From positions 124,001 to 188,000 of the forward strand of contig JAFEDS010000005.1 of the NCBI GenBank assembly GCA_018241505.1: DNA of 64,000 nucleotides, read 5' to 3'. The first letter of the stretch is position 1. The number at the start of each line of letters is the position of its first letter. Shown here piece by piece: positions 1 to 64,000 of this stretch. The DNA comes from Pseudomonadota bacterium (GTDB lineage Bacteria; Pseudomonadota; Gammaproteobacteria; Steroidobacterales; Steroidobacteraceae). The position numbers were made by a program, and so were the translations under genes. Below the pieces are notes generated by a model, which did not search any database, had not been told where the DNA came from, and saw only the letters and a list, made by a program, of their open reading frames with translations.

Positions 1-551
1 ACCAGAAACAGTACGTTAGGATCGGCGCGCAGGTTCGGGGCCGCTTGCATCATCCGCAGCCGCGGATGGAATCCAAACCGGTTGTTGATATCGAGGGCTT
101 GCTTGAACCCGCCCAGCGTCGCCCGCGACAGGCCCGTCAGGGACAGTGCACGCCGGGCCGCGAAGAGGTCAACCACATCCGGCAGCACCCGATAGTTCAG
201 GCCGAGGGGCAGGACCCTGGCGCGCTGTTCGGGCGGCAGCGAGTTGACGACAGTCGGCAGCCAGGAGCGCTTGAAGTAGAGGTGACAGCGGTCCAGCTCA
301 CTCAGTGCCAGCTCTTCGGCGTCGTGCGTATCGAAGTGGAGCCGAAGCTTGCCGCCGACGAGGACATCCAGGTGTGCGTGCCCGGCATCGCGCAGGTGTG
401 GAGCATCGCTTGCGTAGACGACGGGGGAGCGGCGCCGCTCCTGCGAGAGATGCAGGAATCCGCTTCGATGCAACAGTCGGAAGCCGGTGTAGAGCTGCTG
501 AATATGGGGGCTCGCCGACTGGTAAAACAGCCGGCACGCGATCGCTGACAA
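1..551 (-). CDS. Partial protein, possible glycosyltransferase (C-terminus outside window)
   Basis: An open minus-strand frame runs off the left edge. The best start is TTG at 551-549, preceded by GGGAG about 7 bases upstream; the frame is closed by a stop shortly before that. About 183 residues are visible. They include the stretches HLDVLVGGKLRLHFDTHD, RCHLYFKRSW and LPLGLNYRVLPD. This pattern, and the neighbouring polysaccharide genes, suggest a sugar-transfer protein, but I do not recognise a specific family. It is divergent from the DUF707 gene, with about 130 bases between the starts. Codon use and frame openness make it a better gene than either overlapping frame. Function is inference only. 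Confidence 0.6.
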   Translation of the reverse strand, partial: MSAIACRLFYQSASPHIQQLYTGFRLLHRSGFLHLSQERRRSPVVYASDAPHLRDAGHAHLDVLVGGKLRLHFDTHDAEELALSELDRCHLYFKRSWLPTVVNSLPPEQRARVLPLGLNYRVLPDVVDLFAARRALSLTGLSRATLGGFKQALDINNRFGFHPRLRMMQAAPNLRADPNVLFL

Positions 552-682
552 TACGGACTCCCGTGATCTACTGCCCAGTTGAGGTCATCTGCGCGCGTAT
601 GTGAGCGCAATCCGCTCTATACTGCCGGCCCCGGGGACCGCATACCGATTATGTCGTGATGGGGATTCATTAAAATAAACCC

Positions 683-1531
683 ATGGAACTGACTGCAGCG
701 AGTACATCGGGATCCCAGTCGAAACATCTCGTCTTTACCTCGGCCGGCAACCGTTCAAACCTGCGGAACTGGCTGCAAGGGCGGCGCGATTTCGATTTGT
801 GGACAGTGTACTACGGCGATCGCGCCGGAATGTTCCAGGACGTGTCGGATCTTTACCTGCCCCGCAAGGGGGCGAAGTTTCAGAACCTGCATTACTGCTA
901 TGGGCAGTGGCCTGAGCGGTTCGCCCGCTATGAGGCCGTGATGGTGATGGATGATGACATTGTGATCGATGCCGCGGGCATTACGCGCCTGTTCGAAATC
1001 CGTCGCGAGCGCGACTTGTGGGCGCTGCAGCCGGCCTTCCGCCTGTCGGGGAAGGTCAGTTGGCCGATCACCGCCGTGCACCCCACGGCCAAGCTCAGGT
1101 ATACCAATTTTGTGGAAATGGCCTGCCCCCTGTTCCGGCGCGACAAGCTCGACGCCTTCATGCGTGTCTACGACCCGGAGCTGGTCGGCTACGGGACGGA
1201 CTGGTGGTTCCTGCATACCCTGGGTGCTGACCTGGACAAGCGCGTTGCGGTTGTTGATGAAGTCACCTGTGTGAACCCCTACGACAAGAACAAAGGCAAG
1301 GGCGGCCGCGAAATCGACACAGTCCAGACTCACCAGATGCGTAAGGAAGTCTGGGACCGGATGAAGACCCTTTACGCACTCAACGAGCAGGGCCGGGTGC
1401 AGCTCGAGTTCGGGCGGATCAAGAAATCGCCCCTGGGTGCGCTCTCGGGCCTGCTGAGCAACTTTCCCGCCTGGGCGTACCTCAGCGCCAAGACCCTGGC
1501 GCGGCGCATGGGTCTGCGCGGACGAAGCTGA
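683..1531 (+). CDS. DUF707-family protein, glycosyltransferase-like
   Basis: This 282-residue protein opens with HLVFTSAGNRSNLRNWLQG and has an acidic VMVMDDDIVID motif near residue 93, the hallmark of DUF707 proteins. The Asp cluster resembles the metal and nucleotide-sugar site of GT-A glycosyltransferases, so a sugar-transfer role in surface polysaccharide synthesis is plausible but unproven. No signal peptide is visible. It is followed after 5 bases by a flippase, which implies one transcript and a shared polysaccharide role. The family assignment is fairly sure; the reaction is not known. Confidence 0.75.
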   Translation: MELTAASTSGSQSKHLVFTSAGNRSNLRNWLQGRRDFDLWTVYYGDRAGMFQDVSDLYLPRKGAKFQNLHYCYGQWPERFARYEAVMVMDDDIVIDAAGITRLFEIRRERDLWALQPAFRLSGKVSWPITAVHPTAKLRYTNFVEMACPLFRRDKLDAFMRVYDPELVGYGTDWWFLHTLGADLDKRVAVVDEVTCVNPYDKNKGKGGREIDTVQTHQMRKEVWDRMKTLYALNEQGRVQLEFGRIKKSPLGALSGLLSNFPAWAYLSAKTLARRMGLRGRS

Positions 1532-1536
1532 TTCAA

Positions 1537-3081
1537 ATGGACGCACCTATTTATACCGGCGGCCGGGCGCGCCGCTCTCTGATCGATACTGTCGCCTTTC
1601 GCCTGGTCTCGCAGATCACGACCCCGCTCGCCCTGGTTGTCCAGGTTCGCGGCATGACCGAGAAGGACTTCGGTGTCTACAGCCTGTTGTATACATTCAT
1701 TCCCGTCATCGGCACGCTGCTGTCGCTCGGTCTCGAGCAGGTCATGCAGCGCTACCAGCCGGAATATCTGCGTGCCGGCAACAAGAAGGGCGCCGCCTGG
1801 CTGATGCGTTGGATCGCCCTGGGGCGGCTGTCGACCAACATACTGCTGGTCTGTGTCGTGCTGTTAGGTTGGAACCTGGTCGCGCCGTTGTTCAAGCTCA
1901 CGCCGTACCGCGGTACCTTCGCGTTGTTTTCCCTGTTGATCCTGATCCAGTTCCAGTCGCGCATCCTGCAGCTCGCGCTCGCGTCCCACATGATGCATCG
2001 CTACAGCGTCGGCTCGACAACCGTGCTGTCCGTCGTAAAGCTGATCACCTATGGGGCGTTGTATCTGACTCACCGCTTTACCATTGAGGCGGCGATCCTC
2101 TCGGATATGCTCTCGTACGCCTTCGCCTACGTGATGCTGCGCTATATCTACAACAAGCGCTGCCTGATTCCCGAGGCCCGCGGCCACTACGTGCCGACGC
2201 CGGACGAGCGCAAGCGCCTGTTCAAATATGGCCTGTACAACAATTTCAATGACGCCGGCGTCTTCCTGCTGTATTCGACGGTCGACAATTTCTTCATTGC
2301 CGCCTACCTGGATACCGTTTCCGTCGGTATCTATTCGTTCTACAGCCGCCTGCGCCAGATGGTGGTGAACTTCCTGCCGGCCAAGCAGTTCGAGAACATC
2401 ATCCAGCCCATGTTCTATGCCATCCCGCCGGACCAGGCGGACCGCAATGTGCCGCGCTATTTCTCGTTCCTGATGAACATGAACTTCCTGATGATGTGGC
2501 CGGCGCTGGCCTTTGAAGCGGCCTATCACCACGAGATTGTGCAACTCATCTTTCACGGCAAGTTCATGGAAAGATCCTGGCTGCTGCCCGTGGTGATGGC
2601 GTTCGCCACCTTGAACGTCATAGCCGATCCGGTCTCGCTCGTGGCGCAATACGAAGAAAAAGCGCATGTCCTGCTGCTGAGCAAGCTGTTTGCCGCCTAT
2701 AACGTGCTCGCCATGTTCCTGCTGGTGCCCCTGTTGGGAATCTACGGGGCGGCCATCGCCGCCGGTACCGCGCAGACGGCGAAGAACCTGTTTGTGTGGT
2801 GGTACGTACGCGACCGCGCCAGGTGGACCAATGCCCGCGCATCGATCCTGTCCAGTGTCGGCATCTGGGGTGGCGCCGTGGGACTGTGTTACTTGTTGAA
2901 AACGTTCGTGCCGGTATCCGCGTTGCTTCAGGTCGCCATGGGGTTGGTGGTGTTCGTGCCGGCGGCATTGCTCTACATACGTAGTCCCGCGCTGTCCACA
3001 TCGGATCGCGAGATTCTGAAGATGGTCACGCCCGGCAAGGCCACGGGTCTCATGAAACGCGTCGGCTTTCTACCGGCGTAG
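1537..3081 (+). CDS. Wzx-type polysaccharide flippase
   Basis: A 514-residue integral membrane protein with about 12-14 hydrophobic segments from residue 15 to the C-terminus, the architecture of the MATE-like MOP superfamily (PST/Wzx polysaccharide transporters). The N-terminal segment RSLIDTVAFRLVSQITTPLALVVQVRGMTEKDFGVYSLLYT is typical: the first helix is followed by a G-x-Y-S/A turn. Such proteins flip undecaprenyl-linked oligosaccharides across the inner membrane. It lies 5 bases after the DUF707 gene. MurJ belongs to the same superfamily, but the true murJ is elsewhere in this window (45693), so this one is assigned to polysaccharide export. Confidence 0.82.
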   Translation: MDAPIYTGGRARRSLIDTVAFRLVSQITTPLALVVQVRGMTEKDFGVYSLLYTFIPVIGTLLSLGLEQVMQRYQPEYLRAGNKKGAAWLMRWIALGRLSTNILLVCVVLLGWNLVAPLFKLTPYRGTFALFSLLILIQFQSRILQLALASHMMHRYSVGSTTVLSVVKLITYGALYLTHRFTIEAAILSDMLSYAFAYVMLRYIYNKRCLIPEARGHYVPTPDERKRLFKYGLYNNFNDAGVFLLYSTVDNFFIAAYLDTVSVGIYSFYSRLRQMVVNFLPAKQFENIIQPMFYAIPPDQADRNVPRYFSFLMNMNFLMMWPALAFEAAYHHEIVQLIFHGKFMERSWLLPVVMAFATLNVIADPVSLVAQYEEKAHVLLLSKLFAAYNVLAMFLLVPLLGIYGAAIAAGTAQTAKNLFVWWYVRDRARWTNARASILSSVGIWGGAVGLCYLLKTFVPVSALLQVAMGLVVFVPAALLYIRSPALSTSDREILKMVTPGKATGLMKRVGFLPA

Positions 3082-3173
3082 CAAGAAGCGGGTGGTGCCG
3101 CTGGTGCCACTTTTGGAGAATCATCCCGACCATTAGCCTCAAATCGGGATGAAGCGTTACGCTTGCGTGCGTC

Positions 3174-4154
3174 ATGAGATCCAACACCGCTGCGATTTTT
3201 CTACTGCTGTGTGCAGGTGTCGCGAACGGCACTCCAACGCCCGACAACTCGGGGCCCAGCGATATGCCTGAGGGCCGCCAGTCACGCGACGATGCTTGGT
3301 GGACCGGGCCGCTGCTGGCGGCCTCGCCTGGCTCGCTCACACCCGGGCACTTTCTCATCGAGCCGTATGTGTTCGATGCGATACCGCAGGGTCACTACGA
3401 TAATGCGGGCAATCGCCAGCCGGTGTCGCATGCGAACTCGTTCGGCTCGCAGAGCTATCTTCTCTACGGCCTGACCGACAGGGTCGGCGTGGGGTTGATT
3501 CCGCGTTTTGGTTTCAACGCCGTGGGTGTTGGCCGCGACAGCTCGAAAATCGGCATTGGCGATCTGAGCGTGCAGGCCCAGTACGGTCTCACCCGCTTCG
3601 AAGAGGGAAGCTGGGTACCGACCACCGCCATTGTGTTGCAGGAAACCCTGCCCACCGGCAAATACGATCAGCTCGGCGACCTGCCGGCCGATGGTCACGG
3701 TCAGGGCACTTACTCCACCAACGTGGCGTTGTATTCCCAGTATTTCTTCTGGATGCCCAACGGCCGCATCCTGCGCACCCGGTTTGATGTGTCCTACGCC
3801 ATTTCCGGTTCAGCGGGCGTGCGTGACGTCAGCGTGTATGGAACGAGCGAAGGCTTTCGGGGCAGGGCGCGCCCGGGCAATGTGGCGGTGGCGAATGCCG
3901 CGGCGGAATATAGCCTGACGCGCAACTGGGTGTTGGCCATGGATGTTGTCTATGAGCGTGACGGCAGCACCCATATCTACGGCTCGGGGCTCAACGTCGA
4001 TACGGGTCCGGGTCACACGTGGAGCCTGGCACCCGCCATTGAATATAACTTCAACAGCCGCGTCGGCGTGATTGCCGGTGCCAAGCTCACGACCTCCGGT
4101 AGGAACGCAACGGCCGTGGTGATCCCGGTTGCGGCCGTCAACATTGTGATTTGA
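3174..4154 (+). CDS. Outer-membrane beta-barrel-like protein (Phenol_MetA_deg type)
   Basis: The 326-residue product starts with a signal peptide (RSNTAAIFLLLCAGVANG). The rest alternates short polar and aromatic stretches typical of a beta barrel: FGSQSYLLYGLTDRVGVG, YGLTRFEEGSWVP, PAIEYNFNSRVGVIAGAKL. This layout, with a late conserved segment about tolerance of a measured background, is that of the MetA-pathway-of-phenol-degradation outer-membrane family, whose substrates are mostly unknown. It has its own 90-base upstream gap and no obvious operon partner. Family call is by pattern; no transported substrate can be inferred. Confidence 0.6.
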   Translation: MRSNTAAIFLLLCAGVANGTPTPDNSGPSDMPEGRQSRDDAWWTGPLLAASPGSLTPGHFLIEPYVFDAIPQGHYDNAGNRQPVSHANSFGSQSYLLYGLTDRVGVGLIPRFGFNAVGVGRDSSKIGIGDLSVQAQYGLTRFEEGSWVPTTAIVLQETLPTGKYDQLGDLPADGHGQGTYSTNVALYSQYFFWMPNGRILRTRFDVSYAISGSAGVRDVSVYGTSEGFRGRARPGNVAVANAAAEYSLTRNWVLAMDVVYERDGSTHIYGSGLNVDTGPGHTWSLAPAIEYNFNSRVGVIAGAKLTTSGRNATAVVIPVAAVNIVI

Positions 4155-4284
4155 GGGCGGCTTACTTAATCACTGCCAAGTCCAGGATGTGAGGCGCATC
4201 ACGCGGGTTTTCTGTCGGGCGAGCGCGGCGCAGCTACAATGGTGCGTGAGGGGAAGGTCCCATCGAGGGAATCAATCAATCCGT

Positions 4285-4836
4285 ATGGATGCGCACAGAA
4301 TGAAGCCAGAAATGGCTGATGTAGCCGAAGTGTCAGAACAATTAGATATGTCACATGCGCCCGCGGCGATTGCGGTGTCGAGTCGATCCGAGCGGCGCAG
4401 CTCCGCCGACCGCCGCAAACGGACTGTGTATTCGCTTTTCTACGGTAGCTTCAATCCGCGCCGGCGCATTCCTCGTCGAACGGACGCTCGATCGCTGCGC
4501 GATCTCGACTGGCATCATCCGATTTGGCTGGCTGTGGCCGTGTCCATCGTCGTGCTGTCGTGCGTGGATGCTGCATTGACACTGAGCCTGATGGAGCACG
4601 GCGCTTATGAAGTGAATCCGGTGATGGCTCCGATCGTCGGCGGCTCGGCCCTGATTTTCACGCTGATCAAAGTAGGAATGACGGCAGGTGGCGTCGTGCT
4701 GCTCACGCTGGCTGCGCGCTTGCGCGCGTTTGGGCGAATACCGGTCAGCTTTCTGCTGTTCGCGGTTCTCATAGGGTACGGAACATTGATTGTTTACGAG
4801 GTGAAGCTTCTGGAGGAGACGCTGCTCACGTTCTGA
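4285..4836 (+). CDS. Small membrane protein, DUF5658-like
   Basis: About 183 residues. The first 80 are polar and Arg-rich (SSRSERRSSADRRKRTVYS), then come three hydrophobic segments. The second half contains the pattern DAALTLSLMEHGAYEVNPVMAPIV, in which a helix with D-x-x-L-T is followed by a loop E-x-NP-x-M; this is characteristic of DUF5658 proteins, whose role is unknown. The frame stays open upstream to 4189, but the ATG at 4285 has GAGGGA upstream, and in-frame ATGs at 4300 and 4312 are also possible. It appears to be a single-gene unit ahead of the sucAB-lpd operon. Confidence 0.6.
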   Translation: MDAHRMKPEMADVAEVSEQLDMSHAPAAIAVSSRSERRSSADRRKRTVYSLFYGSFNPRRRIPRRTDARSLRDLDWHHPIWLAVAVSIVVLSCVDAALTLSLMEHGAYEVNPVMAPIVGGSALIFTLIKVGMTAGGVVLLTLAARLRAFGRIPVSFLLFAVLIGYGTLIVYEVKLLEETLLTF

Positions 4837-4935
4837 CGTCTCTCAAATGGGGTGGAATGCGCCCCGGCCGGCCACCTTCGTTTCATCCGGCGACGCATTC
4901 CGTTAAACTAGCGACTTACGGCTACTTTTCCCCGC

Positions 4936-7878
4936 ATGCTCGAACCCACACCCCTCTACGGCGGTAACGCCGATTTTCTCGAAGGCCTTTACGAACAATA
5001 TCTCCGTGATCCGGCAAGCGTAGACGCACGCTGGCGCGGCTATTTTGAGCGGATGGCCCCTCCCGCGCCCGGTGAACGGCCGCATGGCCAGATTCAGTCG
5101 GAGATCGCCGCAAGGGCCCGCCTACCGAAGGGCCTGGTGCCCGCCGGGGCTGCGTCGCCTGCAAGCGGGCCCGACAACGCAGCCAAGCAGGCAGCCGTGT
5201 CGCGCCTCATCCAGATCTGGACGAACCGTGGCCACTTGGTGGCCAAGGTCGATCCGCTGGGCTTGACGGTCCGCCCCCGGCCCCGAGTGCTGGAGCTCGG
5301 GTACTTCGGGCTGTCTGAAGCCGACCTGGAGACCGAGTTTTTCACCGGCAGCCGCAATGGTGCTGTGCCGAAACGGGAAAAGTTGCGCGACATCCTCGCC
5401 CAACTCGAGTTCATTTACGCGGGAACGATCGGCGCGGAGTTCGCGCACGTGTCCGATTCGGACGAACGCCTTTGGCTGCAGGATCAGTTCCAGGCCGGGC
5501 GCCTGGCGGGCCAGTTCACGACCGACGAGCGTCGCAATATCCTCTGGCAGCTCACGGCCGCCGAGGGCCTCGAACGTTACCTGCACACGAAATACGTAGG
5601 ACAGAAACGGTTCTCTCTGGAAGGTGGCGACTCGTTCGTCGCACTCATGGACGACCTCATCCAGAGCGCCGGCGCGGCTGGAGTCGAGGAAGCGGTTATT
5701 GGCATGGCCCACCGCGGCCGGCTGAATGTCCTCGTCAATCTCCTGGGCAAGTCACCCTCTGTGCTGTTCTCCGAGTTCGAGGGCGTCTACGACCTCAAGA
5801 AACTCAAGGGCTCGGGCGACGTGAAGTACCACAAGGGCTTCTCTGCCGACCTGAAGACGGCGAGCGGCAACGTGCACACGGTTCTCGCGTTCAACCCCTC
5901 GCATCTCGAGGTGGTCAATCCGGTAGTGGAAGGTTCAGTTCGCGCCCGCCAGGAACGGCGCGGCGATGAGAAGGGCCAGCGCGTCCTGCCGATCGTCGTT
6001 CACGGTGATTCGGCATTCGCCGGACAGGGCGTGGTCATGGAGACCATGCAGTTGTCCCAGGCCCGGGGTTACTACACGGGCGGTACCATTCACCTGGTCA
6101 TCAACAACCAGGTTGGCTTTACCACATCGAACCCAAGCGACACGCGCTCGACCATCTATTCGAGCGATGTGGCGAAGATGCTCGAAGCACCGATCTTCCA
6201 CGTCAATGCGGACGATCCGGAAGCCGTGGTGTTTGTTTCGCGCCTCGCGCTCAAGTACCGCATGAAGTTCCGCAAGGACGTGGTCATCGATCTGGTTTGC
6301 TACCGGCGTCATGGTCACAACGAGGCTGACGAACCGGCAGCAACGCAGCCGGTCATGTACCGGGTCATTCGCCAGCATGCGACAGCTCGCAAGCTCTATG
6401 CAGACAAGCTGATTGCGGAAGGCGTCATTACCGAAGCGGATGCCACCGGCATGATGGAGCAGTATCGGACAGGCTTGGATGAGGGCCGTCCGCAAGCGCG
6501 CGCTTCGCTCGGCTTGATCGGGAACAAGTACACGGTCGATTGGACGCCGTACGCTCAAATCGACTGGACGGAGCGTGTGCAATCCGGTGTGGAACTTCGC
6601 CGGTTGCATTCACTGGGTGATCGCGTCACCACCATTCCGGAAGGCTTCAGCCTGCATCCCCGCGTTGCGCAGATGCTGCTGAACCGAAAGAAGATGTACG
6701 CCGGTGAGATGCCGCTCGACTGGGGCTCCGCTGAGACGCTGGCCTACGCGGCGCTCATTGAAGACGGCTTCTCGGTCCGCATCTCGGGTCAGGACAGCGG
6801 CCGTGGCACTTTCTTCCATCGGCATGCTGTTCTGCACGAGCAGAACAGTGATGAGACCTACACACCTTTGCAACACATTGCCGATCACCAGCCGCGTGTG
6901 CAGGTGATCGATTCAGTGCTGTCGGAAGAGGCTGTGATGGGATTTGAGTACGGCTATTCCACAACCGAGCCGAATGCGCTCGTTGTGTGGGAAGGTCAGT
7001 ACGGCGATTTCGCCAATGGTGCACAGGTCATCATCGACCAGTTCATCAGCTCCGGCGAGGCGAAATGGGAGCGCTTCTGCGGCCTTGCGCTGTTCCTGCC
7101 TCACGGTTACGAGGGCGCGGGTCCCGAACACTCATCCGCACGCCTGGAGCGATTCCTGCAGTTGTGCGCTGAGTTCAACATGCAGGTGTGCGTGCCATCC
7201 ACGCCGGCGCAGATGTTTCACATGCTGCGTCGGCAGATGTTGCAGGCATTCCGCAAGCCACTCATTGTAATGACACCGAAGAGCCTGTTGCGGCACGAGA
7301 TGTCTGTGTCCTCGATGGAGGATCTCACCCGCGGAAGCTTTGCGCGCGTCATCGACGAAACAGACGACCTCGCGCCGGCCCAGATCCGGCGCCTGGTGTT
7401 CTGCAGCGGCAAGGTCTACTTCGACCTGCTGAAGGCACGTCGCAAGGATGGCATCCGCGATGTGGCGTTGGTGCGCATCGAGCAGTTGTATCCTTTCCCA
7501 ACCGACGAATACGAGGCCATTCTGAATCGCTACAGCAACGCGCGAGAGGTTGTGTGGTGTCAGGAGGAGCCGCAAAACCAGGGTGCTTGGTACCAGATTC
7601 GCCATCGCCTGCAGGAGCCACTGGGTGCGCGCCGCACGGTGTTGTACGCGGGCCGTGCTCCGGCGGCGGCACCTGCCACGGGTATTGCGAAGATTCATGA
7701 AGCCCAGCAGAACGCGCTGATTGACGCGGCTTTGCGGGCAACGACGACCGAGGATTCCGCTCGGGAAACCACGCGCCTCACGGGCAACGCGCCGGTGCAG
7801 GCGGCGACACCAACACCGGCTCCGGCGGTGGCTGCTGCGGGCCAACCGGCGCCTGTGATGCGAAAGAGCTCTAAATAA
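4936..7878 (+). CDS. sucA: 2-oxoglutarate dehydrogenase E1 component
   Basis: Thiamine-diphosphate decarboxylase of the TCA-cycle 2-oxoglutarate dehydrogenase complex: it decarboxylates 2-oxoglutarate and passes the succinyl group to E2 lipoate. The N-terminus has the E1o-specific [18 protein letters not shown] segment. [17 protein letters not shown] near residue 256 and [19 protein letters not shown] near residue 356 match the cofactor region, and [20 protein letters not shown] near residue 723 is the conserved C-terminal domain signature. At 980 residues it is longer than the E. coli protein (933) because of a low-complexity Ala/Pro/Thr-rich tail over the last 40 or so residues. Its stop overlaps the sucB start by one base. 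Confidence 0.97.
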
Positions 7879-9194
7879 TGACAACTGAAATACGAGTGCC
7901 ACAGCTCCCTGAGTCTGTGGCGGATGCCACGTTGGTTGCCTGGCACAAACAGCCGGGCGACCGCGTGAGTCGCGATGAGAACCTCGCCGATCTCGAGACC
8001 GACAAGGTGGTCCTCGAGGTGCCGGCGCCCATGAACGGCGTGATCAAGGAGATCCGCATTCAAAGTGGCACGACCGTCACCAGCGGCCAGGTGTTGGCCG
8101 TCATTGACGAGGCGGCCGCGGGCTCTGCGGCCAAGCCGGCTGCCGCTGCCGCTGCCGCGAAGGCCGCTCCGGCGGCCACCGCCAGCGAGGATAAGGATTC
8201 CGGCAAGCTGAGCCCGTCGGTGCGGCGGCTCGTGGAAGAGAACAAGCTCGACCCGGCGGCCATTCCCGGTTCGGGCAAGGATGGCCGGCTGACGAAGTCG
8301 GATGTGGTTGGGTTCCTGGGCAAGCAACCCAATGGCGGCTCGACGGGAGGCGGTGCATCGGCTGGCAGTGCGGCGGGCAGCGGTGCGTCTGGCGCCCCAG
8401 CGTTCACCAGTGGCACGTCAGCGGCGGCTCAGGGCGGCGGCGCCCCAGCGGCCCGTGCTCCAAGCCCCGGCGCGCGCCCAGCAGCTCCCGGCGCTCGCAG
8501 CGAACAACGCGTCCCCATGACTCGCCTGCGTCAACGCATCGCACAGCGGCTCATTGACGCGCAGTCCACACAAGCGCTTCTGACTTCATTCAATGAGGTC
8601 GATCTGACCGCAGTACAAGAGCTCCGTACGCGTCACAAGGATCGCTTCGAAAAGGAACATGGCGTGAAGCTCGGCTTCATGTCGTTCTTCGTGAAGGCAT
8701 CGATTGAAGCCCTCAAGAAATTCCCGGTCATCAACGCCTCGGTGGATGGCACCGACATCCTCTATCACGAGTATTACGACATCGGTGTCGCCGTCTCCAC
8801 GGATCGCGGCTTGATGGTGCCGATTGTGCGTGACGCGGATGCCAAGAGCTTTGCGGATATTGAAAAAGAAATTGCGCAGTACGCCAAGAAGGCCCGCGAA
8901 GGCACCATTGCCATCGAGGATCTCACTGGCGGCACTTTCACCATCACCAATGGCGGCGTATTCGGCTCGCTGCTGTCAACGCCTATTGTAAATGCGCCAC
9001 AAAGCGCCATTCTGGGTATGCACAAGACCCAGGAAAGACCCATGGTAGTGAACGGCCAGATTGCGATCCGTCCCATGATGTACCTGGCGGTCACCTATGA
9101 CCACCGCATCATTGACGGCCGCGAAGCGGTGCAGTTCCTCGTGGCGATCAAAGAAGGCCTGGAAGACCCAGGTCGGATGTTGCTCGGAATATAG
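7878..9194 (+). CDS. sucB: Dihydrolipoyllysine succinyltransferase (E2) of 2-oxoglutarate dehydrogenase
   Basis: This 438-residue protein transfers the succinyl group from lipoate to CoA and forms the core of the complex. Domains in order: a lipoyl domain (residues about 3-78, lipoyl lysine in [14 protein letters not shown]), an Ala-rich linker, a peripheral subunit-binding domain ([20 protein letters not shown], about 113-145), a long Gly/Ser/Ala/Pro linker, and the catalytic domain from about 215. The catalytic His and Asp are in [16 protein letters not shown] near the C-terminus. It is the middle gene of sucA-sucB-lpdA and begins on the last base of the sucA stop codon, so the two are probably translationally coupled. 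Confidence 0.97.
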
Positions 9195-9202
9195 GACTAC
9201 TC

Positions 9203-10630
9203 ATGGCTGACTCATTCGACGTCGTCGTCATCGGCGGCGGCCCGGCTGGCTATCCGGCTGCAATTCGGGCTGCTCAGAACAAACTCAGTGTTGCCTGCAT
9301 CGACGAGTGGAAAAACCTCGACGGTACCCTGGCATTCGGCGGCACGTGTTTGAACGCCGGTTGTATTCCATCGAAGGCATTGTTGGAATCATCCGAGCTG
9401 CTGCACCGGGCGCAGCACGAATTTGCTGCCCACGGGATCAAGGCGGCGGGCGTGTCCGTCGACGTTGCCCAGATGCAGAAGCGCAAGGCCGGCATCGTCA
9501 AGACCATGACCCAGGGCATTCTGGCGCTGTTCAAAGCGGCCGGGGTGACTGCGCTGCAAGGGCACGGGAAGCTGCTGCCCGGGCGGAAAGTCGAGTTTAC
9601 GGCGGCGGACGGTACGCGCCGGGAATTGACGGCCAAGAATGTGATTCTCGCCAGCGGCTCGACGCCGATGGAGCTGAAGTCGGCGCCGTTCGATGGCAAG
9701 CGCATCATTGATTCGTGGGGCGCTCTCGAGATCGATGCCGTGCCGAAGAAGCTCGGTGTCATCGGGGGCGGTGTGATCGGTCTCGAGTTGGGAAGTGTCT
9801 GGCGCCGGTTGGGTGCCGAAGTGGTGGTGCTCGAAGCACTGCCGGACTTTCTGGCGGTGGCCGATCAACAGCTTGCAAAAGAAGCCCTGCGTCATTTCAA
9901 GAAGCAGGGGCTGGATGTGCGTCTGGGTGCCAAGGTCACCGGCGCGAAAGTCTCCGGCGACAGCGTCCAGGTCACCTACACCGATGCCAAGGGTGAACAG
10001 TCCTTGACGGTCGACAAGCTCGTTGTGTCCATCGGCCGCCGTCCGTTCACCAAGGATCTGTTGGCCGACGGGACCGGTGTGCAGCTCGATGAGCGCGGCT
10101 TCATCAAGGTCGATGACGACTGCCGCACGAATGCCGAAGGCATCTGGGCGGTGGGCGATGCAGTCCGCGGTCCGATGTTGGCCCATAAGGGCAAGGAAGA
10201 GGGCGTGTCGGTTGCCGATCGGATTGCCGGCAAGTACGCCCACGTGAACTACAAGACCGTGCCGTCGGTGATCTACACCGCTCCGGAAATAGCCTGGGTG
10301 GGTTTGACCGAAGAGCAGGTCAAGGCCAGTGGCCGCGCCTACAAGGTCGGGATGTTTCCGTTCCTGGCGAGCGGCCGTGCGCGGGCGATGGAACAGGCGC
10401 AGGGCTTTGCCAAGCTCATTGCCGCGCAGGACGACGATGAGATCCTCGGCGTGCACGTCATCGGCCCGATGGCCGGCGAGTTGATTGCCGAGGCGGTGTT
10501 GGCAATGGAGTATTCAGCCAGCAGCGAAGACCTGCAGCGCACGATTCACGCGCATCCGACGTTGTCGGAGGCCATCCATGAAGCCGCCCTGGCGGCGGAT
10601 AAGCGCGCGATCGATTCAATCAACAAGTAG
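9203..10630 (+). CDS. lpdA: Dihydrolipoamide dehydrogenase (E3)
   Basis: Flavoprotein of 475 residues that reoxidises dihydrolipoamide with NAD+. It has the N-terminal FAD motif GGGPAGYPAA, the redox-active disulfide in GGTCLNAGCIPSKALL (C-x4-C, about residues 49-54), an NAD motif GGGVIGLELGSVW near 192, the second FAD motif AEGIWAVGDAVRGPMLAHKG, and the catalytic His-Glu pair in HAHPTLSEAIHEAAL. Eight bases separate it from sucB, so it is the dedicated E3 of this operon. It converges on the small secreted-protein gene that ends at 10637. Confidence 0.97.
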   Translation: MADSFDVVVIGGGPAGYPAAIRAAQNKLSVACIDEWKNLDGTLAFGGTCLNAGCIPSKALLESSELLHRAQHEFAAHGIKAAGVSVDVAQMQKRKAGIVKTMTQGILALFKAAGVTALQGHGKLLPGRKVEFTAADGTRRELTAKNVILASGSTPMELKSAPFDGKRIIDSWGALEIDAVPKKLGVIGGGVIGLELGSVWRRLGAEVVVLEALPDFLAVADQQLAKEALRHFKKQGLDVRLGAKVTGAKVSGDSVQVTYTDAKGEQSLTVDKLVVSIGRRPFTKDLLADGTGVQLDERGFIKVDDDCRTNAEGIWAVGDAVRGPMLAHKGKEEGVSVADRIAGKYAHVNYKTVPSVIYTAPEIAWVGLTEEQVKASGRAYKVGMFPFLASGRARAMEQAQGFAKLIAAQDDDEILGVHVIGPMAGELIAEAVLAMEYSASSEDLQRTIHAHPTLSEAIHEAALAADKRAIDSINK

Positions 10631-10636
10631 TGCTCG

Positions 10637-10879
10637 TTACTTGGGCGCCGGCTTCTTCGGCGCCGGTGCGCTGTGCATGATCGGCGCCTGAATCGGATCT
10701 CCGAACACCCGGCGTTTGGTCGGGTGTGGCGCGAATGAGCTTGCCTTGTGCGGCGTGCCTACCGGCTGATGGCTCTTCGAGATGACTTTGGCGGGTTTCT
10801 TGGGGCCAGCCGGGTTCTGCGCGAAAGCGCCACCCGCGGCAAACAACATCAGCGTAGCCACTACTATTGATCTCAGCAT
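10637..10879 (-). CDS. Small secreted Lys/Pro-rich protein
   Basis: An 80-residue protein with a clear signal peptide (LRSIVVATLMLFAAGGAFA, cleavage after AFA). The mature part is short, basic and Pro-rich (PKKPAKVISKSHQP, PAPKKPAPK) with no cysteine and no recognisable domain. It is the last gene of the minus-strand cytochrome operon, starting 9 bases after the lipoprotein stop. Its location argues for an envelope role linked to the cytochromes, but nothing in the sequence says what that is. Confidence 0.6.
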   Translation of the reverse strand: MLRSIVVATLMLFAAGGAFAQNPAGPKKPAKVISKSHQPVGTPHKASSFAPHPTKRRVFGDPIQAPIMHSAPAPKKPAPK

Positions 10880-10888
10880 AACGACCTC

Positions 10889-11446
10889 TTAGTTGCCGGA
10901 AGCCAGCGCTCCCAACTGACGCCGGCCCTCCTTCCACACATCGAACGGGCGAGCATCCTGATCGCCTTCCAACTGCAGGCGCACGTGCTGCGCTGAAGCA
11001 ATGAAGCGCAAGGTATCGCGATCGGTCTTGTAGATCCGCGGCGGCCCGCGGAAATGCAGCGGGCGCAGCAGGGGTGTTGCCAGCCCCACCTCGTGCAAAC
11101 TCCGGCCATCGCGCTGCAACCTGATAGCACGCTCATCCGCCAGAAACACCAGTGTCTCTCCCGGATGCGCACCGGCACCGAGCCGCGCATCCACCGTCGA
11201 CCAGATGTAGACGAGCAGTATGTACTCGTAACGGCCTTGCCGGTTGACGCTCGTTGCTACCACATTAACGTACTGGCGCGAGTTTGCGGCAACGTCCTGG
11301 TGAGCGCGGGCGAAGATCATCGGCGCGGTCACGCTGCTGACCATAGCGGCGGTAACCGGATCGAGGTGCTCGTCCGGATGCCGGGGAGGCCGCGCCTTGC
11401 ACGACAGCAGGCTGAGCGAAACGAGGATGAGTATGAGGTTTCGCAT
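10889..11446 (-). CDS. Putative lipoprotein of the multiheme cytochrome cluster
   Basis: 185 residues starting at ATG 11446, one base after the stop of the upstream barrel gene. The N-terminus RNLILILVSLSLLSC ends in a lipobox (LLSC), so it should be lipidated and anchored to a membrane. The mature region has beta-strand-like segments (YEYILLVYIWSTVDARLG, ETLVFLADERAIRLQRDG, HVRLQLEGDQ) but no family I recognise. The same frame is open far upstream inside the barrel gene; that extension is not coding. The tight spacing implies co-translation with the barrel protein and a possible assembly or partner role, which is inference. Confidence 0.7.
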   Translation of the reverse strand: MRNLILILVSLSLLSCKARPPRHPDEHLDPVTAAMVSSVTAPMIFARAHQDVAANSRQYVNVVATSVNRQGRYEYILLVYIWSTVDARLGAGAHPGETLVFLADERAIRLQRDGRSLHEVGLATPLLRPLHFRGPPRIYKTDRDTLRFIASAQHVRLQLEGDQDARPFDVWKEGRRQLGALASGN

Positions 11447-11447
11447 G

Positions 11448-13928
11448 TCAGAAGTTGATTCGATAGCCGATGCTGACGAACAGCCGGGTCGTATTGCCGA
11501 TCTCGAGGCCCGCAGGGTTTTTACCAAACTCCGCGCCGCCTTCAATCTCCAGCACGTGACCGTGCCTTTGATAGTCCACATGCGCATACGGGGCATAGAA
11601 GATTGACGTATAGCCCGCATCGGTGACTCTACGCTGAAACAGCAGCCGCGGGCCCGCCCGCCAGGCCCCAAATACCGGGTAGCGGGAGATGAGCTGCCAG
11701 CCGAGTACATCATAGGTCGGGGTGGTGTCATATCGGACCACGACCTGGTTGAAATCATTCGGCCGCAGCAGGCTCGAGCCCAAGAGCTGTACCTGGTAGG
11801 AGATGTCGTTGCCCTGGGTGCCTGTAAACTGCTCCACGCCTCCGGAAGCGGGCGCGTCCGACAGTTTCGTATAGAACACGTCGAAGATTGTTTGGAAGCG
11901 CTCACCCAATTGCTTGATAGCAGACAGCGAGTAGGTGGACAGGACCGGGGTGCGGTCTTTGGCGAGGTCGAAAATCTGTTGTTCGCTGAATACTTTCTGC
12001 AACTGCGACAGCGTGCTGGACGCCTGGCCGATGAGGGCGTTTGCCGCGGTGATGAGCGGCGCATTGCGATGCTCGAGGTCCATGGTGAGCTGCCAGCGGG
12101 CCGGCAGTTGCACAGTTCCCAGCAGCACCAGCGCATTCAGGGACTGGAAGCGAGTGTCGTAGTCCACGTAACTGACGACCGACACAGCGGGGCGCGCATA
12201 TTGAACCTGGGCGCCCACTGCCTGCCGGTCTTTCAACCCGTCATTTTTTTGTTGAGTCACGTAGAGGCTCGTGTCCCAATGCGACAGCGCGGGCGCAAAA
12301 TCGACGGCCAGTGTTTCGAAGCGGCGATCCGTCTCGATGCCGTCTCCTGAGTTGTCCACAGGCATTCCGACGGTGGCGCGTACGGTCCATGATGGCGCGA
12401 AGCGGTAGGATACCCGGGCCCCGTCAAAGACACCGAAATTGCCGTCATTGATAGTCGTCTGACGGCCTATGCGACCGCGCAGGTCCCAGAGCTTGTCATT
12501 CACGTCCAGGAACGCTGTTGTAATCCGTACCCGGTCTGTCGCGCCCTCGATATCCCGCGGCAGAAAGTTCTTGGCGTAGCCGAAGTTGGTCCGGAATCCG
12601 GTGGTGAAGCGCTCGCCATCCTTGTGGGCATACAGGTCGGCGTCGGTGAAAATTGCATTCTCCACCACTGTGGCAAACAGCGGCCCATTCAGGTCGGTTC
12701 CATAGCTGTCCCGGCGGAATAGCTGCGAGGCACCGCCGGACAATTTCCAACCGTGGTCCGCGTCCTGTGTGTTGTCGAGCGCTCCGGTGCGACCGGCCAC
12801 CGAAGCGGCCCGAAGGATACGCAGTCGGGTTCTGATACGGTCGGCAGCAGGGCCCTCAGGGTAGCGGCGCAGGTACTCCTCGTACTCGGCTTTCGCCTGG
12901 GTTACTTCTCCTGAGCGCTCGCGAGCCAGCCCCAGCACCTCCTGTACGTCCGCGCGCTGCGGAAACTCCGGTTGCCGTTGCAGCTTGGTCAGAATCTGCA
13001 CCGCTTGTGGATAGTCCCGGGCACGCATGGCCGCGTGCGCCTGGTCCAACAGGCTCTTTAGTTGAGCCGCGTCCATGGGAGGATCCATGCCGATGTGTTC
13101 AACGGGGGGCAGAGGGGGTTCCGCGACGGCGGCGTTGGGATCGTTGGTGATGGAGTCATCGCCTACCGCAAGCCACGCTCGTGGGTAGTCCTTCGTTGCG
13201 CTCCGGAGTACGCTCTCCGCAACGGGACGTTGATCGAAGGGGCCGACTCTCAGGCGGTACCATTTTTCGCCGCCGGTCTCCACTTCTGACACAAACGCCT
13301 TTGTCTGGAGACGACTGCCGGCCTGTTCGACTGCCGCTGCATCGAACGGCTGACGCTGCGATTCGAGGTTGATTGCATAGTTGCTGGCAGTGTCGCCTCG
13401 CTCGGTGACGAGTACGCGGGACTTTCCTTCCTTCGCGCGCAGCAGGCGGATTCGCATGCCCGAGGCGCTGGCTCCTTGCGCAAGGACAAAGGATTCCGGC
13501 TTCGCCCAAGTGAGGGTCAGAGTAACTTCGGCGCCGAGCGAGGACTCCAGGCGCGCGGAGGTGAGAATTCCCCGGGGGCCGGAAATAGGCGGGATCTCCG
13601 TGGTGATTCCCCCACCGGCAGCCAATGCACCCGCGGCACCACAGTCCCGGTCAACACGCAATCGCAGCCTGACCTCAGGTCCCTCGCTGGCCGGGGTATG
13701 GCCGGCATAATGCAGTGAGCAGTTGAATTGAAGCGTGATATCAACCTGCGACTCACGCTCGTCGATGTCGATGACATCAATCAGTTGTGACGGGCCCTGA
13801 GACTGCAGTTGCTGTTGTCCCATGCCACGCACCTGCGCTGCTCCCGGGTCGGGCGCCAGTGCAACGACCACGGCTGCAGCGAGCGCTGCTGCCTGGACTA
13901 GCCGCCGAGGCGCCTTAATGGAACGCAC
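11448..13928 (-). CDS. SPOR-TPR-beta-barrel outer-membrane protein of cytochrome cluster
   Basis: 826 residues. It has a signal peptide (VQAAALAAAVVVALAPDPGAAA-like, ending about residue 31). An N-terminal beta-rich domain follows. A SPOR-like repeat lies near residues 180-255 (QRQPFDAAAVEQAGSRLQTKAF ... KWYRLRVGPFDQRPVAESVLRSA). TPR-like helices lie at about 285-370 (AHAAMRARDYPQAVQILTKL, YEEYLRRYPEGPAADRI). The last 440 residues look like a large beta barrel of repeated amphipathic strands, ending in SIGYRINF with the terminal Phe typical of BAM-assembled proteins. Its start overlaps the 12-heme cytochrome gene by 14 bases. The barrel next to two multiheme cytochromes suggests a porin-cytochrome conduit. 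It is not a recognisable MtrB homologue, and an exopolysaccharide-type TPR-barrel is an alternative. Confidence 0.72.
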   Translation of the reverse strand: MRSIKAPRRLVQAAALAAAVVVALAPDPGAAQVRGMGQQQLQSQGPSQLIDVIDIDERESQVDITLQFNCSLHYAGHTPASEGPEVRLRLRVDRDCGAAGALAAGGGITTEIPPISGPRGILTSARLESSLGAEVTLTLTWAKPESFVLAQGASASGMRIRLLRAKEGKSRVLVTERGDTASNYAINLESQRQPFDAAAVEQAGSRLQTKAFVSEVETGGEKWYRLRVGPFDQRPVAESVLRSATKDYPRAWLAVGDDSITNDPNAAVAEPPLPPVEHIGMDPPMDAAQLKSLLDQAHAAMRARDYPQAVQILTKLQRQPEFPQRADVQEVLGLARERSGEVTQAKAEYEEYLRRYPEGPAADRIRTRLRILRAASVAGRTGALDNTQDADHGWKLSGGASQLFRRDSYGTDLNGPLFATVVENAIFTDADLYAHKDGERFTTGFRTNFGYAKNFLPRDIEGATDRVRITTAFLDVNDKLWDLRGRIGRQTTINDGNFGVFDGARVSYRFAPSWTVRATVGMPVDNSGDGIETDRRFETLAVDFAPALSHWDTSLYVTQQKNDGLKDRQAVGAQVQYARPAVSVVSYVDYDTRFQSLNALVLLGTVQLPARWQLTMDLEHRNAPLITAANALIGQASSTLSQLQKVFSEQQIFDLAKDRTPVLSTYSLSAIKQLGERFQTIFDVFYTKLSDAPASGGVEQFTGTQGNDISYQVQLLGSSLLRPNDFNQVVVRYDTTPTYDVLGWQLISRYPVFGAWRAGPRLLFQRRVTDAGYTSIFYAPYAHVDYQRHGHVLEIEGGAEFGKNPAGLEIGNTTRLFVSIGYRINF

Positions 13929-14988
13929 CGTCGGTCACCCTGTGATGGCCGGCCGGCCGCGTTTTGGCAATGGTCGTCAACTTGGCATCGGTGTAGATGT
14001 GGCAGGCACCGGCGCAATTCTGCAACTCGCTGAGGTTGTAGGTCATGCCCTCGACGGTCTTGGTATGCGCCTCGGGTTTGAAGGCGTTGGCATGGCAACC
14101 CCCACATCCAGGCCGATAGGCGGCGAACTGCCACGTGGCCTTGTCAGTGTTGGTGTTGTGGCACGAAGTGCAGCCCGGGGCGCCTTTGTGCTCGCCCGGG
14201 AATTCTGCCGATCTATGCGAGAACGTAACCGTCGACCAGCTCGGGTAGTGATGACATGTCGAGCAGTCGAGTGAGGTGGTCATGTGATCGGCGACTTTGC
14301 CGGTTGCCGCACCCCCGTTGTGGCACGTCAGGCAGTTGGCCACGAGACCTGTGTGGTCGAAGCGGGCAGGGCTCCACGAAAGGGTGCCATGGCATGCGCC
14401 GCAGTCCTGCGTTGTTGGCACGTGATTACGAGGTACGCTCGCTGCGCGGACACCGGAGTGACAGGTGCGGCAGGAGCTACCCACTCCATTGATTCCTGCC
14501 TTCGCCACCATGTTGATGCCCGAGTGCTCGAACCGGGCCGGCGTAAAGGCGTTCGTCGTATGGCACGCATCGCAGTTGTTGTCACTCTGGATGTGGCCCG
14601 GGTTCTTGCCCATGGCCTTGGCGCCGTTGTGACAACTGAAGCAGGTACCTCGTACCTGCAGATGATCCATATGTACGATAGGCAAGAAGTTATATTGGGT
14701 GTGGCACGCCTCGCAGTTGTCCTGCGTCAGGATGTGGGTCACGGGACGGGGAGTCGAGCTCACTCGTGACCCGGGTGTATGGCAGCCAACGCATGTCCTG
14801 GGCGTCCCCTTGAAGACCCCCTGCTGATGGCAGTATTCACATGCGAGATCGCGGTGGAAGCCGCGCAGCTCGTAGCCCGTAGTGAGGTGATCAAACTGGG
14901 TGCGCTGGACCGCGGCGGCATGAGGCAGCAGAATGAGAACCAGGACTAGTACCAGTGCCGCGGTGATTGTGCGTGTTCCCCGGACCAT
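13915..14988 (-). CDS. Twelve-heme cytochrome c family protein
   Basis: 357 residues with a signal peptide (TITAALVLVLVLILLPHAAA) and eleven canonical CxxCH heme-binding sites, from CEYCH near residue 50 to CGGCH near 296. A twelfth atypical C-x3-C-H site (CAGACH) follows near 323. Heme spacing and the alternating free histidines (FEHSGIN, FDHTGL, FSHRS) look like the class III/doubled-CXXCH group, with bis-His hemes. It is exported and should be matured by the Ccm system. It lies 12 bases after the 21-heme gene and overlaps the barrel gene, so all three proteins are likely made together. Role as an electron wire between periplasm and outer membrane is inference. Confidence 0.88.
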   Translation of the reverse strand: MVRGTRTITAALVLVLVLILLPHAAAVQRTQFDHLTTGYELRGFHRDLACEYCHQQGVFKGTPRTCVGCHTPGSRVSSTPRPVTHILTQDNCEACHTQYNFLPIVHMDHLQVRGTCFSCHNGAKAMGKNPGHIQSDNNCDACHTTNAFTPARFEHSGINMVAKAGINGVGSSCRTCHSGVRAASVPRNHVPTTQDCGACHGTLSWSPARFDHTGLVANCLTCHNGGAATGKVADHMTTSLDCSTCHHYPSWSTVTFSHRSAEFPGEHKGAPGCTSCHNTNTDKATWQFAAYRPGCGGCHANAFKPEAHTKTVEGMTYNLSELQNCAGACHIYTDAKLTTIAKTRPAGHHRVTDGAFH

Positions 14989-15000
14989 GAGTGCTGTTCC

Positions 15001-16563
15001 TTAGTTAGTCCGTGGGCGCTTGAAGGTGGTCGTGTTGTGACACTGCTGACACTCTTTCCCGAAGCGTCCCTGGTGCACATCGTTACCGGAATGACACGTA
15101 CCGCAGATCATTGAGGGCTTCACCACGTTCTGCGGCCGGATATGACAGTCAGCGCAACTCAGTCTTGCGTGGGCGCCCGACAAAGGGAAGCGGGTGTGGG
15201 TGGCGTGGTCGAAGTCCCACAGCTTCCAGCCGTTCGGGTTGTGGCAGTCGGAGCACTCCTTACCGAGACCGCCGTTGTGAACATCGTCCCTGGCGTGGCA
15301 ACCCACACATTCCTTCGGTGCATCATTGAACCGCTGAGTGGTATGGCACTGGCCGCAGGTCACAACTACATGGAGACCCATCAGCGGATACTTCGACTGG
15401 TCGTGGTCGAAGTTCACGTCAGTCCATTTAGTGGCCCTATGACACTGCTCGCAAGTCTTGCCCAACGTGCCGCCGTGGGGCTCGTCGGCGCGATGGCAAT
15501 CGATGCATTCCATGCCGAGCTTCTGATCTTTCACCACGTTGGTGTGACACACGTGGCAGTCGAGTTTGGCGTGGGCGCCAACGAGCGCGAAGTGGAATTT
15601 CTGCAGGTGATCGAAGTCTGTGACCTGCCACACATCGCTGCTGTGGCAGTCGGAGCACGCGGGCCCGAGCCGGCTCACATGCCTGTCATCCGTCTTGTGG
15701 CAGCCGACGCAGTCTTTCGGAATCGGGTCCTGCAAATTGCCGCTGCGGTGGCAATCGCCACAGCCGATCCGTGCATGCTTGCCATTCAAGGGGAAGCCCG
15801 TCTCGCGGGCATGATCAAATCTCTGGGAGGCCCAGTCGGCGGTCGAATGGCAGTTGGCGCACTGCGTACCCTGGCTGCCCTTGTGAACGTCATCTGGCGT
15901 GTGGCAGGCGGCACATTGCTTCGGTGTGTTCTTATATTGCTGGCCTGCGTGGCAAGCGGCGCACGGAACTTCGCGATGCTTGTTGGTGAGCGGGAAGGCC
16001 GTGTTCTCATGTTCGAACGTGTTTTTCTGCCATGATTTCGCGTCATGACAGGCCTTGCAGTCGACCCCGAGGCCGCCGCGATGGATGTCGTTCTTACGAT
16101 GGCAATCAATGCAGCCCGAGAGGGCTTTGCGATAGGGCGTATCAGGACGATGACAGCCGCTACACGCCACCGCCCCGTGCATGCCCTCCAGCGGGAAGCT
16201 AGTCAGATTGTGTGTGAAGCCGGCGTGGTTGAGTTTGTTGATATCGGCGTCGCGGCCCAGATGCTCAGTGTGGCAGCCACGGCACTGGCTCGTGGTCGAT
16301 TGCGGCATGCGGCCGTGATAGCGGCTCCTGGTGTTGATGTCCGCGGCGACTTCCTTGTGACAGTCGAGACAGAGGGCGGTCTGGCGTTCGCGGTTGGCGC
16401 GATCGTGGCAGTTGCTGCATTCACCTTCGATCTTGGCATGGGCCCTGGAGACGGGCCCCGGCATGATGAGCTTCTCGATGCTCGCGGCGTGGACCGCTGG
16501 GGCGACGGTCGAGGCGAGCAGCACGAGCAACAGCGCCTTGGCCAGGGTCCTGAAACCGAGCAT
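15001..16563 (-). CDS. Twenty-one-heme cytochrome c protein with triheme repeats
   Basis: 520 residues with a signal peptide (LGFRTLAKALLLVLLASTVAPAVHA) and 21 CxxCH motifs, one heme per 25 residues. The first three hemes lie in the N-terminal 100 residues. The remaining 18 fall in six tandem modules of about 67 residues, each with the order FPL-x-G-x-H, C-x2-CH, C-x2-CH, D-[DI]-VH-x-G, C-x2-CH, then W and FDH. The repeated free His (FDH, DVH) probably supply the sixth ligands. No other domain is present. It follows the cytochrome-b-like gene by 18 bases. Probable periplasmic or surface electron-transfer wire. Confidence 0.9.
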   Translation of the reverse strand: MLGFRTLAKALLLVLLASTVAPAVHAASIEKLIMPGPVSRAHAKIEGECSNCHDRANRERQTALCLDCHKEVAADINTRSRYHGRMPQSTTSQCRGCHTEHLGRDADINKLNHAGFTHNLTSFPLEGMHGAVACSGCHRPDTPYRKALSGCIDCHRKNDIHRGGLGVDCKACHDAKSWQKNTFEHENTAFPLTNKHREVPCAACHAGQQYKNTPKQCAACHTPDDVHKGSQGTQCANCHSTADWASQRFDHARETGFPLNGKHARIGCGDCHRSGNLQDPIPKDCVGCHKTDDRHVSRLGPACSDCHSSDVWQVTDFDHLQKFHFALVGAHAKLDCHVCHTNVVKDQKLGMECIDCHRADEPHGGTLGKTCEQCHRATKWTDVNFDHDQSKYPLMGLHVVVTCGQCHTTQRFNDAPKECVGCHARDDVHNGGLGKECSDCHNPNGWKLWDFDHATHTRFPLSGAHARLSCADCHIRPQNVVKPSMICGTCHSGNDVHQGRFGKECQQCHNTTTFKRPRTN

Positions 16564-16581
16564 GCGCGCCTGCTGCTATGG

Positions 16582-17502
16582 TCAGTACACGTGCACGGAA
16601 ATCACATGCACGGTGCCAGCGGCAATCAGCATGAGAAATAACGGCATGTGCAGTACGTGCCATACGGAGAACAGCTTCTCGTAGATCCGGAACTCAACTA
16701 CCTCCCGTGTAGCTCTCATCCTCCTGGCGACGTAGTCGAATGCTACACGTTCGAACCGGTCACTCTGTTTGGCGACTGCCTTGTGGCGTACGGCCGTGAC
16801 GCGAATTGCGGCTCGTGCATAGCGGCGCAGCCGTGAGCAGGCGCCGGAGAATCGAAATGCGATGGTGGGGGGTGCGAACAGCAGCAACGCCGGATGCCAT
16901 TCGGCCACCGCCAGCAGCCGTTGCTCTTCGTTTTCCACGTGGTTGGCCAGTTCCGGCATCATGAGGAGCTTGGTGGAGCGCTCGCGCAGTTCGGCGGCAC
17001 GCTCTTGCAATTCAGACAGCGTGGCCTTGCGCCCATACAGGCCGTGGTGAATTTTCGAGTAGAAATAGCGGCCGAAGATGCCACTGCCGGCCACGGTCAA
17101 CATACAGAACAGCGCGATGTTGCTGTTGGTGGCACCGAGACTGAAGCCGCAATGGATCAGGATGCAGACCGGACCGATGATGCCCATCATCATGTGCGTC
17201 TGAAACCAACCCGGGACACTCCCCAGCCAGCGCAGCGAGGGCACGCGCTTGCGGACGGCATATAACAGTTGCGCCAGGATCAGCGTGCCGCCGACGATAC
17301 CTATGGCATATCCCAGGCCGCTCTTGGGACTCAGGTAATGCGCGACCGGGAGCTGGATGCCGGCAATCAGCACCAGGGCCGCGCCTGCGAAGATAATCTG
17401 TTCAGTGGAAAAGCGTGAGCGCGCCTGCGGCATGGGGGCTAGCCGGTCGCCCGAGCGTGACAGTGCGGCACCTTTTTTCGAGATGCGTGCCTCAATTTGC
17501 AC
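16582..17502 (-). CDS. Cytochrome-b-like integral membrane protein of multiheme cluster
   Basis: The open frame starts farther upstream, but the sensible start is GTG at 17502, with GGGAA upstream, overlapping the previous gene by 11 bases (306 residues); ATG at 17433 is the alternative. Four hydrophobic segments lie in the first half and a last one at the C-terminus. Histidines sit in or near the segments: FQTHMMMG, CILIHCGF, SKIHHGLYG and the terminal SVWHVLHMPLF ... GTVHVISVHVY. Paired histidines of this kind are typical of b-type heme ligands in quinol-oxidising subunits. A polar helical stretch (SELQERAAELRERSTKLL) lies between them. It is most likely the inner-membrane entry point for electrons from quinol; heme binding is inferred, not shown. 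Confidence 0.68.
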   Translation of the reverse strand: MQIEARISKKGAALSRSGDRLAPMPQARSRFSTEQIIFAGAALVLIAGIQLPVAHYLSPKSGLGYAIGIVGGTLILAQLLYAVRKRVPSLRWLGSVPGWFQTHMMMGIIGPVCILIHCGFSLGATNSNIALFCMLTVAGSGIFGRYFYSKIHHGLYGRKATLSELQERAAELRERSTKLLMMPELANHVENEEQRLLAVAEWHPALLLFAPPTIAFRFSGACSRLRRYARAAIRVTAVRHKAVAKQSDRFERVAFDYVARRMRATREVVEFRIYEKLFSVWHVLHMPLFLMLIAAGTVHVISVHVY

Positions 17503-17896
17503 GGGCGTTCCCGGTAGCGCCGCTGCTGCCCTGGGCATGCGGTTTGTCCAGGGCATCGGCGATATCAGCGATCTCCTCGCCAGTCGCCTGGCCTGCTGCC
17601 TTGGGCGACGCAGAGGCGATATGGGCCCTTGCGGCGTCGGCGTCTGCTTTGCGCCCCAGGTAGTCGTACGACTCCGCCAGGAGCCTCCAATCGTTATCCG
17701 AGCCGCCCTCGGTGGCGAGGCGTGCCGCCAGCTTGTTTGTGACGTCATCCATAGAACCGGCAGTGGCCGAGGGCTGCGGGGACATCGTGGCGTGGTGGAC
17801 CGGCGGTGTTGGAGGCAGCCAGGCATGCGTGCCCGCCAGGATGGCGCTCGCGACGAGCGCACCGGCAATAAACCAATATGAATCGCGGCGTGACAT
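17492..17896 (-). CDS. CcmI/CycH-like membrane-anchored TPR protein
   Basis: 134 residues from ATG 17896 (AGGG upstream; a TTG ten codons earlier is possible). One N-terminal membrane segment (YWFIAGALVASAILAGTHAWL) is followed by a Pro/Ser-rich linker and a single TPR-like helix pair: NKLAARLATEGGSDNDWRLLAESYDYLGRKADADAARA. That layout matches the C-terminal TPR part of CcmI/CycH, which holds apocytochrome c during heme attachment, but it is much shorter. As first gene of the cytochrome operon it could be a dedicated chaperone for the two multiheme proteins. Assignment is by pattern and context. Confidence 0.6.
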   Translation of the reverse strand: MSRRDSYWFIAGALVASAILAGTHAWLPPTPPVHHATMSPQPSATAGSMDDVTNKLAARLATEGGSDNDWRLLAESYDYLGRKADADAARAHIASASPKAAGQATGEEIADIADALDKPHAQGSSGATGNARAN

Positions 17897-18124
17897 AAGC
17901 CCTGAGTTGAGTCGAAGGAATATCAAACGGAACAGTTGTAACGTGTGTTGAGGTAGGCGTCCACGCGTCGCGGTTCGCAGACGCGGGCGAATTGCGATTC
18001 AGTTCACACTAACATCCATGCTGCTTCGTCTGTGTGCACAGACGTCTATGCCGCCATGCTTTGAAAGGGTAGTTTGTGCCGGCGAAGCGCATGTGCCGCA
18101 CAGCCAGAAATGTGATCTGCGTCA
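17897..18124. other. Divergent promoter region of the multiheme cytochrome cluster
   Basis: A 228-base gene-free interval lies between the minus-strand seven-gene operon and the plus-strand oxidoreductase gene, so it must hold both promoters. The clearest feature is a perfect 8-bp inverted repeat listed separately. I could not define convincing -35 and -10 elements. Confidence 0.5.
18027..18044. promoter_or_regulatory. Candidate operator: 18-bp perfect inverted repeat
   Basis: CGTCTGTG, a 2-base TG spacer, then CACAGACG: a perfect palindrome of two 8-bp arms. It lies 80-98 bases before the oxidoreductase ATG and about 130 bases before the start of the divergent cytochrome operon. A dimeric repressor or activator site that controls both transcripts is a reasonable reading, but the binding protein is unknown. 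Confidence 0.45.
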
Positions 18125-19426
18125 ATGAGTGCCTGGTGGGTCGTTTATCTCATTCCATTGTTGAGTGCGTGGAGCTGGCAGGTTGCCAGGCGGCGCACGA
18201 TTGCGACCAAAGGCCGCGACGCGCGCGTGCAGGCGCAACGCGCCGGGCTCAACGAGCCTGTTTCACTCCATCCCGCGATCAATGCCTCGCTGTGTGTTGG
18301 ATGCAGTGAGTGCGTCAAGGCCTGCCCGGAGAAGGAAAACGATGTTCTGGGCATGGTTGATGGCAAGGCGGAGCTGATCAACCCCGGCGATTGCATCGGA
18401 CACGGCGCGTGTCGCACCTCGTGCCCGGTCGGTGCCATTTCCTTGGTGTTCGGTACAGCCAAACGGGGCATCGACATCCCGATACTGACCCCCGAATTCG
18501 AGACCAACGTCCCGGGCATTTTTGTAGCCGGCGAGCTGGGGGGCATGGGCCTGATCCGCAATGCACTCGTGCAGGGCACGGAGGCGGTCGAGGCCATTGC
18601 CCGCAGCAGGCCGCGGCGGCAGGGCATGATCGATGTTCTCATCGTCGGCGCGGGTCCGGCAGGTTTTGCTGCATCGTTGACGGCCATGTCGCTCGGCCTG
18701 AAGTACGTCACGCTGGAACAGGAATCGCTCGGTGGTTGCGTGTTCCAGTATCCGCGCGCCAAACTCGTCATGACCTCGCCGGTGGAAGTCCCGCTCATCG
18801 GCAAGTTGAGGATCACCCAGACTTCGAAGGAAGAGCTGCTGGAGTTCTGGCAGAACGTCGAGCGCAAGACCGGTGTCGCTATCCGCTACCGGGAGCGCGT
18901 TGAAAGCATTACCCCACGTGGCGGCGGATTCCTCGTCCGTACTTCCAAGGGCCAGTACGCAGCGGCGTCGGTGCTGTTGGCGATCGGGCGGCGCGGCACA
19001 CCTCGGAAGCTGGGAGTTCCCGGTGAGGAACTGGCAAAGGTGGTATATCGGATGGTCGATCCCGAACAGTATTCGGGGCAGCGGGTACTCGTGGTCGGGG
19101 GCGGGGACAGCGCCCTGGAAGCCGCGAGCAGTATTGCCGAGTCGACGAACGCCAAAGTTGCTTTGTCCTACCGCGGCGACGCATTCACACGCGCGAAGGC
19201 ACGCAATCGCGAGCGCCTCGAGAACGCCCGCCGCTCCGGGCGCCTGCACGTAGTATTGCGCTCGCAGGTTCGCCAGATCGCGGAAGACGCCGTGGTCATT
19301 GAGCAGGCCGGTAAACTCTTGCGAATTCCCAACGAAGTAGTAATCGTCCAGGCGGGCGGTATCGTGCCAACGGACTTCTTGAAGAACGTCGGCGTGCAGG
19401 TTCAAACGAAGTACGGCACGGCATGA
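18125..19426 (+). CDS. Membrane-anchored 4Fe-4S/FAD-NAD(P)-dependent oxidoreductase
   Basis: 433 residues. A membrane segment (residues about 2-20) leads into a ferredoxin domain: cluster 1 ligands are C57, C60, C63 and C67; cluster 2 has C90, C96 and C100, with His93 in place of the usual second Cys. Then comes TNVPGIFVAGELGGMGLIRNALVQG at 127-151, which in ordinary pyridine-nucleotide reductases is the C-terminal FAD motif, and only after it the dinucleotide fold GAGPAG (175-180) and the NAD(P) fold GGGDSA (325-330). The protein ends without a second G-x-F-A-x-G-D motif. No CxxC redox disulfide is seen. It probably passes electrons between NAD(P)H and the membrane chain of the divergent cytochrome operon. 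Its last four bases are the start of the ankyrin gene. Confidence 0.8.
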   Translation: MSAWWVVYLIPLLSAWSWQVARRRTIATKGRDARVQAQRAGLNEPVSLHPAINASLCVGCSECVKACPEKENDVLGMVDGKAELINPGDCIGHGACRTSCPVGAISLVFGTAKRGIDIPILTPEFETNVPGIFVAGELGGMGLIRNALVQGTEAVEAIARSRPRRQGMIDVLIVGAGPAGFAASLTAMSLGLKYVTLEQESLGGCVFQYPRAKLVMTSPVEVPLIGKLRITQTSKEELLEFWQNVERKTGVAIRYRERVESITPRGGGFLVRTSKGQYAAASVLLAIGRRGTPRKLGVPGEELAKVVYRMVDPEQYSGQRVLVVGGGDSALEAASSIAESTNAKVALSYRGDAFTRAKARNRERLENARRSGRLHVVLRSQVRQIAEDAVVIEQAGKLLRIPNEVVIVQAGGIVPTDFLKNVGVQVQTKYGTA

Positions 19427-21393
19427 AGCTGCGTCTGAGTCTGCTTGCCGCAGTTATATCAGGGTGTGTGAGCCACACCCCAGCGACCGTCATGCGGCAT
19501 GGGCCCGACAGTGGGCCCTCTGCCGAGGCAAAAGCGTCCCTTCGCACCAAGCAATTCAGCGCTGCCCTGCAGGAACTACGCGGGGCGGCTGATCACGGTG
19601 ATGTTGAATCGGAATACCTGCTCGGCTTGGTGTATGCCAGCGGGGTTGCACCCGAAGCGTCGCTGGCCGAGGCACGCCGTTGGCTGGAAGCTGCCGCCAA
19701 CAAGTCACACCCAAAAGCTGCGTTGGCACTCTCGGGTCTCCTCGCGGATGGCTCAGGGCAGGATCGTGCTGCTGCTGAGCGGTGGCTGACACGCGCCGCG
19801 AGTGAGGGTGAGCCTATGGCTGTGAAGCTGAAGGCCACACACTCCTTGCCGCTGTCGCCATCTCGTGAAGCGAAAGGAGACGCTGCCCTGGCGCGCGAGT
19901 TGTTGGTATGGGCGATTCGTCACGGTGACGGAGAAACAGTCGGCGCTTTCATAAAGGTCGCGGGCGTCGAAAATGCGGATGAGTTCGGCCGAACACCACT
20001 GCAGTATGCTGTGATGAGTGGGTCGGACATCGCCGTCCAACACTTGCTCGCGGCGCGTGCGGATGCTGATCACGCAGACCGGTTTGGCGTTACGCCACTG
20101 ATGCTGGCTGCCGAGGCTGAGAGCGCCAGCGTTCTCGATGAGTTGATCAAAGCCGGCGCCGACGTTAATGGGAAGGACAGCGTTGGCGATAGTGCTCTGT
20201 TCTACGCCGCTCGCGTTGGCCGAACCGACCATGCTCAACGACTGATTGCCGCTGGTGGCGCTCTCGATCAGTCGAATTCGGATGGTTGGACCGTCGTCGA
20301 TGTTGCGTCGAAGAACGGTCACGTGGAAACAGCACAGGTATTGAAGAAGGCGGGTGCCACGGAACATTTGAAAGCGCGTGTGCTGCGAGAGGGCGGCGGA
20401 GTGGATCCAACCCGCGGTGGTGAGCTGTATCGGGGCTGGCCCCCAATCGCAATTGCCGCCAGCCGTAACGATGCGCGAGTCGTGGCGGATCTCTTGGCAG
20501 GTGGCGCGCGCGCGGACGAACCGACTCCTCAGCGCGATACGCCGCTGTTGGTCGCTGCCAAGTATCGTGCACCTGCGGTCATCGCGCCTCTGTTGAAAGC
20601 GGGTGCGAATCCCGCGAGCTTCGATGGGAGTGGTGAGACACCACTTGGATATGCGGCGGCTCACGGCGAAGTCGAGGTGATTGATGCCTTGCTGCAGAAG
20701 GGTGTGTCACCGGATACCCGCGGTCACATGGAAGAGCCGCCGATATTGCGGGCAACTCGCGCGCATGACGAAGATGCAGTCAAACACCTCATTGACGCAG
20801 GCGCAAACGTCAACCTGCGGTCAGGCGGCGGGACGTCTGCTTTGATGGTCGCTGCTGGGTCTTCGGACTCGAAGATTCTGGATTTGTTGCTGTCTGGCGG
20901 TGCAAGCGTCGAGCTCACGGATAAAGCCGGAGGCGACGCGCTTTGGTTCGCCGCCGACAGCGGTACGGAAGAGATCGCGGACCGTTTGCTGGCTGCAGGC
21001 GCGCCTGTGGATTCCAACCGCAAACAAGAGTCGCCCCTGTTCGCCGCGGTGCGCGCGGGCCGAGCGGGGATGTTGGAGCATCTCATTCGCAAGGGCCTTT
21101 CGCCAAACGCGAAAGGCGCATCGGGCGATACGCCGATTATTTCTGCTGCGGCGCGCGGTGACACGGCGCTGGTGACAGTCTTGGTCGAAGGGGGAGCCAC
21201 CATTGACGAGCAGAACGACTCTGGCAATACAGCATTGATTGTTGCGGTCCGCGAAGGCCACACGAACGTGTGCAAGATATTGCTGAAGGGTGGGGCGAAT
21301 ACGCGCGTGCGTAACAAGGATCGAATTGATGCGCTCGACACTGCCAAGCGGCGAAACATGCAGGAGATCGTGGCGATGCTCGACGCGCATTGA
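19423..21393 (+). CDS. Ankyrin-repeat lipoprotein with Sel1/TPR-like N-terminus
   Basis: 656 residues, ATGA overlap with the oxidoreductase gene. The signal sequence KLRLSLLAAVISGC ends in a lipobox. Residues about 50-140 have Sel1-like helices (AADHGDVESEYLLGLVYASG, ARRWLEAAANKSHPKAALALSGLLADGSGQD). From about residue 180 to the end come roughly 13 ankyrin repeats, each with a G-x-TPLQ/LMLA-AA motif and a helix (for example EFGRTPLQYAVMSGSDIAVQHLLAARAD). It is a protein-binding scaffold, likely periplasmic and lipid-anchored. Its coupling to the oxidoreductase suggests it organises that enzyme or the cytochromes at the membrane, which is inference. Confidence 0.82.
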   Translation: MKLRLSLLAAVISGCVSHTPATVMRHGPDSGPSAEAKASLRTKQFSAALQELRGAADHGDVESEYLLGLVYASGVAPEASLAEARRWLEAAANKSHPKAALALSGLLADGSGQDRAAAERWLTRAASEGEPMAVKLKATHSLPLSPSREAKGDAALARELLVWAIRHGDGETVGAFIKVAGVENADEFGRTPLQYAVMSGSDIAVQHLLAARADADHADRFGVTPLMLAAEAESASVLDELIKAGADVNGKDSVGDSALFYAARVGRTDHAQRLIAAGGALDQSNSDGWTVVDVASKNGHVETAQVLKKAGATEHLKARVLREGGGVDPTRGGELYRGWPPIAIAASRNDARVVADLLAGGARADEPTPQRDTPLLVAAKYRAPAVIAPLLKAGANPASFDGSGETPLGYAAAHGEVEVIDALLQKGVSPDTRGHMEEPPILRATRAHDEDAVKHLIDAGANVNLRSGGGTSALMVAAGSSDSKILDLLLSGGASVELTDKAGGDALWFAADSGTEEIADRLLAAGAPVDSNRKQESPLFAAVRAGRAGMLEHLIRKGLSPNAKGASGDTPIISAAARGDTALVTVLVEGGATIDEQNDSGNTALIVAVREGHTNVCKILLKGGANTRVRNKDRIDALDTAKRRNMQEIVAMLDAH

Positions 21394-21446
21394 GACGCGC
21401 AAGCAAGGGCGGGCCCAAGCGATCCGCTGACCCGATGTCTACCGGC

Positions 21447-23705
21447 CTACTTGTTTGGCCCGAATTCCAGATGCACCTTCAGGTGCGCCTGCGAGGGCAG
21501 CCCGTCCACAAACCGCGGGTCATACTTCCACTTCCGAACAGCCGCCACGGCCGCCTTGTCGAACACGTCGGGCGGTGTCGCCTGGAGAACGGATACGTTC
21601 TCCACAACGCCCTCTGGTGAGACGGTTACGTCCAGGTCCACCGAACCGATTGTCCGGTCTTTCTTGGCCGCGGAAGGATAGTCCGGGTTAACGCGGCGGA
21701 TGAGCTTTGCTTCCTGGACCACGGGAGGTGGTTCACCGGAGCCACGGCGCGCTGTGGAGGGGCCTTCAGGCGCCTTCGGCGCTACAAAGGTGCTGCCGGC
21801 CGCTGAGGCGCCGCCCGTCGGAGCGGTGCCAGCCGCCGCAGGAGTCCCCGCCCCAGCAGCGCCGGTTGCAAAAGTCCCGCCCACAGAAGCCCCGGGCGCG
21901 GGCGCGCCGGTCGACGCTGGCGCCTCGCGATTCACTCCAGCCGGAGTCTCAGTCGTCCCCGCCGCCGGGCCCGTGGTCATGGCTGTGGATGGCGCAGCAG
22001 ACGTGGCAGACGCGGCAGCGAACGCGTTGCCCGAGCTAGCCGAAACGTCGGTGTCATTCTTCGCAACCCGAGTCGAATCACTCTTTGCGGTCGCCGCGGC
22101 CGTTCCGCCGCCCTTCGACCCATTCCTCTTCGAAGTTGACGACGGGGAAACACCCGCCCCGCGCCCCGACGCGCCGCCCTTGCCACCTGACAACAAACTC
22201 TGGAAAAACTCCAACCGCGGATGAGAAGGCGACAACTGCCGCAACCGGTCTACATCCGCGCGTGCCGCCTTGAAATCGTCAGCCTTGAAAGCCGCCTCGG
22301 CCTGCGCAACGAGTTGCGTCACCTCTGGCGGGTACTCGGGCGCGTGAGTGACAACAGGTGCGGCCGCAGGCTTCGGCGCCTCGCCCTTCGAGCCAAACAC
22401 CTTGAAGCCGAGAAACAGTACAACGGCCGCGACTGCAACACCGCCACCGATCAGGGTGACGATGCGCTTTGAATCCAACTCTTCCGAGCTCGACTCGTAG
22501 TTGGAGCGGGCAGCCCGCGCCAACGCCGCTGCTTCGGAGAAATCGCCACCCGTGCTTCGTGCCTGCGGCGATTCCAGCGGCGGCACCCGCTCGGCAGAAG
22601 CCGCGCGCTCCAGCGGTGGGAATCTGACAGGCATCGCTTTTGAAGCCGCGCCAGGCTCACGACCGCTTCGCGCCGCCTGGCTCGATCGGCCCCCTGACGT
22701 CCCACCACTCGACAACTCACGGGGTCCGCGTCGGGATGCGCCGCCGGCTACACTGCGGCCTACGCGGCCTGACGTGCCACCCTCTACGTGCCGAGGCCCA
22801 AAGGTTCCCGAACCCGGAAACTTCGCCGCAAGATCGTTCTCCAGTTGCGTGGTCTCCACACGCCGACCCCTCGGCCCGCCTGAACCACGCGAGGCGCCTG
22901 AACTACGCGAGTCGCTCGAGCCCCGTGAGGTGTCCGAGCCCTGTGAGTCGCTCGTGCCACGCGAGAAGCCACGTGAGACGCCTGAGCCACGCGAGGTGTC
23001 CAAGTCACGCGACGTGCGCGCGCCACGCGAGGCCGCTGTCCCCGCTCCCGAACGTGATACCGATCCAACACGCGACTCCACCGACACAGTGTGCCCCGAA
23101 GCGCTCGCTTGGATCGCCTCCCCACGGCCGGCCCGCGCAAAGCGGGGTTCGGAAAACTCGTCCGACTGCTCGAGGTCCAGTGGCTCGTCGAGGGCGGACA
23201 ATTCGAAGGGAGCCTCAGCGGGTGACTCCGCGTCTGCAGACTCGGCGTCGGCAAAGTCCGCCGTGCCGGACGATTCGGCCACCGCGGAAGGTTCCTCCGA
23301 CGCAGCCGCTACCTCAGCGGGCAACTCAACTTCCCGGCTGTTGGGGTTCGGCCCCCCCGTCGCCTTCTGCAGGGCCGCCAGCAGCTTATCAGCATCAATG
23401 GGATAGGCGAGAGTTTGAAACAGCTCGAACGGCCCCAGGCGCCCGCGCAAAAGCTGCAGGCGCTGGCGGTCCGCCGCAAATATGCGCAGCACTGAGGGCC
23501 ACTTCTTGGAAATCTGGCCGAGCAGCTCGAGACCGGAGCCGTCCTCGAGGCGTTCGGTGGCCACAATGACCTCGAACGAGTTCGAGCGCAGCAGGTCGAG
23601 GCAGTCGGCCTTGTTGGTTACGCAGTCGACGGTATAAAGATCCCGGAGCGATCGGGTGATCGCCAAGTTGCTGGCGGAATCCTGGTCGACAACGAGCACA
23701 CGCAT
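21447..23705 (-). CDS. TonB-like protein with N-terminal degenerate receiver domain
   Basis: 752 residues. Residues 1-118 read as a response-regulator receiver fold (MRVLVVDQDSASNLAITRSL ... LLGQISKKWPSVLRI). The phospho-acceptor position is Ala/Thr (VIVATERLEDGSG) and the conserved Lys is replaced (LAYPID), so phosphorylation is unlikely. A Ser/Arg/Gly-rich low-complexity region (repeats of SRGS) spans about 200-400, a single membrane segment (IVTLIGGGVAVAAVVLFLGFKVFG) lies near residue 425, then a TPR-like stretch and an Ala/Gly/Pro/Thr linker. The C-terminal 90 residues are a TonB domain (LIRRVNPDYPSAAKKDRTIG ... VRKWKYDPRFVDG). The receiver would be cytoplasmic and the TonB domain periplasmic. 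Confidence 0.75.
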   Translation of the reverse strand: MRVLVVDQDSASNLAITRSLRDLYTVDCVTNKADCLDLLRSNSFEVIVATERLEDGSGLELLGQISKKWPSVLRIFAADRQRLQLLRGRLGPFELFQTLAYPIDADKLLAALQKATGGPNPNSREVELPAEVAAASEEPSAVAESSGTADFADAESADAESPAEAPFELSALDEPLDLEQSDEFSEPRFARAGRGEAIQASASGHTVSVESRVGSVSRSGAGTAASRGARTSRDLDTSRGSGVSRGFSRGTSDSQGSDTSRGSSDSRSSGASRGSGGPRGRRVETTQLENDLAAKFPGSGTFGPRHVEGGTSGRVGRSVAGGASRRGPRELSSGGTSGGRSSQAARSGREPGAASKAMPVRFPPLERAASAERVPPLESPQARSTGGDFSEAAALARAARSNYESSSEELDSKRIVTLIGGGVAVAAVVLFLGFKVFGSKGEAPKPAAAPVVTHAPEYPPEVTQLVAQAEAAFKADDFKAARADVDRLRQLSPSHPRLEFFQSLLSGGKGGASGRGAGVSPSSTSKRNGSKGGGTAAATAKSDSTRVAKNDTDVSASSGNAFAAASATSAAPSTAMTTGPAAGTTETPAGVNREAPASTGAPAPGASVGGTFATGAAGAGTPAAAGTAPTGGASAAGSTFVAPKAPEGPSTARRGSGEPPPVVQEAKLIRRVNPDYPSAAKKDRTIGSVDLDVTVSPEGVVENVSVLQATPPDVFDKAAVAAVRKWKYDPRFVDGLPSQAHLKVHLEFGPNK

Positions 23706-23812
23706 GCGGCAAATGTTACCGGACGCTCCCTGTGAGCCTCAGCGGCAGAGGTCACGGTTCCCATATTCTGGGCCCGCGTCGGCTGTTGGCCTACACGAGT
23801 GTGTCGCACCGC

Positions 23813-25822
23813 TCAGTGGACGCGGCGTGCATGGGTCACATTTGGCACGCCGCCCAAGCGCCGCAAGACGCGCGCGAGCTGGTCGAGATCAACGACCGAT
23901 ATCGTAACGAGCACGTGTGCCGTACCCGCGTCCCGATCGGTAGTGGTGGTCATAGCCTCGATGCTCAGCCGCTCGAGCGCCAAGACATCGGTCACATCTC
24001 TGACGAGCCCGCGGCGGTCGAGCGCATCGACGGAAACCTGCACTATCAGCGCGTCGTCGGAGCTCACAGCCCACTCAACCTGAAGAACTCGTTCCGGTTT
24101 GAGGGCCCGCATCCGCGCAAGACTGGGACATTCGCTGCGATGAATCGTGACACCGCGTCCCAATGTAACGTAACCCGCGATGAGCTGCGGGCGCAGCGGC
24201 GCACAGCAGCGCGCCAATGTTGTTGGCAAGTCGCCAACACCTTCAATGTCAACCGGTGAGCCGCCGACTGCCTTACGGGCGCGAGGTCTCGTAACCAGCA
24301 ACTGTGCAGGCTCCGCAACCGGGGCCGCCACAACCGGCTCGGGGCCGGCCGGCTGCGCAGGCCCGGCGGTTTCTTCCTGTTTTCGAAACCAGGCACGGAC
24401 TTTGGCCCGGCTGTGGGGCGATCCCAGATATCCCTGTTCGGGCGCGAGCCAATCCCGGCTGGGTGATTCCAGCTTGCCGGCAATGATCTCGATCACCTCG
24501 CCATTCTTCAACGTGTAGGTCAGAGGCACGATGCGCCCGTTGACCTTCGCGCCCTTGCAGCGATGTCCCAATGAAGTATGGATCTGGTAGGCGAAGTCGA
24601 GAGGGGTCGATCCGCGGGGCAAGTCTATAACTTCACCCTTGGGCGTGAGCGCATACACCCGGTCCTCGAACAACTCGCTGCGCATGCGCTCGAGGAAATT
24701 GCGATCACTCTCGTCGCTGGAGGTATCCTGCGGTTCGAGTAGTTTTCGTACCCACTCAATCTTGCGCTGGTATTGCGAGTTGCGGGCACCTCCCTCCTTG
24801 TAGGTCCAATGTGCTGCGACTCCCAACTCCGCATGCTCGTGCATTTCGCGGGTGCGAATCTGCACCTCGACGCTCTTGCCGGCCGGGCCGATGACCGCGG
24901 TGTGAATGGATCGATAGAAGTTACCTTTCGGTGTAGCGATGTAGTCGTCAAACTCGCCGGGAATGTAGTGCCACAGTCCGTGCACGACACCGAGGGCCGC
25001 GTAGCATTCCGGTATCGAGCTCACGACGACGCGGACGGCCCGCACATCGAACAACTGGTCGAAGGCGAGTTGCTTGCGCTGCATTTTTCTGAAGATGCTG
25101 TACATGTGCTTGGGCCGGCCATAGACCTCAGCGGTGACGCCGGCCTTGCTCATTTCGGACTGGAGGCTCGCGCACAGGTCTTCGATGTAGCGCTCACGGT
25201 CGGCGCGGCGTTCATTGAGTGCCGCCGCGATTCGCCGATATTCGTCACCGTCGAGGTAACGGAACGCGAGGTCCTCCAGCTCCCACTTGAGCTGCCAGAC
25301 ACCGAGACGATTGGCCAACGGCGCAAAAACGGCACGCGTCTCTACCGCGAGGCGTTCTCGCTCATGCGCGGGTAGGGAGCGGGCGTGCCGCAACCCGACG
25401 AGTTGCTCCGCCAGACGAGCCAGTACGAGGCGCGGATCGCTGACGACCGCCAGCAGCATCTTTCTGAGCGTTTCCGCCTGACGGGAATCGAGGCCTTGGG
25501 TGGGGGCCCAATCCCGCGGCAGGCCGAGCTCGCCCAGGCGGGCCAGGTCCAGCGCGATTTCCGCAGCCGGCGCGCCGACCAGGCGGGCGAGCTTCTCTGG
25601 CGTGATGCCGGGAAGACCCACCGCGGGCCTTGCAAGTACCGCGGCGGCAAGTACCGCATCGTCGGTCAGCGCGCCCATGACCTCCGCCGCCTCGGCCCCC
25701 AGTGCGAGCCGGTCAGGCTCGAGCTGAGTCGCATCCTCGATGACGCTGCGGGCGACAGCAATCGATTCGCGAATTGGCGGTGGACAGAGTTGAATGGTCT
25801 CCACGTCAGCGCTACGGCTCAA
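23813..25822 (-). CDS. relA: RelA-type (p)ppGpp synthetase
   Basis: 669 residues. It makes (p)ppGpp from ATP and GTP or GDP in the stringent response. The N-terminal HD region is degenerate with no His-Asp pair (ALTDDAVLAAAVLARP), so hydrolase activity is not expected. The synthetase domain has YGRPKHMYSIFRKMQRK, FDQLFDVRAVRVVV and the EFDDYIATPKGNFYRSIHTAV signature; the EFDD form marks RelA rather than SpoT. A TGS domain (VYALTPKGEVIDLPRGSTPLDFAYQIHTSLGHRC) and a C-terminal ACT domain follow, the usual ribosome-contacting regulatory half. The TTG start at 25822 has no clear ribosome site; a GTG at 25804 is possible. Confidence 0.93.
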   Translation of the reverse strand: MSRSADVETIQLCPPPIRESIAVARSVIEDATQLEPDRLALGAEAAEVMGALTDDAVLAAAVLARPAVGLPGITPEKLARLVGAPAAEIALDLARLGELGLPRDWAPTQGLDSRQAETLRKMLLAVVSDPRLVLARLAEQLVGLRHARSLPAHERERLAVETRAVFAPLANRLGVWQLKWELEDLAFRYLDGDEYRRIAAALNERRADRERYIEDLCASLQSEMSKAGVTAEVYGRPKHMYSIFRKMQRKQLAFDQLFDVRAVRVVVSSIPECYAALGVVHGLWHYIPGEFDDYIATPKGNFYRSIHTAVIGPAGKSVEVQIRTREMHEHAELGVAAHWTYKEGGARNSQYQRKIEWVRKLLEPQDTSSDESDRNFLERMRSELFEDRVYALTPKGEVIDLPRGSTPLDFAYQIHTSLGHRCKGAKVNGRIVPLTYTLKNGEVIEIIAGKLESPSRDWLAPEQGYLGSPHSRAKVRAWFRKQEETAGPAQPAGPEPVVAAPVAEPAQLLVTRPRARKAVGGSPVDIEGVGDLPTTLARCCAPLRPQLIAGYVTLGRGVTIHRSECPSLARMRALKPERVLQVEWAVSSDDALIVQVSVDALDRRGLVRDVTDVLALERLSIEAMTTTTDRDAGTAHVLVTISVVDLDQLARVLRRLGGVPNVTHARRVH

Positions 25823-25928
25823 GAGCTTCGGCAGGGCCGCACGGCATGTCGCCGCGAGCGGTTTGCAGCTATCATACCTGCCTGTTTTCCTTGGTGGCGC
25901 CGAAGCTTAGCTGCCTTACTGGAGTTCG

Positions 25929-26432
25929 GTGCCGGAACTGTTCGAAAGCATTCGCGTCGAGGCGTACGGCCCCGGCGGCGGCGCGCTCATTGTGGAGTGC
26001 CGGACCGACAATCGTGAGCGGACGATTGGGCGGGTGCGGCAGGTTGTGCGCGAGCATGGTGGGTACATTGCCGCTCGTGGAGCGGTGAGCTACTTGTTCA
26101 ACGAGGTGGGGTGCCTGAAGTTTCCGCCCGGCACCGATACGGGGCGCGTGGCGGCGATCGCATTGGAGGCGGGTGCGGAGGACGTGATTCCGGCTCCGCT
26201 GGAAGTATTGACCGATCCAATCGATTTCGTGACCGTGCGCGCGGCACTGCAGGCCGCGGGGTTTGTCCCCGCCAGCGCGGAGGTGACCTGGCGCGCTTCG
26301 ATTACGGTTCCGCTCACGGGGGAGACGGCGAACGCAATGCTGCATCTGGTCGAAACCCTCAAAGACCTGAAAGACGTAGAGATCGTTTATACAAATGTCG
26401 AGATACCGGACGCGGTCCTGGCGCGCTCTTGA
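25929..26432 (+). CDS. YebC/PmpR-like protein lacking the N-terminal domain
   Basis: 167 residues from GTG 25929, with GGAG five bases upstream. The sequence matches domains II-III of YebC/TACO1-type proteins: EAYGPGGGALIVECRTDNRERTIGRVRQVVREHGG and the final VEIVYTNVEIPD. The normal N-terminal domain of about 90 residues, beginning GHSKWANIKHRK and carrying nucleic-acid contacts, is absent. The DNA where it would lie is occupied by the start of divergent relA, and no other plus-strand frame there encodes it. The position before ruvC is the standard yebC place, so this is a shortened yebC. Either a natural minimal form or an inactivated gene; the frame is intact and codon use is normal. Confidence 0.82.
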   Translation: MPELFESIRVEAYGPGGGALIVECRTDNRERTIGRVRQVVREHGGYIAARGAVSYLFNEVGCLKFPPGTDTGRVAAIALEAGAEDVIPAPLEVLTDPIDFVTVRAALQAAGFVPASAEVTWRASITVPLTGETANAMLHLVETLKDLKDVEIVYTNVEIPDAVLARS

Positions 26433-26442
26433 TGTAGGCACG

Positions 26443-27006
26443 TTGGTCGAGGGCCGCCTGGCTCCCGGCGCATCGAGCGTCCGCGTCGCCGAACCCAAGC
26501 CACGTCCAAAACCCGCGTTAAACGTTCGCATCCTGGGTCTGGATCCCGGGTCCCGCCGCACCGGCTTCGGTGTGATTGAATGCCGGGGTGCTGACTACAC
26601 GCATGTCGCCCACGGCTGTATTGCCGTGGCCGGTCTGGAGCTGGCCGATCGGTTGCGGCGGATTTTCGAGGCACTGACCGGACTGATAGCGGAGCATGGC
26701 CCCGGGGAGATTGCGGTCGAACGCGTATTCGTCAACCGCAATGTGGAAAGCGCATTGAAGCTCGGGCAGGCCCGCGGCGCGGCGCTGTGTGCAATTCCGG
26801 AGGGGGTCCCGGTCTTCGAATATGCTCCCCGCGCCATAAAGCTTGCGCTTGTAGGCTCCGGCGGGGCTGATAAGACGCAAGTGGGACACATGATCAAAAC
26901 GCTGCTGCAATTGAACGAGAAGATGTCTCCGGACGCTTCTGACGCTCTGGCGATCGCGGTCTGCCACGCCCATACGCGCAGACTCCATCAACTGGCTTCC
27001 CGATGA
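26443..27006 (+). CDS. ruvC: Holliday junction resolvase RuvC
   Basis: Endonuclease that cleaves four-way junctions with RuvAB. The core begins at VRILGLDPGSRRTGFGVI with the first catalytic Asp, followed by AVERVFVNRNVESALKLGQARG (Glu) and SPDASDALAIAVCHAHT (Asp). The usual protein is about 170 residues and starts right before RILGLDPG. Here no ATG or GTG precedes it; I take TTG at 26443, after the yebC stop, while ATG at 26395 (overlapping yebC by 38 bases) would add another 16 residues. Either way there is a 25-45-residue N-terminal extension. Its stop overlaps the ruvA ATG. Confidence 0.93.
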   Translation: MVEGRLAPGASSVRVAEPKPRPKPALNVRILGLDPGSRRTGFGVIECRGADYTHVAHGCIAVAGLELADRLRRIFEALTGLIAEHGPGEIAVERVFVNRNVESALKLGQARGAALCAIPEGVPVFEYAPRAIKLALVGSGGADKTQVGHMIKTLLQLNEKMSPDASDALAIAVCHAHTRRLHQLASR

Positions 27007-27590
27007 TCGGGTCGATCCGGGGTCGCATCGCCTCCAAGACACCGCCTCAACTCATGGTGGACGTCGCTGGAGTCGGCTACGAAATTGAAGCGCCGATGTC
27101 CACTTTCTTCCTGTTGCCGTCAGTGGGAGAGGAGGTGTTTCTTCTCACCCATCTCGTTGTTCGCGAGGACGCGCACATCCTGTACGGTTTCGGCACGCAC
27201 GATGAGCGCAGGCTGTTTCGCAGTCTGATCAAGGTGTCCGGCGTCGGTCCCAAGATCGCATTGGCATTGTTGTCCGGGATCAATGTCGAGGCGTTCGCAT
27301 TGTGCGTCCAGAACCAGGACATCGCGGCACTGACCAAGGTGCCCGGCATTGGACGAAAGACCGCCGAGCGTCTGGTAGTGGAGATGAAGGACCGTCTCGG
27401 TCCGCCATCGGAAGTCGCCGTCAGTGCGGTCGCGAGTGCGCCCGGCGCGAATCCCGAAGCCGAGGCTTTTGGCGCGCTCGTGGCCCTCGGCTACAAGCCT
27501 GCCGAGGCCACCCGCTTGCTCAAGGCAGCCGGTCCCGGTACACACTCCACCGAAGAGTTGATCCGACGCGCTCTCCAGGGCGCGATCTGA
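27003..27590 (+). CDS. ruvA: Holliday junction branch migration protein RuvA
   Basis: 195 residues, ATGA overlap with ruvC. The N-terminal OB-fold ([31 protein letters not shown]) is followed by tandem helix-hairpin-helix motifs ([21 protein letters not shown] and [22 protein letters not shown]), then a flexible linker and a C-terminal RuvB-contacting domain ([22 protein letters not shown]). The tetramer holds the four-way junction flat while RuvB drives branch migration. Confidence 0.97.
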
Positions 27591-27597
27591 GGATTGG

Positions 27598-28653
27598 GTG
27601 CCAGTGGAACACGCAGAAGCAGAGCGGGTAGTGAGCGGATCGGCCCAGAGGGAGGAGGATGCCGTCGAGCGCGCCATTCGCCCGCGTCGTCTGGACGAGT
27701 ACGTTGGTCAGCCGCAGGTCAAGACACAACTGGAAATCTTCATCGGCGCCGCGCGGCAGCGGGGCGAGGCGCTCGATCACGTGTTGATCTTCGGACCGCC
27801 CGGCCTCGGCAAGACCACGCTGGCCAACATCATTGCGGCGGAGCTGGGCGTCAACCTGCGGCAGACGTCAGGACCGGTGCTCGAGCGGCCGGGCGATCTC
27901 GCGGCGTTGTTGACGAACCTGCAGGCGCGCGATGTGCTTTTCGTGGACGAGATCCATCGCCTTTCGCCCATCGTCGAGGAAGTGCTGTATCCGGCGATGG
28001 AGGACTACCAGCTCGACATCATGATTGGCGAGGGTCCGGCGGCGCGTTCAATCAAGTTGAACTTGCCCCCGTTTACCCTGGTTGGCGCGACCACGCGCGC
28101 AGGTCTCCTGACGTCACCCTTGCGCGATCGTTTCGGCATCGTGCAGCGGCTGGAATTCTACGGGGTTGATGACCTGGAGAGGATTGTTACGCGCTCGGCC
28201 TCGATCCTCAACGCACCGATTGATACAACCGGGGCAAGGCGCATTGCGCAGCGCTCACGGGGCACCCCTCGAATCGCCAACCGCCTGCTGCGAAGGGTCC
28301 GTGACTACGCGCAGGTCAAGGCCGATGGCAGCATCAACGAAAAGATCGCGGATGCCGCGCTGAACATGCTGGAGGTCGATCCCGTCGGCTTTGACACACT
28401 CGACCGGAAGTTCCTGTTGACGATCATCGAGCGCTTCGATGGCGGCCCGGTCGGCATTGACAGCATCGCCGCCGCAATAGGCGAAGAGCGAAGCACCCTC
28501 GAGGATGTCGTCGAGCCCTTTCTGATTCAACAGGGGTTCGTAGTGCGGACAGCCCGGGGACGTATCGTGACGCGCGCTACCTATCTGCACTTCGGACTGA
28601 AGGCACCTGAGCGGATCGCCGCCAATCTGCAACTTTTCGAGGACGATAAGTGA
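27598..28653 (+). CDS. ruvB: Holliday junction DNA helicase RuvB
   Basis: 351 residues from GTG 27598. AAA+ motor that pumps DNA through the RuvA-bound junction. Walker A is [17 protein letters not shown] (about residue 65-81), Walker [13 protein letters not shown], sensor 1 [20 protein letters not shown], and the C-terminal winged helix ends [15 protein letters not shown]. Seven bases separate it from ruvA. The last four bases overlap ybgC. Confidence 0.97.
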
Positions 28654-29102
28654 CCCCGTTCAGGTGGGCGTCACGAGTGTACTGGGAAGATACAGACGGA
28701 GGCGGCATCGTCTACTATGGGAACTATCTGCGCTTCCTCGAAAGGGCCCGGACGGAATGGTTACGGTCGCTCGGGTTCTCACAGGCGAAGTTGGCGGAGG
28801 CGCCCGGAGTTCTGTTTGCAGTGGTGAGTCTGAACATCGACTACCGGCGTCCGGCCAGACTAGACGACGAGCTGCTCACGACCTGTGAACCGGCGATGGA
28901 AGGCGCCGCCACGATCCGCTTTGCACAACGGATCTACCGCGGCACGGATATCGAGCCGGCCGGGGATTTGTTGGTGGAGGCGAACGTACGCGTCGCTTGC
29001 ATAGACGCGCGGACCCTGCGGCCCAAACGGCTGCCGGACTTTCTGACGAGCGCGCTTCCCGTACCGGGCGGCACGCGATCGAACCTCGAGGAGCCCTCCT
29101 GA
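28650..29102 (+). CDS. ybgC: Acyl-CoA thioesterase YbgC of the Tol-Pal cluster
   Basis: 150 residues, hot-dog fold. The catalytic stretch [30 protein letters not shown] near residue 10 has the Asp-x-Gly-Gly-Ile-Val-Tyr signature of YbgC-type 4HBT thioesterases. It begins inside the last four bases of ruvB, and the tolQ ATG follows directly after its stop. The physiological acyl substrate in the envelope context is not settled. Confidence 0.94.
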
Positions 29103-29822
29103 ATGGGTGATCAGCTATCCATTATCCGCCTGGTCGTCGAGGCCAGTATTCCGGTGCAGATTGTCATCGGGATCCTGTTGCTGGCGTCGCTGACATCCTG
29201 GGCCATCATCTTCCGCAAGCGCCTGATCATCGGGCGGGCACGCCGGAATGCCGATCAATTCGAGAACAGTTTCTGGTCGGGTGGGGACCTCGCCCAGTTG
29301 TATCGCGCGATCGAGCAACGGGGTGGCACCACCGGCATGGCCAGCATCTTCGAGTTCGGGTTCCGCGAGTTTGCGCGCCTGCGGCAGCAGGGGACCATCG
29401 CGGCCGATCAGTTGTTGGAGGGGGCACGGCGCGCGATGCGGGTCGCCCATCTCAAGGAAATCGATCGCCTGGAGGCGAGTCTCGCAACACTCGCCACCGT
29501 CGGATCCACGAGCCCGTACGTGGGACTGTTTGGAACCGTCTGGGGCATCATGAGTGCGTTCTCATCCCTTGGTAACGTCCAGCAGGCAACACTGGCAATG
29601 GTCGCTCCGGGAATCTCGGAGGCGCTGATTACAACGGCCATCGGCCTGTTTGCCGCCATTCCCGCGGTCGTGGCCTACAACCGTTTCGCCGACCAGGTGG
29701 GGCGGCTGGAAATCCGCTTCGATGCCTTCACGGAGGAGTTTTCCACCATCCTCCAGCGTCATGCCAGTCGTGGACATGCTGCGCCGGGGCCAGTCGCGGC
29801 CTCGCCAACGACCCTAGCGTAG
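29103..29822 (+). CDS. tolQ: Tol-Pal system proton channel subunit TolQ
   Basis: 239 residues, three membrane segments. One lies near the N-terminus (VEASIPVQIVIGILLLASLTSWAIIF), then a large cytoplasmic loop, and a pair (LATVGSTSPYVGLFGTVWGIMSAF and ALITTAIGLFAAIPAVVAYNRF) with the ExbB/TolQ signature. It forms the proton-driven motor with TolR that energises TolA during cell constriction. Start is directly after ybgC. Confidence 0.97.
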   Translation: MGDQLSIIRLVVEASIPVQIVIGILLLASLTSWAIIFRKRLIIGRARRNADQFENSFWSGGDLAQLYRAIEQRGGTTGMASIFEFGFREFARLRQQGTIAADQLLEGARRAMRVAHLKEIDRLEASLATLATVGSTSPYVGLFGTVWGIMSAFSSLGNVQQATLAMVAPGISEALITTAIGLFAAIPAVVAYNRFADQVGRLEIRFDAFTEEFSTILQRHASRGHAAPGPVAASPTTLA

Positions 29823-29834
29823 GAGCGCCAAGCA

Positions 29835-30290
29835 ATGGCAAACGTCTCACGTGGCCGGCGTCTCATGGGCGACATCAACGTCGTGCCCTACATCGACGTC
29901 ATGCTCGTGTTGCTGATTATTTTCATGATCACGGCCCCGCTGCTCACCCAGGGAATCAAGGTGGATCTGCCCAAGGCGGGCGCGGAACCTCTGGACCCCG
30001 AAATGCTCAAAAACGCCATACCCCTGGTGTTGTCGGTGGACCGGACGGGTGCGCTGTATATGAATATCGGGGGTGGCAACCCTCAGCAGGCGCTCACTGC
30101 CCAGGATGTAGCCGCCCGGTCTGAGGCTGCGCTGCGGCGCAATCCCGACCTGCCGGTGCTGGTGAAGGCCGACAACCGGGTTGAATATGGGATGGTGGTC
30201 CGTGCCATGGTGATCCTGCAAAGAGCGGGGGCCAAGAAGGTCGGTTTCATCACCGATCCGCTCCCTGACCCAACTCGTCACGGCCGCTGA
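29835..30290 (+). CDS. tolR: Tol-Pal system protein TolR
   Basis: 151 residues with one N-terminal membrane segment. GDINVVPYIDVMLVLLIIFMITAPLL includes the conserved Asp that carries protons. A periplasmic domain follows (KVDLPKAGAEPLDPE ... VLVKADNRVEYGMVVRAMVILQRAGAKKVGFIT). ExbD/TolR family partner of TolQ. Confidence 0.97.
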   Translation: MANVSRGRRLMGDINVVPYIDVMLVLLIIFMITAPLLTQGIKVDLPKAGAEPLDPEMLKNAIPLVLSVDRTGALYMNIGGGNPQQALTAQDVAARSEAALRRNPDLPVLVKADNRVEYGMVVRAMVILQRAGAKKVGFITDPLPDPTRHGR

Positions 30291-30307
30291 CAGGCACCCA
30301 CGGCTCC

Positions 30308-31234
30308 ATGCTCGAGCGTACCAGTGACCGTTGGGTCTCCATCACGTTATCCGTGCTGCTGCACGGCACGTTGGTTGCGGCCCTGGTTTATGGTTTCTGG
30401 ACGTATCACAAGTCGCAGCCGCCGGCGCCGACGCTGGCGATTGAAGGAACGGTTGTTGATTCGCGTACAGTGAATGCCCCGCCGGTGAAAACGCCGCCTG
30501 CGCCTCAACCGCCCGCGCCAACGCCGGCGCCGGAACCTCCGGCTCCTGAGCCGGTTGAACCTACAGGCCCGCCGGAACCGACGCCAGAGGAGTTGGCGCA
30601 ACGCGAGCAGGCCCTGAAGGACAAGGCGCAGCAGGAGCAGGCTCAGAAAGATCAGGCTGCCAAGGAACAGGCGCAGAAGGAGCAAGCGCAGAAAGAGCAG
30701 GCCGAAGCGCAGGAGAAGCAGCGGCAGCTCGATGAGCAGAAGAAGCAAGAGGCGCAGCGTCAAGCCGACGAGAAACGCAAGCGCGAGGCGCAGGAGAAGG
30801 CGGACGCCGAGCGCAAGGCCGCCGAGGCCAAGCGACTCGCGGAGCAGAAGCGGGCTGAGGAAGCTCAGCGCGCGGCGGACGAGAAGGCCCGTCAGGAAAG
30901 CGAAGCGGACCTGCGCAACAGCCTGGCGGCCGAAGAACATGCCAACCAGGTGCGCAACAGCGGCGCACTGGTGAGCTGGGTAGGACAGATTACAGCGCGT
31001 ATCCAGCGCGCCTGGCTGCGGCCGCCGTCGGCGCGGCAGGGCATCCAGTGCGTGTTGCATATCACTCAGGGGCCGGGAGGCCAGGTGTTGAGCGCCAAAA
31101 TTGAATCGTGTAACGGCGACCAGGCGGTGCGTGAGTCGATTGAGGCGGCGGCTTATCGGGCTTCGCCGCTGCCCCCGCCGCCGGACCCGTCGCTGTTCGA
31201 GCGCGATCTGGAAGTCACCTTCAGGCCCGATTGA
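30308..31234 (+). CDS. tolA: Tol-Pal system protein TolA
   Basis: 308 residues. An N-terminal membrane segment (SITLSVLLHGTLVAALVYGFW) is followed by a Pro-rich stretch (residues about 55-100) and a long charged helical domain (about 100-210) of repeated KEQAQ and EAQRQADEK-type heptads, which spans the periplasm. The C-terminal 90 residues form the TonB-like domain that meets Pal and TolB (SWVGQITARIQRAWLRPPSAR ... SIEAAAYRASPLPPPPD). Proper order and spacing in the operon support the call despite the repetitive middle. Confidence 0.94.
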   Translation: MLERTSDRWVSITLSVLLHGTLVAALVYGFWTYHKSQPPAPTLAIEGTVVDSRTVNAPPVKTPPAPQPPAPTPAPEPPAPEPVEPTGPPEPTPEELAQREQALKDKAQQEQAQKDQAAKEQAQKEQAQKEQAEAQEKQRQLDEQKKQEAQRQADEKRKREAQEKADAERKAAEAKRLAEQKRAEEAQRAADEKARQESEADLRNSLAAEEHANQVRNSGALVSWVGQITARIQRAWLRPPSARQGIQCVLHITQGPGGQVLSAKIESCNGDQAVRESIEAAAYRASPLPPPPDPSLFERDLEVTFRPD

Positions 31235-31256
31235 TGTCAAACTTCAACAGTAAGCC

Positions 31257-32564
31257 ATGAGATTAAACAAACCCGTTGCCTGCATTGCCACTGCCTTGAT
31301 GGCCATCGGCTGCGCCGTTCCGGCGTGGGCGCAACTCAAGATCGAGGTCACCAACGGTGTGGCCGATCCCGTGCCCATTGCCATCGTGCCGTTTGCAAAA
31401 CCGCCCGCCGACAACGCCCTCGACGTTGCTTCGGTTGTGGAGCACGACCTGGCTGGGAGCGGCCGCTTTCGGACGTTGCCACGGACGCAGATGCCGGCAT
31501 CGCCCACACAGCCCAATGCAGTCGTGATGAACGATTGGAAGAACGTTGGAGAGGACTACATCGTCGTCGGGCGGGTAGTGCCGCTCGATGGCGGCAATCT
31601 TGCGGTCGACTTCGACCTGCTGAATGTACTGACGGGCCAACGAGTCGTCGGCCAACGCTTTGTCGGAACTCCCGGCGCGTTGCGTAATGCGGCTCACAGG
31701 GTCAGCGACGTTGTGTACGAGAAAATCCTGGGCATTCGCGGGGCATTTGCGACGCGCATTGCCTATGTGGCCGTCGATGGTCAGCCGCCCGCGCAGAAGT
31801 TCCAACTCATTGTGGCCGATGCCGATGGTGAAAATCAGCGCCTAGTGCTGGAGTCGCGCTATCCGCTGATGTCACCGTCGTGGTCGCCCGATGGTCAGTG
31901 GCTGGCCTATGTGTCCTTTGAAAACAAGCGCTCGTCTGTCTATGTGCAGCTCGTGCGCACGGGCGAGCGACGCCAGGTTTCGGCTCGTGCCGGAATCAAC
32001 GGCGCGCCGATGTGGTCACCGGATGGCAAGAAGCTCGCACTCACATTGGGTGGCAGCAGCGGAAATCCGGATGTCTACATCCTGGAGTTGCAGTCCCAGA
32101 ATCTCACGCGGCTCACGGACGACCCGTCAATCGATACGGAGCCGTGCTGGTCGGCGGATGGCAAGTTCATTTATTTCACCTCCGATCGCGCCGGCGGCCC
32201 GCAGATTTATCGCATTGGCGTGAATCCGGGCGACCGTCCGAAGCGCATTACCTTCACCGGCAACTACAACGCGCGCCCGCGGTTGTCCGCGGACGGCAAT
32301 TTGTTGGCAATGGTGACCCTGGACGGTGGCAACTATCGTGTTGCCGTGCAGGATCTGTCGAATGGCAGTGTCCGTGTGCTGTCCAAGGGACACCTGGACG
32401 AGTCGCCGAGCTTCGCGCCCAACGGCAGTACAATCATGTTCTCGGAGCGTGAAGGCAACCGTGGAATCCTGGCCACGGTCTCGGTGGACGGGCTGATTGG
32501 ATTGCGATTGAAATCGGAGCAGGGCGAGGTGCGGGAACCCGCCTGGGGACCGTTCGCTCAATAG
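31257..32564 (+). CDS. tolB: Tol-Pal system beta-propeller protein TolB
   Basis: 435 residues with a signal peptide (NKPVACIATALMAIGCAVPAWA). The N-terminal domain (IEVTNGVADPVPIAIVPF) is followed by a six-bladed propeller built from repeats of the PSWSPDGQWLAYVS kind: MWSPDGKKLALTL, CWSADGKFIYFTSDRAGGPQIYR and others. Periplasmic; it competes for Pal and is displaced by TolA. The intact operon order confirms it. Confidence 0.97.
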   Translation: MRLNKPVACIATALMAIGCAVPAWAQLKIEVTNGVADPVPIAIVPFAKPPADNALDVASVVEHDLAGSGRFRTLPRTQMPASPTQPNAVVMNDWKNVGEDYIVVGRVVPLDGGNLAVDFDLLNVLTGQRVVGQRFVGTPGALRNAAHRVSDVVYEKILGIRGAFATRIAYVAVDGQPPAQKFQLIVADADGENQRLVLESRYPLMSPSWSPDGQWLAYVSFENKRSSVYVQLVRTGERRQVSARAGINGAPMWSPDGKKLALTLGGSSGNPDVYILELQSQNLTRLTDDPSIDTEPCWSADGKFIYFTSDRAGGPQIYRIGVNPGDRPKRITFTGNYNARPRLSADGNLLAMVTLDGGNYRVAVQDLSNGSVRVLSKGHLDESPSFAPNGSTIMFSEREGNRGILATVSVDGLIGLRLKSEQGEVREPAWGPFAQ

Positions 32565-32612
32565 ATCGTGGCTGTTTGAGCCGTATTAACGGCGGAAAGG
32601 GTGGTTAAAGGT

Positions 32613-33188
32613 ATGCGAAAAATACTGATGGTTCTGATGCTGGCCACTGCGTTGGTGAGCGCTGGCGGATGCGCGAGCAAGAAGCCCAAGGCAGGAGCCT
32701 CGCAGTCGACCGAAGTGGGTGCCAACAATGGGGCCGACTCTTCGGGAGCGGGCGCGGATGCTGCCAATGCCGGCAACGTTGGGGCGGATGAGGATGTGGC
32801 GGGTCCGACGGGCGGTCTGCTGGCCAAGCGCGTCATTTATTTTGACTTCGACAGCAGTGACATCAAGGGCGAGGGCAATGAGGTCGTGGCGGCTCACGCG
32901 AAGTATCTCGCCAGCCATTCGACCACTCGTGTTCGCCTCGAAGGCAACACGGATGATCGCGGCTCGCGCGAATACAACATCGGCCTCGGCGAGCGGCGTG
33001 CGCAATCAGTGCGCAGGGCGCTCATGCTTCAAGGCGTCACCGAGTCGCAAGTGACGACAGTGAGTTACGGCGCGGAGCGCCCAGCGGTGGTTGGAAACGA
33101 TGACGCCGCGTGGTCGAAGAATCGCCGCGTTGAAATTGTGTACCTGGGACCCGGCGGCCAGGCGGCTCCGGTTCAGCCACAACGGTAG
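32613..33188 (+). CDS. pal: Peptidoglycan-associated lipoprotein Pal
   Basis: 191 residues from ATG 32613; a GTG four codons earlier is in frame. The lipoprotein signal ends SAGGC, with Ala rather than Leu at the -3 lipobox position. A 60-residue Gly/Ala/Asn/Asp linker is followed by an OmpA-like peptidoglycan-binding domain (VIYFDFDSSDIKGEGNEVV ... LEGNTDDRGSREYNIGLGERRAQSVRRAL ... SKNRRVEIVYLGPGG). Anchors the outer membrane to the cell wall with TolB and TolA. Confidence 0.95.
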   Translation: MRKILMVLMLATALVSAGGCASKKPKAGASQSTEVGANNGADSSGAGADAANAGNVGADEDVAGPTGGLLAKRVIYFDFDSSDIKGEGNEVVAAHAKYLASHSTTRVRLEGNTDDRGSREYNIGLGERRAQSVRRALMLQGVTESQVTTVSYGAERPAVVGNDDAAWSKNRRVEIVYLGPGGQAAPVQPQR

Positions 33189-33195
33189 GAAGAGT

Positions 33196-34209
33196 ATGAA
33201 CAAGCTGCTGCCAGTCTCGGTTGCTGTCGCTGTCGCCACAATCCTCATGGGATGCGCGACGACTCCACCCGAAGAAGACCCCGTTCAGATCAAGCTGAAC
33301 GATCTCGATCAGCGCATTGCTCGGATTGAGCGCGTTGTCTCGAACCAGAGCCTGGTGCAGCTTGCGCAGAGCCTCGATTCAGTTCAGCAGGAGACTCGTC
33401 GCTTGCGAGGGCGGATCGATGAGCTGGAGAACAGCAATGAGCAGATGAAGAAGCAGTTGGCTGCTTCGGCTTCTGTTCGAATCATTGGCGGTGGCACGAA
33501 CGGCGCGTATGGCGCGGCGGGTGCGCAGGGCGGTGGGTACGGTGCAAACGGCACGGCGGGCGCTGGCACAGCGGGCGGCTCGGTTGGCGGTGCTGCCAAC
33601 GGCGGGGGCGGTGCCAACGGTGCGGGTAGCAATGGTTCCAACGCGGGCGCGGGATCGGCTGGTAGTGTTGGTGGCGCAGGCGCCCCCGGCGATGCGGGTG
33701 CAGGCGGGGCCACAGCGGGCTCTGTTGGTGCTGCTACCGGTGCGGGAGCCGCGGCCGCTGCGGCAGGCCCGGGGCCGGGCGGTACCGACGTGCCTGCTGG
33801 TGGGGCAGGAGCCTCGTCGGTGGAGCAGTCGGTGTACTCGCAGGCTTTTTCAGCACTAAAGGCTGGCAGCTACTCCGTAGCCATCACGGGCTTCAAGGAC
33901 TTCCTGACCTCGTACCCCCAAAGCAGCCTCGCCGAGAATGCGCAATATTGGCTCGGCGAGGCGTACTACGTGACACGTTCGTACGACGACGCCGGCGCTT
34001 CTTTCCGGACCGTGCTCCAGAAGTATCCGCAGTCACGGAAGGCGCCCGACGCGATGCTCAAACTTGGATTCACGCAGTACGAGCAAAAGCGTTATGCAGA
34101 CGCTCGCAAGACGCTAAACGACGTCACGCAGAAGTTTCCCGACTCGGATGCCGCGCGGCTGGCAACGGAGCGCTTGAAACGGATTCCCACGAACGCACCT
34201 AAGAGCTGA
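33196..34209 (+). CDS. cpoB: Tol-Pal accessory protein CpoB (YbgF)
   Basis: 337 residues from ATG 33196, with AGGAAGAG upstream. The N-terminal signal ends ILMGC, a plausible lipobox, so the protein may be lipidated; CpoB is usually a free periplasmic protein. A coiled coil (about 30-93) is followed by an unusual Gly/Ala/Asn/Ser tract from about 98 to 206 before the three TPR repeats (YSQAFSALKAGSYSVAITGFKDFLTSYPQS ... YADARKTLNDVTQKFPDSDAA). CpoB ties outer-membrane constriction to peptidoglycan synthesis. The TPR half and operon position are convincing; the tract is much longer than usual. Confidence 0.9.
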   Translation: MNKLLPVSVAVAVATILMGCATTPPEEDPVQIKLNDLDQRIARIERVVSNQSLVQLAQSLDSVQQETRRLRGRIDELENSNEQMKKQLAASASVRIIGGGTNGAYGAAGAQGGGYGANGTAGAGTAGGSVGGAANGGGGANGAGSNGSNAGAGSAGSVGGAGAPGDAGAGGATAGSVGAATGAGAAAAAAGPGPGGTDVPAGGAGASSVEQSVYSQAFSALKAGSYSVAITGFKDFLTSYPQSSLAENAQYWLGEAYYVTRSYDDAGASFRTVLQKYPQSRKAPDAMLKLGFTQYEQKRYADARKTLNDVTQKFPDSDAARLATERLKRIPTNAPKS

Positions 34210-34279
34210 CAGCAGCTCCACGTGGTGTATGATGCGCGCCCCGTCCGGGCGGCGCGCGACAGCGCCTCGCTCCATTTTC

Positions 34280-34352
34280 GGGTCGGTAGCTCAGTTGGTA
34301 GAGCAGTACCCTTTTAAGGTATTGGTCCTGGGTTCGAGCCCCAGCCGACCCA
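34280..34352 (+). tRNA. tRNA-Lys(UUU)
   Basis: Cloverleaf fits by eye: acceptor GGGTCGG pairs with CCGACCC. The D arm is GCTC/GAGC, and the anticodon stem GTACC/GGTAT closes the loop CTTTTAA with anticodon TTT. The T arm CTGGG/CCCAG closes TTCGAGC. The discriminator base is A and no CCA is encoded. It follows cpoB, as in many gammaproteobacteria. Confidence 0.95.
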
Positions 34353-34515
34353 AATCCCCCGCTTTTTGACGGTTGAAGCTTGGCACGAAGGGTGCAAGCT
34401 GCAGTGCGCGAGCGCGCGCTGTCGCCGGGCTCCGAGCTGCTTTGTCGCATTTGAGCCACGTTCGCACGCCGTGAGGCGGGGAGCACATTCTGGGAACACA
34501 TCAGGGGAAGGTCTC

Positions 34516-34947
34516 ATGAACGGGTTCGATTCCGTGATTCGCTGGCTGCTGCAGGCTCAGGGGACGGGATTACGCTGGCTCCGCGAGGAGCTCGAGCGGG
34601 CAAACGTGAGAATTCGACTCACCGATAGCTGCCTGGATGAGCTCGTGCGCAGCGCGGATGACTGCGCGCGGCGCTCGGGCGCCCACTCGGAGCGTTCTTA
34701 TGCCGAGCGTTTCCGCGCCGAGATCCTTGCGCGCGCGAGCTTCATTCAACGCTGGACGGGCTCCGATGAAAAGATGTCCCTGCAGAACGAAGAAACTCTG
34801 CAGGACCTTGTAAGAATTGCGCGCAAGTACGCGCTACCGCGTCGCTGGAAATTGTCGGAACCCGTGGTCGTCGAGCATCGGCGCAAGCGGCCGTCGGATT
34901 GGCAATGGACAGATGACATCGACTCGGGCGCGGTGCCTCAGTCGTGA
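34516..34947 (+). CDS. Conserved-looking hypothetical protein
   Basis: 143 residues from ATG 34516, with a strong AGGGGAAGG ribosome site. The frame is open upstream through the tRNA flank, but that part is not coding. The sequence is soluble and charged with helical stretches (SVIRWLLQAQGTGLRWLREELERANVRIRL ... SERSYAERFRAEILARASFIQRW) and no cysteine, signal peptide or known motif. It stands alone after tRNA-Lys. I do not recognise a family. Confidence 0.55.
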   Translation: MNGFDSVIRWLLQAQGTGLRWLREELERANVRIRLTDSCLDELVRSADDCARRSGAHSERSYAERFRAEILARASFIQRWTGSDEKMSLQNEETLQDLVRIARKYALPRRWKLSEPVVVEHRRKRPSDWQWTDDIDSGAVPQS

Positions 34948-34995
34948 AGTTAACCTGAGTTAATTGCCTCGGGGCCGGGATGTTTGCCGGGCCCC

Positions 34996-36408
34996 TCATT
35001 CGAGCCCCAGGTCCGCCGTCCGGGCCAGTTGCCGGTCCTGCTCAATGTTGAATGAGCGGCAGGCCAGCAGATACACAACACCCGCAACGGGCAAACCCAC
35101 CAACATCGCGATATCGGCGCCGCCGAGTGCGCGCGCAACCGGACCTGTGTATGACTCCGTCTTGAAGAAGGGAATCATGGCGACAAAGCCCACCCCGTAA
35201 GCAACGAGCCCGCGCCAGTTCCAACGCCCGTACATGCCGCGTGGATTGAAAATCTCACGGATGGAGTAGTGCCCTTGCCGCACGAGGTAGAAATCCACCA
35301 GGTTGATTGCGGTCCACGGCGTAAACAAATACAGCAGCACGGACAGCAGATCGTTGAATTCGGTGACAAAGTCGCCCGAGGCGTTCAGTGCCAAAACGCT
35401 CGAGACGATGCCGGCCACAATCAGGCTCGCGACGCGCTTGCCCACGGTGCATTCCAGCGGTCTGCAGGTGTCCCAGACACTCAACAACGTCAGCGATGCC
35501 CCATAGAAGTTGAGTGTTGAAATACAGACCAGGCCGAGCAGGGCGCCCACCAGTAAAATGACACCGAAGCCCGGCAAGATCGAGTCAGCGGCACCTTGCA
35601 AAGCCGCGGCAACATCCAACTTGGGAGCCACTGCCGCGGCGACGGTCCCCACGAGCATCATCCATGCGCCGCCGATGAACGCCCCCAGGTAGGTCCACCA
35701 GAATGAGGCCCGCACGCCCACCTCCCTGGGCAGATATCTGGAGTAATCCGATACGTAGATTGACCAGGAAAGTTGGTAGGACGCGGCTGCAAACAATTCG
35801 GTGAGGAACGGTATGGTCTTGAAGCCGTTGGGGTCCCACTGTTGCGGAGGCAATTTGATCAGGAATGCGCCGCCGATCGTGAACACGGTGAGCAGCGCGA
35901 TCATCAGATACGCGAACACGCGCTGTGCCAGATGGATGGTGTGGTAACCGACGATCGCAAGCGCCATGGCGAGCACAGCAAAGGCGATGATCACCGCGGG
36001 TGAAGTGGCGGGAATCGAAGGGGAAATCTGGTGGATCGTCTGCGCGGCGAGCACCTGGTTGAAGGCATTGAAGCCAATGAACGCAATCAGTGCCACGGCC
36101 CAGACGAGCAGCGCGCCCGCGTAGCCGAACTGGGGGCGCGACTGGATCATCTGCGGCAACCCGAGCTGCGGGCCTTGGGTCGAGTGAAATGCCATGAAGA
36201 ACGTCCCCAGGGCGCAGCCCGCCAGCACCGCGATTGAGGTCCAGAGCAGGTTGGCGCCGAGGGTGATTCCGATGGTGCCGACGGCCAGTGTGGCCAGGTG
36301 AGCGTCCCCTGAGAACCATACAGGCCACAGGTGCCAGACTTTCCCGTGCCGCTCCGCCAGCGGCACATAGTCGATGGAGCGTTTTTCTATGAGCCGGCCA
36401 TTCGACAT
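34996..36408 (-). CDS. NCS1-family permease, candidate carnitine/betaine-type uptake
   Basis: 470 residues, about 12 membrane segments, with the NCS1 nucleobase/cation-symporter layout. The start is HLWPVWFSGDAHLATLAVGTIGITLG, with motifs LPQMIQSRPQFGYAGALLVW, QLSWSIYVSDYSRYLPREVG and LFTPWTAINLVDFYLVRQGHYSI. Known members move purines, pyrimidines, hydantoins or vitamins. Here it is divergent from carnitine dehydrogenase, and the shared intergenic palindrome overlaps its TATAAT, so a quaternary-amine substrate is inferred. The start has GGGGG upstream. Confidence 0.85.
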   Translation of the reverse strand: MSNGRLIEKRSIDYVPLAERHGKVWHLWPVWFSGDAHLATLAVGTIGITLGANLLWTSIAVLAGCALGTFFMAFHSTQGPQLGLPQMIQSRPQFGYAGALLVWAVALIAFIGFNAFNQVLAAQTIHQISPSIPATSPAVIIAFAVLAMALAIVGYHTIHLAQRVFAYLMIALLTVFTIGGAFLIKLPPQQWDPNGFKTIPFLTELFAAASYQLSWSIYVSDYSRYLPREVGVRASFWWTYLGAFIGGAWMMLVGTVAAAVAPKLDVAAALQGAADSILPGFGVILLVGALLGLVCISTLNFYGASLTLLSVWDTCRPLECTVGKRVASLIVAGIVSSVLALNASGDFVTEFNDLLSVLLYLFTPWTAINLVDFYLVRQGHYSIREIFNPRGMYGRWNWRGLVAYGVGFVAMIPFFKTESYTGPVARALGGADIAMLVGLPVAGVVYLLACRSFNIEQDRQLARTADLGLE

Positions 36409-36433
36409 TGCTTACCCCCGGGGCTTTTTTATT

Positions 36434-36454
36434 ATATTATGACGACAACATTAT
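36434..36454. promoter_or_regulatory. Shared operator-like palindrome, site 1
   Basis: A 21-bp partial inverted repeat that begins ATATTATG, holds GACAA in the centre and ends TTAT. It matches the site at 45521-45541 in 17 of 21 positions. It lies between the divergent NCS1 permease and carnitine dehydrogenase genes. A TATAAT box for the permease overlaps its right end (36455-36450, minus strand), so a bound repressor would block both directions. The local AT-richness stands out from the GC-rich surroundings. Confidence 0.7.
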
Positions 36455-36481
36455 AAAAGCGAATCCGGAACCCTTCAGACT

Positions 36482-37957
36482 ATGCGACAGGTCAAAACAC
36501 TCGGTCTTCTGGGCACAGGGGTCATCGGTGGGGGCTGGGCTGCGCGCGCGCTGCACTATGGTATCGATGTCATCGCCGCCGACGTCAAGCCGGAAATGCA
36601 AGCCTGGATCCGTGGCGCCGTGGACAACGCCGAGAGTGCGCTGTCGCGGCTGACGTTCGCACCGCTTCCGCCCAAAGGGAAGCTGACGTTCACCACCGAT
36701 CTGCTGGCCATGGCGAAGCAGGCGGATTTCATCCAGGAAAACATTCCGGAGCAGCTCGAATTGAAGCAGCGCGTGCTGGCTGATGTCAGCCGCGTAGCGC
36801 CTCAGGACGTCGTGATTGCGTCCAGTACCTCGGGGCTCATGCCCACGGATTTGCAGAAGAACATGGTTGCGCCGGAGCGGTTCCTCGTCGCGCATCCGTT
36901 CAATCCGGTTTATCTGCTGCCTCTCGTGGAACTGGTGGGCGGCACAAAGACCAGCGCCGCTGCCATCGAAGCCGCGCGCAGATTCTTCACCTACATCGGC
37001 ATGCACGCTCTGCATGTGCGAAAGGAGGTTCCGGGGCACCTGACGGACCGCCTCCAGGAGGCGATCTGGCGCGAGATCCTGCACCTCGTCAATGATGGTG
37101 TGGCCACCACTGGCGAGCTGGATGAGTCCATTATCTACGGCCCCGGGTTACGTTGGGCCGGAATGGGCACGAACCTGATTTATCACCTGGCCGGCGGCGA
37201 GCCCGGCATGCGTCACATGTTGCGTCAGTTCGGCCCCTGCCTGAAGTGGCCCTGGACGAAGCTCGAAGCCCCCGAGCTGACGGAAGGGCTGATTGACAAG
37301 ATGGTCGACGGCACCCAAGCACAGGCAGGCGGCCGCTCGATTCGCGAGCTCGAACGGCTTCGCGATGATTACCTGGTAGACATCCAACAGGTGCTGCGGA
37401 AGTACAACCTCGGTGCGGGCGCTACCTTGCGCGGTGTCGAGAAGCGGTTGTACGACGACGCCGCTGCCAGGGCCGGTGCTAACAATGACGTACCATTGCG
37501 ACTCGTCGAGACGCAAGTGCGTCCTGAGTGGGTCGATTACAACGGTCACATGACCGACTCGCGATATCTGCAGGTATTCGGTGACGCAACGGATGCTCTG
37601 TTCCGCCGGGTGGGTGTCGACGACGCATATCGCAAGAGCGGTCGAGCAATGTACACGGTGGAATCTCACGTCACGCATCTGAACGAAGCCAAGGCGTTGG
37701 AAGGGCTGTTCGCGACCACTCAACTTCTGAGCGTCGACGACAAACGCGTACACCTGTTTCATCATCTGCGACGGACGCGCGATAACGCGGTGGTTGCGAC
37801 TTGCGAGCAGATCTACCTGCATGTGGATACGCAAGCGAGCAAAGCTTCGGCCATGGACACCCAGGTGCGCTCGAAGTTGGAAGCGATTCGCAAATCCCAT
37901 GCGGACCTGGCGACGCCTGAACAGACGGGCCGCCACGTCGGGGCCCCTCGAAACTAA
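36482..37957 (+). CDS. L-carnitine dehydrogenase fused to betainyl-CoA thioesterase
   Basis: 491 residues in two parts. Residues 1-320 are a 3-hydroxyacyl-CoA-dehydrogenase-type fold: NAD motif LGLLGTGVIGGGWAARA, SSTSGLMPTDLQ, and the signature HPFNPVYLLPLVELVGG. Residues about 335-491 are a hot-dog thioesterase (VRPEWVDYNGHMTDSRYLQVFGDATDALFRRVG). This is the described fusion of carnitine 3-dehydrogenase with a betainyl-CoA thioesterase. The pathway is: L-carnitine is oxidised to 3-dehydrocarnitine; cleavage with acetyl-CoA gives acetoacetate and betainyl-CoA; the thioesterase frees glycine betaine. First gene of the operon with a TetR regulator and an acyl-CoA dehydrogenase. Confidence 0.9.
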   Translation: MRQVKTLGLLGTGVIGGGWAARALHYGIDVIAADVKPEMQAWIRGAVDNAESALSRLTFAPLPPKGKLTFTTDLLAMAKQADFIQENIPEQLELKQRVLADVSRVAPQDVVIASSTSGLMPTDLQKNMVAPERFLVAHPFNPVYLLPLVELVGGTKTSAAAIEAARRFFTYIGMHALHVRKEVPGHLTDRLQEAIWREILHLVNDGVATTGELDESIIYGPGLRWAGMGTNLIYHLAGGEPGMRHMLRQFGPCLKWPWTKLEAPELTEGLIDKMVDGTQAQAGGRSIRELERLRDDYLVDIQQVLRKYNLGAGATLRGVEKRLYDDAAARAGANNDVPLRLVETQVRPEWVDYNGHMTDSRYLQVFGDATDALFRRVGVDDAYRKSGRAMYTVESHVTHLNEAKALEGLFATTQLLSVDDKRVHLFHHLRRTRDNAVVATCEQIYLHVDTQASKASAMDTQVRSKLEAIRKSHADLATPEQTGRHVGAPRN

Positions 37958-37969
37958 CGGAATTGTGTC

Positions 37970-38599
37970 ATGCCCAAGATTGTCGACCATGACGAGCGCC
38001 GCGATCAGATCGCCCTGGTTGCCTGCCGCGTTGTAGCGGAAAACGGCTTCGATCAGGCCACTATCGTGCGAATCGCTCGTGAGGCGGGCTATACGACGGG
38101 GATGGTGGCGCACTATTTCGACACCAAGCAGGACATCATCATCGCGGCTTTGCGGCTCATCCTGCGGCGGATCGAGGAACGGCTGACGAAGCCTGCCACG
38201 GACTTGTTGACTGTGCTTTCCGAAGCACTGCCGGTCGATGAGCAGCGCTTCATTGAGTGTGCCTTCTGGACCGCGTTCTGGGGCCAGGTGTCCGCCGACA
38301 AGAAGCTGAAGCGCATCAACGCCTGGGTGCACCGGGAATACATGCGTCTATTTGAACGTTGTCTGTCGGAAGGCTGGCCGGTCTGGGCGCAACTGAACGC
38401 GGCCACGCGTGAGCAGGTCCTCAGGTCCGTGGTGACTTTCATCAATGGTGTGACTGCGAGCGCCGTCGCCAGCCAGAGCGACTGGCCGGCCGCCAAACAG
38501 GTCGAGCAATTGCGCCTGCAGTTGCAACTGCTGCATGCCTGGGCGCAGGACACGATCGCCGTTCCCTCGAAAAAGGTGTCCGCATGGACTTCTCGCTGA
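37970..38599 (+). CDS. TetR-family regulator of the carnitine cluster
   Basis: 209 residues. The N-terminal helix-turn-helix reads RRDQIALVACRVVAENGFDQATIVRIAREAGYTTGMVAHYFDTKQDIIIAAL, close to BetI-type TetR proteins. The C-terminal ligand-binding domain has the BetI-like WTAFWGQVSADKKLKRINAWVHREYMRLFERCL. It lies in the carnitine dehydrogenase operon, 12 bases downstream, and overlaps the next gene by 16 bases. It is the natural candidate to bind the two matching palindromes at 36434 and 45521, probably released by carnitine or a CoA derivative (inference). Confidence 0.85.
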   Translation: MPKIVDHDERRDQIALVACRVVAENGFDQATIVRIAREAGYTTGMVAHYFDTKQDIIIAALRLILRRIEERLTKPATDLLTVLSEALPVDEQRFIECAFWTAFWGQVSADKKLKRINAWVHREYMRLFERCLSEGWPVWAQLNAATREQVLRSVVTFINGVTASAVASQSDWPAAKQVEQLRLQLQLLHAWAQDTIAVPSKKVSAWTSR

Positions 38600-39747
38600 C
38601 TGAAGAACAACAGCTCATAGTCAAAACCACCCGTGAGTTTGTTGAGAACGAGCTCTACCCGCATGAGCAGCAGGTGGAAGCCACCGGCGTGCTCGACGAG
38701 TCACTGCGCAAGCAGTTGCGCGAGAAGGCGATCGCCGCGGGGTTGTACGCGGCCAATATGCCTACGGAGGTCGGGGGCGCCGGCCTCGATACGGTCAGTT
38801 GGATTCTGTACGAGAAGGAGCTCGGCCGGACCAACTATGCCCTGCATTGGAACTGCGTAGCGCGGCCGTCGAACATACTGTTGGCGTGCGAAGGTGAGCA
38901 GCGCGAACGCTACTTGCTGCCGGCGGTGCGTGGCGAGCGAACCGAGTGTCTGGCGATGACCGAGCCGCAGGCCGGTTCAGATGTTCGCGGCATGAAGGCC
39001 ACGGCGGTCCAGCAGGGTGATGACTTTGTCATCAACGGCACCAAGCATTTCATCAGCCACGCCGACCATTCCGATTTTGTCATCCTGTTCGTGGCCACGG
39101 GCGAGGAACAGTCGGCGCGCGGCAAGCGCAAGCTCATCACGGCCTTCCTGGTGGACATGGGTACGCCTGGATTCGAGGTTCGCGACGGCTACAAGAACGT
39201 CTCCCACCGCGGCTATACCAACAGCATCCTGGAATTCAACAATTGCCGGGTGCCGAAAGCGGCGGTGCTGGGCGAAGTTCACAAGGGTTTCGAGGTGGCG
39301 AACACCTGGCTGGGAGCGACTCGGGTGCAGGTGGCGGCCACCTGCCTCGGGCGTGCCGAGCGTGCGCTGGAGCTGGCCACCCAATGGGCGGTCGATCGAG
39401 TTCAATTCGGGCAACAGATCGGCAAGTTCCAGGGCGTCGGTTTCAAGTTGGCTGACATGGCGGTGGAGTTGAAAGCGGCCGAGCTTCTGTGCCTGCACGC
39501 GGCGTGGAAGATGGACCAGGGGACGGCGACGGACATGGACATGGCCATCGCGAAGCTCAAAGCCACGGAAATGCTCGCGATGGTGGCGGACGAGGCCCTG
39601 CAGATCCACGGCGGCATGGGCTTGATGTCGGACCTGCCGCTGGAGCGCATCTGGCGGGATGCCCGGATCGAGAGGATCTGGGAAGGCACCAGCGAGGTCC
39701 AGCGGCACATTATTTCACGGGCGCTGTTGCGGCCGTTGGGCGGTTAG
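38584..39747 (+). CDS. Acyl-CoA dehydrogenase, candidate gamma-butyrobetainyl-CoA dehydrogenase
   Basis: 387 residues, standard acyl-CoA dehydrogenase fold. The flavin signature CLAMTEPQAGSDVRGMKATA is near residue 125, the domain linker GYTNSILEFNNCRVPKAAVLG follows, the segment QFGQQIGKFQGVGFKLADM is near 280, and IRIW-type RIERIWEGTSEVQRHIISRALL near the C-terminus includes the catalytic Glu. Context with a CaiD-like hydratase and an acyl-CoA ligase suggests oxidation of gamma-butyrobetainyl-CoA to crotonobetainyl-CoA. Ordinary fatty acyl-CoA activity cannot be excluded from sequence alone. Its stop overlaps the convergent downstream gene. Confidence 0.88.
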   Translation: MDFSLTEEQQLIVKTTREFVENELYPHEQQVEATGVLDESLRKQLREKAIAAGLYAANMPTEVGGAGLDTVSWILYEKELGRTNYALHWNCVARPSNILLACEGEQRERYLLPAVRGERTECLAMTEPQAGSDVRGMKATAVQQGDDFVINGTKHFISHADHSDFVILFVATGEEQSARGKRKLITAFLVDMGTPGFEVRDGYKNVSHRGYTNSILEFNNCRVPKAAVLGEVHKGFEVANTWLGATRVQVAATCLGRAERALELATQWAVDRVQFGQQIGKFQGVGFKLADMAVELKAAELLCLHAAWKMDQGTATDMDMAIAKLKATEMLAMVADEALQIHGGMGLMSDLPLERIWRDARIERIWEGTSEVQRHIISRALLRPLGG

Positions 39748-41039
39748 ATCACCCGCAGGCGCTGCAGCTTGTCGATTTCCCGCTTCACGGCTTCCAGTCC
39801 CCCGTTCGCGTACAGAATTTCCAGCCGCTCCGGGCTGAGGAACGCGAACACTACATTGCGGAACTTGTTGTTGAACACAAACACATTGCTCGGGTCGTAG
39901 CCGTACATCGGCGCGAGCTGTGCCAGCACCACCTGTGATTCCGTCACGGCCGGAATCGAGTTACTGAAGTCCGCATCGGACAGGTTGTGAATCTGGTATT
40001 CAATCAGCAGGTTGGTCTGTCCCGCGGACGGCAGGTCGACACCTTCACCCAGATTCAACAGCGGCGGCAGCTTGAGCTTACCCTGAGCATCCTGCACGAG
40101 GTAGCCCCTGGCGACGGGGTCGATGCGCGCCACGATGGCGGCGGCACGCAGCCAGTTGACCACCTTGAACTCGTTTCCGAGTGCCGGCGCCGAATGGGCT
40201 GATGCCTGTGTGATGACAAACGCCGGCGAGAGGCCGCGCGCCATCGACTCAGCCACGCTCAGAATGTGATGACCGCCGGTGCGCGAATCGCCCGCCGCGC
40301 CGGAGTTGTCGGTGGTGCCGTTGCCGCCGAAGTTCAGCTCAGTGAACTCCGTGCCATCGGCATTCCACTGGAACACCATCATCTTCGCCCAGTCGTGCCA
40401 GATCGGTGCGGCGAGAATCAGATCCTGGTTGATGAAGCCGTTCTCGGGCCGTGCGCTCAGGCCTTCCGCGACGGGGAGGCGGCCGACGCCGAGTTGACCG
40501 TATTCACCTCGGTAGGTGTCGGCAAAATTCTGGGAGCTCTGGTCATTAAAGGACTCGTGGACGGCCAATCCGCCCGGGTAGGAGTGATGGCCGCCGAAGT
40601 TGCTGCCTGGGGTCGCATCGATCGGCAGAGGCAGCTTGGGGCAGGCAGTGCCGTCATCGCGGACCGGCGGAAACACTCCGGCCCTCGCGCCACCGGCGAT
40701 GTTCGCAGTGTCAGTGGGATTGAGCAGGCCGGCCTGCTGGAGTTGGAAAATGATCTGATCCTTGACAGCGTCCGTCACATTGGCGCGGTGCGCGATGCAA
40801 GTCTTGGGATTGAAGAGCGCATCCAGGGTCGCGTCCCGCAGCTTGCGATCTTCGATCTGCCTGGCGTTATCAATGAGCAGGTGTTTGGCCGACTGTACCA
40901 GCGGCGAGACGCTGCCGATCTGTTCGGCGCGGGTGTTCCCAGCGCCCACCTGCGTCTGGTCGGCCGCAACAGCCGTCACACTCGTCATCAGTCCGCCGGC
41001 CACGAGCACGGCGGGAACGCGAAGGTCGCGCATACGCAT
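39744..41039 (-). CDS. Exported HD-type metal-binding protein of unknown function
   Basis: 431 residues with a signal peptide (RVPAVLVAGGLMTSVTAVAA). The mature protein has metal-ligand-like motifs in the order of HD phosphohydrolases: GGHHSYPGGLAVHESFN near residue 150, PIWHDWAKMMVFQ near 215, and GGHHILSVAESMARGL near 258. A C-terminal region (SQVVLAQLAPMYGYDPSNVFVFNNKFRNVVFAFLSPERL) follows. The HD pair is intact, but export from the cytoplasm is unusual. A GGGAGGGG ribosome site precedes the ATG. It sits between the two convergent carnitine operons, on the strand of the BKACE operon but 96 bases after it. A role in carnitine use is only suggested by position. Confidence 0.6.
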   Translation of the reverse strand: MRMRDLRVPAVLVAGGLMTSVTAVAADQTQVGAGNTRAEQIGSVSPLVQSAKHLLIDNARQIEDRKLRDATLDALFNPKTCIAHRANVTDAVKDQIIFQLQQAGLLNPTDTANIAGGARAGVFPPVRDDGTACPKLPLPIDATPGSNFGGHHSYPGGLAVHESFNDQSSQNFADTYRGEYGQLGVGRLPVAEGLSARPENGFINQDLILAAPIWHDWAKMMVFQWNADGTEFTELNFGGNGTTDNSGAAGDSRTGGHHILSVAESMARGLSPAFVITQASAHSAPALGNEFKVVNWLRAAAIVARIDPVARGYLVQDAQGKLKLPPLLNLGEGVDLPSAGQTNLLIEYQIHNLSDADFSNSIPAVTESQVVLAQLAPMYGYDPSNVFVFNNKFRNVVFAFLSPERLEILYANGGLEAVKREIDKLQRLRVI

Positions 41040-41135
41040 CAGTTATCCCCTCCCAAGGAAGTTGGCGGGTGTAACTTAATGCAACGCCGATGTCGGGATT
41101 GTGATGCTTGTGTTAAGGGCGTTTGACAGCGCGAG

Positions 41136-41930
41136 CTACTTTCCTTTCCACTGCGGTTTGCGCTTCTCGGAGAACGCGCGCGCGCCTTCCTTCAGATCTT
41201 CGGAGCGCAGTACTTTTTGTACCGCCGCCAGGCTGTCATGCAACTCGAACGCCTCGTGCTCCGGCACCATTTCCGAGTGACGCAGGAGTTGTTTGATCGC
41301 CGGGTACAACAGCGGCGGACCGTCCGCGAGCTGTCGCGCGATTTCCCGAGCCTTGGTGAGCCCTTGTCCCTTAGGTACGACGTGATTGCACATGCCCCAG
41401 TGCTTGGCTTCGGCTGCATCCATCCACCGGCCCGTCATGAGAAACTCAACCGCGACGTGATAGGGAACGCGGCGCCGCAGCTTGATGGTGGCCGCATCCG
41501 CCAGCACGGCCACATTGATTTCGGGCAGTGCGAATTTCGCATGTTCCTCCATCACAATGATGTCCGTTCCGAGCACGATTTCGAAGCCACCGCCGCAGGC
41601 GATGCCATTGACGGCCGCAATCACCGGCTTGTTGAGATTGCGCGGGTAGTTGAAACCGGCAAACCCGCCGACGCCCCAGTCCGAATCGGATTCCTCGCCA
41701 CCCGCCGCGGCTTTGAGGTCCCAGCCGGGGGAAAAGAACTTCTCCCCGCTGCCGGTGATGATGGCGATCCGTAGCTCGGGGTCGTCGCGAAAGGCGGAGA
41801 CAATGTCATTCAGCCGGCGACTGGCGGCCAGGTCGATTGCATTCGCCTTGGGACGATCGAGTGTGATTTCCAGGATCGCACCGTCGCGGGTGGTGCGGAC
41901 GCCATCTTTGGTGGATTCGCGGACTGACAT
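41136..41930 (-). CDS. caiD: Carnitinyl-CoA dehydratase-like crotonase (CaiD type)
   Basis: 264 residues, crotonase fold. It closely tracks E. coli CaiD over its length: ILEITLDRPKANAID, IITGSGEKFFSPGWDLKAAAGGE, GGFAGF, KPVIAAVNGIACGGGFEIVLGTDIIV, KFALPEINVAVLADAATIKLRRRVP and the ending EKRKPQWKGK. The two active-site Glu positions (in GGGFE and LPE) are present. It interconverts crotonobetainyl-CoA and L-carnitinyl-CoA. Last gene of the minus-strand carnitine operon, 11 bases after the ligase gene. Confidence 0.88.
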   Translation of the reverse strand: MSVRESTKDGVRTTRDGAILEITLDRPKANAIDLAASRRLNDIVSAFRDDPELRIAIITGSGEKFFSPGWDLKAAAGGEESDSDWGVGGFAGFNYPRNLNKPVIAAVNGIACGGGFEIVLGTDIIVMEEHAKFALPEINVAVLADAATIKLRRRVPYHVAVEFLMTGRWMDAAEAKHWGMCNHVVPKGQGLTKAREIARQLADGPPLLYPAIKQLLRHSEMVPEHEAFELHDSLAAVQKVLRSEDLKEGARAFSEKRKPQWKGK

Positions 41931-41941
41931 GGAGAAGTCTC

Positions 41942-44104
41942 CTATGGAGCGTTCAGGCGTATGAGCGCATCTACCGCAACGGCGCCCAAACCGGCCGGGC
42001 GAACGATGACGGGGTTGATGTCCAGCTCAGCGAGCGTGTTCAGATTGGCTTCTGCGTAGCGTGTGCAGGCCAGGACGGCCTCAATGAGGGCCGGGAGGTC
42101 GCCCGCGGGTTTACCGCGGAAGCCGGCGAGCAACTTCGACACCTTTAGACGCTTCAAAGCCGCCTGGATGGATGCCGGCGTGAAGGGAGGAAGCAACGTG
42201 ACGGTATCACGAAGCAGCTCTGTGAGAACGCCGCCGGCGCCGATGACCAACACCTGGCCAAACTGGGAATCGACGGTCATGCCAACGAGAATTTCAGCAA
42301 CACCGTCGGCAATCATCTGCTCAACCAGGAGTTGGTCCGAGAGCTTCGAGAGTCGTTGCGCCGCAAGCTCAGCTTCCGCCGCCGTGCGAATGTTCACAAC
42401 AACGGCGCCGAGCTCGGATTTATGCTCCAGATGGGCACCTGAGGCCTTCATGACGACGGGGAAACCGATGTCCAGCGCGGCTGCGGCGACGTCGTTTGGC
42501 GCAACCACTTTGGACCGTGGGATGGTGAGGCCGAAGGCGGCGAGGGCGGATTTAGCGGCGTGCTCGGTGAGTGCGCGGGCCGCGTGTTCGCCTAAAGATG
42601 CCGAAGGCGGCACCGTGGCGCCCGCCGCGTCGCCGCCAAGGGTCGGGTCCACCGCCGCACGGGCCGGCCGCCCCGCAGGCACCCGCAACTCAACCTTCGC
42701 TCCGCCCGCCCAAGCCTCGCCGACTTCGCCAGCGAGATTCAGCGCCTCGAGGGCCTCACGTTGACCTTGTAGCGGCATGACACCCGCTGCGAGGCACATT
42801 TCCCGCGTCGTCGGCGACATTGACTCCGGCATTGCGCTGATCAAGGCGCCGCGCGCCGGCGGTCCCGGAAAAGTTGCCAGGTACTGCTTGATGGCAACCA
42901 CATACGCCGCCGGATCCGCCTGATTCTCCGGTGGGCAATCGAGCATGAATCCCGTCGTGTCAAACCCCGCCCGATGGACCAGCGAGAACATGGAGCTCAT
43001 GGCTGGAGCGTCGAACCAGATGTGCGTGTGAAAATCGAAGGGATTCGCGACAGTGACTTTGTCGGTCAGCAGCTCTTGCAACTGAGCAGCAGTGTCCGCG
43101 GGGAAGGGCGGATAGGTCAGCCCCAGGTCGCGCGATGCGTCAGCCGTCATGGCCATGTCGCCACCCGACGCGCCCATGATCAACACACGTCGTCCACGCA
43201 AGGGACCGCCGGTGTGGAAAACCTTCAACGTCTCGCACAGTGTCGCCAACGATTCGCACCGTGCGATCCCTGCCTGGCGGCACAAGGAGTCAAATACAGT
43301 ATCGGCGCCAGCCAGAGACCCTGTGTGCGTGTGCGCAGTGCGTGCCGCAGCTTCCGTGCGTCCAGCTTTCACCAAGGCAATCGGTTTTCCTGCCAAGCGT
43401 GCTTTCTCAACCGCACGTGCAAATCGAACAGGATCTTTCACGCCTTCAACGTAAAGTCCAAACGCGGTCACGCGTTCGTCGTCGGCAAGCAACTCGATCA
43501 TGTCCTCCACCGCAAGACACGTCTGGTTGCCAACAGTCAGCACATAGCCAATCGGCAGCGATCGATCGTTGAACAAAATGTTCAGAGCCAGCGTGCCGCT
43601 CTGGCAGATGATGGCGACACCGCGATCTATGCGGTAGTTGATTCCGCTGGCGGCCGGTCGGCCCACCACCTGGTCGGGCCAGAGGGCGACCTGGTCGAAG
43701 AAATTAATGAACCCGTAGCAGTTAGGGCCGAAGAAAGGCAGATCCCTGGCATTCGCGAGCAACTCGGACGTCAGGCGTTGACCCTGCACAGCACCTGTTT
43801 CGGAGAATCCGGCAGCAAAGCAGACGAAGCCGCCGGCTCCACGGCGTGCCAGGCCCTCGGCAATCGCGGGTACCTCGCTCGCCGGCGCCGCGACGAACGA
43901 AGCGTCAGGGGCGCCGGGTAACTCGTCGATGGAGCGAAAATATTTGACTTCGGGAGTGGATGGCCGCTTCGGGTGAATGCGCCAGACCTCGCCACGAAAT
44001 CCGATGACTTTGCCACCGGCGTCAACCGCGTCCGCCCAGCCACTGCCGAACAGCGCCACCGTTTGAGGAGCCAGAAGGCGTTTGATGCCGCTCAGGTTCG
44101 TCAC
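41942..44104 (-). CDS. NDP-forming acyl-CoA synthetase (ACD family)
   Basis: 720 residues from GTG 44104, which overlaps the thioesterase stop as GTGA; the longer open frame to 44284 is thioesterase DNA and not used. The N-terminal CoA-binding fold begins LSGIKRLLAPQTVALFGSG, the succinyl-CoA-synthetase-like ligase domains follow (GPNCYGFINFF; IICQSGTLALNILFNDR; SGGDMAMTADASRDLGL), and the ATP-grasp half ends the protein (GFPVVMKASGAHLEHKSELGAVVVNIRTAAEA ... LNTLAELDINPVIVRP). Members activate organic acids as CoA esters with release of ADP and phosphate. Here the substrate is inferred to be carnitine, crotonobetaine or gamma-butyrobetaine, in place of the AMP-forming CaiC. Confidence 0.86.
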   Translation of the reverse strand: MTNLSGIKRLLAPQTVALFGSGWADAVDAGGKVIGFRGEVWRIHPKRPSTPEVKYFRSIDELPGAPDASFVAAPASEVPAIAEGLARRGAGGFVCFAAGFSETGAVQGQRLTSELLANARDLPFFGPNCYGFINFFDQVALWPDQVVGRPAASGINYRIDRGVAIICQSGTLALNILFNDRSLPIGYVLTVGNQTCLAVEDMIELLADDERVTAFGLYVEGVKDPVRFARAVEKARLAGKPIALVKAGRTEAAARTAHTHTGSLAGADTVFDSLCRQAGIARCESLATLCETLKVFHTGGPLRGRRVLIMGASGGDMAMTADASRDLGLTYPPFPADTAAQLQELLTDKVTVANPFDFHTHIWFDAPAMSSMFSLVHRAGFDTTGFMLDCPPENQADPAAYVVAIKQYLATFPGPPARGALISAMPESMSPTTREMCLAAGVMPLQGQREALEALNLAGEVGEAWAGGAKVELRVPAGRPARAAVDPTLGGDAAGATVPPSASLGEHAARALTEHAAKSALAAFGLTIPRSKVVAPNDVAAAALDIGFPVVMKASGAHLEHKSELGAVVVNIRTAAEAELAAQRLSKLSDQLLVEQMIADGVAEILVGMTVDSQFGQVLVIGAGGVLTELLRDTVTLLPPFTPASIQAALKRLKVSKLLAGFRGKPAGDLPALIEAVLACTRYAEANLNTLAELDINPVIVRPAGLGAVAVDALIRLNAP

Positions 44105-44571
44105 GATCGGCTGCGCAATTCCATTCGCCGCGATCCGGGAATCTCCGTTGCGCCGGCCGGTTCCATTTTGCCCAATGCTTCGGCCACCTCCGGTGGAAAG
44201 GCCTGGGCTTTCGGCTCGGTCCCTTGATAAACGTGTAGCAACATCATCTCGGCCGTTGATACAGGATCCGGATATCGCCCGCAATACATGTCAAAAGCGG
44301 CGTGAATACGCTTCCGGTCGGTGCCTAGAATGCGCACGGACACCTCAACCACATCCGTGTCCTTCACCTCGTGAAGAAAGTGAATGTGCATCTCCAACGT
44401 GTACAGCGTGCACCGAGTGCGTGTGCGGTACGCCTCGTCCAGCCCGATGCGATCCATCAATGCATCGGTCGCCAGACTGAAGATCAGACTGTAATACGCA
44501 TCTCGAAGATGCTGGTTGTAGTCGATCCACTCAGACGCAATGGGCGTCCGAAATACACTCATCCCACTCAT
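44101..44571 (-). CDS. Hot-dog thioesterase, second betainyl-CoA thioesterase
   Basis: 156 residues from ATG 44571, overlapping the BKACE stop as ATGA. The 4HBT-type start FRTPIASEWIDYNQHLRDAYYSLIFSLATDALMDRIGLDEAYR resembles the C-terminal thioesterase part of the carnitine dehydrogenase fusion (36482), including the Asp-Tyr-Asn motif. It is followed by TLYTLEMHIHFLHEVKDTDVVEVSVRI. Position between the cleavage enzyme and the ligase points to betainyl-CoA or carnitinyl-CoA hydrolysis. Having both this and a fused copy is redundant or reflects two CoA-ester substrates. Confidence 0.84.
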   Translation of the reverse strand: MSGMSVFRTPIASEWIDYNQHLRDAYYSLIFSLATDALMDRIGLDEAYRTRTRCTLYTLEMHIHFLHEVKDTDVVEVSVRILGTDRKRIHAAFDMYCGRYPDPVSTAEMMLLHVYQGTEPKAQAFPPEVAEALGKMEPAGATEIPGSRRMELRSRS

Positions 44572-45473
44572 GCGATTTTCAACTTTTCGCGAGTCTGCGC
44601 GGGTGTCATGACGCGGGCGCCCATTGCCTCGATGATGGTGCGTGCCTTTTCGACGAGCTGTGCGTTGCTGGCATAAACGCCGCGGCTCGAGTAGAGATTG
44701 TCCTCGAGGCCAACGCGGACGTTTCCGCCGCAAAGGATCGACTGAGCGACCCACGGCATCTGCATCCGGCTGATGTTGAAGGAGGTAAAGATCGCATCCG
44801 GGGGCAGGGTATTGACCATGGCAATCAGGTGACCCGGATCGCCCGGAACGCCGTAGGGAATGCCCATACACAACTGAATCAATGCCGGCGCAGGAATCAG
44901 GCCTTCCTTGATGAGCTGCTTCACAAACCACAAGTTGCCCGTATCGAACACTTCGAGCTCGGGCTTCACACCCAGGTCCTTCAGGATCTGGCAGCCTTTG
45001 CGCAGATAATTCGGAGTTGAAACGTACGCCCGATTGCCATCGCCGAAATTGAGGCTGCCGCAATCCAAAGTGGCAATGTCGGGACGATACTTGCCTTCAT
45101 TACACAGGTCGATTACGTGGCGCATGCGGTCTTCCTGGCTGCAGAAGTCGCTGCCGGGGCCAGGCGTGTCGGACAGACCATTATCGCCGACGACAATGTA
45201 ACCGCCCATGCCACACGTGAGATTGACAATCACGTCGACCTTGCTCTCGCGAATGCGTTTCACTACCTCGCGGTAGTACTTCGTCTCCATGCTGAACGCG
45301 CCCGTCTCAGGATCGCGCACATGGATGTGGACTATCGAAGCGCCAGCCTTCGCAGCGTCGATGGCTGTGTTCGCGATCTGCTCGGGCGTTACTGCGCAGT
45401 GAGGGCTCTTTGTCACCTTGGTGTCGTCGCCGGTGACAGCACAAGTGATGATGACATCGTAGTTCATGGACAT
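44568..45473 (-). CDS. BKACE-family beta-keto acid cleavage enzyme (dehydrocarnitine cleavage)
   Basis: 301 residues from ATG 45473; the longer frame upstream is not coding. Zn-dependent TIM-barrel enzyme with the His-x-His metal motif in SIVHIHVRDPETG near residue 46, then NLTCGMGGYIVVGDNG, PDIATLDCGSLNFG and LEVFDTGNLWFV. BKACE enzymes condense a beta-keto acid with acetyl-CoA; in carnitine clusters the substrate is 3-dehydrocarnitine, giving acetoacetate and betainyl-CoA. It is the first gene of the minus-strand operon and has the shared palindrome about 48 bases upstream, so it is co-regulated with carnitine dehydrogenase. Confidence 0.9.
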   Translation of the reverse strand: MSMNYDVIITCAVTGDDTKVTKSPHCAVTPEQIANTAIDAAKAGASIVHIHVRDPETGAFSMETKYYREVVKRIRESKVDVIVNLTCGMGGYIVVGDNGLSDTPGPGSDFCSQEDRMRHVIDLCNEGKYRPDIATLDCGSLNFGDGNRAYVSTPNYLRKGCQILKDLGVKPELEVFDTGNLWFVKQLIKEGLIPAPALIQLCMGIPYGVPGDPGHLIAMVNTLPPDAIFTSFNISRMQMPWVAQSILCGGNVRVGLEDNLYSSRGVYASNAQLVEKARTIIEAMGARVMTPAQTREKLKIA

Positions 45474-45520
45474 GATGGCCTCGCGCGACGGTGCAGTAGG
45501 GGACGGGGGCGTCGGGTTAA

Positions 45521-45541
45521 ATATTATGGAGACAATAATAT
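45521..45541. promoter_or_regulatory. Shared operator-like palindrome, site 2
   Basis: A 21-bp site that begins ATATTATGG and ends CAATAATAT, an almost perfect inverted repeat with 9-bp arms and one mismatch. 17 of 21 positions match site 1 at 36434. It lies 48 bases before the BKACE ATG, where the promoter is expected. Two such AT-rich sites upstream of the two carnitine operons and nowhere else noticed suggest a common repressor. Confidence 0.7.
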
Positions 45542-45692
45542 AGCATCGCGGGGCGTGAGCATAGCAATGCCCCCGGGCCTCGGCGGACCCCGGCGCAGCC
45601 GCGGGGGACTGTGCAAGTTGGCGCCACGAGGTCGGCACGCAGCCGCGCATCGCGGCCACGGCCAACCCTCGGCGTGCTACCGTCGCACCCCC

Positions 45693-47411
45693 ATGGGACC
45701 AGCCGACGATTCGACCCCCGGGCCGCCACCGAGCCCGCCTGCCGCCTCGCCAGGAAACACGCCATCCGCCAAGGGCGAAATGCCTCCGGGGGCGGCCCCG
45801 GCCCCGCCTTCCCAGGCGAAGGCGGAAAAACTGAACACCAAGGCTGCCGGCATCGTCGGCCTGGCTGTCCTTTGCAGTCGTCTCCTGGGTCTGGTCCGCG
45901 AGCAGATCTTCGCGGCGCTCTTCGGCGGTGGGCGTCTCATGGACGCCTTCACGATCGCCTTCCGCATCCCGAACCTCCTGCGCGACCTGTTCGCGGAAGG
46001 TGCACTTTCGACCTCGTTCATCACAACGTTCACCAAGACCATTGCCACCGACGGCGATCAGGCGGCTTGGAAGCTCGCGAACAAGGTCGCCACCATGACA
46101 GTGATCGTTCTGAGCTCGATCACGATCGTCGGAATCATCACGGCCCCCTGGCTCGTACACATTCTCGCACCGGGCTTTGAAGGCGAGAAGGCGGAGTTGA
46201 CGATCACTCTGACGCGCATCATGTATCCCTTCATCCTGCTCGTCTCGCTGGCGGCGCTGGTGATGGGCATGCTCAACGCCAAGGAAGTCTTCGGCGTGCC
46301 GGCGATGGCGTCCAGCTTCTTCAACCTGGGTTCCATAGTGAGCGGCGTTGCGCTGGGCTACTGGCTCGACCCGAATTTTGGCCCGCGGGCGCTGGTGGGC
46401 GTTTCGGTGGGTACGCTCATTGGCGGATCGTTGCAGCTTGGCGTGCAGCTACCGCAAATTCGCCGCATCGGCTACCGGTTCAATCCAGACTTCCAGTGGC
46501 GCGATAAAGGCGTCAAGGCCATCCTGAGGTTGATGGGTCCTTCCGTGGTGGCTGCGAGTACCACCCAGGTCAACGTCCTCATCAACTCCATCTTTGCGTC
46601 GAAGCTCGGGGACGGCCCGACGTTCTGGCTGTCAATCGCGTTCCGTTTGATGCAGTTGCCACTCGGTATTTTCGGAGTGGCCCTGGGGACGGTCGCGTTG
46701 CCGCTGCTCGCCCGCATGGCGGCCGCCGGCAACATGACCTCATTCCGCAGCGAGCTGTCGAAGGGCATGCGGCTCGCGTTCCTGATGACAATTCCCTCCA
46801 CGATCGGTTTGATCATGCTGGCGGAGCCCATCATGTCGGTGCTCTACCAACATCGCAAGTTCACGGCCTTCGAGGCAGCGGAGGCGGCGGGGGCGCTGCG
46901 TTTCTACGCCATCGGCCTCAGCGGCTACGCTGCATTGAAAGTCCTGGTCAACGCCTTCTACGCGCTCGACCGCCGCAAGACGCCGATGTTTGTCAGCTTC
47001 AGCGCAGTGGTGCTGAACCTGCTGCTCAACTGGTTCTTCACCCTGCAATTGGGTTGGGGACACCGCGGACTGGCGCTGTCGACCGCGTGCATTGCGACCT
47101 CGAACTTTCTGATTCTGTACTTCCTCATGCGCCGGCAACTGCAACAGCTCGAAACGCGGACGATGCTGGCGCTGCTCGGGAAGCTCGCAATCTCAGGCGG
47201 CGTGCTGGCGGGCGTGTGCTGGCTGGGCAGCCACTACTTGTTGGCGGATTGGCCCACCCAGGCGTTTTTGCCGAAGTGTATTTACCTGTTTGCAACAATC
47301 GGCGTTGCGGGCGTGGCGTTCCTGGTAGTGGCGTCAGCTCTGCGGATCACAGAGCTGAACGACATCATCGCGGCGTTCCAGCGCAGATTGCGCCGGAAGC
47401 GTGCGCGCTAG
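45693..47411 (+). CDS. murJ: Lipid II flippase MurJ
   Basis: 572 residues if started at ATG 45693. The first 50 are Pro/Ala-rich and an in-frame ATG at 45780 has AAGGG upstream, so a 543-residue form is equally likely; the longer open frame back to 45117 is not coding. The membrane part begins KAAGIVGLAVLCSRLLGLVREQIFAALFGGGRLMDAFTIAFRIPNLLRDLFAEGALSTSFI, the unmistakable MurJ signature, and has about 14 membrane segments. It flips lipid II to the periplasm for peptidoglycan synthesis. The stop codon overlaps that of convergent hutG in a CTAG. Confidence 0.95.
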   Translation: MGPADDSTPGPPPSPPAASPGNTPSAKGEMPPGAAPAPPSQAKAEKLNTKAAGIVGLAVLCSRLLGLVREQIFAALFGGGRLMDAFTIAFRIPNLLRDLFAEGALSTSFITTFTKTIATDGDQAAWKLANKVATMTVIVLSSITIVGIITAPWLVHILAPGFEGEKAELTITLTRIMYPFILLVSLAALVMGMLNAKEVFGVPAMASSFFNLGSIVSGVALGYWLDPNFGPRALVGVSVGTLIGGSLQLGVQLPQIRRIGYRFNPDFQWRDKGVKAILRLMGPSVVAASTTQVNVLINSIFASKLGDGPTFWLSIAFRLMQLPLGIFGVALGTVALPLLARMAAAGNMTSFRSELSKGMRLAFLMTIPSTIGLIMLAEPIMSVLYQHRKFTAFEAAEAAGALRFYAIGLSGYAALKVLVNAFYALDRRKTPMFVSFSAVVLNLLLNWFFTLQLGWGHRGLALSTACIATSNFLILYFLMRRQLQQLETRTMLALLGKLAISGGVLAGVCWLGSHYLLADWPTQAFLPKCIYLFATIGVAGVAFLVVASALRITELNDIIAAFQRRLRRKRAR

Positions 47412-48232
47412 GCAGCGAACCGAATGCAGGCTTTCAGCACGTGAGTCAATACCGTTCGCATCGGACCGGCAACCTGCTCATCATAGGGAGTTGGCCACTC
47501 ACCTTGAGCCGCCGAGAATGGCTCGCGCATGTACCCACGGCATGCCAGCTCCATTTGCACCGCATGCACTCCCTCAGTGGGGCGGCCATAGTGGCGGGTG
47601 GTGTAGCCGCCGCGGAATCGGCCATTGGTGACGCGCGTAAATCCCGTCTCATCGCAAGCGGCTTCGATGGCGGCCGTCAGCGCCGGCGAGCAGGTCGCGC
47701 CGTTGTTGGTCCCGATATTGAAGTTCGGCAGCGTGCCCTCGAACAGCCGCGGAATCTGCGAGCGGATCGAGTGACAGTCATACAACACGAGTTTGTTGTG
47801 TTTGCTGCGCAGCCGGGCGATCGCGGCGGCAATCGCCGCATGGTAGGGATCGAAAAACGTGGTGCGGCGCATGGTCAACTCCGCGCCCTGGGGCTCAAAC
47901 CCGGGCCGGTACAGCGGCTCGCCGTCAAAGGTCGTCGTGGGACACAACTCGGTGGTTGCCTGACCGGGATACAAAGACACGCCGGACGGGTCCCGGTTAC
48001 AGTCAATGACGGTGCGCGAGATCCCGGTCCGGATGACTGTCGCACCCATCGTAGGTGCGAAGTCGTAGAGCAGGTTGATCCACCAGTCCGCATCCTTGCG
48101 TGCGAGCCACGGCGAAGCGAGGCCGTACTCAATGTCACGAGGAATGTCCACACCCGTGTGGGGCATCGAGAGAATGAGCGGCGAATCGCCGCGCGTAATG
48201 GTGAGCCAGGGTAGGCGGGATTGTGTATTCAT
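47408..48232 (-). CDS. hutG: N-formylglutamate amidohydrolase
   Basis: 274 residues from ATG 48232; the longer open frame upstream lies in the hutF gene and is not used. It hydrolyses N-formylglutamate to glutamate and formate, the last step of histidine degradation via the HutF route. Signature segments: LILSMPHTGVDIPRDIEYGL, ADWWINLLYDFAPTMGATVI, ISRTVIDCNRDPSG, LVLYDCHSIRSQIPRLFEG and RFRGGYTTRHYGRPTEGVHAVQMEL. It is divergent from hutF with 42 bases between starts, which makes the pair a short two-step module. Confidence 0.93.
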   Translation of the reverse strand: MNTQSRLPWLTITRGDSPLILSMPHTGVDIPRDIEYGLASPWLARKDADWWINLLYDFAPTMGATVIRTGISRTVIDCNRDPSGVSLYPGQATTELCPTTTFDGEPLYRPGFEPQGAELTMRRTTFFDPYHAAIAAAIARLRSKHNKLVLYDCHSIRSQIPRLFEGTLPNFNIGTNNGATCSPALTAAIEAACDETGFTRVTNGRFRGGYTTRHYGRPTEGVHAVQMELACRGYMREPFSAAQGEWPTPYDEQVAGPMRTVLTHVLKACIRFAA

Positions 48233-48274
48233 CGCGATAGAATAGCTAAGGCCCAGGTAGGAGTGGCGAGTGAC

Positions 48275-49630
48275 ATGACGAGTTTGTGGTTTGAGTCCGC
48301 TTTGTTGCCAAATGGTTGGGCAAGTCACGTTCGGGTGACCGCTACAAACGGTCGAATCGAGCGCGTGACCGCCGACATCGAGCCCAATGATAGGGATGAA
48401 CGGCTCTCGGTAGGAATCCCCGGACTGCCGAATCTGCACAGTCACGCTTTTCAAAGAGGCATTGCCGGCCTGACCGAGCGCCGTGGCGCCGAGGGCGACA
48501 GCTTCTGGACCTGGCGCGAGCTGATGTATCAGTTTGTGGATCGCATTACGCCCGACCAGATGGAGTCCGTAGCATCGCTGGCGTACGCCGAGATGCTGGA
48601 GAGTGGCTTTACACAGGTCGGCGAATTCCACTACCTGCATCATGATCGTGGCGGCGTGCCGTTTGCCGATCCGGGCGAGCTGGCGGGGCGCCTCGCGGCC
48701 GCGGCAGCCAACACCGGTATCGGTCTGACATTGCTTCCAACAATGTACGCGCACAGTGGCTTTGGCGGAGCCGAACCCGGCAAGCGGCAAAGCCGCTTCA
48801 TCTGTACCCGGGATCAATTTGCGGCCATTGTCGAGGCCAGCCGCAAGGTAGTTGCGACGCTTCCGGGCGGTGTAGTTGGTGTTGCACCGCACAGCCTGCG
48901 CGCGGTGACTCCTGATGAGTTGGCTTGGTTGGTGGAGCTGTCACGCGGCAGCGTCATGCACATTCACATCGCCGAGCAGACAAAGGAAGTCGATGACTGC
49001 CTAGCCTGGTGCGGACGCCGGCCGGTGGAGTGGCTGCTCGATAACACCGCCGTGGATGAGCGTTGGTGCCTGGTACACGCCACGCATCTTACCGACGCCG
49101 AAATCCAGGGGGTCGCCGCGAGCGGAGCCGTCGTCGGGTTGTGTCCCATCACGGAGGCCAACCTGGGAGATGGGATCTTTCCGGCGAAAACGTTCCTGGA
49201 GCGTGACGGGCGAATCGGTATCGGGTCGGATTCCAATGTCCTGATCGACGCCGCCGAAGAGATCCGGTTGCTGGAGTATTCCCAGCGCTTCGCGCACCGT
49301 GGGCGCAATGTTCTGGCCTCCGGTGCCGGCAAATCCACGGGCCGAACCTTGTACGACCGGTCGCTCGCGGGGGGTGCGAAGGTCCTCGGATCGTCTGCCG
49401 GCCTGGTGTCAGGAGCGCTTCTGGATGTTGTCAGTCTGAAGACGAGCGAGCCGCATCTCACCCGGCGGCGCCAGGATGACATTCTCGATACCTGGATTTT
49501 TTCGGGCGGCCAAAAACTGGTTGACTGCGTATGGCGTGCAGGTGAGAAAGTAGTCGTCAACGGCCGCCACCGCCACCGCGACGCCATTGTCGCGCGTTAT
49601 CGCCGAGCGCTGGAGAGTCTGTTGACCTGA
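48275..49630 (+). CDS. hutF: Formimidoylglutamate deiminase
   Basis: 451 residues from ATG 48275. Zn amidohydrolase that converts N-formimino-glutamate to N-formylglutamate and ammonia. Metal-site segments: PGLPNLHSHAFQRGIAG near residue 51, GFTQVGEFHYLHHD near 115, SVMHIHIAEQTKEVDD near 228, CLVHATHLTDAE near 260 and GRIGIGSDSNVLIDAAEEIRLLEY near 310. Its product is the substrate of the divergent hutG. The other histidine genes (hutH, hutU, hutI) are not in this window. Confidence 0.93.
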   Translation: MTSLWFESALLPNGWASHVRVTATNGRIERVTADIEPNDRDERLSVGIPGLPNLHSHAFQRGIAGLTERRGAEGDSFWTWRELMYQFVDRITPDQMESVASLAYAEMLESGFTQVGEFHYLHHDRGGVPFADPGELAGRLAAAAANTGIGLTLLPTMYAHSGFGGAEPGKRQSRFICTRDQFAAIVEASRKVVATLPGGVVGVAPHSLRAVTPDELAWLVELSRGSVMHIHIAEQTKEVDDCLAWCGRRPVEWLLDNTAVDERWCLVHATHLTDAEIQGVAASGAVVGLCPITEANLGDGIFPAKTFLERDGRIGIGSDSNVLIDAAEEIRLLEYSQRFAHRGRNVLASGAGKSTGRTLYDRSLAGGAKVLGSSAGLVSGALLDVVSLKTSEPHLTRRRQDDILDTWIFSGGQKLVDCVWRAGEKVVVNGRHRHRDAIVARYRRALESLLT

Positions 49631-49641
49631 GGGGAGCTGAA

Positions 49642-51687
49642 TTGGCGAAGAACATCCTGGGCATCATCCTGTCTGTGTTGGGCGCAGGCGCGCTCACTGT
49701 TATCGCCCTCCACAGAGACGAGCCCGTAAACGCACTTTGGATCGTTACGGCGGCCGTCTGCGTTTATTTGCTGGGATACCGCTTCTATGCGGCATGGATT
49801 GCCGCGAGAGTGCTGTCTGTCGACGCGACCCGCGCAACTCCGGCGGAACGCCACGACAACGGGCGCGACTTTGTTCCCACGCACCGTTGGATTGTCTTCG
49901 GTCACCACTTCGCGGCGATCGCAGGACCCGGACCGCTCGTGGGACCCACGCTCGCAGCCCAGTTCGGCTATCTGCCGGGAACGCTGTGGATCATGGCCGG
50001 TGCCGTCCTGGGCGGCTGCGTGCAGGACATGACCATCTTGTTCTTGTCGACGCGGCGAGACGGACGCAGTCTCGGGCAGATGGCCCGCGATGAGTTGGGG
50101 CCGTTCGGTGGCTTCGCCGCACTGATCGGCACGCTGTTGATCATGATCATTCTCATCGCCGTGCTGGGTTTGGTTGTTGTGAACGCGATGAAGCACAGCG
50201 CCTGGGCCACCTCCACAGTGTTCGCTACCATTCCCATCGCGATCCTGATCGGCCTGTATCTGCGCAGATGGCGACCGGGCCGGGTCCTCGAGGCTTCTGC
50301 CCTCGGCGTCGGGCTGGTTCTGCTGGCCGTGATCGGTGGCGGGTGGGTCGATGGCATTGCCTCGCTCCATGGAATGTTTGACCTTTCGGCGGTGCCCCTG
50401 GCCGGTTTCGTGATCGTCTATGGCTGGCTGGCGGCCATCCTGCCGGTGTGGCTGCTGTTGGCGCCGCGCGACTATCTTTCAACGTTCCTGAAGCTCGGTA
50501 CGGTTGCCGCACTGGCCATCGCCCTGTTGCTGATGCACCCGGTCATCAAGATGCCGGCGATCACACAGTTTGTGGATGGCACCGGGCCCTTGTTTGGGGG
50601 CAAGGTCTTTCCGTTCGTGTTTATTACGGTCGCCTGCGGAGCGGTGTCCGGCTTTCACGCGCTCGTGTCGAGCGGCACGACGCCAAAGATCATTGGCAGT
50701 GAGGCGGACGTGCGCCTGGTTGGCTATGGGAGCATGGCGCTGGAGTCGCTGGTTGCGATCATGGCGATCATTGCCGCTACGCTTCTGGATCCCGGTGTCT
50801 ACTTCGCAATCAACACCGGGGCGGGAATCGTGGGCGCGGCGCCGGATGCAGCGGTGCATACCATCACCGGCTGGGGCTTTCCGGTGACGGTCGAGCAGAT
50901 GAAAAGCCTCGCGGCGGACATGGGCGAAAGCAGCCTCTTTGCCCGAACCGGGGGCGCGCCCTCGCTGGCGGTCGGCATGGCCAGTATTTTCGGCTCCTCG
51001 TTCGGGCGCGGTCTGCTCAGTATCTGGTATCACTTCGCGATCATGTTTGAAGCGGTCTTCATTCTGACGACCCTGGATGCGGGCACCCGCGTGGGCCGCT
51101 TCATGTTACAGGACCTTTTGGGCAACCTCTGGAAGCCGCTCGGACAGACATCCTGGTACCCTTCCGTATTGATCAGCAGCGCACTGGTCGTGGCCGGTTG
51201 GGGCTACTTTCTGTACATCGGTGTGATCGATCCCAACGGGGGCATCAACATCCTGTGGCCGCTGTTCGGCATCTCGAACCAGATGCTGGCCGCAATCGCC
51301 CTGAGTGTGGCGACCGGTATCATCATCAAATCGGGCAAGGGCCGCTACGCCTGGGTCACCGGTCTACCGCTGGCCTGGCTCGCGCTGATCACGACGTCCG
51401 CCTCATGGCAGAAGCTCACGAGCACAGACCCCAAGCTGGGATTCTTTGCCGCGGCCAATGACCTGGCCGTCAAGCTGGCGAACGGCGTATTGCCGCCGGA
51501 AAAGGCCGCGGTCGCGCCGCAATTGATTTTCAACCAGCGCCTGGACGGCTGGCTGACGCTGTTTTTCCTGGCGGTCGTGTGGTTTGTCATCATCGACATG
51601 CTGCGCATATCGTTGCGTTACGCGCGCGGCCTGCCGGTCGCTGGAAGCTCGGAGGCGCCGTACCAGGTACGGCGGATGCCCACATGA
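49642..51687 (+). CDS. cstA: Carbon starvation protein CstA family transporter
   Basis: 681 residues from TTG 49642, with AGGGGAG upstream. Multi-spanning inner-membrane protein with about 16-18 segments. Signature: FVPTHRWIVFGHHFAAIAGPGPLVGPTLAAQFGYLPGTLWIMAGAVLGG near residue 75, SGFHALVSSGTTPKII near 338 and FEAVFILTTLDAGTRVGRFMLQD near 470. Members take up peptides or pyruvate during carbon limitation; which one applies here cannot be read from sequence. Its stop overlaps the small YbdD-like gene. Confidence 0.92.
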   Translation: MAKNILGIILSVLGAGALTVIALHRDEPVNALWIVTAAVCVYLLGYRFYAAWIAARVLSVDATRATPAERHDNGRDFVPTHRWIVFGHHFAAIAGPGPLVGPTLAAQFGYLPGTLWIMAGAVLGGCVQDMTILFLSTRRDGRSLGQMARDELGPFGGFAALIGTLLIMIILIAVLGLVVVNAMKHSAWATSTVFATIPIAILIGLYLRRWRPGRVLEASALGVGLVLLAVIGGGWVDGIASLHGMFDLSAVPLAGFVIVYGWLAAILPVWLLLAPRDYLSTFLKLGTVAALAIALLLMHPVIKMPAITQFVDGTGPLFGGKVFPFVFITVACGAVSGFHALVSSGTTPKIIGSEADVRLVGYGSMALESLVAIMAIIAATLLDPGVYFAINTGAGIVGAAPDAAVHTITGWGFPVTVEQMKSLAADMGESSLFARTGGAPSLAVGMASIFGSSFGRGLLSIWYHFAIMFEAVFILTTLDAGTRVGRFMLQDLLGNLWKPLGQTSWYPSVLISSALVVAGWGYFLYIGVIDPNGGINILWPLFGISNQMLAAIALSVATGIIIKSGKGRYAWVTGLPLAWLALITTSASWQKLTSTDPKLGFFAAANDLAVKLANGVLPPEKAAVAPQLIFNQRLDGWLTLFFLAVVWFVIIDMLRISLRYARGLPVAGSSEAPYQVRRMPT

Positions 51688-51857
51688 GTATTCGAGACAT
51701 TTGGCGTTGGTTACGGGCTGCGACAGGGGACGATGCCTACGAACGTTATGTCGAGCATCGGACCGTGAAGCATCCTGGCGAACCGCTCCTGACACGAGCA
51801 GCGTTCTACGAGGAGCGGCAGCGCCGCAAATGGAGTGGCGTCAGCCGTTGCTGTTAG
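51684..51857 (+). CDS. YbdD/YjiX-family small protein paired with CstA
   Basis: 57 residues from ATG 51684, ATGA overlap with cstA. SIRDIWRWLRAATGDDAYERYVEHRTVKHPGEPLLTRAAFYEERQRRK is the short conserved sequence of the DUF466/YbdD family, which is nearly always coupled to CstA or BtsT. It probably acts as a small partner of the transporter. Confidence 0.88.
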   Translation: MSIRDIWRWLRAATGDDAYERYVEHRTVKHPGEPLLTRAAFYEERQRRKWSGVSRCC

Positions 51858-51885
51858 TGTTTATTGGCGCGGTACCGGGCGCGTG

Positions 51886-52698
51886 TCAATGCACTCGCAT
51901 GTGCCGGATCAAGCGCCGGTCTATATACATGCGGGCATCCAGCACCAGCCGATCCTGCGCCTGCTGCAGTTGATGCAGGAAAAACATGACGAGAATTGCC
52001 GCAATCAACGCAGTCAGTGTTGCGTTGAAAGTGACGCCCAGTCCCAGTGTCACTCCTGAAATATCGCCATGCAGAGCACCTTGCGCGTCCTGTAACGCAC
52101 GCCCGATACCGCGCACGGTGCCAACAAATCCCACAGCCGGAATCGCCCAAGCCGTAAAGCGAACCATGGAAAGCTGGGCATCCAGGCGATCGACTTCGTT
52201 CTCACATTCCGCGCGCACGGCCTCGGCTGAGTCCTGAACACTGCGGGTGGCGCCGAAACGGTTCAGAGCAACCATCAACGCTCGCGGCAGCAGCATGTCC
52301 TGCTCTTCCGCGGGTAGGCTCTCGAGGGGGCGGGCGTAGGCACGCGCGTCATCCGGGAGGACGACGTGACCTTCGCCGACGTCAACATATTGCCTCGACA
52401 GCAGCCGCCGGTTGCGCGTCACCGCACGCGCCTGGTGACCAATGAGCGCCAATGCCCAGCACGCGAGTATCAGCGCGGTTTCCTGCTCATAGTCCTTGAG
52501 AATCACAAAGACCGATCGCAGATTGCGCGTCGGACCCGTCTGGGTGCCGGGAGGCGCGCCTTCCTTCGCCTCGGGCAGGGCGAGAATGGCTTCGGCGTGG
52601 GGCCGGATCAGGGTGGCGTAGAGAGTTTGCACAACGAGCGCGCTGATCAGGAGGGCGGCGACACTGAACAGTGCCTCGCGACCGAAAACCACTCTCAT
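51886..52698 (-). CDS. MotA/TolQ/ExbB-type proton channel protein
   Basis: 270 residues. One membrane segment at the N-terminus (ALFSVAALLISALVVQTLYATL), one near residue 75 (TALILACWALALIG), and a C-terminal pair: FTAWAIPAVGFVGTVRGIGRAL near 180-200 and GVTFNATLTALIAAILVMFFLHQLQQ near 225-250. These have the GFVGTV and T-A-L-I/A patterns of ExbB/TolQ/MotA channels. No ExbD/TolR or MotB partner is adjacent. The tolQ of this window is distinct, so this is a second member with unknown partner and substrate. Confidence 0.75.
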   Translation of the reverse strand: MRVVFGREALFSVAALLISALVVQTLYATLIRPHAEAILALPEAKEGAPPGTQTGPTRNLRSVFVILKDYEQETALILACWALALIGHQARAVTRNRRLLSRQYVDVGEGHVVLPDDARAYARPLESLPAEEQDMLLPRALMVALNRFGATRSVQDSAEAVRAECENEVDRLDAQLSMVRFTAWAIPAVGFVGTVRGIGRALQDAQGALHGDISGVTLGLGVTFNATLTALIAAILVMFFLHQLQQAQDRLVLDARMYIDRRLIRHMRVH

Positions 52699-52771
52699 TC
52701 GTACCTCACCCTATGCCCAAATCGCCGACGGTACTTTAGGCTAGTCATCAACGTTTCCACAGTAGAGCAAA

Positions 52772-53656
52772 ATGACCACAGTTGCAGACAAGATCATTGC
52801 CCGTGAGTTCGTTATTACATCGGAGCTCACGCCGCCGAAGGGCATTGATCTGAGCGACCTCTTTGCAAAGGCACGAGCCTTGAAGGGCTATGTCGACGCC
52901 TTCAACCTCACGGAATCGCCGCGCGCCCGGATGGCAATTGCGCCGTCCGCGGTGGCCCGCCTGCTGCTGGAACGCGGAATCGAGCCGACCGTGCAGATCA
53001 CGGCCCGCGACCGCAATCGCATCGCGATTCAGGCGGATATCCTCGGAGCGGCGGCGATGGGCGTGCGCAACTTCGTGTTCATGGCCGGCGATCCGCCCCA
53101 GAACGGCGACCACCCGGAAGCCAAGCCGGTTTTTGACTTGAATTCAAACCAGATGCTGAGCGCCGGGCATCAGCTCGCGCAGGGCCGGGATATGAGCGGC
53201 AATCCGCTGCGAGGCACGCCCAACCTGTTTTTAGGTGCGACAGCGAACCCCGGCGCCACGGACCTTCAGGCCGAGGCCGTCAACACTCGCCGCAAGATCG
53301 ATGCGGGTGCCCAGTTCCTGCAGACGCAGGCAATCTACGAGCGCGCCACGTTGGAGCGCTTCCTCGACGCGGTCAAACCCGATGGCGTGGCCATCCTGGC
53401 CGGCATCATTCCGTTGAAGTCCGCGAAAATGGCCAGTTGGCTCAACGCTAATGTCCCGGGCATCCGCGTGCCGGATGCGCTGCTGGAGGAAATGCACAGT
53501 GTCGCGGGTACGGATGGTGAGATCGCGAAAGGCATCGACATCGCGGCGCGGACCATTCGGGATATTCAGAAGTTGTGCGCCGGAGTCCATGTCATGGCGT
53601 TGGGTTGGGAAGCGCACATTCCCGCCATCCTGCAGGCGAGCAGCCTGCGGGACTAA
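52772..53656 (+). CDS. Methylenetetrahydrofolate reductase family protein
   Basis: 294 residues, TIM-barrel flavin enzyme of the MetF superfamily. Features: REFVITSELTPPKG (conserved Glu) near residue 11, LTESPRARMAI near 48, TVQITARDRNRIAIQADILGAAAMGVRNFVFMAGDPP near 78, and AQFLQTQAIYERATLERFL near 181. The standard enzyme reduces 5,10-methylene-THF to 5-methyl-THF. Its sequence is nearer the branch of MetF-like proteins used with corrinoid or one-carbon demethylation systems than E. coli MetF, as judged by eye. It has a gene-specific upstream gap and converges on the AraC gene. Confidence 0.82.
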   Translation: MTTVADKIIAREFVITSELTPPKGIDLSDLFAKARALKGYVDAFNLTESPRARMAIAPSAVARLLLERGIEPTVQITARDRNRIAIQADILGAAAMGVRNFVFMAGDPPQNGDHPEAKPVFDLNSNQMLSAGHQLAQGRDMSGNPLRGTPNLFLGATANPGATDLQAEAVNTRRKIDAGAQFLQTQAIYERATLERFLDAVKPDGVAILAGIIPLKSAKMASWLNANVPGIRVPDALLEEMHSVAGTDGEIAKGIDIAARTIRDIQKLCAGVHVMALGWEAHIPAILQASSLRD

Positions 53657-54534
53657 GAGCGTTTCCTGAACGCGGCGGGCGATTCGCCCGCGAGCTTGCT
53701 GAAGAACCGCGAGAAATAGGCCGGGTCGCTGAACCCCAGGTAATACGCGATCTGCGCCACGGTCATGTTTGTGTAGGTCAGGTTGCGTTTGGCCTCGAGC
53801 AGCAGGCGTTCTTCCAGCACTCGCGTGGGTGTCTTGTTGGTCACCTCCAGGCAGGCGGCCCGCAGTTGCCCCGAGGTCACATTCAACGACCGGGCATAAT
53901 CGGCCACCGACCAGCCGCCGCGCAGGTGCGTCTCAATTTTCTCGCGCAAACGTGCCACCAGGGCTGCCCGCGCGCTGCTGGCTGTGGAGGTCGATTCCGA
54001 CGTCTGATGGAGCGCGCGAACCGCTGTTACCAAAAGCGTAGTCAACCGGGCCATGGCGGCGGCAGCACTGGCCGGAGCGCTCCACACCAGCTCGCGCCGT
54101 AGTTTCGGCAGCGTGTCCACGAACTCCTGGAACAACCCAGGATCGGACTCCAACGCAGCACAGTTGGCGGATCCAAACAGTCCCCTGAAGGTGCGTTCGT
54201 CACGTGCCAACTCGCCGAGCAAGGCTTCCGCCAGGGTGACCACATAACCCTCCGTGTCAGGCTCGAACGAGAAGCCATGCACCATGCCGGCGGGCACAAT
54301 CAACAAGGAAGGGGCGCGGAAGGGCAAACGCTGAGTTTCCGCCTCCATCTCACCTCCACCGGTAAACAGCACCAGTAACTGGTGCAGGTCGCGGTGGGCA
54401 TGCGGCTGGATTCGCCAATCGTTGACGCGGCTGCGATCTGAGATGGTTTCCACGTGTAGGAAGCGCTCATTCGCATCCCGCGGCGGCTCGCCGTACAGGA
54501 AAAAGCGCGGAATCGGCGCCTGAGGCTCTCGCAT
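53653..54534 (-). CDS. AraC-family regulator, probable PobR-type activator of pobA
   Basis: 293 residues. The N-terminal half is a cupin ligand domain (PHAHRDLHQLLVLFTGGGEMEAETQRLPFRAPSLLIVPAGMVHGFSFEPDTEG). The C-terminal 100 residues carry two helix-turn-helix motifs (GWSVADYARSLNVTSGQLRAACLEVTNKTP and MTVAQIAYYLGFSDPAYFSRFFSKLAGESPAAFRKR). It is divergent from 4-hydroxybenzoate hydroxylase with 71 bases between them, which is the usual layout for AraC-type pobR and its target; 4-hydroxybenzoate is the inferred inducer. Confidence 0.86.
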   Translation of the reverse strand: MREPQAPIPRFFLYGEPPRDANERFLHVETISDRSRVNDWRIQPHAHRDLHQLLVLFTGGGEMEAETQRLPFRAPSLLIVPAGMVHGFSFEPDTEGYVVTLAEALLGELARDERTFRGLFGSANCAALESDPGLFQEFVDTLPKLRRELVWSAPASAAAAMARLTTLLVTAVRALHQTSESTSTASSARAALVARLREKIETHLRGGWSVADYARSLNVTSGQLRAACLEVTNKTPTRVLEERLLLEAKRNLTYTNMTVAQIAYYLGFSDPAYFSRFFSKLAGESPAAFRKRS

Positions 54535-54605
54535 TGCACTAAATCCAAGCAGAACGCGTTTGCGTCCATGGTCTGCCGCGGGGCGATGGCTACAGTTTAG
54601 CTCCC

Positions 54606-55769
54606 ATGCGAACCCAGGTTGCGATCATCGGCGCCGGCCCCGCGGGCCTGCTGTTGGCTCATCTTTTGTACCAGCACGGGATCGACTGTGTCGTCCTGGA
54701 GGCCCGGAGTCGGGAATACGTTGAAAACCGCGTTCGTGCGGGGGTGCTGGAACATCAGAGCGTCGACATTCTGAATGCCGCCGGTGTCGGTGCCCGGATG
54801 ATGAAGGAAGGCTTGCTCCACCACGGCATCCACTTGAATTTCGGTGGTGAAAGCCATCGGATCGATTTCGAGGCTCTGACGGGGCGTGCCGTGATGATTT
54901 ACGGGCAGCAGGAAGTCGTCAAAGACCTCATCGCCGCCCGGCTGGCCGCACGCCAGCCCCTGATTTTCGAGGCGGACTCGGTATCGGTCCATGACTTCGA
55001 GTCTGACTCGCCCCAGGTTCGGTACAGCATCGACGGACAGGCCCGCACGTTGGAGTGCGATTTCATCGCCGGCTGCGACGGATTCCATGGAATCTGCCGC
55101 AGCAGCATCCCTGCAGCTCAACTCAATGTGTTTGAGCGCGTGTATCCATTCGCGTGGCTGGGCATTCTGGCTGAAATGCCCCCGGCCGCCGAAGAGTTGA
55201 TCTACGCGAACGACGACCGTGGGTTTGCTCTGCTCAGCATGCGCTCACCCACCGTGAGCCGTCTGTACCTCCAGTGCCACCCCGACGAGGACCCGGCTAA
55301 GTGGTCTGACGACCAGATCTGGGGGGAGCTGCGAACTCGTCTTCACGTCGAAGTGCCCGGTGGCCCGGTGCTGCAGAAGTCGGTTACTCCGATGCGCAGC
55401 TTCGTGGCCGAGCCGATGCGTTTCGGTCGGCTGTTTCTGGCAGGCGATGCTGCGCATATTGTGCCGCCGACGGGGGCTAAGGGGATGAACCTTGCCATCG
55501 CGGACGTACAGGTACTCGCACGGGGCCTCCAGGCGTTTTATCGCGAGGGCTCAGAGGAGGATTTGAGCGCATATTCGGCCACCTGCCTGAGCCGAGTGTG
55601 GAAGGTTCAGCGCTTCTCCTGGTGGATGACCTCACTGCTGCATCGGTTCGATGATGAGACCCCGTTCGACCACCGCCGCCAATTGGCTGAGCTCGAGTAC
55701 CTCGTGACTTCACGCGCCGCAGCTCAGTCCCTGGCTGAAAACTACGTGGGCCTGCCACTGGCTCATTGA
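54606..55769 (+). CDS. pobA: 4-hydroxybenzoate 3-monooxygenase
   Basis: 387 residues (the Pseudomonas enzyme has 394). FAD enzyme that hydroxylates 4-hydroxybenzoate to protocatechuate with NADPH and O2. FAD motif IIGAGPAGLLLAHLL at the N-terminus, the NADPH and FAD motif FIAGCDGFHGICR near residue 158, and LAGDAAHIVPPTGAKGMNLAIADV near 279. Substrate-site segments such as RAGVLEH and the C-terminal FSWWMTSLLHR support pobA. Protocatechuate ring-cleavage genes are not in this window. Confidence 0.95.
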   Translation: MRTQVAIIGAGPAGLLLAHLLYQHGIDCVVLEARSREYVENRVRAGVLEHQSVDILNAAGVGARMMKEGLLHHGIHLNFGGESHRIDFEALTGRAVMIYGQQEVVKDLIAARLAARQPLIFEADSVSVHDFESDSPQVRYSIDGQARTLECDFIAGCDGFHGICRSSIPAAQLNVFERVYPFAWLGILAEMPPAAEELIYANDDRGFALLSMRSPTVSRLYLQCHPDEDPAKWSDDQIWGELRTRLHVEVPGGPVLQKSVTPMRSFVAEPMRFGRLFLAGDAAHIVPPTGAKGMNLAIADVQVLARGLQAFYREGSEEDLSAYSATCLSRVWKVQRFSWWMTSLLHRFDDETPFDHRRQLAELEYLVTSRAAAQSLAENYVGLPLAH

Positions 55770-55868
55770 CCGGTTGTCGCCGCTTTGCCGCAGAAAGGTG
55801 GCCACCGGGCCGTCGTGGTAAGCTTCGGCCCCCCGAAATGCTAGCCGGACACACGGAACTTCACGCTA

Positions 55869-56921
55869 ATGGCATTAAAGATAATGATCCTGGGAGCGAA
55901 TGGCTTCATTGGCAGTGCGCTCACGAACGCAATTCTGCGGACGCGCCCCTGGGAGGTCTATGGCATCGATCTCGCGGACAATAAGCTGAAGGATCTGCCA
56001 AAGACGGATCGCTTTCACTTTGTGGAAGGCGATATCACCATCAACAAGGAGTGGGTGGAGTATCACGTCAAGAAGTGTGACGTGGTGGTGCCGCTGGTTG
56101 CGATTGCCAATCCCGCCCAGTACGTAACACATCCTTTGCGTGTGTTTGAGCTCGACTTCGAAGCCAACATCGATATCGTCCGGCATTGCGTGAAGTATCA
56201 GAAACGTCTGATTTTCCCGTCCACGTCCGAAATTTACGGTATGTCGGAAGATGCTGTGCTCGATGAAGAGACGAGCCCGCTCGTATACGGCCCGGTGAAC
56301 AAGCAGCGCTGGATCTACGCGGCCTCCAAGCAGCTCCTGGATCGAGTCATCTATGCTTACGGCGTGCGGGACAATCTCGACTACACGTTGTTCAGGCCGT
56401 TCAATTTCATCGGCCCCAATCTCGATAACGTCGAGGAGCCGAAGGAAGGCAGCTCGCGCGTGTTCACGCAGTTCCTGTCGAACGTGTTGTTCAAGCGCCC
56501 GATCAAACTCGTGGACGGCGGGCGGCAGAAGCGTTCATTCACGTACATCGATGACGCCGTCGACGCGTTGTTGACCATCATGGAAAACAAGGACCACTGC
56601 GCGAGCCGGCGTATTTTCAACATCGGCAACCCGAACAATTGCGTGTCCATCCGCGATCTGGCCGAGCGCACCATCCGCATTGCGCAGGAGTTCCCCGTTC
56701 TGCGGGAGAACGCCAAGAGCACCGAGATTGTGGAAGTCAGCGCCGGTGAGTACTACGGCAAGTACTACCAGGACATCCAGGTCCGGGTGCCGGCCATTGA
56801 AGCCGCCGCGAAGTACCTGGGTTGGAAGCCCACAACGGACATGGATACCGCCATTCGGCGCACGATCCAGTTCTACGTGAACCAGGAAGGTTTCGGCGAT
56901 CGCGCCATGGGTAACAATTGA
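55869..56921 (+). CDS. arnA: UDP-glucuronate decarboxylase half of ArnA
   Basis: 350 residues, extended SDR fold. It oxidises and decarboxylates UDP-glucuronate to UDP-4-keto-pentose, the first committed step of L-Ara4N synthesis. ILGANGFIGSALTNAIL at the N-terminus is the NAD motif; FPSTSEIYGM near residue 118 carries the catalytic Ser-Glu; RWIYAASKQLLDRVIYAYG near 146 has the Tyr-x3-Lys; and FRPFNFIGPNLDNVEEPKEGSSRVFTQF near 181 is typical of ArnA. The E. coli ArnA has a formyltransferase fused at its N-terminus; here that half is a separate gene at 61041. First gene of the operon. Confidence 0.92.
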   Translation: MALKIMILGANGFIGSALTNAILRTRPWEVYGIDLADNKLKDLPKTDRFHFVEGDITINKEWVEYHVKKCDVVVPLVAIANPAQYVTHPLRVFELDFEANIDIVRHCVKYQKRLIFPSTSEIYGMSEDAVLDEETSPLVYGPVNKQRWIYAASKQLLDRVIYAYGVRDNLDYTLFRPFNFIGPNLDNVEEPKEGSSRVFTQFLSNVLFKRPIKLVDGGRQKRSFTYIDDAVDALLTIMENKDHCASRRIFNIGNPNNCVSIRDLAERTIRIAQEFPVLRENAKSTEIVEVSAGEYYGKYYQDIQVRVPAIEAAAKYLGWKPTTDMDTAIRRTIQFYVNQEGFGDRAMGNN

Positions 56922-56933
56922 GCGCGGCGGGGC

Positions 56934-58565
56934 ATGGCGAACGTGGGGCAGGGGCTGCGTCAACGTAGCTTCGGTTGGTGGCCGTGGCTCGTCCTCGCGG
57001 CATTCTGGTTCATCACCATGCCGTTTCGTCCCCTCGTCGATCCTGACGAGGGACGTTACGCGGAAATCCCACGTGAGATGGCGGCAACGGGCGACTGGGT
57101 AACACCTCGCCTCAATGGTCTGAAGTATTTCGAGAAGCCGCCCATGCAGTACTGGGCGACCGCGGCGACCTATTCTGTGTTCGGCTTTAGCGAGTGGACA
57201 GCACGCCTATGGACGGTGGGGCTGGGGTTCCTGTGCTTGCCGATGGTCTTTGGGTGGACTCGGCGCCTCTACGGGGAGAGCGCAGGCTTCGCGGCGATGG
57301 TCGCGCTCGCTGTCAGTCCCTATTTCGAGCTGATTGCCCATCTGAATATCCTGGACTCCGGATTCGCGTTTTTTCTGTCCGCGGCGGTTTTCGCATTTGC
57401 TCTCGGGCAGAGCTCAACCGAAGGATCCTCAGAAGAACGGCGCTGGATACTGCTTGCCTGGCTCGCAGCGGCGTTAGCGGTCCTGACCAAGGGCATCGTT
57501 GTCGGCGTCCTGGCGGGCGCGACGCTGGTTACGTACTCGGCCCTCGAGCGCGATATGCGGCCGTGGCGACGGCTGCATCTGACGTTGGGGCTGCCGTTGT
57601 TTCTGGCGGTCACCGTTCCTTGGTTCGTTGCAGTCAGCGCCCGCAATCCGTCCTTCCTACAGTTTTTCTTCGTTCATGAGCATTTCGCGCGCTTTCTGAC
57701 AAAGGTCCACAAGCGCGAGGAACCGTGGTGGTACTTCCTCAGTATACTGGCCATCGGAGCGCTGCCTTGGCTGTTGACCATGCCACGTGCCCTGCGGGGC
57801 GCATGGTTAGAATCGAAGGGAGATTCTTCCTTTAAGCCTTTGAAATTCATGCTCGTATTTTCGACCATTACACTGCTTTTCTTCTCGGTGTCCTCCTCGA
57901 AGCTGGCGCCCTATATTCTTCCGATGATGCCGACGCTGGCGGCGATCATTGGAGCTTCTGTCGCGGCGAGCTCGACGTTCGCCCGGACCCTGGCACGCAT
58001 TACCGGCGTGTTGATGCCAGTGATGGCTGTTGGGCTCTTCATCTATACAATGCGCCGCTACGGGTACTTTCCGCAGTCGGCGATTCAATACCTCGTTGGC
58101 GCGCTGACTGTGGGCGTTTATGGCGTGTGGGCTACCTGGAAGCGCGAAGTGCCCGCGGCCGCTGCAGTGTGGGCCACCGCGGCCAGCGCAATCTTGGGAT
58201 GGCAGTGTTTGCTCAGCGCGTTCACCGAGCTGCCAGAACGCTCGTCGTACAAACTGGTCAAGACGATCAAGCCGCTGATCGGACCTGACACTGAGTTGTT
58301 CACCATCGGACAATATCGCGAGACGTTGTCGCCGTACCTGGGGCGCACCCTGACTGTCGTACAGTTCCAGGGCGAGCTGGAGTTCGGCCTGACGGAGGAA
58401 CCGTCGCTCGGGCTGACAGCGGATGCTTTCCTGGCCCACTGGAATGCTTCGACAAACGCGGTTGCGTTCATAGCGCCCGGGATCTTGGAAGATTGGCGTA
58501 GCCATGGGATGCAGGCCAAGGTCATTGGCGGCGACAACCAGACGTTGGTAGTGAGTCGTCTATGA
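56934..58565 (+). CDS. arnT: ArnT-type L-Ara4N lipid A transferase
   Basis: 543 residues. An N-terminal helical bundle with about 12 membrane segments is followed by a periplasmic domain of about 150 residues. RPLVDPDEGRYAEIPREMAATGDWVTPRLNGLKYFEKPPMQYW near residue 32 is the ArnT/GT83 signature with the acidic catalytic pair. It moves L-Ara4N from undecaprenyl phosphate to lipid A phosphates at the periplasmic face, which lowers affinity for polymyxin. It starts 12 bases after the first gene; its last bases overlap the next. Confidence 0.9.
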   Translation: MANVGQGLRQRSFGWWPWLVLAAFWFITMPFRPLVDPDEGRYAEIPREMAATGDWVTPRLNGLKYFEKPPMQYWATAATYSVFGFSEWTARLWTVGLGFLCLPMVFGWTRRLYGESAGFAAMVALAVSPYFELIAHLNILDSGFAFFLSAAVFAFALGQSSTEGSSEERRWILLAWLAAALAVLTKGIVVGVLAGATLVTYSALERDMRPWRRLHLTLGLPLFLAVTVPWFVAVSARNPSFLQFFFVHEHFARFLTKVHKREEPWWYFLSILAIGALPWLLTMPRALRGAWLESKGDSSFKPLKFMLVFSTITLLFFSVSSSKLAPYILPMMPTLAAIIGASVAASSTFARTLARITGVLMPVMAVGLFIYTMRRYGYFPQSAIQYLVGALTVGVYGVWATWKREVPAAAAVWATAASAILGWQCLLSAFTELPERSSYKLVKTIKPLIGPDTELFTIGQYRETLSPYLGRTLTVVQFQGELEFGLTEEPSLGLTADAFLAHWNASTNAVAFIAPGILEDWRSHGMQAKVIGGDNQTLVVSRL

Positions 58566-58933
58566 GAGCTGTGGATTTCGGGACGTTGATGATTGGCGTG
58601 GTTCTGAACGCCTTGGCCCAGTTGGGACTGAAGGCCGCGACCGCGAAGACGGGGCCGCTGATATCGCCGGATGGAGCGACGTGGAGCAAGGCTCTATCGC
58701 TCATGACCGTACCGCAGCTTTGGTTTGCACTGACCGCGTACGGAGTCAGTGTTCTGGTTTGGCTCGTGGGGCTTTCGCGCGTCCCCGTCAGCCAGGCCTA
58801 CCCGATGTTGTCGATGGGTTACGTCCTCAACATCGGCCTCGCGTGGTGGCTCCTAGGCGAGGTGCCCAATGTGCAGCGCGTCGTTGGAACCGGCGTAATA
58901 GTGGCGGGCGTTGTGCTCGTCGCACGCTCATAG
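58562..58933 (+). CDS. ArnE/ArnF-like SMR-type flippase subunit
   Basis: 123 residues, four membrane segments, small-multidrug-resistance fold: VVLNALAQLGLKAATAKTG, LWFALTAYGVSVLVWLVGLSRVPVSQAYPMLSMGYVLNIGLAWWLLGEVP, GTGVIVAGVVLVAR. ArnE and ArnF normally form a heterodimer that moves undecaprenyl-phosphate L-Ara4N across the inner membrane. Only one such gene is in this operon, so it may work as a homodimer or with a partner elsewhere. ATGA overlap with arnT. Confidence 0.82.
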   Translation: MRAVDFGTLMIGVVLNALAQLGLKAATAKTGPLISPDGATWSKALSLMTVPQLWFALTAYGVSVLVWLVGLSRVPVSQAYPMLSMGYVLNIGLAWWLLGEVPNVQRVVGTGVIVAGVVLVARS

Positions 58934-58942
58934 GAAGTCCCA

Positions 58943-60067
58943 GTGAAGAAGATGCTGCCGTTTACGCGTCCTGCTATCGACGAGGAGACGATCCAGGGTG
59001 TAGTTGAGGTCCTCAGATCTGGGTGGCTGGCGAGCGGCCCCAAGGTCGCCGAATTTGAGGCTGCGCTGTCCCGGTACCTGGGAGGACGTCCCATCCGGAC
59101 GCAAACCTCCGCCACCGCCAGCCTCGAAATGGCATTACTGGCCGCTGGGATCGGCGCGGGACATGAGGTCATTACACCGGCTATGAGCTTCGTGGCCACA
59201 GCGAATGTCATCACACGGACCGGAGCGCGCCCTGTTTTTGTCGATGTAGGCCTGGATTCCCGCAACATCGACCTCGACCAGGTGGAAGCGGCCATTACCG
59301 AGCGCACCCGCGCCCTGATGCCGGTGCATTTCTCCGGCCTGCCCGTGGATATGGATCGCCTCTACGACATTGCTCGGCGGCACGAGCTGCGTGTGGTGGA
59401 GGATGCCGCTCATGCCATTGGTTCGTCCTGGAAGGGCCGCCGGATTGGCAGTTTCGGTGATCTGGTCTGCTTCAGCTTCCATCCGAACAAGAACATGACG
59501 ACCATTGAGGGCGGTGCGGTCAGCGGCGGTTCTGCGGACGAGGTCAAGGCGTTAGAGCTGCATCGTTGGCACGGGCAGTTGAAATCGCCTTCGGGCGTCG
59601 ACACATTGTTTGCCGGTGGCAAAGCCAATCTGTCGGATGTCGCGGCGCGCGTTGGGATCGGACAGTTGGCGCGCCTGGAGGAATTCAATGCGCGGCGGCG
59701 CGAGCTGGTTGCGCGTTACTATGAGCTATGGAGCGACAACCCGCCGGTCCGTTTGCCGGAACGCGGGGATGAAGGGCATAGCTGGCACATTTTTGCGCCG
59801 CTGTTGCCGCTATCGAAGATGACCATGACACGCGCGCAATTCATCGAGGCCATGGCGCAGCGGGGTATTGGCGTGGGCATACATTATCCGGCCATCCACC
59901 TGTTCACGGCCTATCGTCAGTTGGGTTACCGCGAAGGGCAGTTCCCGAATGCCGAACAGATCGGTCGCGAGACCATCACATTGCCCTTGTTCCCAGCCAT
60001 GGAGTTGAGTGACGTGGATCGGGTCGTCGAAGCCGTCAACGAAGTCATTGCAGGAGCGCGAAATTGA
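58943..60067 (+). CDS. arnB: UDP-4-amino-4-deoxy-L-arabinose aminotransferase
   Basis: 374 residues from GTG 58943, with AGGAAG upstream. PLP enzyme of the DegT/DnrJ/EryC1 group that transfers an amino group from glutamate to UDP-4-keto-pentose. LPFTRPAIDEETIQGVVEVLRSGWLASGPKVAEFEAAL opens it; the PLP lysine is in CFSFHPNKNMTTIEGG near residue 183; VEDAAHAIGSSWKGRRIGSFGD precedes it. IGVGIHYPAIHLF near the C-terminus is typical of ArnB. Confidence 0.93.
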   Translation: MKKMLPFTRPAIDEETIQGVVEVLRSGWLASGPKVAEFEAALSRYLGGRPIRTQTSATASLEMALLAAGIGAGHEVITPAMSFVATANVITRTGARPVFVDVGLDSRNIDLDQVEAAITERTRALMPVHFSGLPVDMDRLYDIARRHELRVVEDAAHAIGSSWKGRRIGSFGDLVCFSFHPNKNMTTIEGGAVSGGSADEVKALELHRWHGQLKSPSGVDTLFAGGKANLSDVAARVGIGQLARLEEFNARRRELVARYYELWSDNPPVRLPERGDEGHSWHIFAPLLPLSKMTMTRAQFIEAMAQRGIGVGIHYPAIHLFTAYRQLGYREGQFPNAEQIGRETITLPLFPAMELSDVDRVVEAVNEVIAGARN

Positions 60068-61044
60068 ACGCGAGAACAGAGGCTACGGTTTCTGTTGTCA
60101 TTCCCTGCTACAACGAGGAACACGGCCTGCAAAGCCTGTTCACTCGCCTGTATCCGGCGCTGGATGCCTTGCACCGCCAGTACGAGGTGATTTTCGTCGA
60201 CGATGGCAGCAGCGACCGGACCGTTGCGGGTCTGAGGGAACAGTTCAACAAGCGCCCCGACGTGACGCGCGTCGTGGTGCTGGCACGCAACGTGGGCCAA
60301 CACATGGCCATTATGGCCGGCTTCGCTCAAGCCCGCGGCGACTACACCGTCACTCTGGATGCGGATCTGCAGAATCCGCCTGAGGAAATTGCCAACATCA
60401 TAGCGGCAATGGATTCGGGCGCGGATTATGTGGGCACTGTCCGCAAGAACCGCCACGATGCCTACTGGCGCAAGGCGGCCTCCCGCCTGATGAACCGGTT
60501 TCGGGAGCAGACCACCCACATCCGGATCACCGACCAGGGCTGTATGTTGCGCGGCTACGATCGGGAGATCGTCGACGCAATCAACAGTTGTGTTGAAGTG
60601 AGCACCTTCGTGCCCGCGCTGGGTTACACCTTCGCCCGCAACCCCGTCGAAATCGAAGTAGCCCACGCCGAGCGGGCCGTCGGTCAGTCGAAGTATTCCC
60701 TGTTCCGCCTGATCCGGCTCAACTTCGATCTCATGACCGGGTTCTCCGTCGTGCCGCTGCAGTTTTTCTCCATGGCCGGCATGGTGATCTCGCTCGTGTC
60801 CCTGCTCGGATTCGTGGGACTGACCATCCGCCGCATTGTGCACGGCCCGGAAGCCGAAGGATTGTTCACGCTGTTCGCCATTGCGTTCTTTCTGATCGGC
60901 GTTCTGTTGATGGGCGTCGGAGTTGTCGGTGAGTACGTCGGACGCATCTACGAACAGGTCCGGCAGAGGCCGCGATATACCGTGGCCGCGTTGCTCGAAC
61001 AGGAATCGACCGAAGCGATTGTTCCGGCCAAGGAGCGTGCATGA
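60064..61044 (+). CDS. arnC: Undecaprenyl-phosphate 4-deoxy-4-formamido-L-arabinose transferase
   Basis: 326 residues from TTG 60064 (TTGA overlap with the arnB stop; GGAG upstream). GT2 domain: SVVIPCYNEEHGLQSLFTRLYPALD, EVIFVDDGSSDRTVAGL, VTLDADLQNPPEEI, then two C-terminal membrane segments (FSVVPLQFFSMAGMVISLVSLLGFVGLTI and LFTLFAIAFFLIGVLLMGVGVVGEYVGRIYEQV). It transfers formylated L-Ara4N from UDP to undecaprenyl phosphate on the cytoplasmic side. Confidence 0.92.
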   Translation: MNARTEATVSVVIPCYNEEHGLQSLFTRLYPALDALHRQYEVIFVDDGSSDRTVAGLREQFNKRPDVTRVVVLARNVGQHMAIMAGFAQARGDYTVTLDADLQNPPEEIANIIAAMDSGADYVGTVRKNRHDAYWRKAASRLMNRFREQTTHIRITDQGCMLRGYDREIVDAINSCVEVSTFVPALGYTFARNPVEIEVAHAERAVGQSKYSLFRLIRLNFDLMTGFSVVPLQFFSMAGMVISLVSLLGFVGLTIRRIVHGPEAEGLFTLFAIAFFLIGVLLMGVGVVGEYVGRIYEQVRQRPRYTVAALLEQESTEAIVPAKERA

Positions 61045-61967
61045 CTACTCGCGCCGTCGTGTTTGGTTATCACGACGTAGGGGTGCGTTGCCTCGAGACT
61101 CTTCTGTCCGGCGGAGTGGACGTTCCTCTCGTTGTAACGGTTCGCGACGATCCCACGGAAACGCAGTGGTTTGCCAGCGTCGCCGCTACGGCGGCGGAGT
61201 ACGGCATCGAAACCGTGACCCCGGCGGATCCGAACACGCCGGATATGCAACAGCGGTTGGCCGCGCTGCAGCCCGACTTTATCTTTTCGTTTTACTACCG
61301 ATCGCTGCTGGGCGCGCCGCTGCTGCGGACGGCCCGCCTGGGTGCGCTCAACATGCACGGCTCGTTGCTGCCGAAGTATCGCGGGCGGGCACCCGTCAAT
61401 TGGGCGATCTTGCACGATGAGCGGGAAACGGGTGCCACGCTTCACTACATGGTCGATCGGGCAGATGCCGGAGATATTGTCGACCAACAGGCAGTGCCCA
61501 TATTGCGTAACGACGACGCCCGCGCCGTATTCGGCAAGGTGACGGTGGCTGCGGAAATCATTCTGGCGCGATCGCTTCCTGGCTTGATTGCGGGCACGGC
61601 TCCCCGTCACGCCCAACCGGTCGAACCGGGCCAATATTTCGGACGCCGCCGTCCGGAAGACGGCCGGATTGACTGGACCTGGTCGGCGCAGCAGATCCAC
61701 AACCTCGTTCGCGCGGTCGCTCCGCCTTTTCCGGGCGCCTATGCCACCGTGGGCGAGCAACGCTGGTTCATTCACAAGACGCGGGTGGTCCCACAAACGA
61801 CCGAGCCGAGTGCCCAGGCCCGGTTGGTGAGCGTAGACGGGCAGTGCTACGTCGAATGTTGTGACGGCAGCGTGCTGCACCTGATCAAAGTGGCCTCGCA
61901 GGATGGTCCGCTGATTCTGCGCGGCCTGGCCGCCGCGTTGGCCAAGCATCCGCGCTCGTTGAGTTAG
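61041..61967 (+). CDS. Formyltransferase half of ArnA
   Basis: 308 residues, ATGA overlap with arnC. 10-formyl-THF-dependent formyltransferase for UDP-L-Ara4N. The catalytic Asn and His are in LGALNMHGSLLPKYRGRAPVNWAI near residue 100 and the catalytic Asp in HYMVDRADAGDIVDQQAVP near 137. The C-terminal OB-like domain (IDWTWSAQQIHNLVRAVAPPFPGAYA) follows, as in the N-terminal half of E. coli ArnA. Three arn genes and a flippase subunit separate it from the decarboxylase half. Confidence 0.9.
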   Translation: MTTRAVVFGYHDVGVRCLETLLSGGVDVPLVVTVRDDPTETQWFASVAATAAEYGIETVTPADPNTPDMQQRLAALQPDFIFSFYYRSLLGAPLLRTARLGALNMHGSLLPKYRGRAPVNWAILHDERETGATLHYMVDRADAGDIVDQQAVPILRNDDARAVFGKVTVAAEIILARSLPGLIAGTAPRHAQPVEPGQYFGRRRPEDGRIDWTWSAQQIHNLVRAVAPPFPGAYATVGEQRWFIHKTRVVPQTTEPSAQARLVSVDGQCYVECCDGSVLHLIKVASQDGPLILRGLAAALAKHPRSLS

Positions 61968-61973
61968 ACGCGT

Positions 61974-62876
61974 TTGCGGATTGCGCTGAAAATTGACGTG
62001 GATACGGATCGGGGCACCCTGGAAGGGGTGCCGCGACTGGCCGGTCTGTTTGAACGGCTGGATGTCCGCGCCACGTTCCTGTTCAGCCTGGGGCCGGACC
62101 AGACCGGCCGGGCCGTCAAACGCGCGTTCCGCCGGGGGTTCATGGGCAAAGTCCGCCGCACCTCGGTGTTGAAACACTACGGCCTGAAGACTTTGTTGTA
62201 TGGAACATTGCTCCCGGCACCGCATATCGCCCGGCGACGCGGCTCGGTCATGCGCGATATTGCCAACCGCGGTTTTGAGGTTGGCGTGCACACCTATAAC
62301 CACATCAAGTGGCAAGACTACGTTGCTCGGTCCGATGAGGCGTGGACACGGCGGGAGCTGACTCTGGCACGGGATGAGTTTGTGCGGGTCTTTTCGCGCC
62401 CTCCGGTGATGCACGGGGCGGCCGGGTGGCAGGTGAACGGCTACGTTCCGGAATTGGAGCGGCAGTTGGGTTTCCAATATGCATCCGATGGGCGAGGCAC
62501 AGGTCCCTTCATGCCCGTTGTGAAGGGAGCAGTCGTCAACGTACCGCAGATGCCCACGACGCTGCCTACCCTCGATGAGTTGATCGGCCGCCCGGACCTG
62601 GGCGATGTAGATCCCGTCGACCACCTGTTTGCGTTGACGGACGCCACCCCCTCTCGCGATCACGTCTACACCCTGCATGCCGAGCTGGAAGGCAACCTGT
62701 ATCTCGACTCGTTCGAGCGGCTCCTGCGCGGCTGGCGTTCTCGGGGCGCCGAATTGATTGATATGGCCGCTTATGCCTCTACATTGGCATTGGCGCAGCT
62801 TCCACGGTGTGAGATGGTTGAGGGAACGGTGGAAGGGCGCAGTGGGTTGCTCGCGGTGCAAGGAGCCGCTTTATGA
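61974..62876 (+). CDS. arnD: 4-deoxy-4-formamido-L-arabinose-phosphoundecaprenol deformylase
   Basis: 300 residues from TTG 61974; the ribosome site is weak. NodB/polysaccharide-deacetylase fold: LKIDVDTDRGTLEGVPRLAGLFERLDVRATFLFSLGPD, NRGFEVGVHTYNHIKWQDYV with metal His residues, and LIDMAAYAS near the end. It removes the formyl group from undecaprenyl-linked L-Ara4N before flipping, which drives the pathway forward. Confidence 0.92.
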   Translation: MRIALKIDVDTDRGTLEGVPRLAGLFERLDVRATFLFSLGPDQTGRAVKRAFRRGFMGKVRRTSVLKHYGLKTLLYGTLLPAPHIARRRGSVMRDIANRGFEVGVHTYNHIKWQDYVARSDEAWTRRELTLARDEFVRVFSRPPVMHGAAGWQVNGYVPELERQLGFQYASDGRGTGPFMPVVKGAVVNVPQMPTTLPTLDELIGRPDLGDVDPVDHLFALTDATPSRDHVYTLHAELEGNLYLDSFERLLRGWRSRGAELIDMAAYASTLALAQLPRCEMVEGTVEGRSGLLAVQGAAL

Positions 62877-63487
62877 CCTGGTACGGATTGTCGGTTTTCA
62901 GTCTCGTCTATGTACTGGCCGTGGCGATTCCCGGGCCCGGGGTGGCGGCGATTATTGCCCGCTCGCTGGGGCATGGCTTGCGGGGCGCACCTGCCTTCAT
63001 CGGAGGCTTCCTGGCGGGAGACCTGATCTGGTTTACCTGTGCGGCGACTGGCCTGGCGGTACTCGCTCAAAGCGCTTACACGGTCTTCCTCGTTGTGAAA
63101 TACGCGGGCGTGATCTACCTGCTGTACCTGGCCTACCGATTGTGGACGTCACCGGCTCAAGCGGTTGATGCGTCCACGGAAGTCCGCCGCGAACGGCCGT
63201 TCCAACTTTTCCTGGGCTCCCTGGCGCTGACGATGGGGAATCCCAAAACCATGATCTTCTTTCTGGCGGTACTGCCCACCGTGGTGGAATTGAAGCGCCT
63301 GACCTTGGGCGGCTTTTTGTCCATTGTCAGTGTCATTGTGGTCATATTGCCGCTGGTGCTGGGCGGGTACGCTTTTGGTGCAAGCCGGGCGCGGCGGTTC
63401 TTCTCGACGCCCAAGACGGTGCGGTGGGTGCAGCGAGGCACCGGGGTCGCCATGGCGTCGGCTGCGGTGGCTGTTGCTACGCGCTAG
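62873..63487 (+). CDS. LysE-family exporter
   Basis: 204 residues, about five to six membrane segments. The start SLVYVLAVAIPGPGVAAIIARSLGHGLRGAPAFIGGFLAGDLIW is the LysE/RhtB signature with the Pro-Gly-Pro motif; LFLGSLALTMGNPKTMIFFLAVLPTVV near residue 115 is also typical. It overlaps arnD by four bases, so it is co-transcribed with the arn operon. Substrate unknown; usual family substrates are amino acids. Confidence 0.85.
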   Translation: MTWYGLSVFSLVYVLAVAIPGPGVAAIIARSLGHGLRGAPAFIGGFLAGDLIWFTCAATGLAVLAQSAYTVFLVVKYAGVIYLLYLAYRLWTSPAQAVDASTEVRRERPFQLFLGSLALTMGNPKTMIFFLAVLPTVVELKRLTLGGFLSIVSVIVVILPLVLGGYAFGASRARRFFSTPKTVRWVQRGTGVAMASAAVAVATR

Positions 63488-63617
63488 GACGCCACAGGCG
63501 CTTTACCATCAGCGCAGCCGGCCCCTGTCTGACTCGAGAAGGCCACGCTTCTTGCCGGCGGAAAAGAACCCGGGCTCCGCGCGGCCATTGCCGCTCCAAT
63601 AGACAATATTGGGCCTG
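63488..63617. other. Intergenic region between lysE-type gene and ECF sigma gene
   Basis: About 130 bases without a supportable gene; the overlapping small frames on both strands lack motifs and ribosome sites. It should hold the terminator of the arn operon and the promoter of the ECF sigma gene, but neither is clear by eye. Confidence 0.4.
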
Positions 63618-63651
63618 GCGTCACGTCTATCTCTACAGATGGACGTGACGC
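63618..63651 (+). promoter_or_regulatory. Strong hairpin over the ECF sigma start codon
   Basis: The 15-base arms (63618-63632 and 63637-63651) are complementary at every position, counting one G-U pair, and close a CTAC loop. The outer ten base pairs are GCGTCACGTC with GACGTGACGC. The proposed ATG (63639-63641) is inside the right arm and would be hidden in the folded mRNA. There is no following T-run, so a terminator is unlikely. It could be a translational switch or a protein operator. Confidence 0.6.
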
Positions 63652-64000
63652 TGAATGACCCTTCCGTGATATCTGAACAGGATCGAAAGATCTCCGCTGC
63701 AGTCCGGCGCGAGGGCGGCCGTCTACGGAATTTCATTCGCCGCCGGGTGCTGGACGCCGCGGAGGCGGAAGACATCCTCCAGGAAGTGCTCTACGAGCTC
63801 GTGGCTGCACATCGCTTGATGCAACCGATCGAGCAGGCCGGCGCGTGGCTGATGCGGGTTGCGCGCAACCGGATCATCGACCGATTCCGCAAGAAGCGCG
63901 CGGAACCCTTCAGCCACTCGACATTGTTGCTGGACGACGAGGACGAGGGCGGTGAGCTGGAGGATCTGTTGCCCTCCATCGAGCCCGGTCCTGAAGGCGA
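63639..64000 (+). CDS. ECF-type RNA polymerase sigma factor (partial)
   Basis: The visible 120 residues start MDVTLNDPSVISEQDRKI. Region 2 is recognisable: LRNFIRRRVLDAAEAEDILQEVLYELVAA and GAWLMRVARNRIIDRFRKKRAEPF, typical of sigma-70 ECF factors (core binding and -10 recognition). An acidic linker follows (LLLDDEDEGGELEDLLP). Region 4 and the C-terminus lie beyond the window. The ATG at 63639 lies in a hairpin and no clear ribosome site precedes it, so a GTG at 63645 or a later start is possible. Confidence 0.8.
   Translation, partial: MDVTLNDPSVISEQDRKISAAVRREGGRLRNFIRRRVLDAAEAEDILQEVLYELVAAHRLMQPIEQAGAWLMRVARNRIIDRFRKKRAEPFSHSTLLLDDEDEGGELEDLLPSIEPGPEG

Follow-up and report, generated by a model that had tools for sequence, protein, structure and literature searches.

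A PCC3 porin–cytochrome locus with a permuted ferredoxin–flavoprotein as candidate fifth partner

The locus and its genes

The window analysed here is a stretch of 64,000 nucleotides in which nine open frames, named A to I, lie side by side without internal stops, as an earlier note on this DNA had claimed. They are listed below together with one intergenic feature.

10637..10879, minus strand: A, small secreted protein of 80 aa, probably accessory, with no homolog at the loci searched and no Pfam/NCBIfam match
10889..11446, minus strand: B, lipoprotein after the porin, kept in related genomes, with homologs 3' of the porin in related loci
11448..13928, minus strand: C, PCC3 porin, from Pfam SPOR/TPR, AlphaFold2 model mc69d49600428 and porin homologs at a conserved position
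13915..14988, minus strand: D, PCC3 extracellular-type multiheme cytochrome, 12 hemes, 357 aa, from heme-site count and homologs
15001..16563, minus strand: E, periplasmic-type 21-heme cytochrome, 520 aa, from 21 CXXCH, repeat units and homologs beside the inner-membrane protein (IMP)
16582..17433, minus strand: F, PCC3 IMP, 283 aa, from motifs and five hydrophobic segments
17492..17896, minus strand: G, short TPR-like protein with an N-terminal hydrophobic segment, 134 aa, with longer homologs in the same position
18027..18044, no strand: perfect 8-bp inverted repeat in the divergent G/H intergenic region, a possible operator
18125..19426, plus strand: H, ferredoxin/FAD/NAD(P) flavoprotein, circularly permuted, with a predicted inner-membrane anchor, putative PCC3 partner
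19423..21393, plus strand: I, ankyrin-repeat lipoprotein (Pfam) with a Sel1-like N-terminal part, overlapping H by 4 bases

The minus-strand genes had been described as separated by 18 bases or less, which holds from A to F (gaps of 9, 1, -14 (an overlap), 12 and 18 bases) but not between F and G, where the gap is 58 bases if F starts at the ATG at 17433. This start is favoured by alignment with a homolog that is 83% identical (locus L023). No consensus sigma-70 promoter was found at 17800-18250. The 33 heme sites counted earlier are present as 21 CXXCH in E, 11 CXXCH in D and a single CX3CH at 13999-14016, the last heme site of D. Since the core genes keep their order from genome to genome, their arrangement reflects more than chance.

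A PCC3 core among known porin–cytochrome systems

By sequence, the locus belongs to the PCC3 class of porin-cytochrome clusters, with an IMP, a 21-heme cytochrome, a 12-heme cytochrome and a porin. PCC3 was defined by He et al. 2017 (PMC5566968), with Slit_0867-0870 and Slit_1446-1449 of S. lithotrophicus as examples, the latter running in the order IMP, periplasmic cytochrome, extracellular cytochrome, porin (PMC12016527). As described in the main text of the defining paper, the IMP is about 300 aa long and has five TM helices, an SGXXG motif and two WX3HX13H motifs (PMC5566968), while the multiheme cytochromes (MHCs) are reported to have 22-39 aa per heme and medians of 21 hemes (periplasmic) and 34 hemes (extracellular). 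The cluster is given as complete in 26 Gallionellaceae genomes and partial in 11 more (PMC10734462). In the published model, PCC3 passes electrons to the quinone pool (PMC5566968); one later paper terms PCC3 'functionally unverified'. The earlier note's view of the set as a candidate undescribed conduit, distinct from the known Pcc system, is thus overturned: the four-gene core is one that was named in 2017 and has been used in later papers, and the match to PCC3 (PMC5566968) rules out a novel porin-cytochrome system.

Genes F, E, D and C follow the PCC3 order exactly. The same order is found in a locus labelled Sideroxydans lithotrophicus (L088), with identities of 35% for F, 40% for E, 39% for D and 27% for C, the last over 584 positions (E 2e-42). 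F has five hydrophobic segments, taken as predicted TM segments, and its motifs lie at W76-H80-H94 and W258-H262-H276 (WX3HX13H) and at S117-G121 (SGXXG). The WX3HX13H pairs and SGXXG are invariant in 10/10 aligned IMPs; among IMPs of at least 250 aa at named loci (best 80 of at least 561 H relatives), 60/61 have both WX3HX13H motifs and 61/61 have SGXXG. From these motifs, two b hemes in F are likely. Pfam gave no family for F at E<=0.1.

Both cytochromes are of the c7/c3 type and fall within the low range of residues per heme that is characteristic of PCC3, at 24.8 aa/heme for E and 29.8 aa/heme for D. E begins with a signal-like segment and is built of seven units with three hemes apiece, of which the inner five measure 67-68 aa each. 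Its homologs adjoining the IMP have 18, 21, 24 or 27 heme sites in 48/49 uncut cases. Periplasmic cytochromes of 21, 24 and 27 hemes join gene content, gene order, IMP motifs and the roughly 25 aa per heme of E as points of likeness to PCC3 as published. The 12 hemes of D are well under the PCC3 extracellular median of 34 but inside the 10-35 range reported for Gallionellaceae, and longer D relatives within the genus have 38-47 CXXCH.

The porin consists of a signal helix, an N-terminal beta domain (50-163), a SPOR domain (184-255), a TPR region (287-380) and a barrel (395-825). Each of these parts can be seen in the AlphaFold2 model (pLDDT 82.7, pTM 0.55), including TPR helices and, by manual count, 22 barrel strands. 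SPOR, at 28.3 bits, clears its Pfam cut-off of 21; TPR models stay under theirs in C itself (best 30.5 vs 32.7), and TPR_9 is matched by 24/30 aligned porins at E<=0.01, so the SPOR, TPR and barrel parts read earlier from the sequence are borne out. No Pfam barrel family was found for C, and Foldseek returned generic barrels among the 50 matches listed, at TM <=0.44. As modelled, the porin is a TPR domain joined to a 22-strand barrel, unlike the Mtr porins; it has no MtrB_PioB match, in line with the earlier reading of the barrel as not MtrB-type.

Other known systems can be set against the locus in the same way. MtrCAB, MtoAB and PioAB likewise pair a porin with a periplasmic multiheme cytochrome and an optional surface cytochrome, but the absence of MtrB_PioB (PF11854) from the nine proteins and the host genome sequence, together with c7/c3-type cytochromes of 21 and 12 hemes, sets the locus apart and rules out an Mtr/Mto/Pio system. 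Neither cytochrome belongs to the DmsE/MtrA decaheme family by TIGR03508, where D scores 34.1 and E 18.2 bits and the cut-off is 192.2. Further predicted porin-cytochrome systems are PCC4, Uet and a porin-MHC cluster of Verrucomicrobia. PCC4 has IMP motifs in common with the locus, and in its subgroup II an Fe-S gene lies upstream of the IMP (PMC5566968), but it is described with three MHCs in the periplasm and none outside the cell (PMC5566968), as opposed to the two MHC genes found here. Uet differs in its undecaheme, tetraheme, triheme, NHL and peptidylprolyl isomerase parts (PMC10734462), and the Verrucomicrobia cluster in its eight-heme periplasmic cytochromes. A Methylobacter locus (PMC13322032) was rejected as an equivalent, being of MtrAB type as its text presents it, and PMC5615132, PMC7399161 and PMC10553843 concern other porin-cytochrome systems. 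Where the locus departs from PCC3 is in its additions: four genes were published, and the descriptions consulted mention no flavoprotein, ankyrin lipoprotein or porin TPR/SPOR part.

The remaining genes are conserved to varying degrees. Homologs of B follow the porin in nine related loci (L022, L024-L027, L071-L074) and occur in 1/80 named loci (L153; best 80 of at least 561 H relatives). Pfam finds ankyrin repeats in I, as had been noted for the protein divergent from the minus-strand genes, with a Sel1 match under the cut-off; a homolog of I follows H in 26/80 named loci (best 80 of at least 561 H relatives). The label 'CcmI-like' for G is a weak one: distant TPR proteins at a similar position resemble it, among them, weakly, an NrfG/CcmI-like TPR protein in L069, but G has no Pfam/NCBIfam match, and the L023 homolog of 314 aa does not match CcmI.

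The permuted flavoprotein and its association with PCC3

Pfam assigns Fer4 and Pyr_redox domains to H (Pyr_redox_3, E 5e-44), and FAD- and NAD(P)-binding Rossmann folds are present, as in the YpdA/Bdr and thioredoxin reductase (TrxR)-like families. Its best profile is TIGR04018 and its best structural match 7a76 (TM 0.49 by query, 0.63 by target). When the domain order is rotated, the TrxR profile match grows from 2-209 to 2-292 of 300 positions and from 77.0 to 86.8 bits, which agrees with the permuted flavoprotein proposed earlier and supports a circularly permuted, TrxR-like FAD/NAD(P) fold with two ferredoxin motifs. H differs from YpdA/Bdr and TrxR-like proteins in this permutation, in an N-terminal hydrophobic helix, in the ferredoxin motifs and in having no conserved CxxC dithiol; it therefore has neither the redox-active CxxC nor the linear domain order of a thioredoxin reductase. 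The hydrophobic segment is present in 50/55 aligned H proteins, with an excess of K/R after relative to before it in 54/55, and H is predicted to be anchored in the inner membrane by this helix. Residues C57, C63, C67, C90, H93, C96 and C100 are kept in 55/55, whereas position 60 is split evenly between Cys and Ser (26 each), with another residue in 3; because C60 is variable and position 93 is His, the clusters of H may be unusual. Of the eight Cys in the window's H, conservation is confined to those of the ferredoxin part (position 205 is Cys in 5/55), so H has no dithiol of the TrxR type.

H was found almost only with the PCC3 IMP in three genome samples. Order-wide searches used cut-offs of 1e-25 and 1e-60, fixed beforehand. 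Across 276 genomes of the host's order, the IMP occurs in 73, H in 71 and both in 67 (p 1e-51 by a Fisher test that treats genomes as independent of kinship). The two share one contig in 60 of the 67, and in 59 of these they are divergent and <=5 kb apart. Six of the 73 IMP genomes have no H match, in one of which (G039) the contig begins inside the IMP, and 4/71 H genomes have no IMP match. In G101 and G425, H and the IMP are on separate contigs that both stop within the gene for the extracellular cytochrome, and are thus apparently two halves of one locus. In the order of G423 (280 genomes), the IMP, H and both are each found in 15. In a phylum sample of 398 genomes, IMP matches at E<=1e-10 number 24, six at E<=1e-69 and 18 between 1e-15 and 1e-10, a strong/weak split drawn after the gap was seen; strong IMP and strong H matches fall in the same six genomes, and a seventh H genome, G066, has a partial match (1.3e-63).

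The named-locus scan started instead from the flavoprotein and covered the best 80 of at least 561 relatives. Among these 80, an IMP, porin or multiheme frame lies near H in 71, and IMP and H are adjacent and divergent in 55; no PCC3 core part was found in the flanks of 9, five having a contig end <1 kb from H and four not. A plasmid search with H gave one record, from Emticicia (Bacteroidota), with the order CcsA-IMP-H-23 hemes-40 hemes, so that H is inside the operon. Searches of open-licence PMC full text listed no description of such a flavoprotein with PCC3, or of an equivalent. Conserved co-occurrence of all nine genes had been set as a test in the earlier note, and it is seen for the four core genes and H, and less widely for I and B; A has no homologs at the loci searched and G is poorly conserved. 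The envelope-spanning set then proposed stands: its order is conserved, and it combines a pair of multiheme cytochromes with a subunit of heme-b-like type, a barrel that is not MtrB-type and the permuted flavoprotein.

Electron path, alternatives and implications

These observations suggest, with a probability of about 0.55, that the working unit of PCC3 is five proteins (C, D, E, F and H) rather than the published four. In such a unit, electrons would be exchanged between the surface and the periplasm via D, the extracellular cytochrome, docked at the TPR-barrel porin C, would run through the periplasm along E, a seven-unit 21-heme wire, and would traverse the inner membrane via the two b hemes of F. 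At its cytoplasmic side, F would trade electrons with H, whose Fe-S clusters, FAD and NAD(P) would take part in the exchange. Anchored by its single N-terminal helix, H may form with F a split NADPH-oxidase-like unit, that is, a cytoplasmic flavin dehydrogenase and a two-heme membrane domain, which would replace or supplement the published entry at the quinone pool. Co-occurrence is by itself no proof of contact between H and F.

NADPH oxidases and ferric reductases (FRD) have an FNR-type flavin domain. Their likeness to the locus, and that of MsrQ-type proteins, lies in a membrane protein of five helices that bears two HX13H pairs and in a cytoplasmic flavin dehydrogenase, here proposed; the difference is that H is separate, permuted and TrxR-like with ferredoxin motifs, in place of an FNR-type domain. 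F is not a member of PF01794 (NOX/ferric reductase) and has only the HX13H pattern in common with it. The HX13H pairs of the IMP were already compared with FRD by He et al. (PMC5566968), and MsrQ-like cytochromes are treated in PMC11334425.

Outward flow, with NAD(P)H as donor to an acceptor outside the cell, would be the energetically simpler direction; the host genome encodes a RuBisCO large chain, so inward electron uptake would fit too. On a tentative reading, which we put at somewhat less than even odds, PCC3 would be a trans-envelope NAD(P)H:extracellular-acceptor oxidoreductase and not (only) a quinone-linked iron-oxidation porin, with a split NOX-like entry module feeding a cytochrome wire. 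We know of no porin-cytochrome system wired directly to the nicotinamide pool.

Care must be taken to weigh this against PCC3 as published, which makes F a cytochrome b linked to quinone, lets an outside donor such as Fe(II) feed electrons inward to the quinone pool, and leaves H as an ancillary enzyme off the main path. The motifs of F fit a quinone-active cytochrome b equally well, which counts against the H+F unit. The model was put forward by He et al. (PMC5566968), PCC3 is reported in Fe(II) oxidisers (PMC10734462), the inner-membrane gene of PCC3 copy 2 is described as going up as Sideroxydans CL21 gained iron oxidation, and the RuBisCO of the present host is compatible with it. However, both S. 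lithotrophicus PCC3 clusters are reported to be down on Fe(II)-citrate relative to thiosulfate, H lies between the IMP and cytochrome genes in Emticicia, and the co-occurrence of H with the IMP is so tight that an incidental role is hard to maintain. We consider the published form less likely than the five-protein unit, though it is the most serious competitor.

A role for H in cytochrome assembly, for instance as reductant for a thiol pathway preparing CXXCH cysteines, would draw on its TrxR-like fold, on the CcsA gene in the Emticicia operon and on homologs of the L069 CcmF/NrfE-family, DsbE-family (CcmG) and NrfG/CcmI-like genes near H in 5, 6 and 14 of the 80 loci (best 80 of at least 561). 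Most of those 80 loci (best 80 of at least 561) have no maturation genes nearby, H has no TrxR-type dithiol, with Cys at position 205 in 5/55, and H is nearly confined to PCC3 in the three samples even though cytochrome c maturation is widespread; such a role is improbable. Much less probable still is a polysaccharide exporter that merely lies beside the cytochromes. The exporters BcsC and PgaA do have a TPR plus barrel layout, and AlgE appears among the generic Foldseek matches, but none of the 50 matches listed exceeds TM 0.44, the manual count on the AlphaFold2 model gives 22 strands, Pfam/NCBIfam finds no polysaccharide synthase among these nine proteins, and porin homologs adjoin multiheme cytochromes in many loci.

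PCC3 has been a candidate iron oxidase since 2017. The five-protein reading would add a near-obligate flavoprotein partner, probably cytoplasmic, as a concrete electron entry or exit point that may mark the cell-interior end of PCC3, and it predicts NAD(P)H dependence. The H gene would also mark PCC3 better than the fast-varying extracellular cytochrome. If true, the split NOX-like module and its wire would occur in Proteobacteria and, on a single plasmid, in Bacteroidota, and the question of iron oxidation by PCC3 would become testable on defined proteins.

Membership in the PCC3 type

The cluster in the window is a further member of PCC3, the type of porin-cytochrome cluster that the accessible text of He et al. 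2017 (PMC5566968) describes as a porin, extracellular and periplasmic multiheme cytochromes, and an inner-membrane protein (IMP). An earlier note had taken it for an undescribed conduit outside the known Pcc system, a view that gives way to this already defined type; the nine open reading frames it claimed within 10637-21393 are all present and uninterrupted.

Genes of the cluster (window positions; minus-strand genes in order of transcription)
17896-17492, minus: G, short TPR-like protein, 134 aa, transcribed first
17433-16582, minus: F, membrane protein (the IMP), 283 aa
16563-15001, minus: E, multiheme cytochrome, 520 aa, 21 CXXCH
14988-13915, minus: D, multiheme cytochrome, 357 aa, 11 CXXCH and one CX3CH
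13928-11448, minus: C, porin, 826 aa
11446-10889, minus: B, lipoprotein
10879-10637, minus: A, secreted protein, 80 aa, transcribed last
18125-19426, plus: H, flavoprotein, 433 aa
19423-21393, plus: I, ankyrin lipoprotein, 656 aa, 4-base overlap with H

Gaps of 18 bases or less had been claimed throughout the minus strand, which holds for every pair (9, 1, -14, 12 and 18 bases) except F-G, at 58 bases. The 134-aa G of the window has a 314-aa homolog in the close relative G005 (locus L023). The region between the divergent G and H holds a possible operator, two perfectly inverted 8-bp repeats set 2 nt apart (18027-18044); a second 18-nt copy, 72% identical, is found 61 bases off (17966-17983).

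As defined in PMC5566968, as far as its accessible text goes, the PCC3 IMP has about 300 aa, five TM helices, an SGXXG motif and two WX3HX13H motifs. In F, five hydrophobic segments occur together with SGXXG and both WX3HX13H motifs, and none of the three motifs varies among the 10 aligned homologs. Among IMPs of at least 250 aa in loci of named species (the best 80 of at least 561 H relatives), both WX3HX13H motifs occur in 60 of 61 and SGXXG in 61 of 61. These loci were all found through H, so PCC3 clusters without H are unsampled there, but are sampled by the whole-genome searches described below. In Sideroxydans lithotrophicus, a table in PMC12016527, in the part available, gives Slit_1446 as IMP, Slit_1447 as periplasmic, Slit_1448 as extracellular and Slit_1449 as porin, a gene order identical to F-E-D-C. 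Identity to L088, a MAG contig labelled S. lithotrophicus and distinct from strain ES-1, is 35% for F, 40% for E, 39% for D and 27% for C. E is present in 11 of 60 genomes (the host and 59 relatives).

The host assembly (7.88 Mb, 46 contigs, completeness 93.9%) carries the locus twice. The other copy (L022, contig C6 of G000, 4413-17742) has diverged; it encodes cytochromes with 21 hemes and with 38 CXXCH, the IMP, the porin and lipoprotein B, as well as the flavoprotein and the ankyrin protein. The 21-heme proteins of the two copies are 53% identical. Because assembly contamination is 5.67%, the two copies might come from different cells.

Porin and cytochromes

In the AlphaFold2 model of C, a signal helix and a beta domain are followed by SPOR, TPR and a barrel with 22 strands by our count. 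Foldseek against the PDB returned generic barrels, none above TM 0.44 among the 50 matches listed. TPR is common in PCC3 porins and SPOR occasional, since Pfam detects TPR_9 in 24 of 30 aligned porins and SPOR in 8 of 30. SPOR domains bind peptidoglycan, and one might therefore guess that this domain anchors C.

E is built from seven three-heme units, of which the five inner ones span 67-68 aa with a heme spacing of about 17-18-32, and the first is longer. Excluding four cut proteins, the 49 IMP-adjacent cytochromes from the named loci (best 80 of at least 561 H relatives) have 21 sites (19 proteins), 24 (19), 27 (8), 18 (2) or 10 (1), a number divisible by three in 48 of 49. For the same subunit in Gallionellaceae, the accessible text of PMC10734462 lists 21, 24 and 27. 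Given the unit structure and the multiples of three, E looks like a wire lengthened by single three-heme units.

D is the variable component, with 12 hemes in the window versus 38 CXXCH in the host's second copy. Relatives from the same genus have 47 CXXCH (G001) or 40-45 CX2-4CH sites (G002, G015, G020, G033); the contig of the nearest relative, G005, breaks off within D. The difference in heme number is a large repeat expansion or contraction. D (13915-14988) resembles its heme-richer genus relatives at both ends. Its last heme site (13999-14016) is CX3CH, and the final site is CX3CH or CX4CH rather than CX2CH in 21 of 27 porin-adjacent extracellular cytochromes of the named loci (best 80 of at least 561).

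The flavoprotein and its association with PCC3

In H, two ferredoxin motifs precede FAD- and NAD(P)-binding domains that are nearest to YpdA/TrxR. TrxR-like proteins usually have their PGIFVAGE-type FAD motif close to the C-terminus; in H, PGIFVAGE stands ahead of GxGPAG. With this part placed last, the TrxR profile aligns over 2-292 of 300 rather than 2-209 and gains in score (77.0 to 86.8 bits), as does YpdA (159.8 to 170.0 bits). The AlphaFold2 model (55 sequences; pLDDT 86.1, pTM 0.75) matches YpdA 7a76 with TM 0.49 by query and 0.63 by target. Across 55 aligned homologs C57, C63, C67, C90, H93, C96 and C100 are invariant, and position 60 is evenly divided between Cys and Ser (26 each), with another residue in 3. 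The second ferredoxin motif (motifs at 18293-18424) has His93 at a usual Cys position. Since His93 is invariant and C60 so often Ser, the Fe-S clusters are probably unusual. The sole remaining Cys of H in the window, C205, is kept in 5 of 55, so H lacks a thioredoxin-type dithiol. In 50 of 55 homologs the N-terminus has a hydrophobic segment with a score of 1.6 or more, and in 54 of 55 Lys/Arg are more numerous after this segment than before it; by the positive-inside rule this places the redox domains in the cytoplasm.

Three whole-genome samples, centred on the host or G423 and sharing G000, G305 and G423 in more than one, were searched for IMP and H. Within the host's order (276 genomes) IMP was found in 73, H in 71 and both in 67 (Fisher p ~1e-51, kinship ignored); the two share one contig in 60 of the 67, and in 59 of those lie divergent within 5 kb. 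IMP lacks an H match in G039 (whose contig starts within IMP), G543, G551, G629, G649 and G671, and H lacks an IMP match in G044 (weak, 1.5e-61), G477, G642 and G668. In the order of G423 (280 genomes) the same 15 have both, adjacent and divergent in 14 and 8.4 kb apart in G305. Across the phylum (398 genomes), strong matches to each occur in the same six genomes; weaker IMP matches (1e-15 to 1e-10) in 18 further genomes and one partial H match (G066) are taken for other families.

A scan of named species genomes confirmed at least 561 H relatives, and all counts in this paragraph refer to the best 80 of these. The fetched flanks contain IMP in 64, porin in 37, a multiheme frame in 54 and any of these in 71. 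IMP and H are adjacent and divergent in 55; IMP is on the strand of H in six and 7-8 kb off in three. In 30 loci H and IMP are accompanied by a porin and two multiheme frames, and an ankyrin gene follows H in 26. Nine loci have no IMP, porin or multiheme frame: in five a contig ends within 1 kb of H, and the others have an ankyrin gene (L107, L130), maturation-type genes (L138) or neither (L135). In L069 a CcmF/NrfE-family heme lyase gene adjoins a DsbE-family (CcmG) gene, both above curated cut-offs, with an NrfG/CcmI-like TPR protein below its own; homologs occur near H in 5, 6 and 14 loci, respectively. L065 and L069 have a gene for a CcmF-sized membrane protein between or beside the PCC3 genes, which in L069 is the heme lyase gene just named. 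The content of these two loci suggests that some PCC3 loci encode cytochrome maturation components of their own.

Among plasmid records, H was found (E<=1e-60) only on pEMTOL02 of Emticicia oligotrophica (Bacteroidota), whose PCC3-like row (L156, 78197-89995) encodes on one strand CcsA, a 281-aa protein, H, 23-site and 40-site cytochromes, and a 538-aa protein. H, encoded after the IMP-like gene and ahead of the cytochromes, is 49% identical; the 281-aa protein has both WX3HX13H motifs, 22% identity to F and an IMP profile match of E 2e-40; and the 538-aa protein gave no match to the porin profile. Of the module's components, H is the best conserved.

The accessible text of PMC5566968, PMC10734462, PMC12442390, PMC8788666, PMC12016527 and PMC13386937, like the entries listed by literature searches, makes no mention of a flavoprotein, an ankyrin lipoprotein or TPR/SPOR porin domains with PCC3. 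Provisionally, these features are unreported, a statement covering neither figures, supplements, subscription papers nor preprints.

Proposed electron path and its direction

The most likely electron path has five parts. Cytoplasmic NAD(P)H would exchange electrons with the FAD and Fe-S clusters of H, and H with the b hemes of F; E would conduct them through the periplasm, and D, seated at barrel C, would take them outside. NADPH oxidases and ferric reductases have the same layout, which in the window would be divided over two proteins, H and F. He et al. had already likened the IMP to the NADPH-oxidase/ferric-reductase domain, yet assigned it to quinones (PMC5566968, accessible text). It is possible that F is quinone-linked and H a second entry.

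For the path from NAD(P)H, we infer outward flow. NADH lies at about -320 mV. In a system with no pump, passage outward from NADH via b hemes runs with the membrane potential, and inward passage from an Fe(II)-type donor to NAD+ runs against it. Counting against outward flow, the host encodes the large chain of RuBisCO (790.7 bits, cut-off 438), and in Sideroxydans CL21 the copy-2 IMP gene went up as cells gained iron oxidation (PMC12442390, in part). Neutral on direction is ES-1, where one PCC3 set mostly escaped detection and the other was much alike across all samples (PMC12016527, in part). In S. lithotrophicus both PCC3 clusters were down on Fe(II)-citrate versus thiosulfate (PMC8788666, in part), which fits electrons flowing outward.
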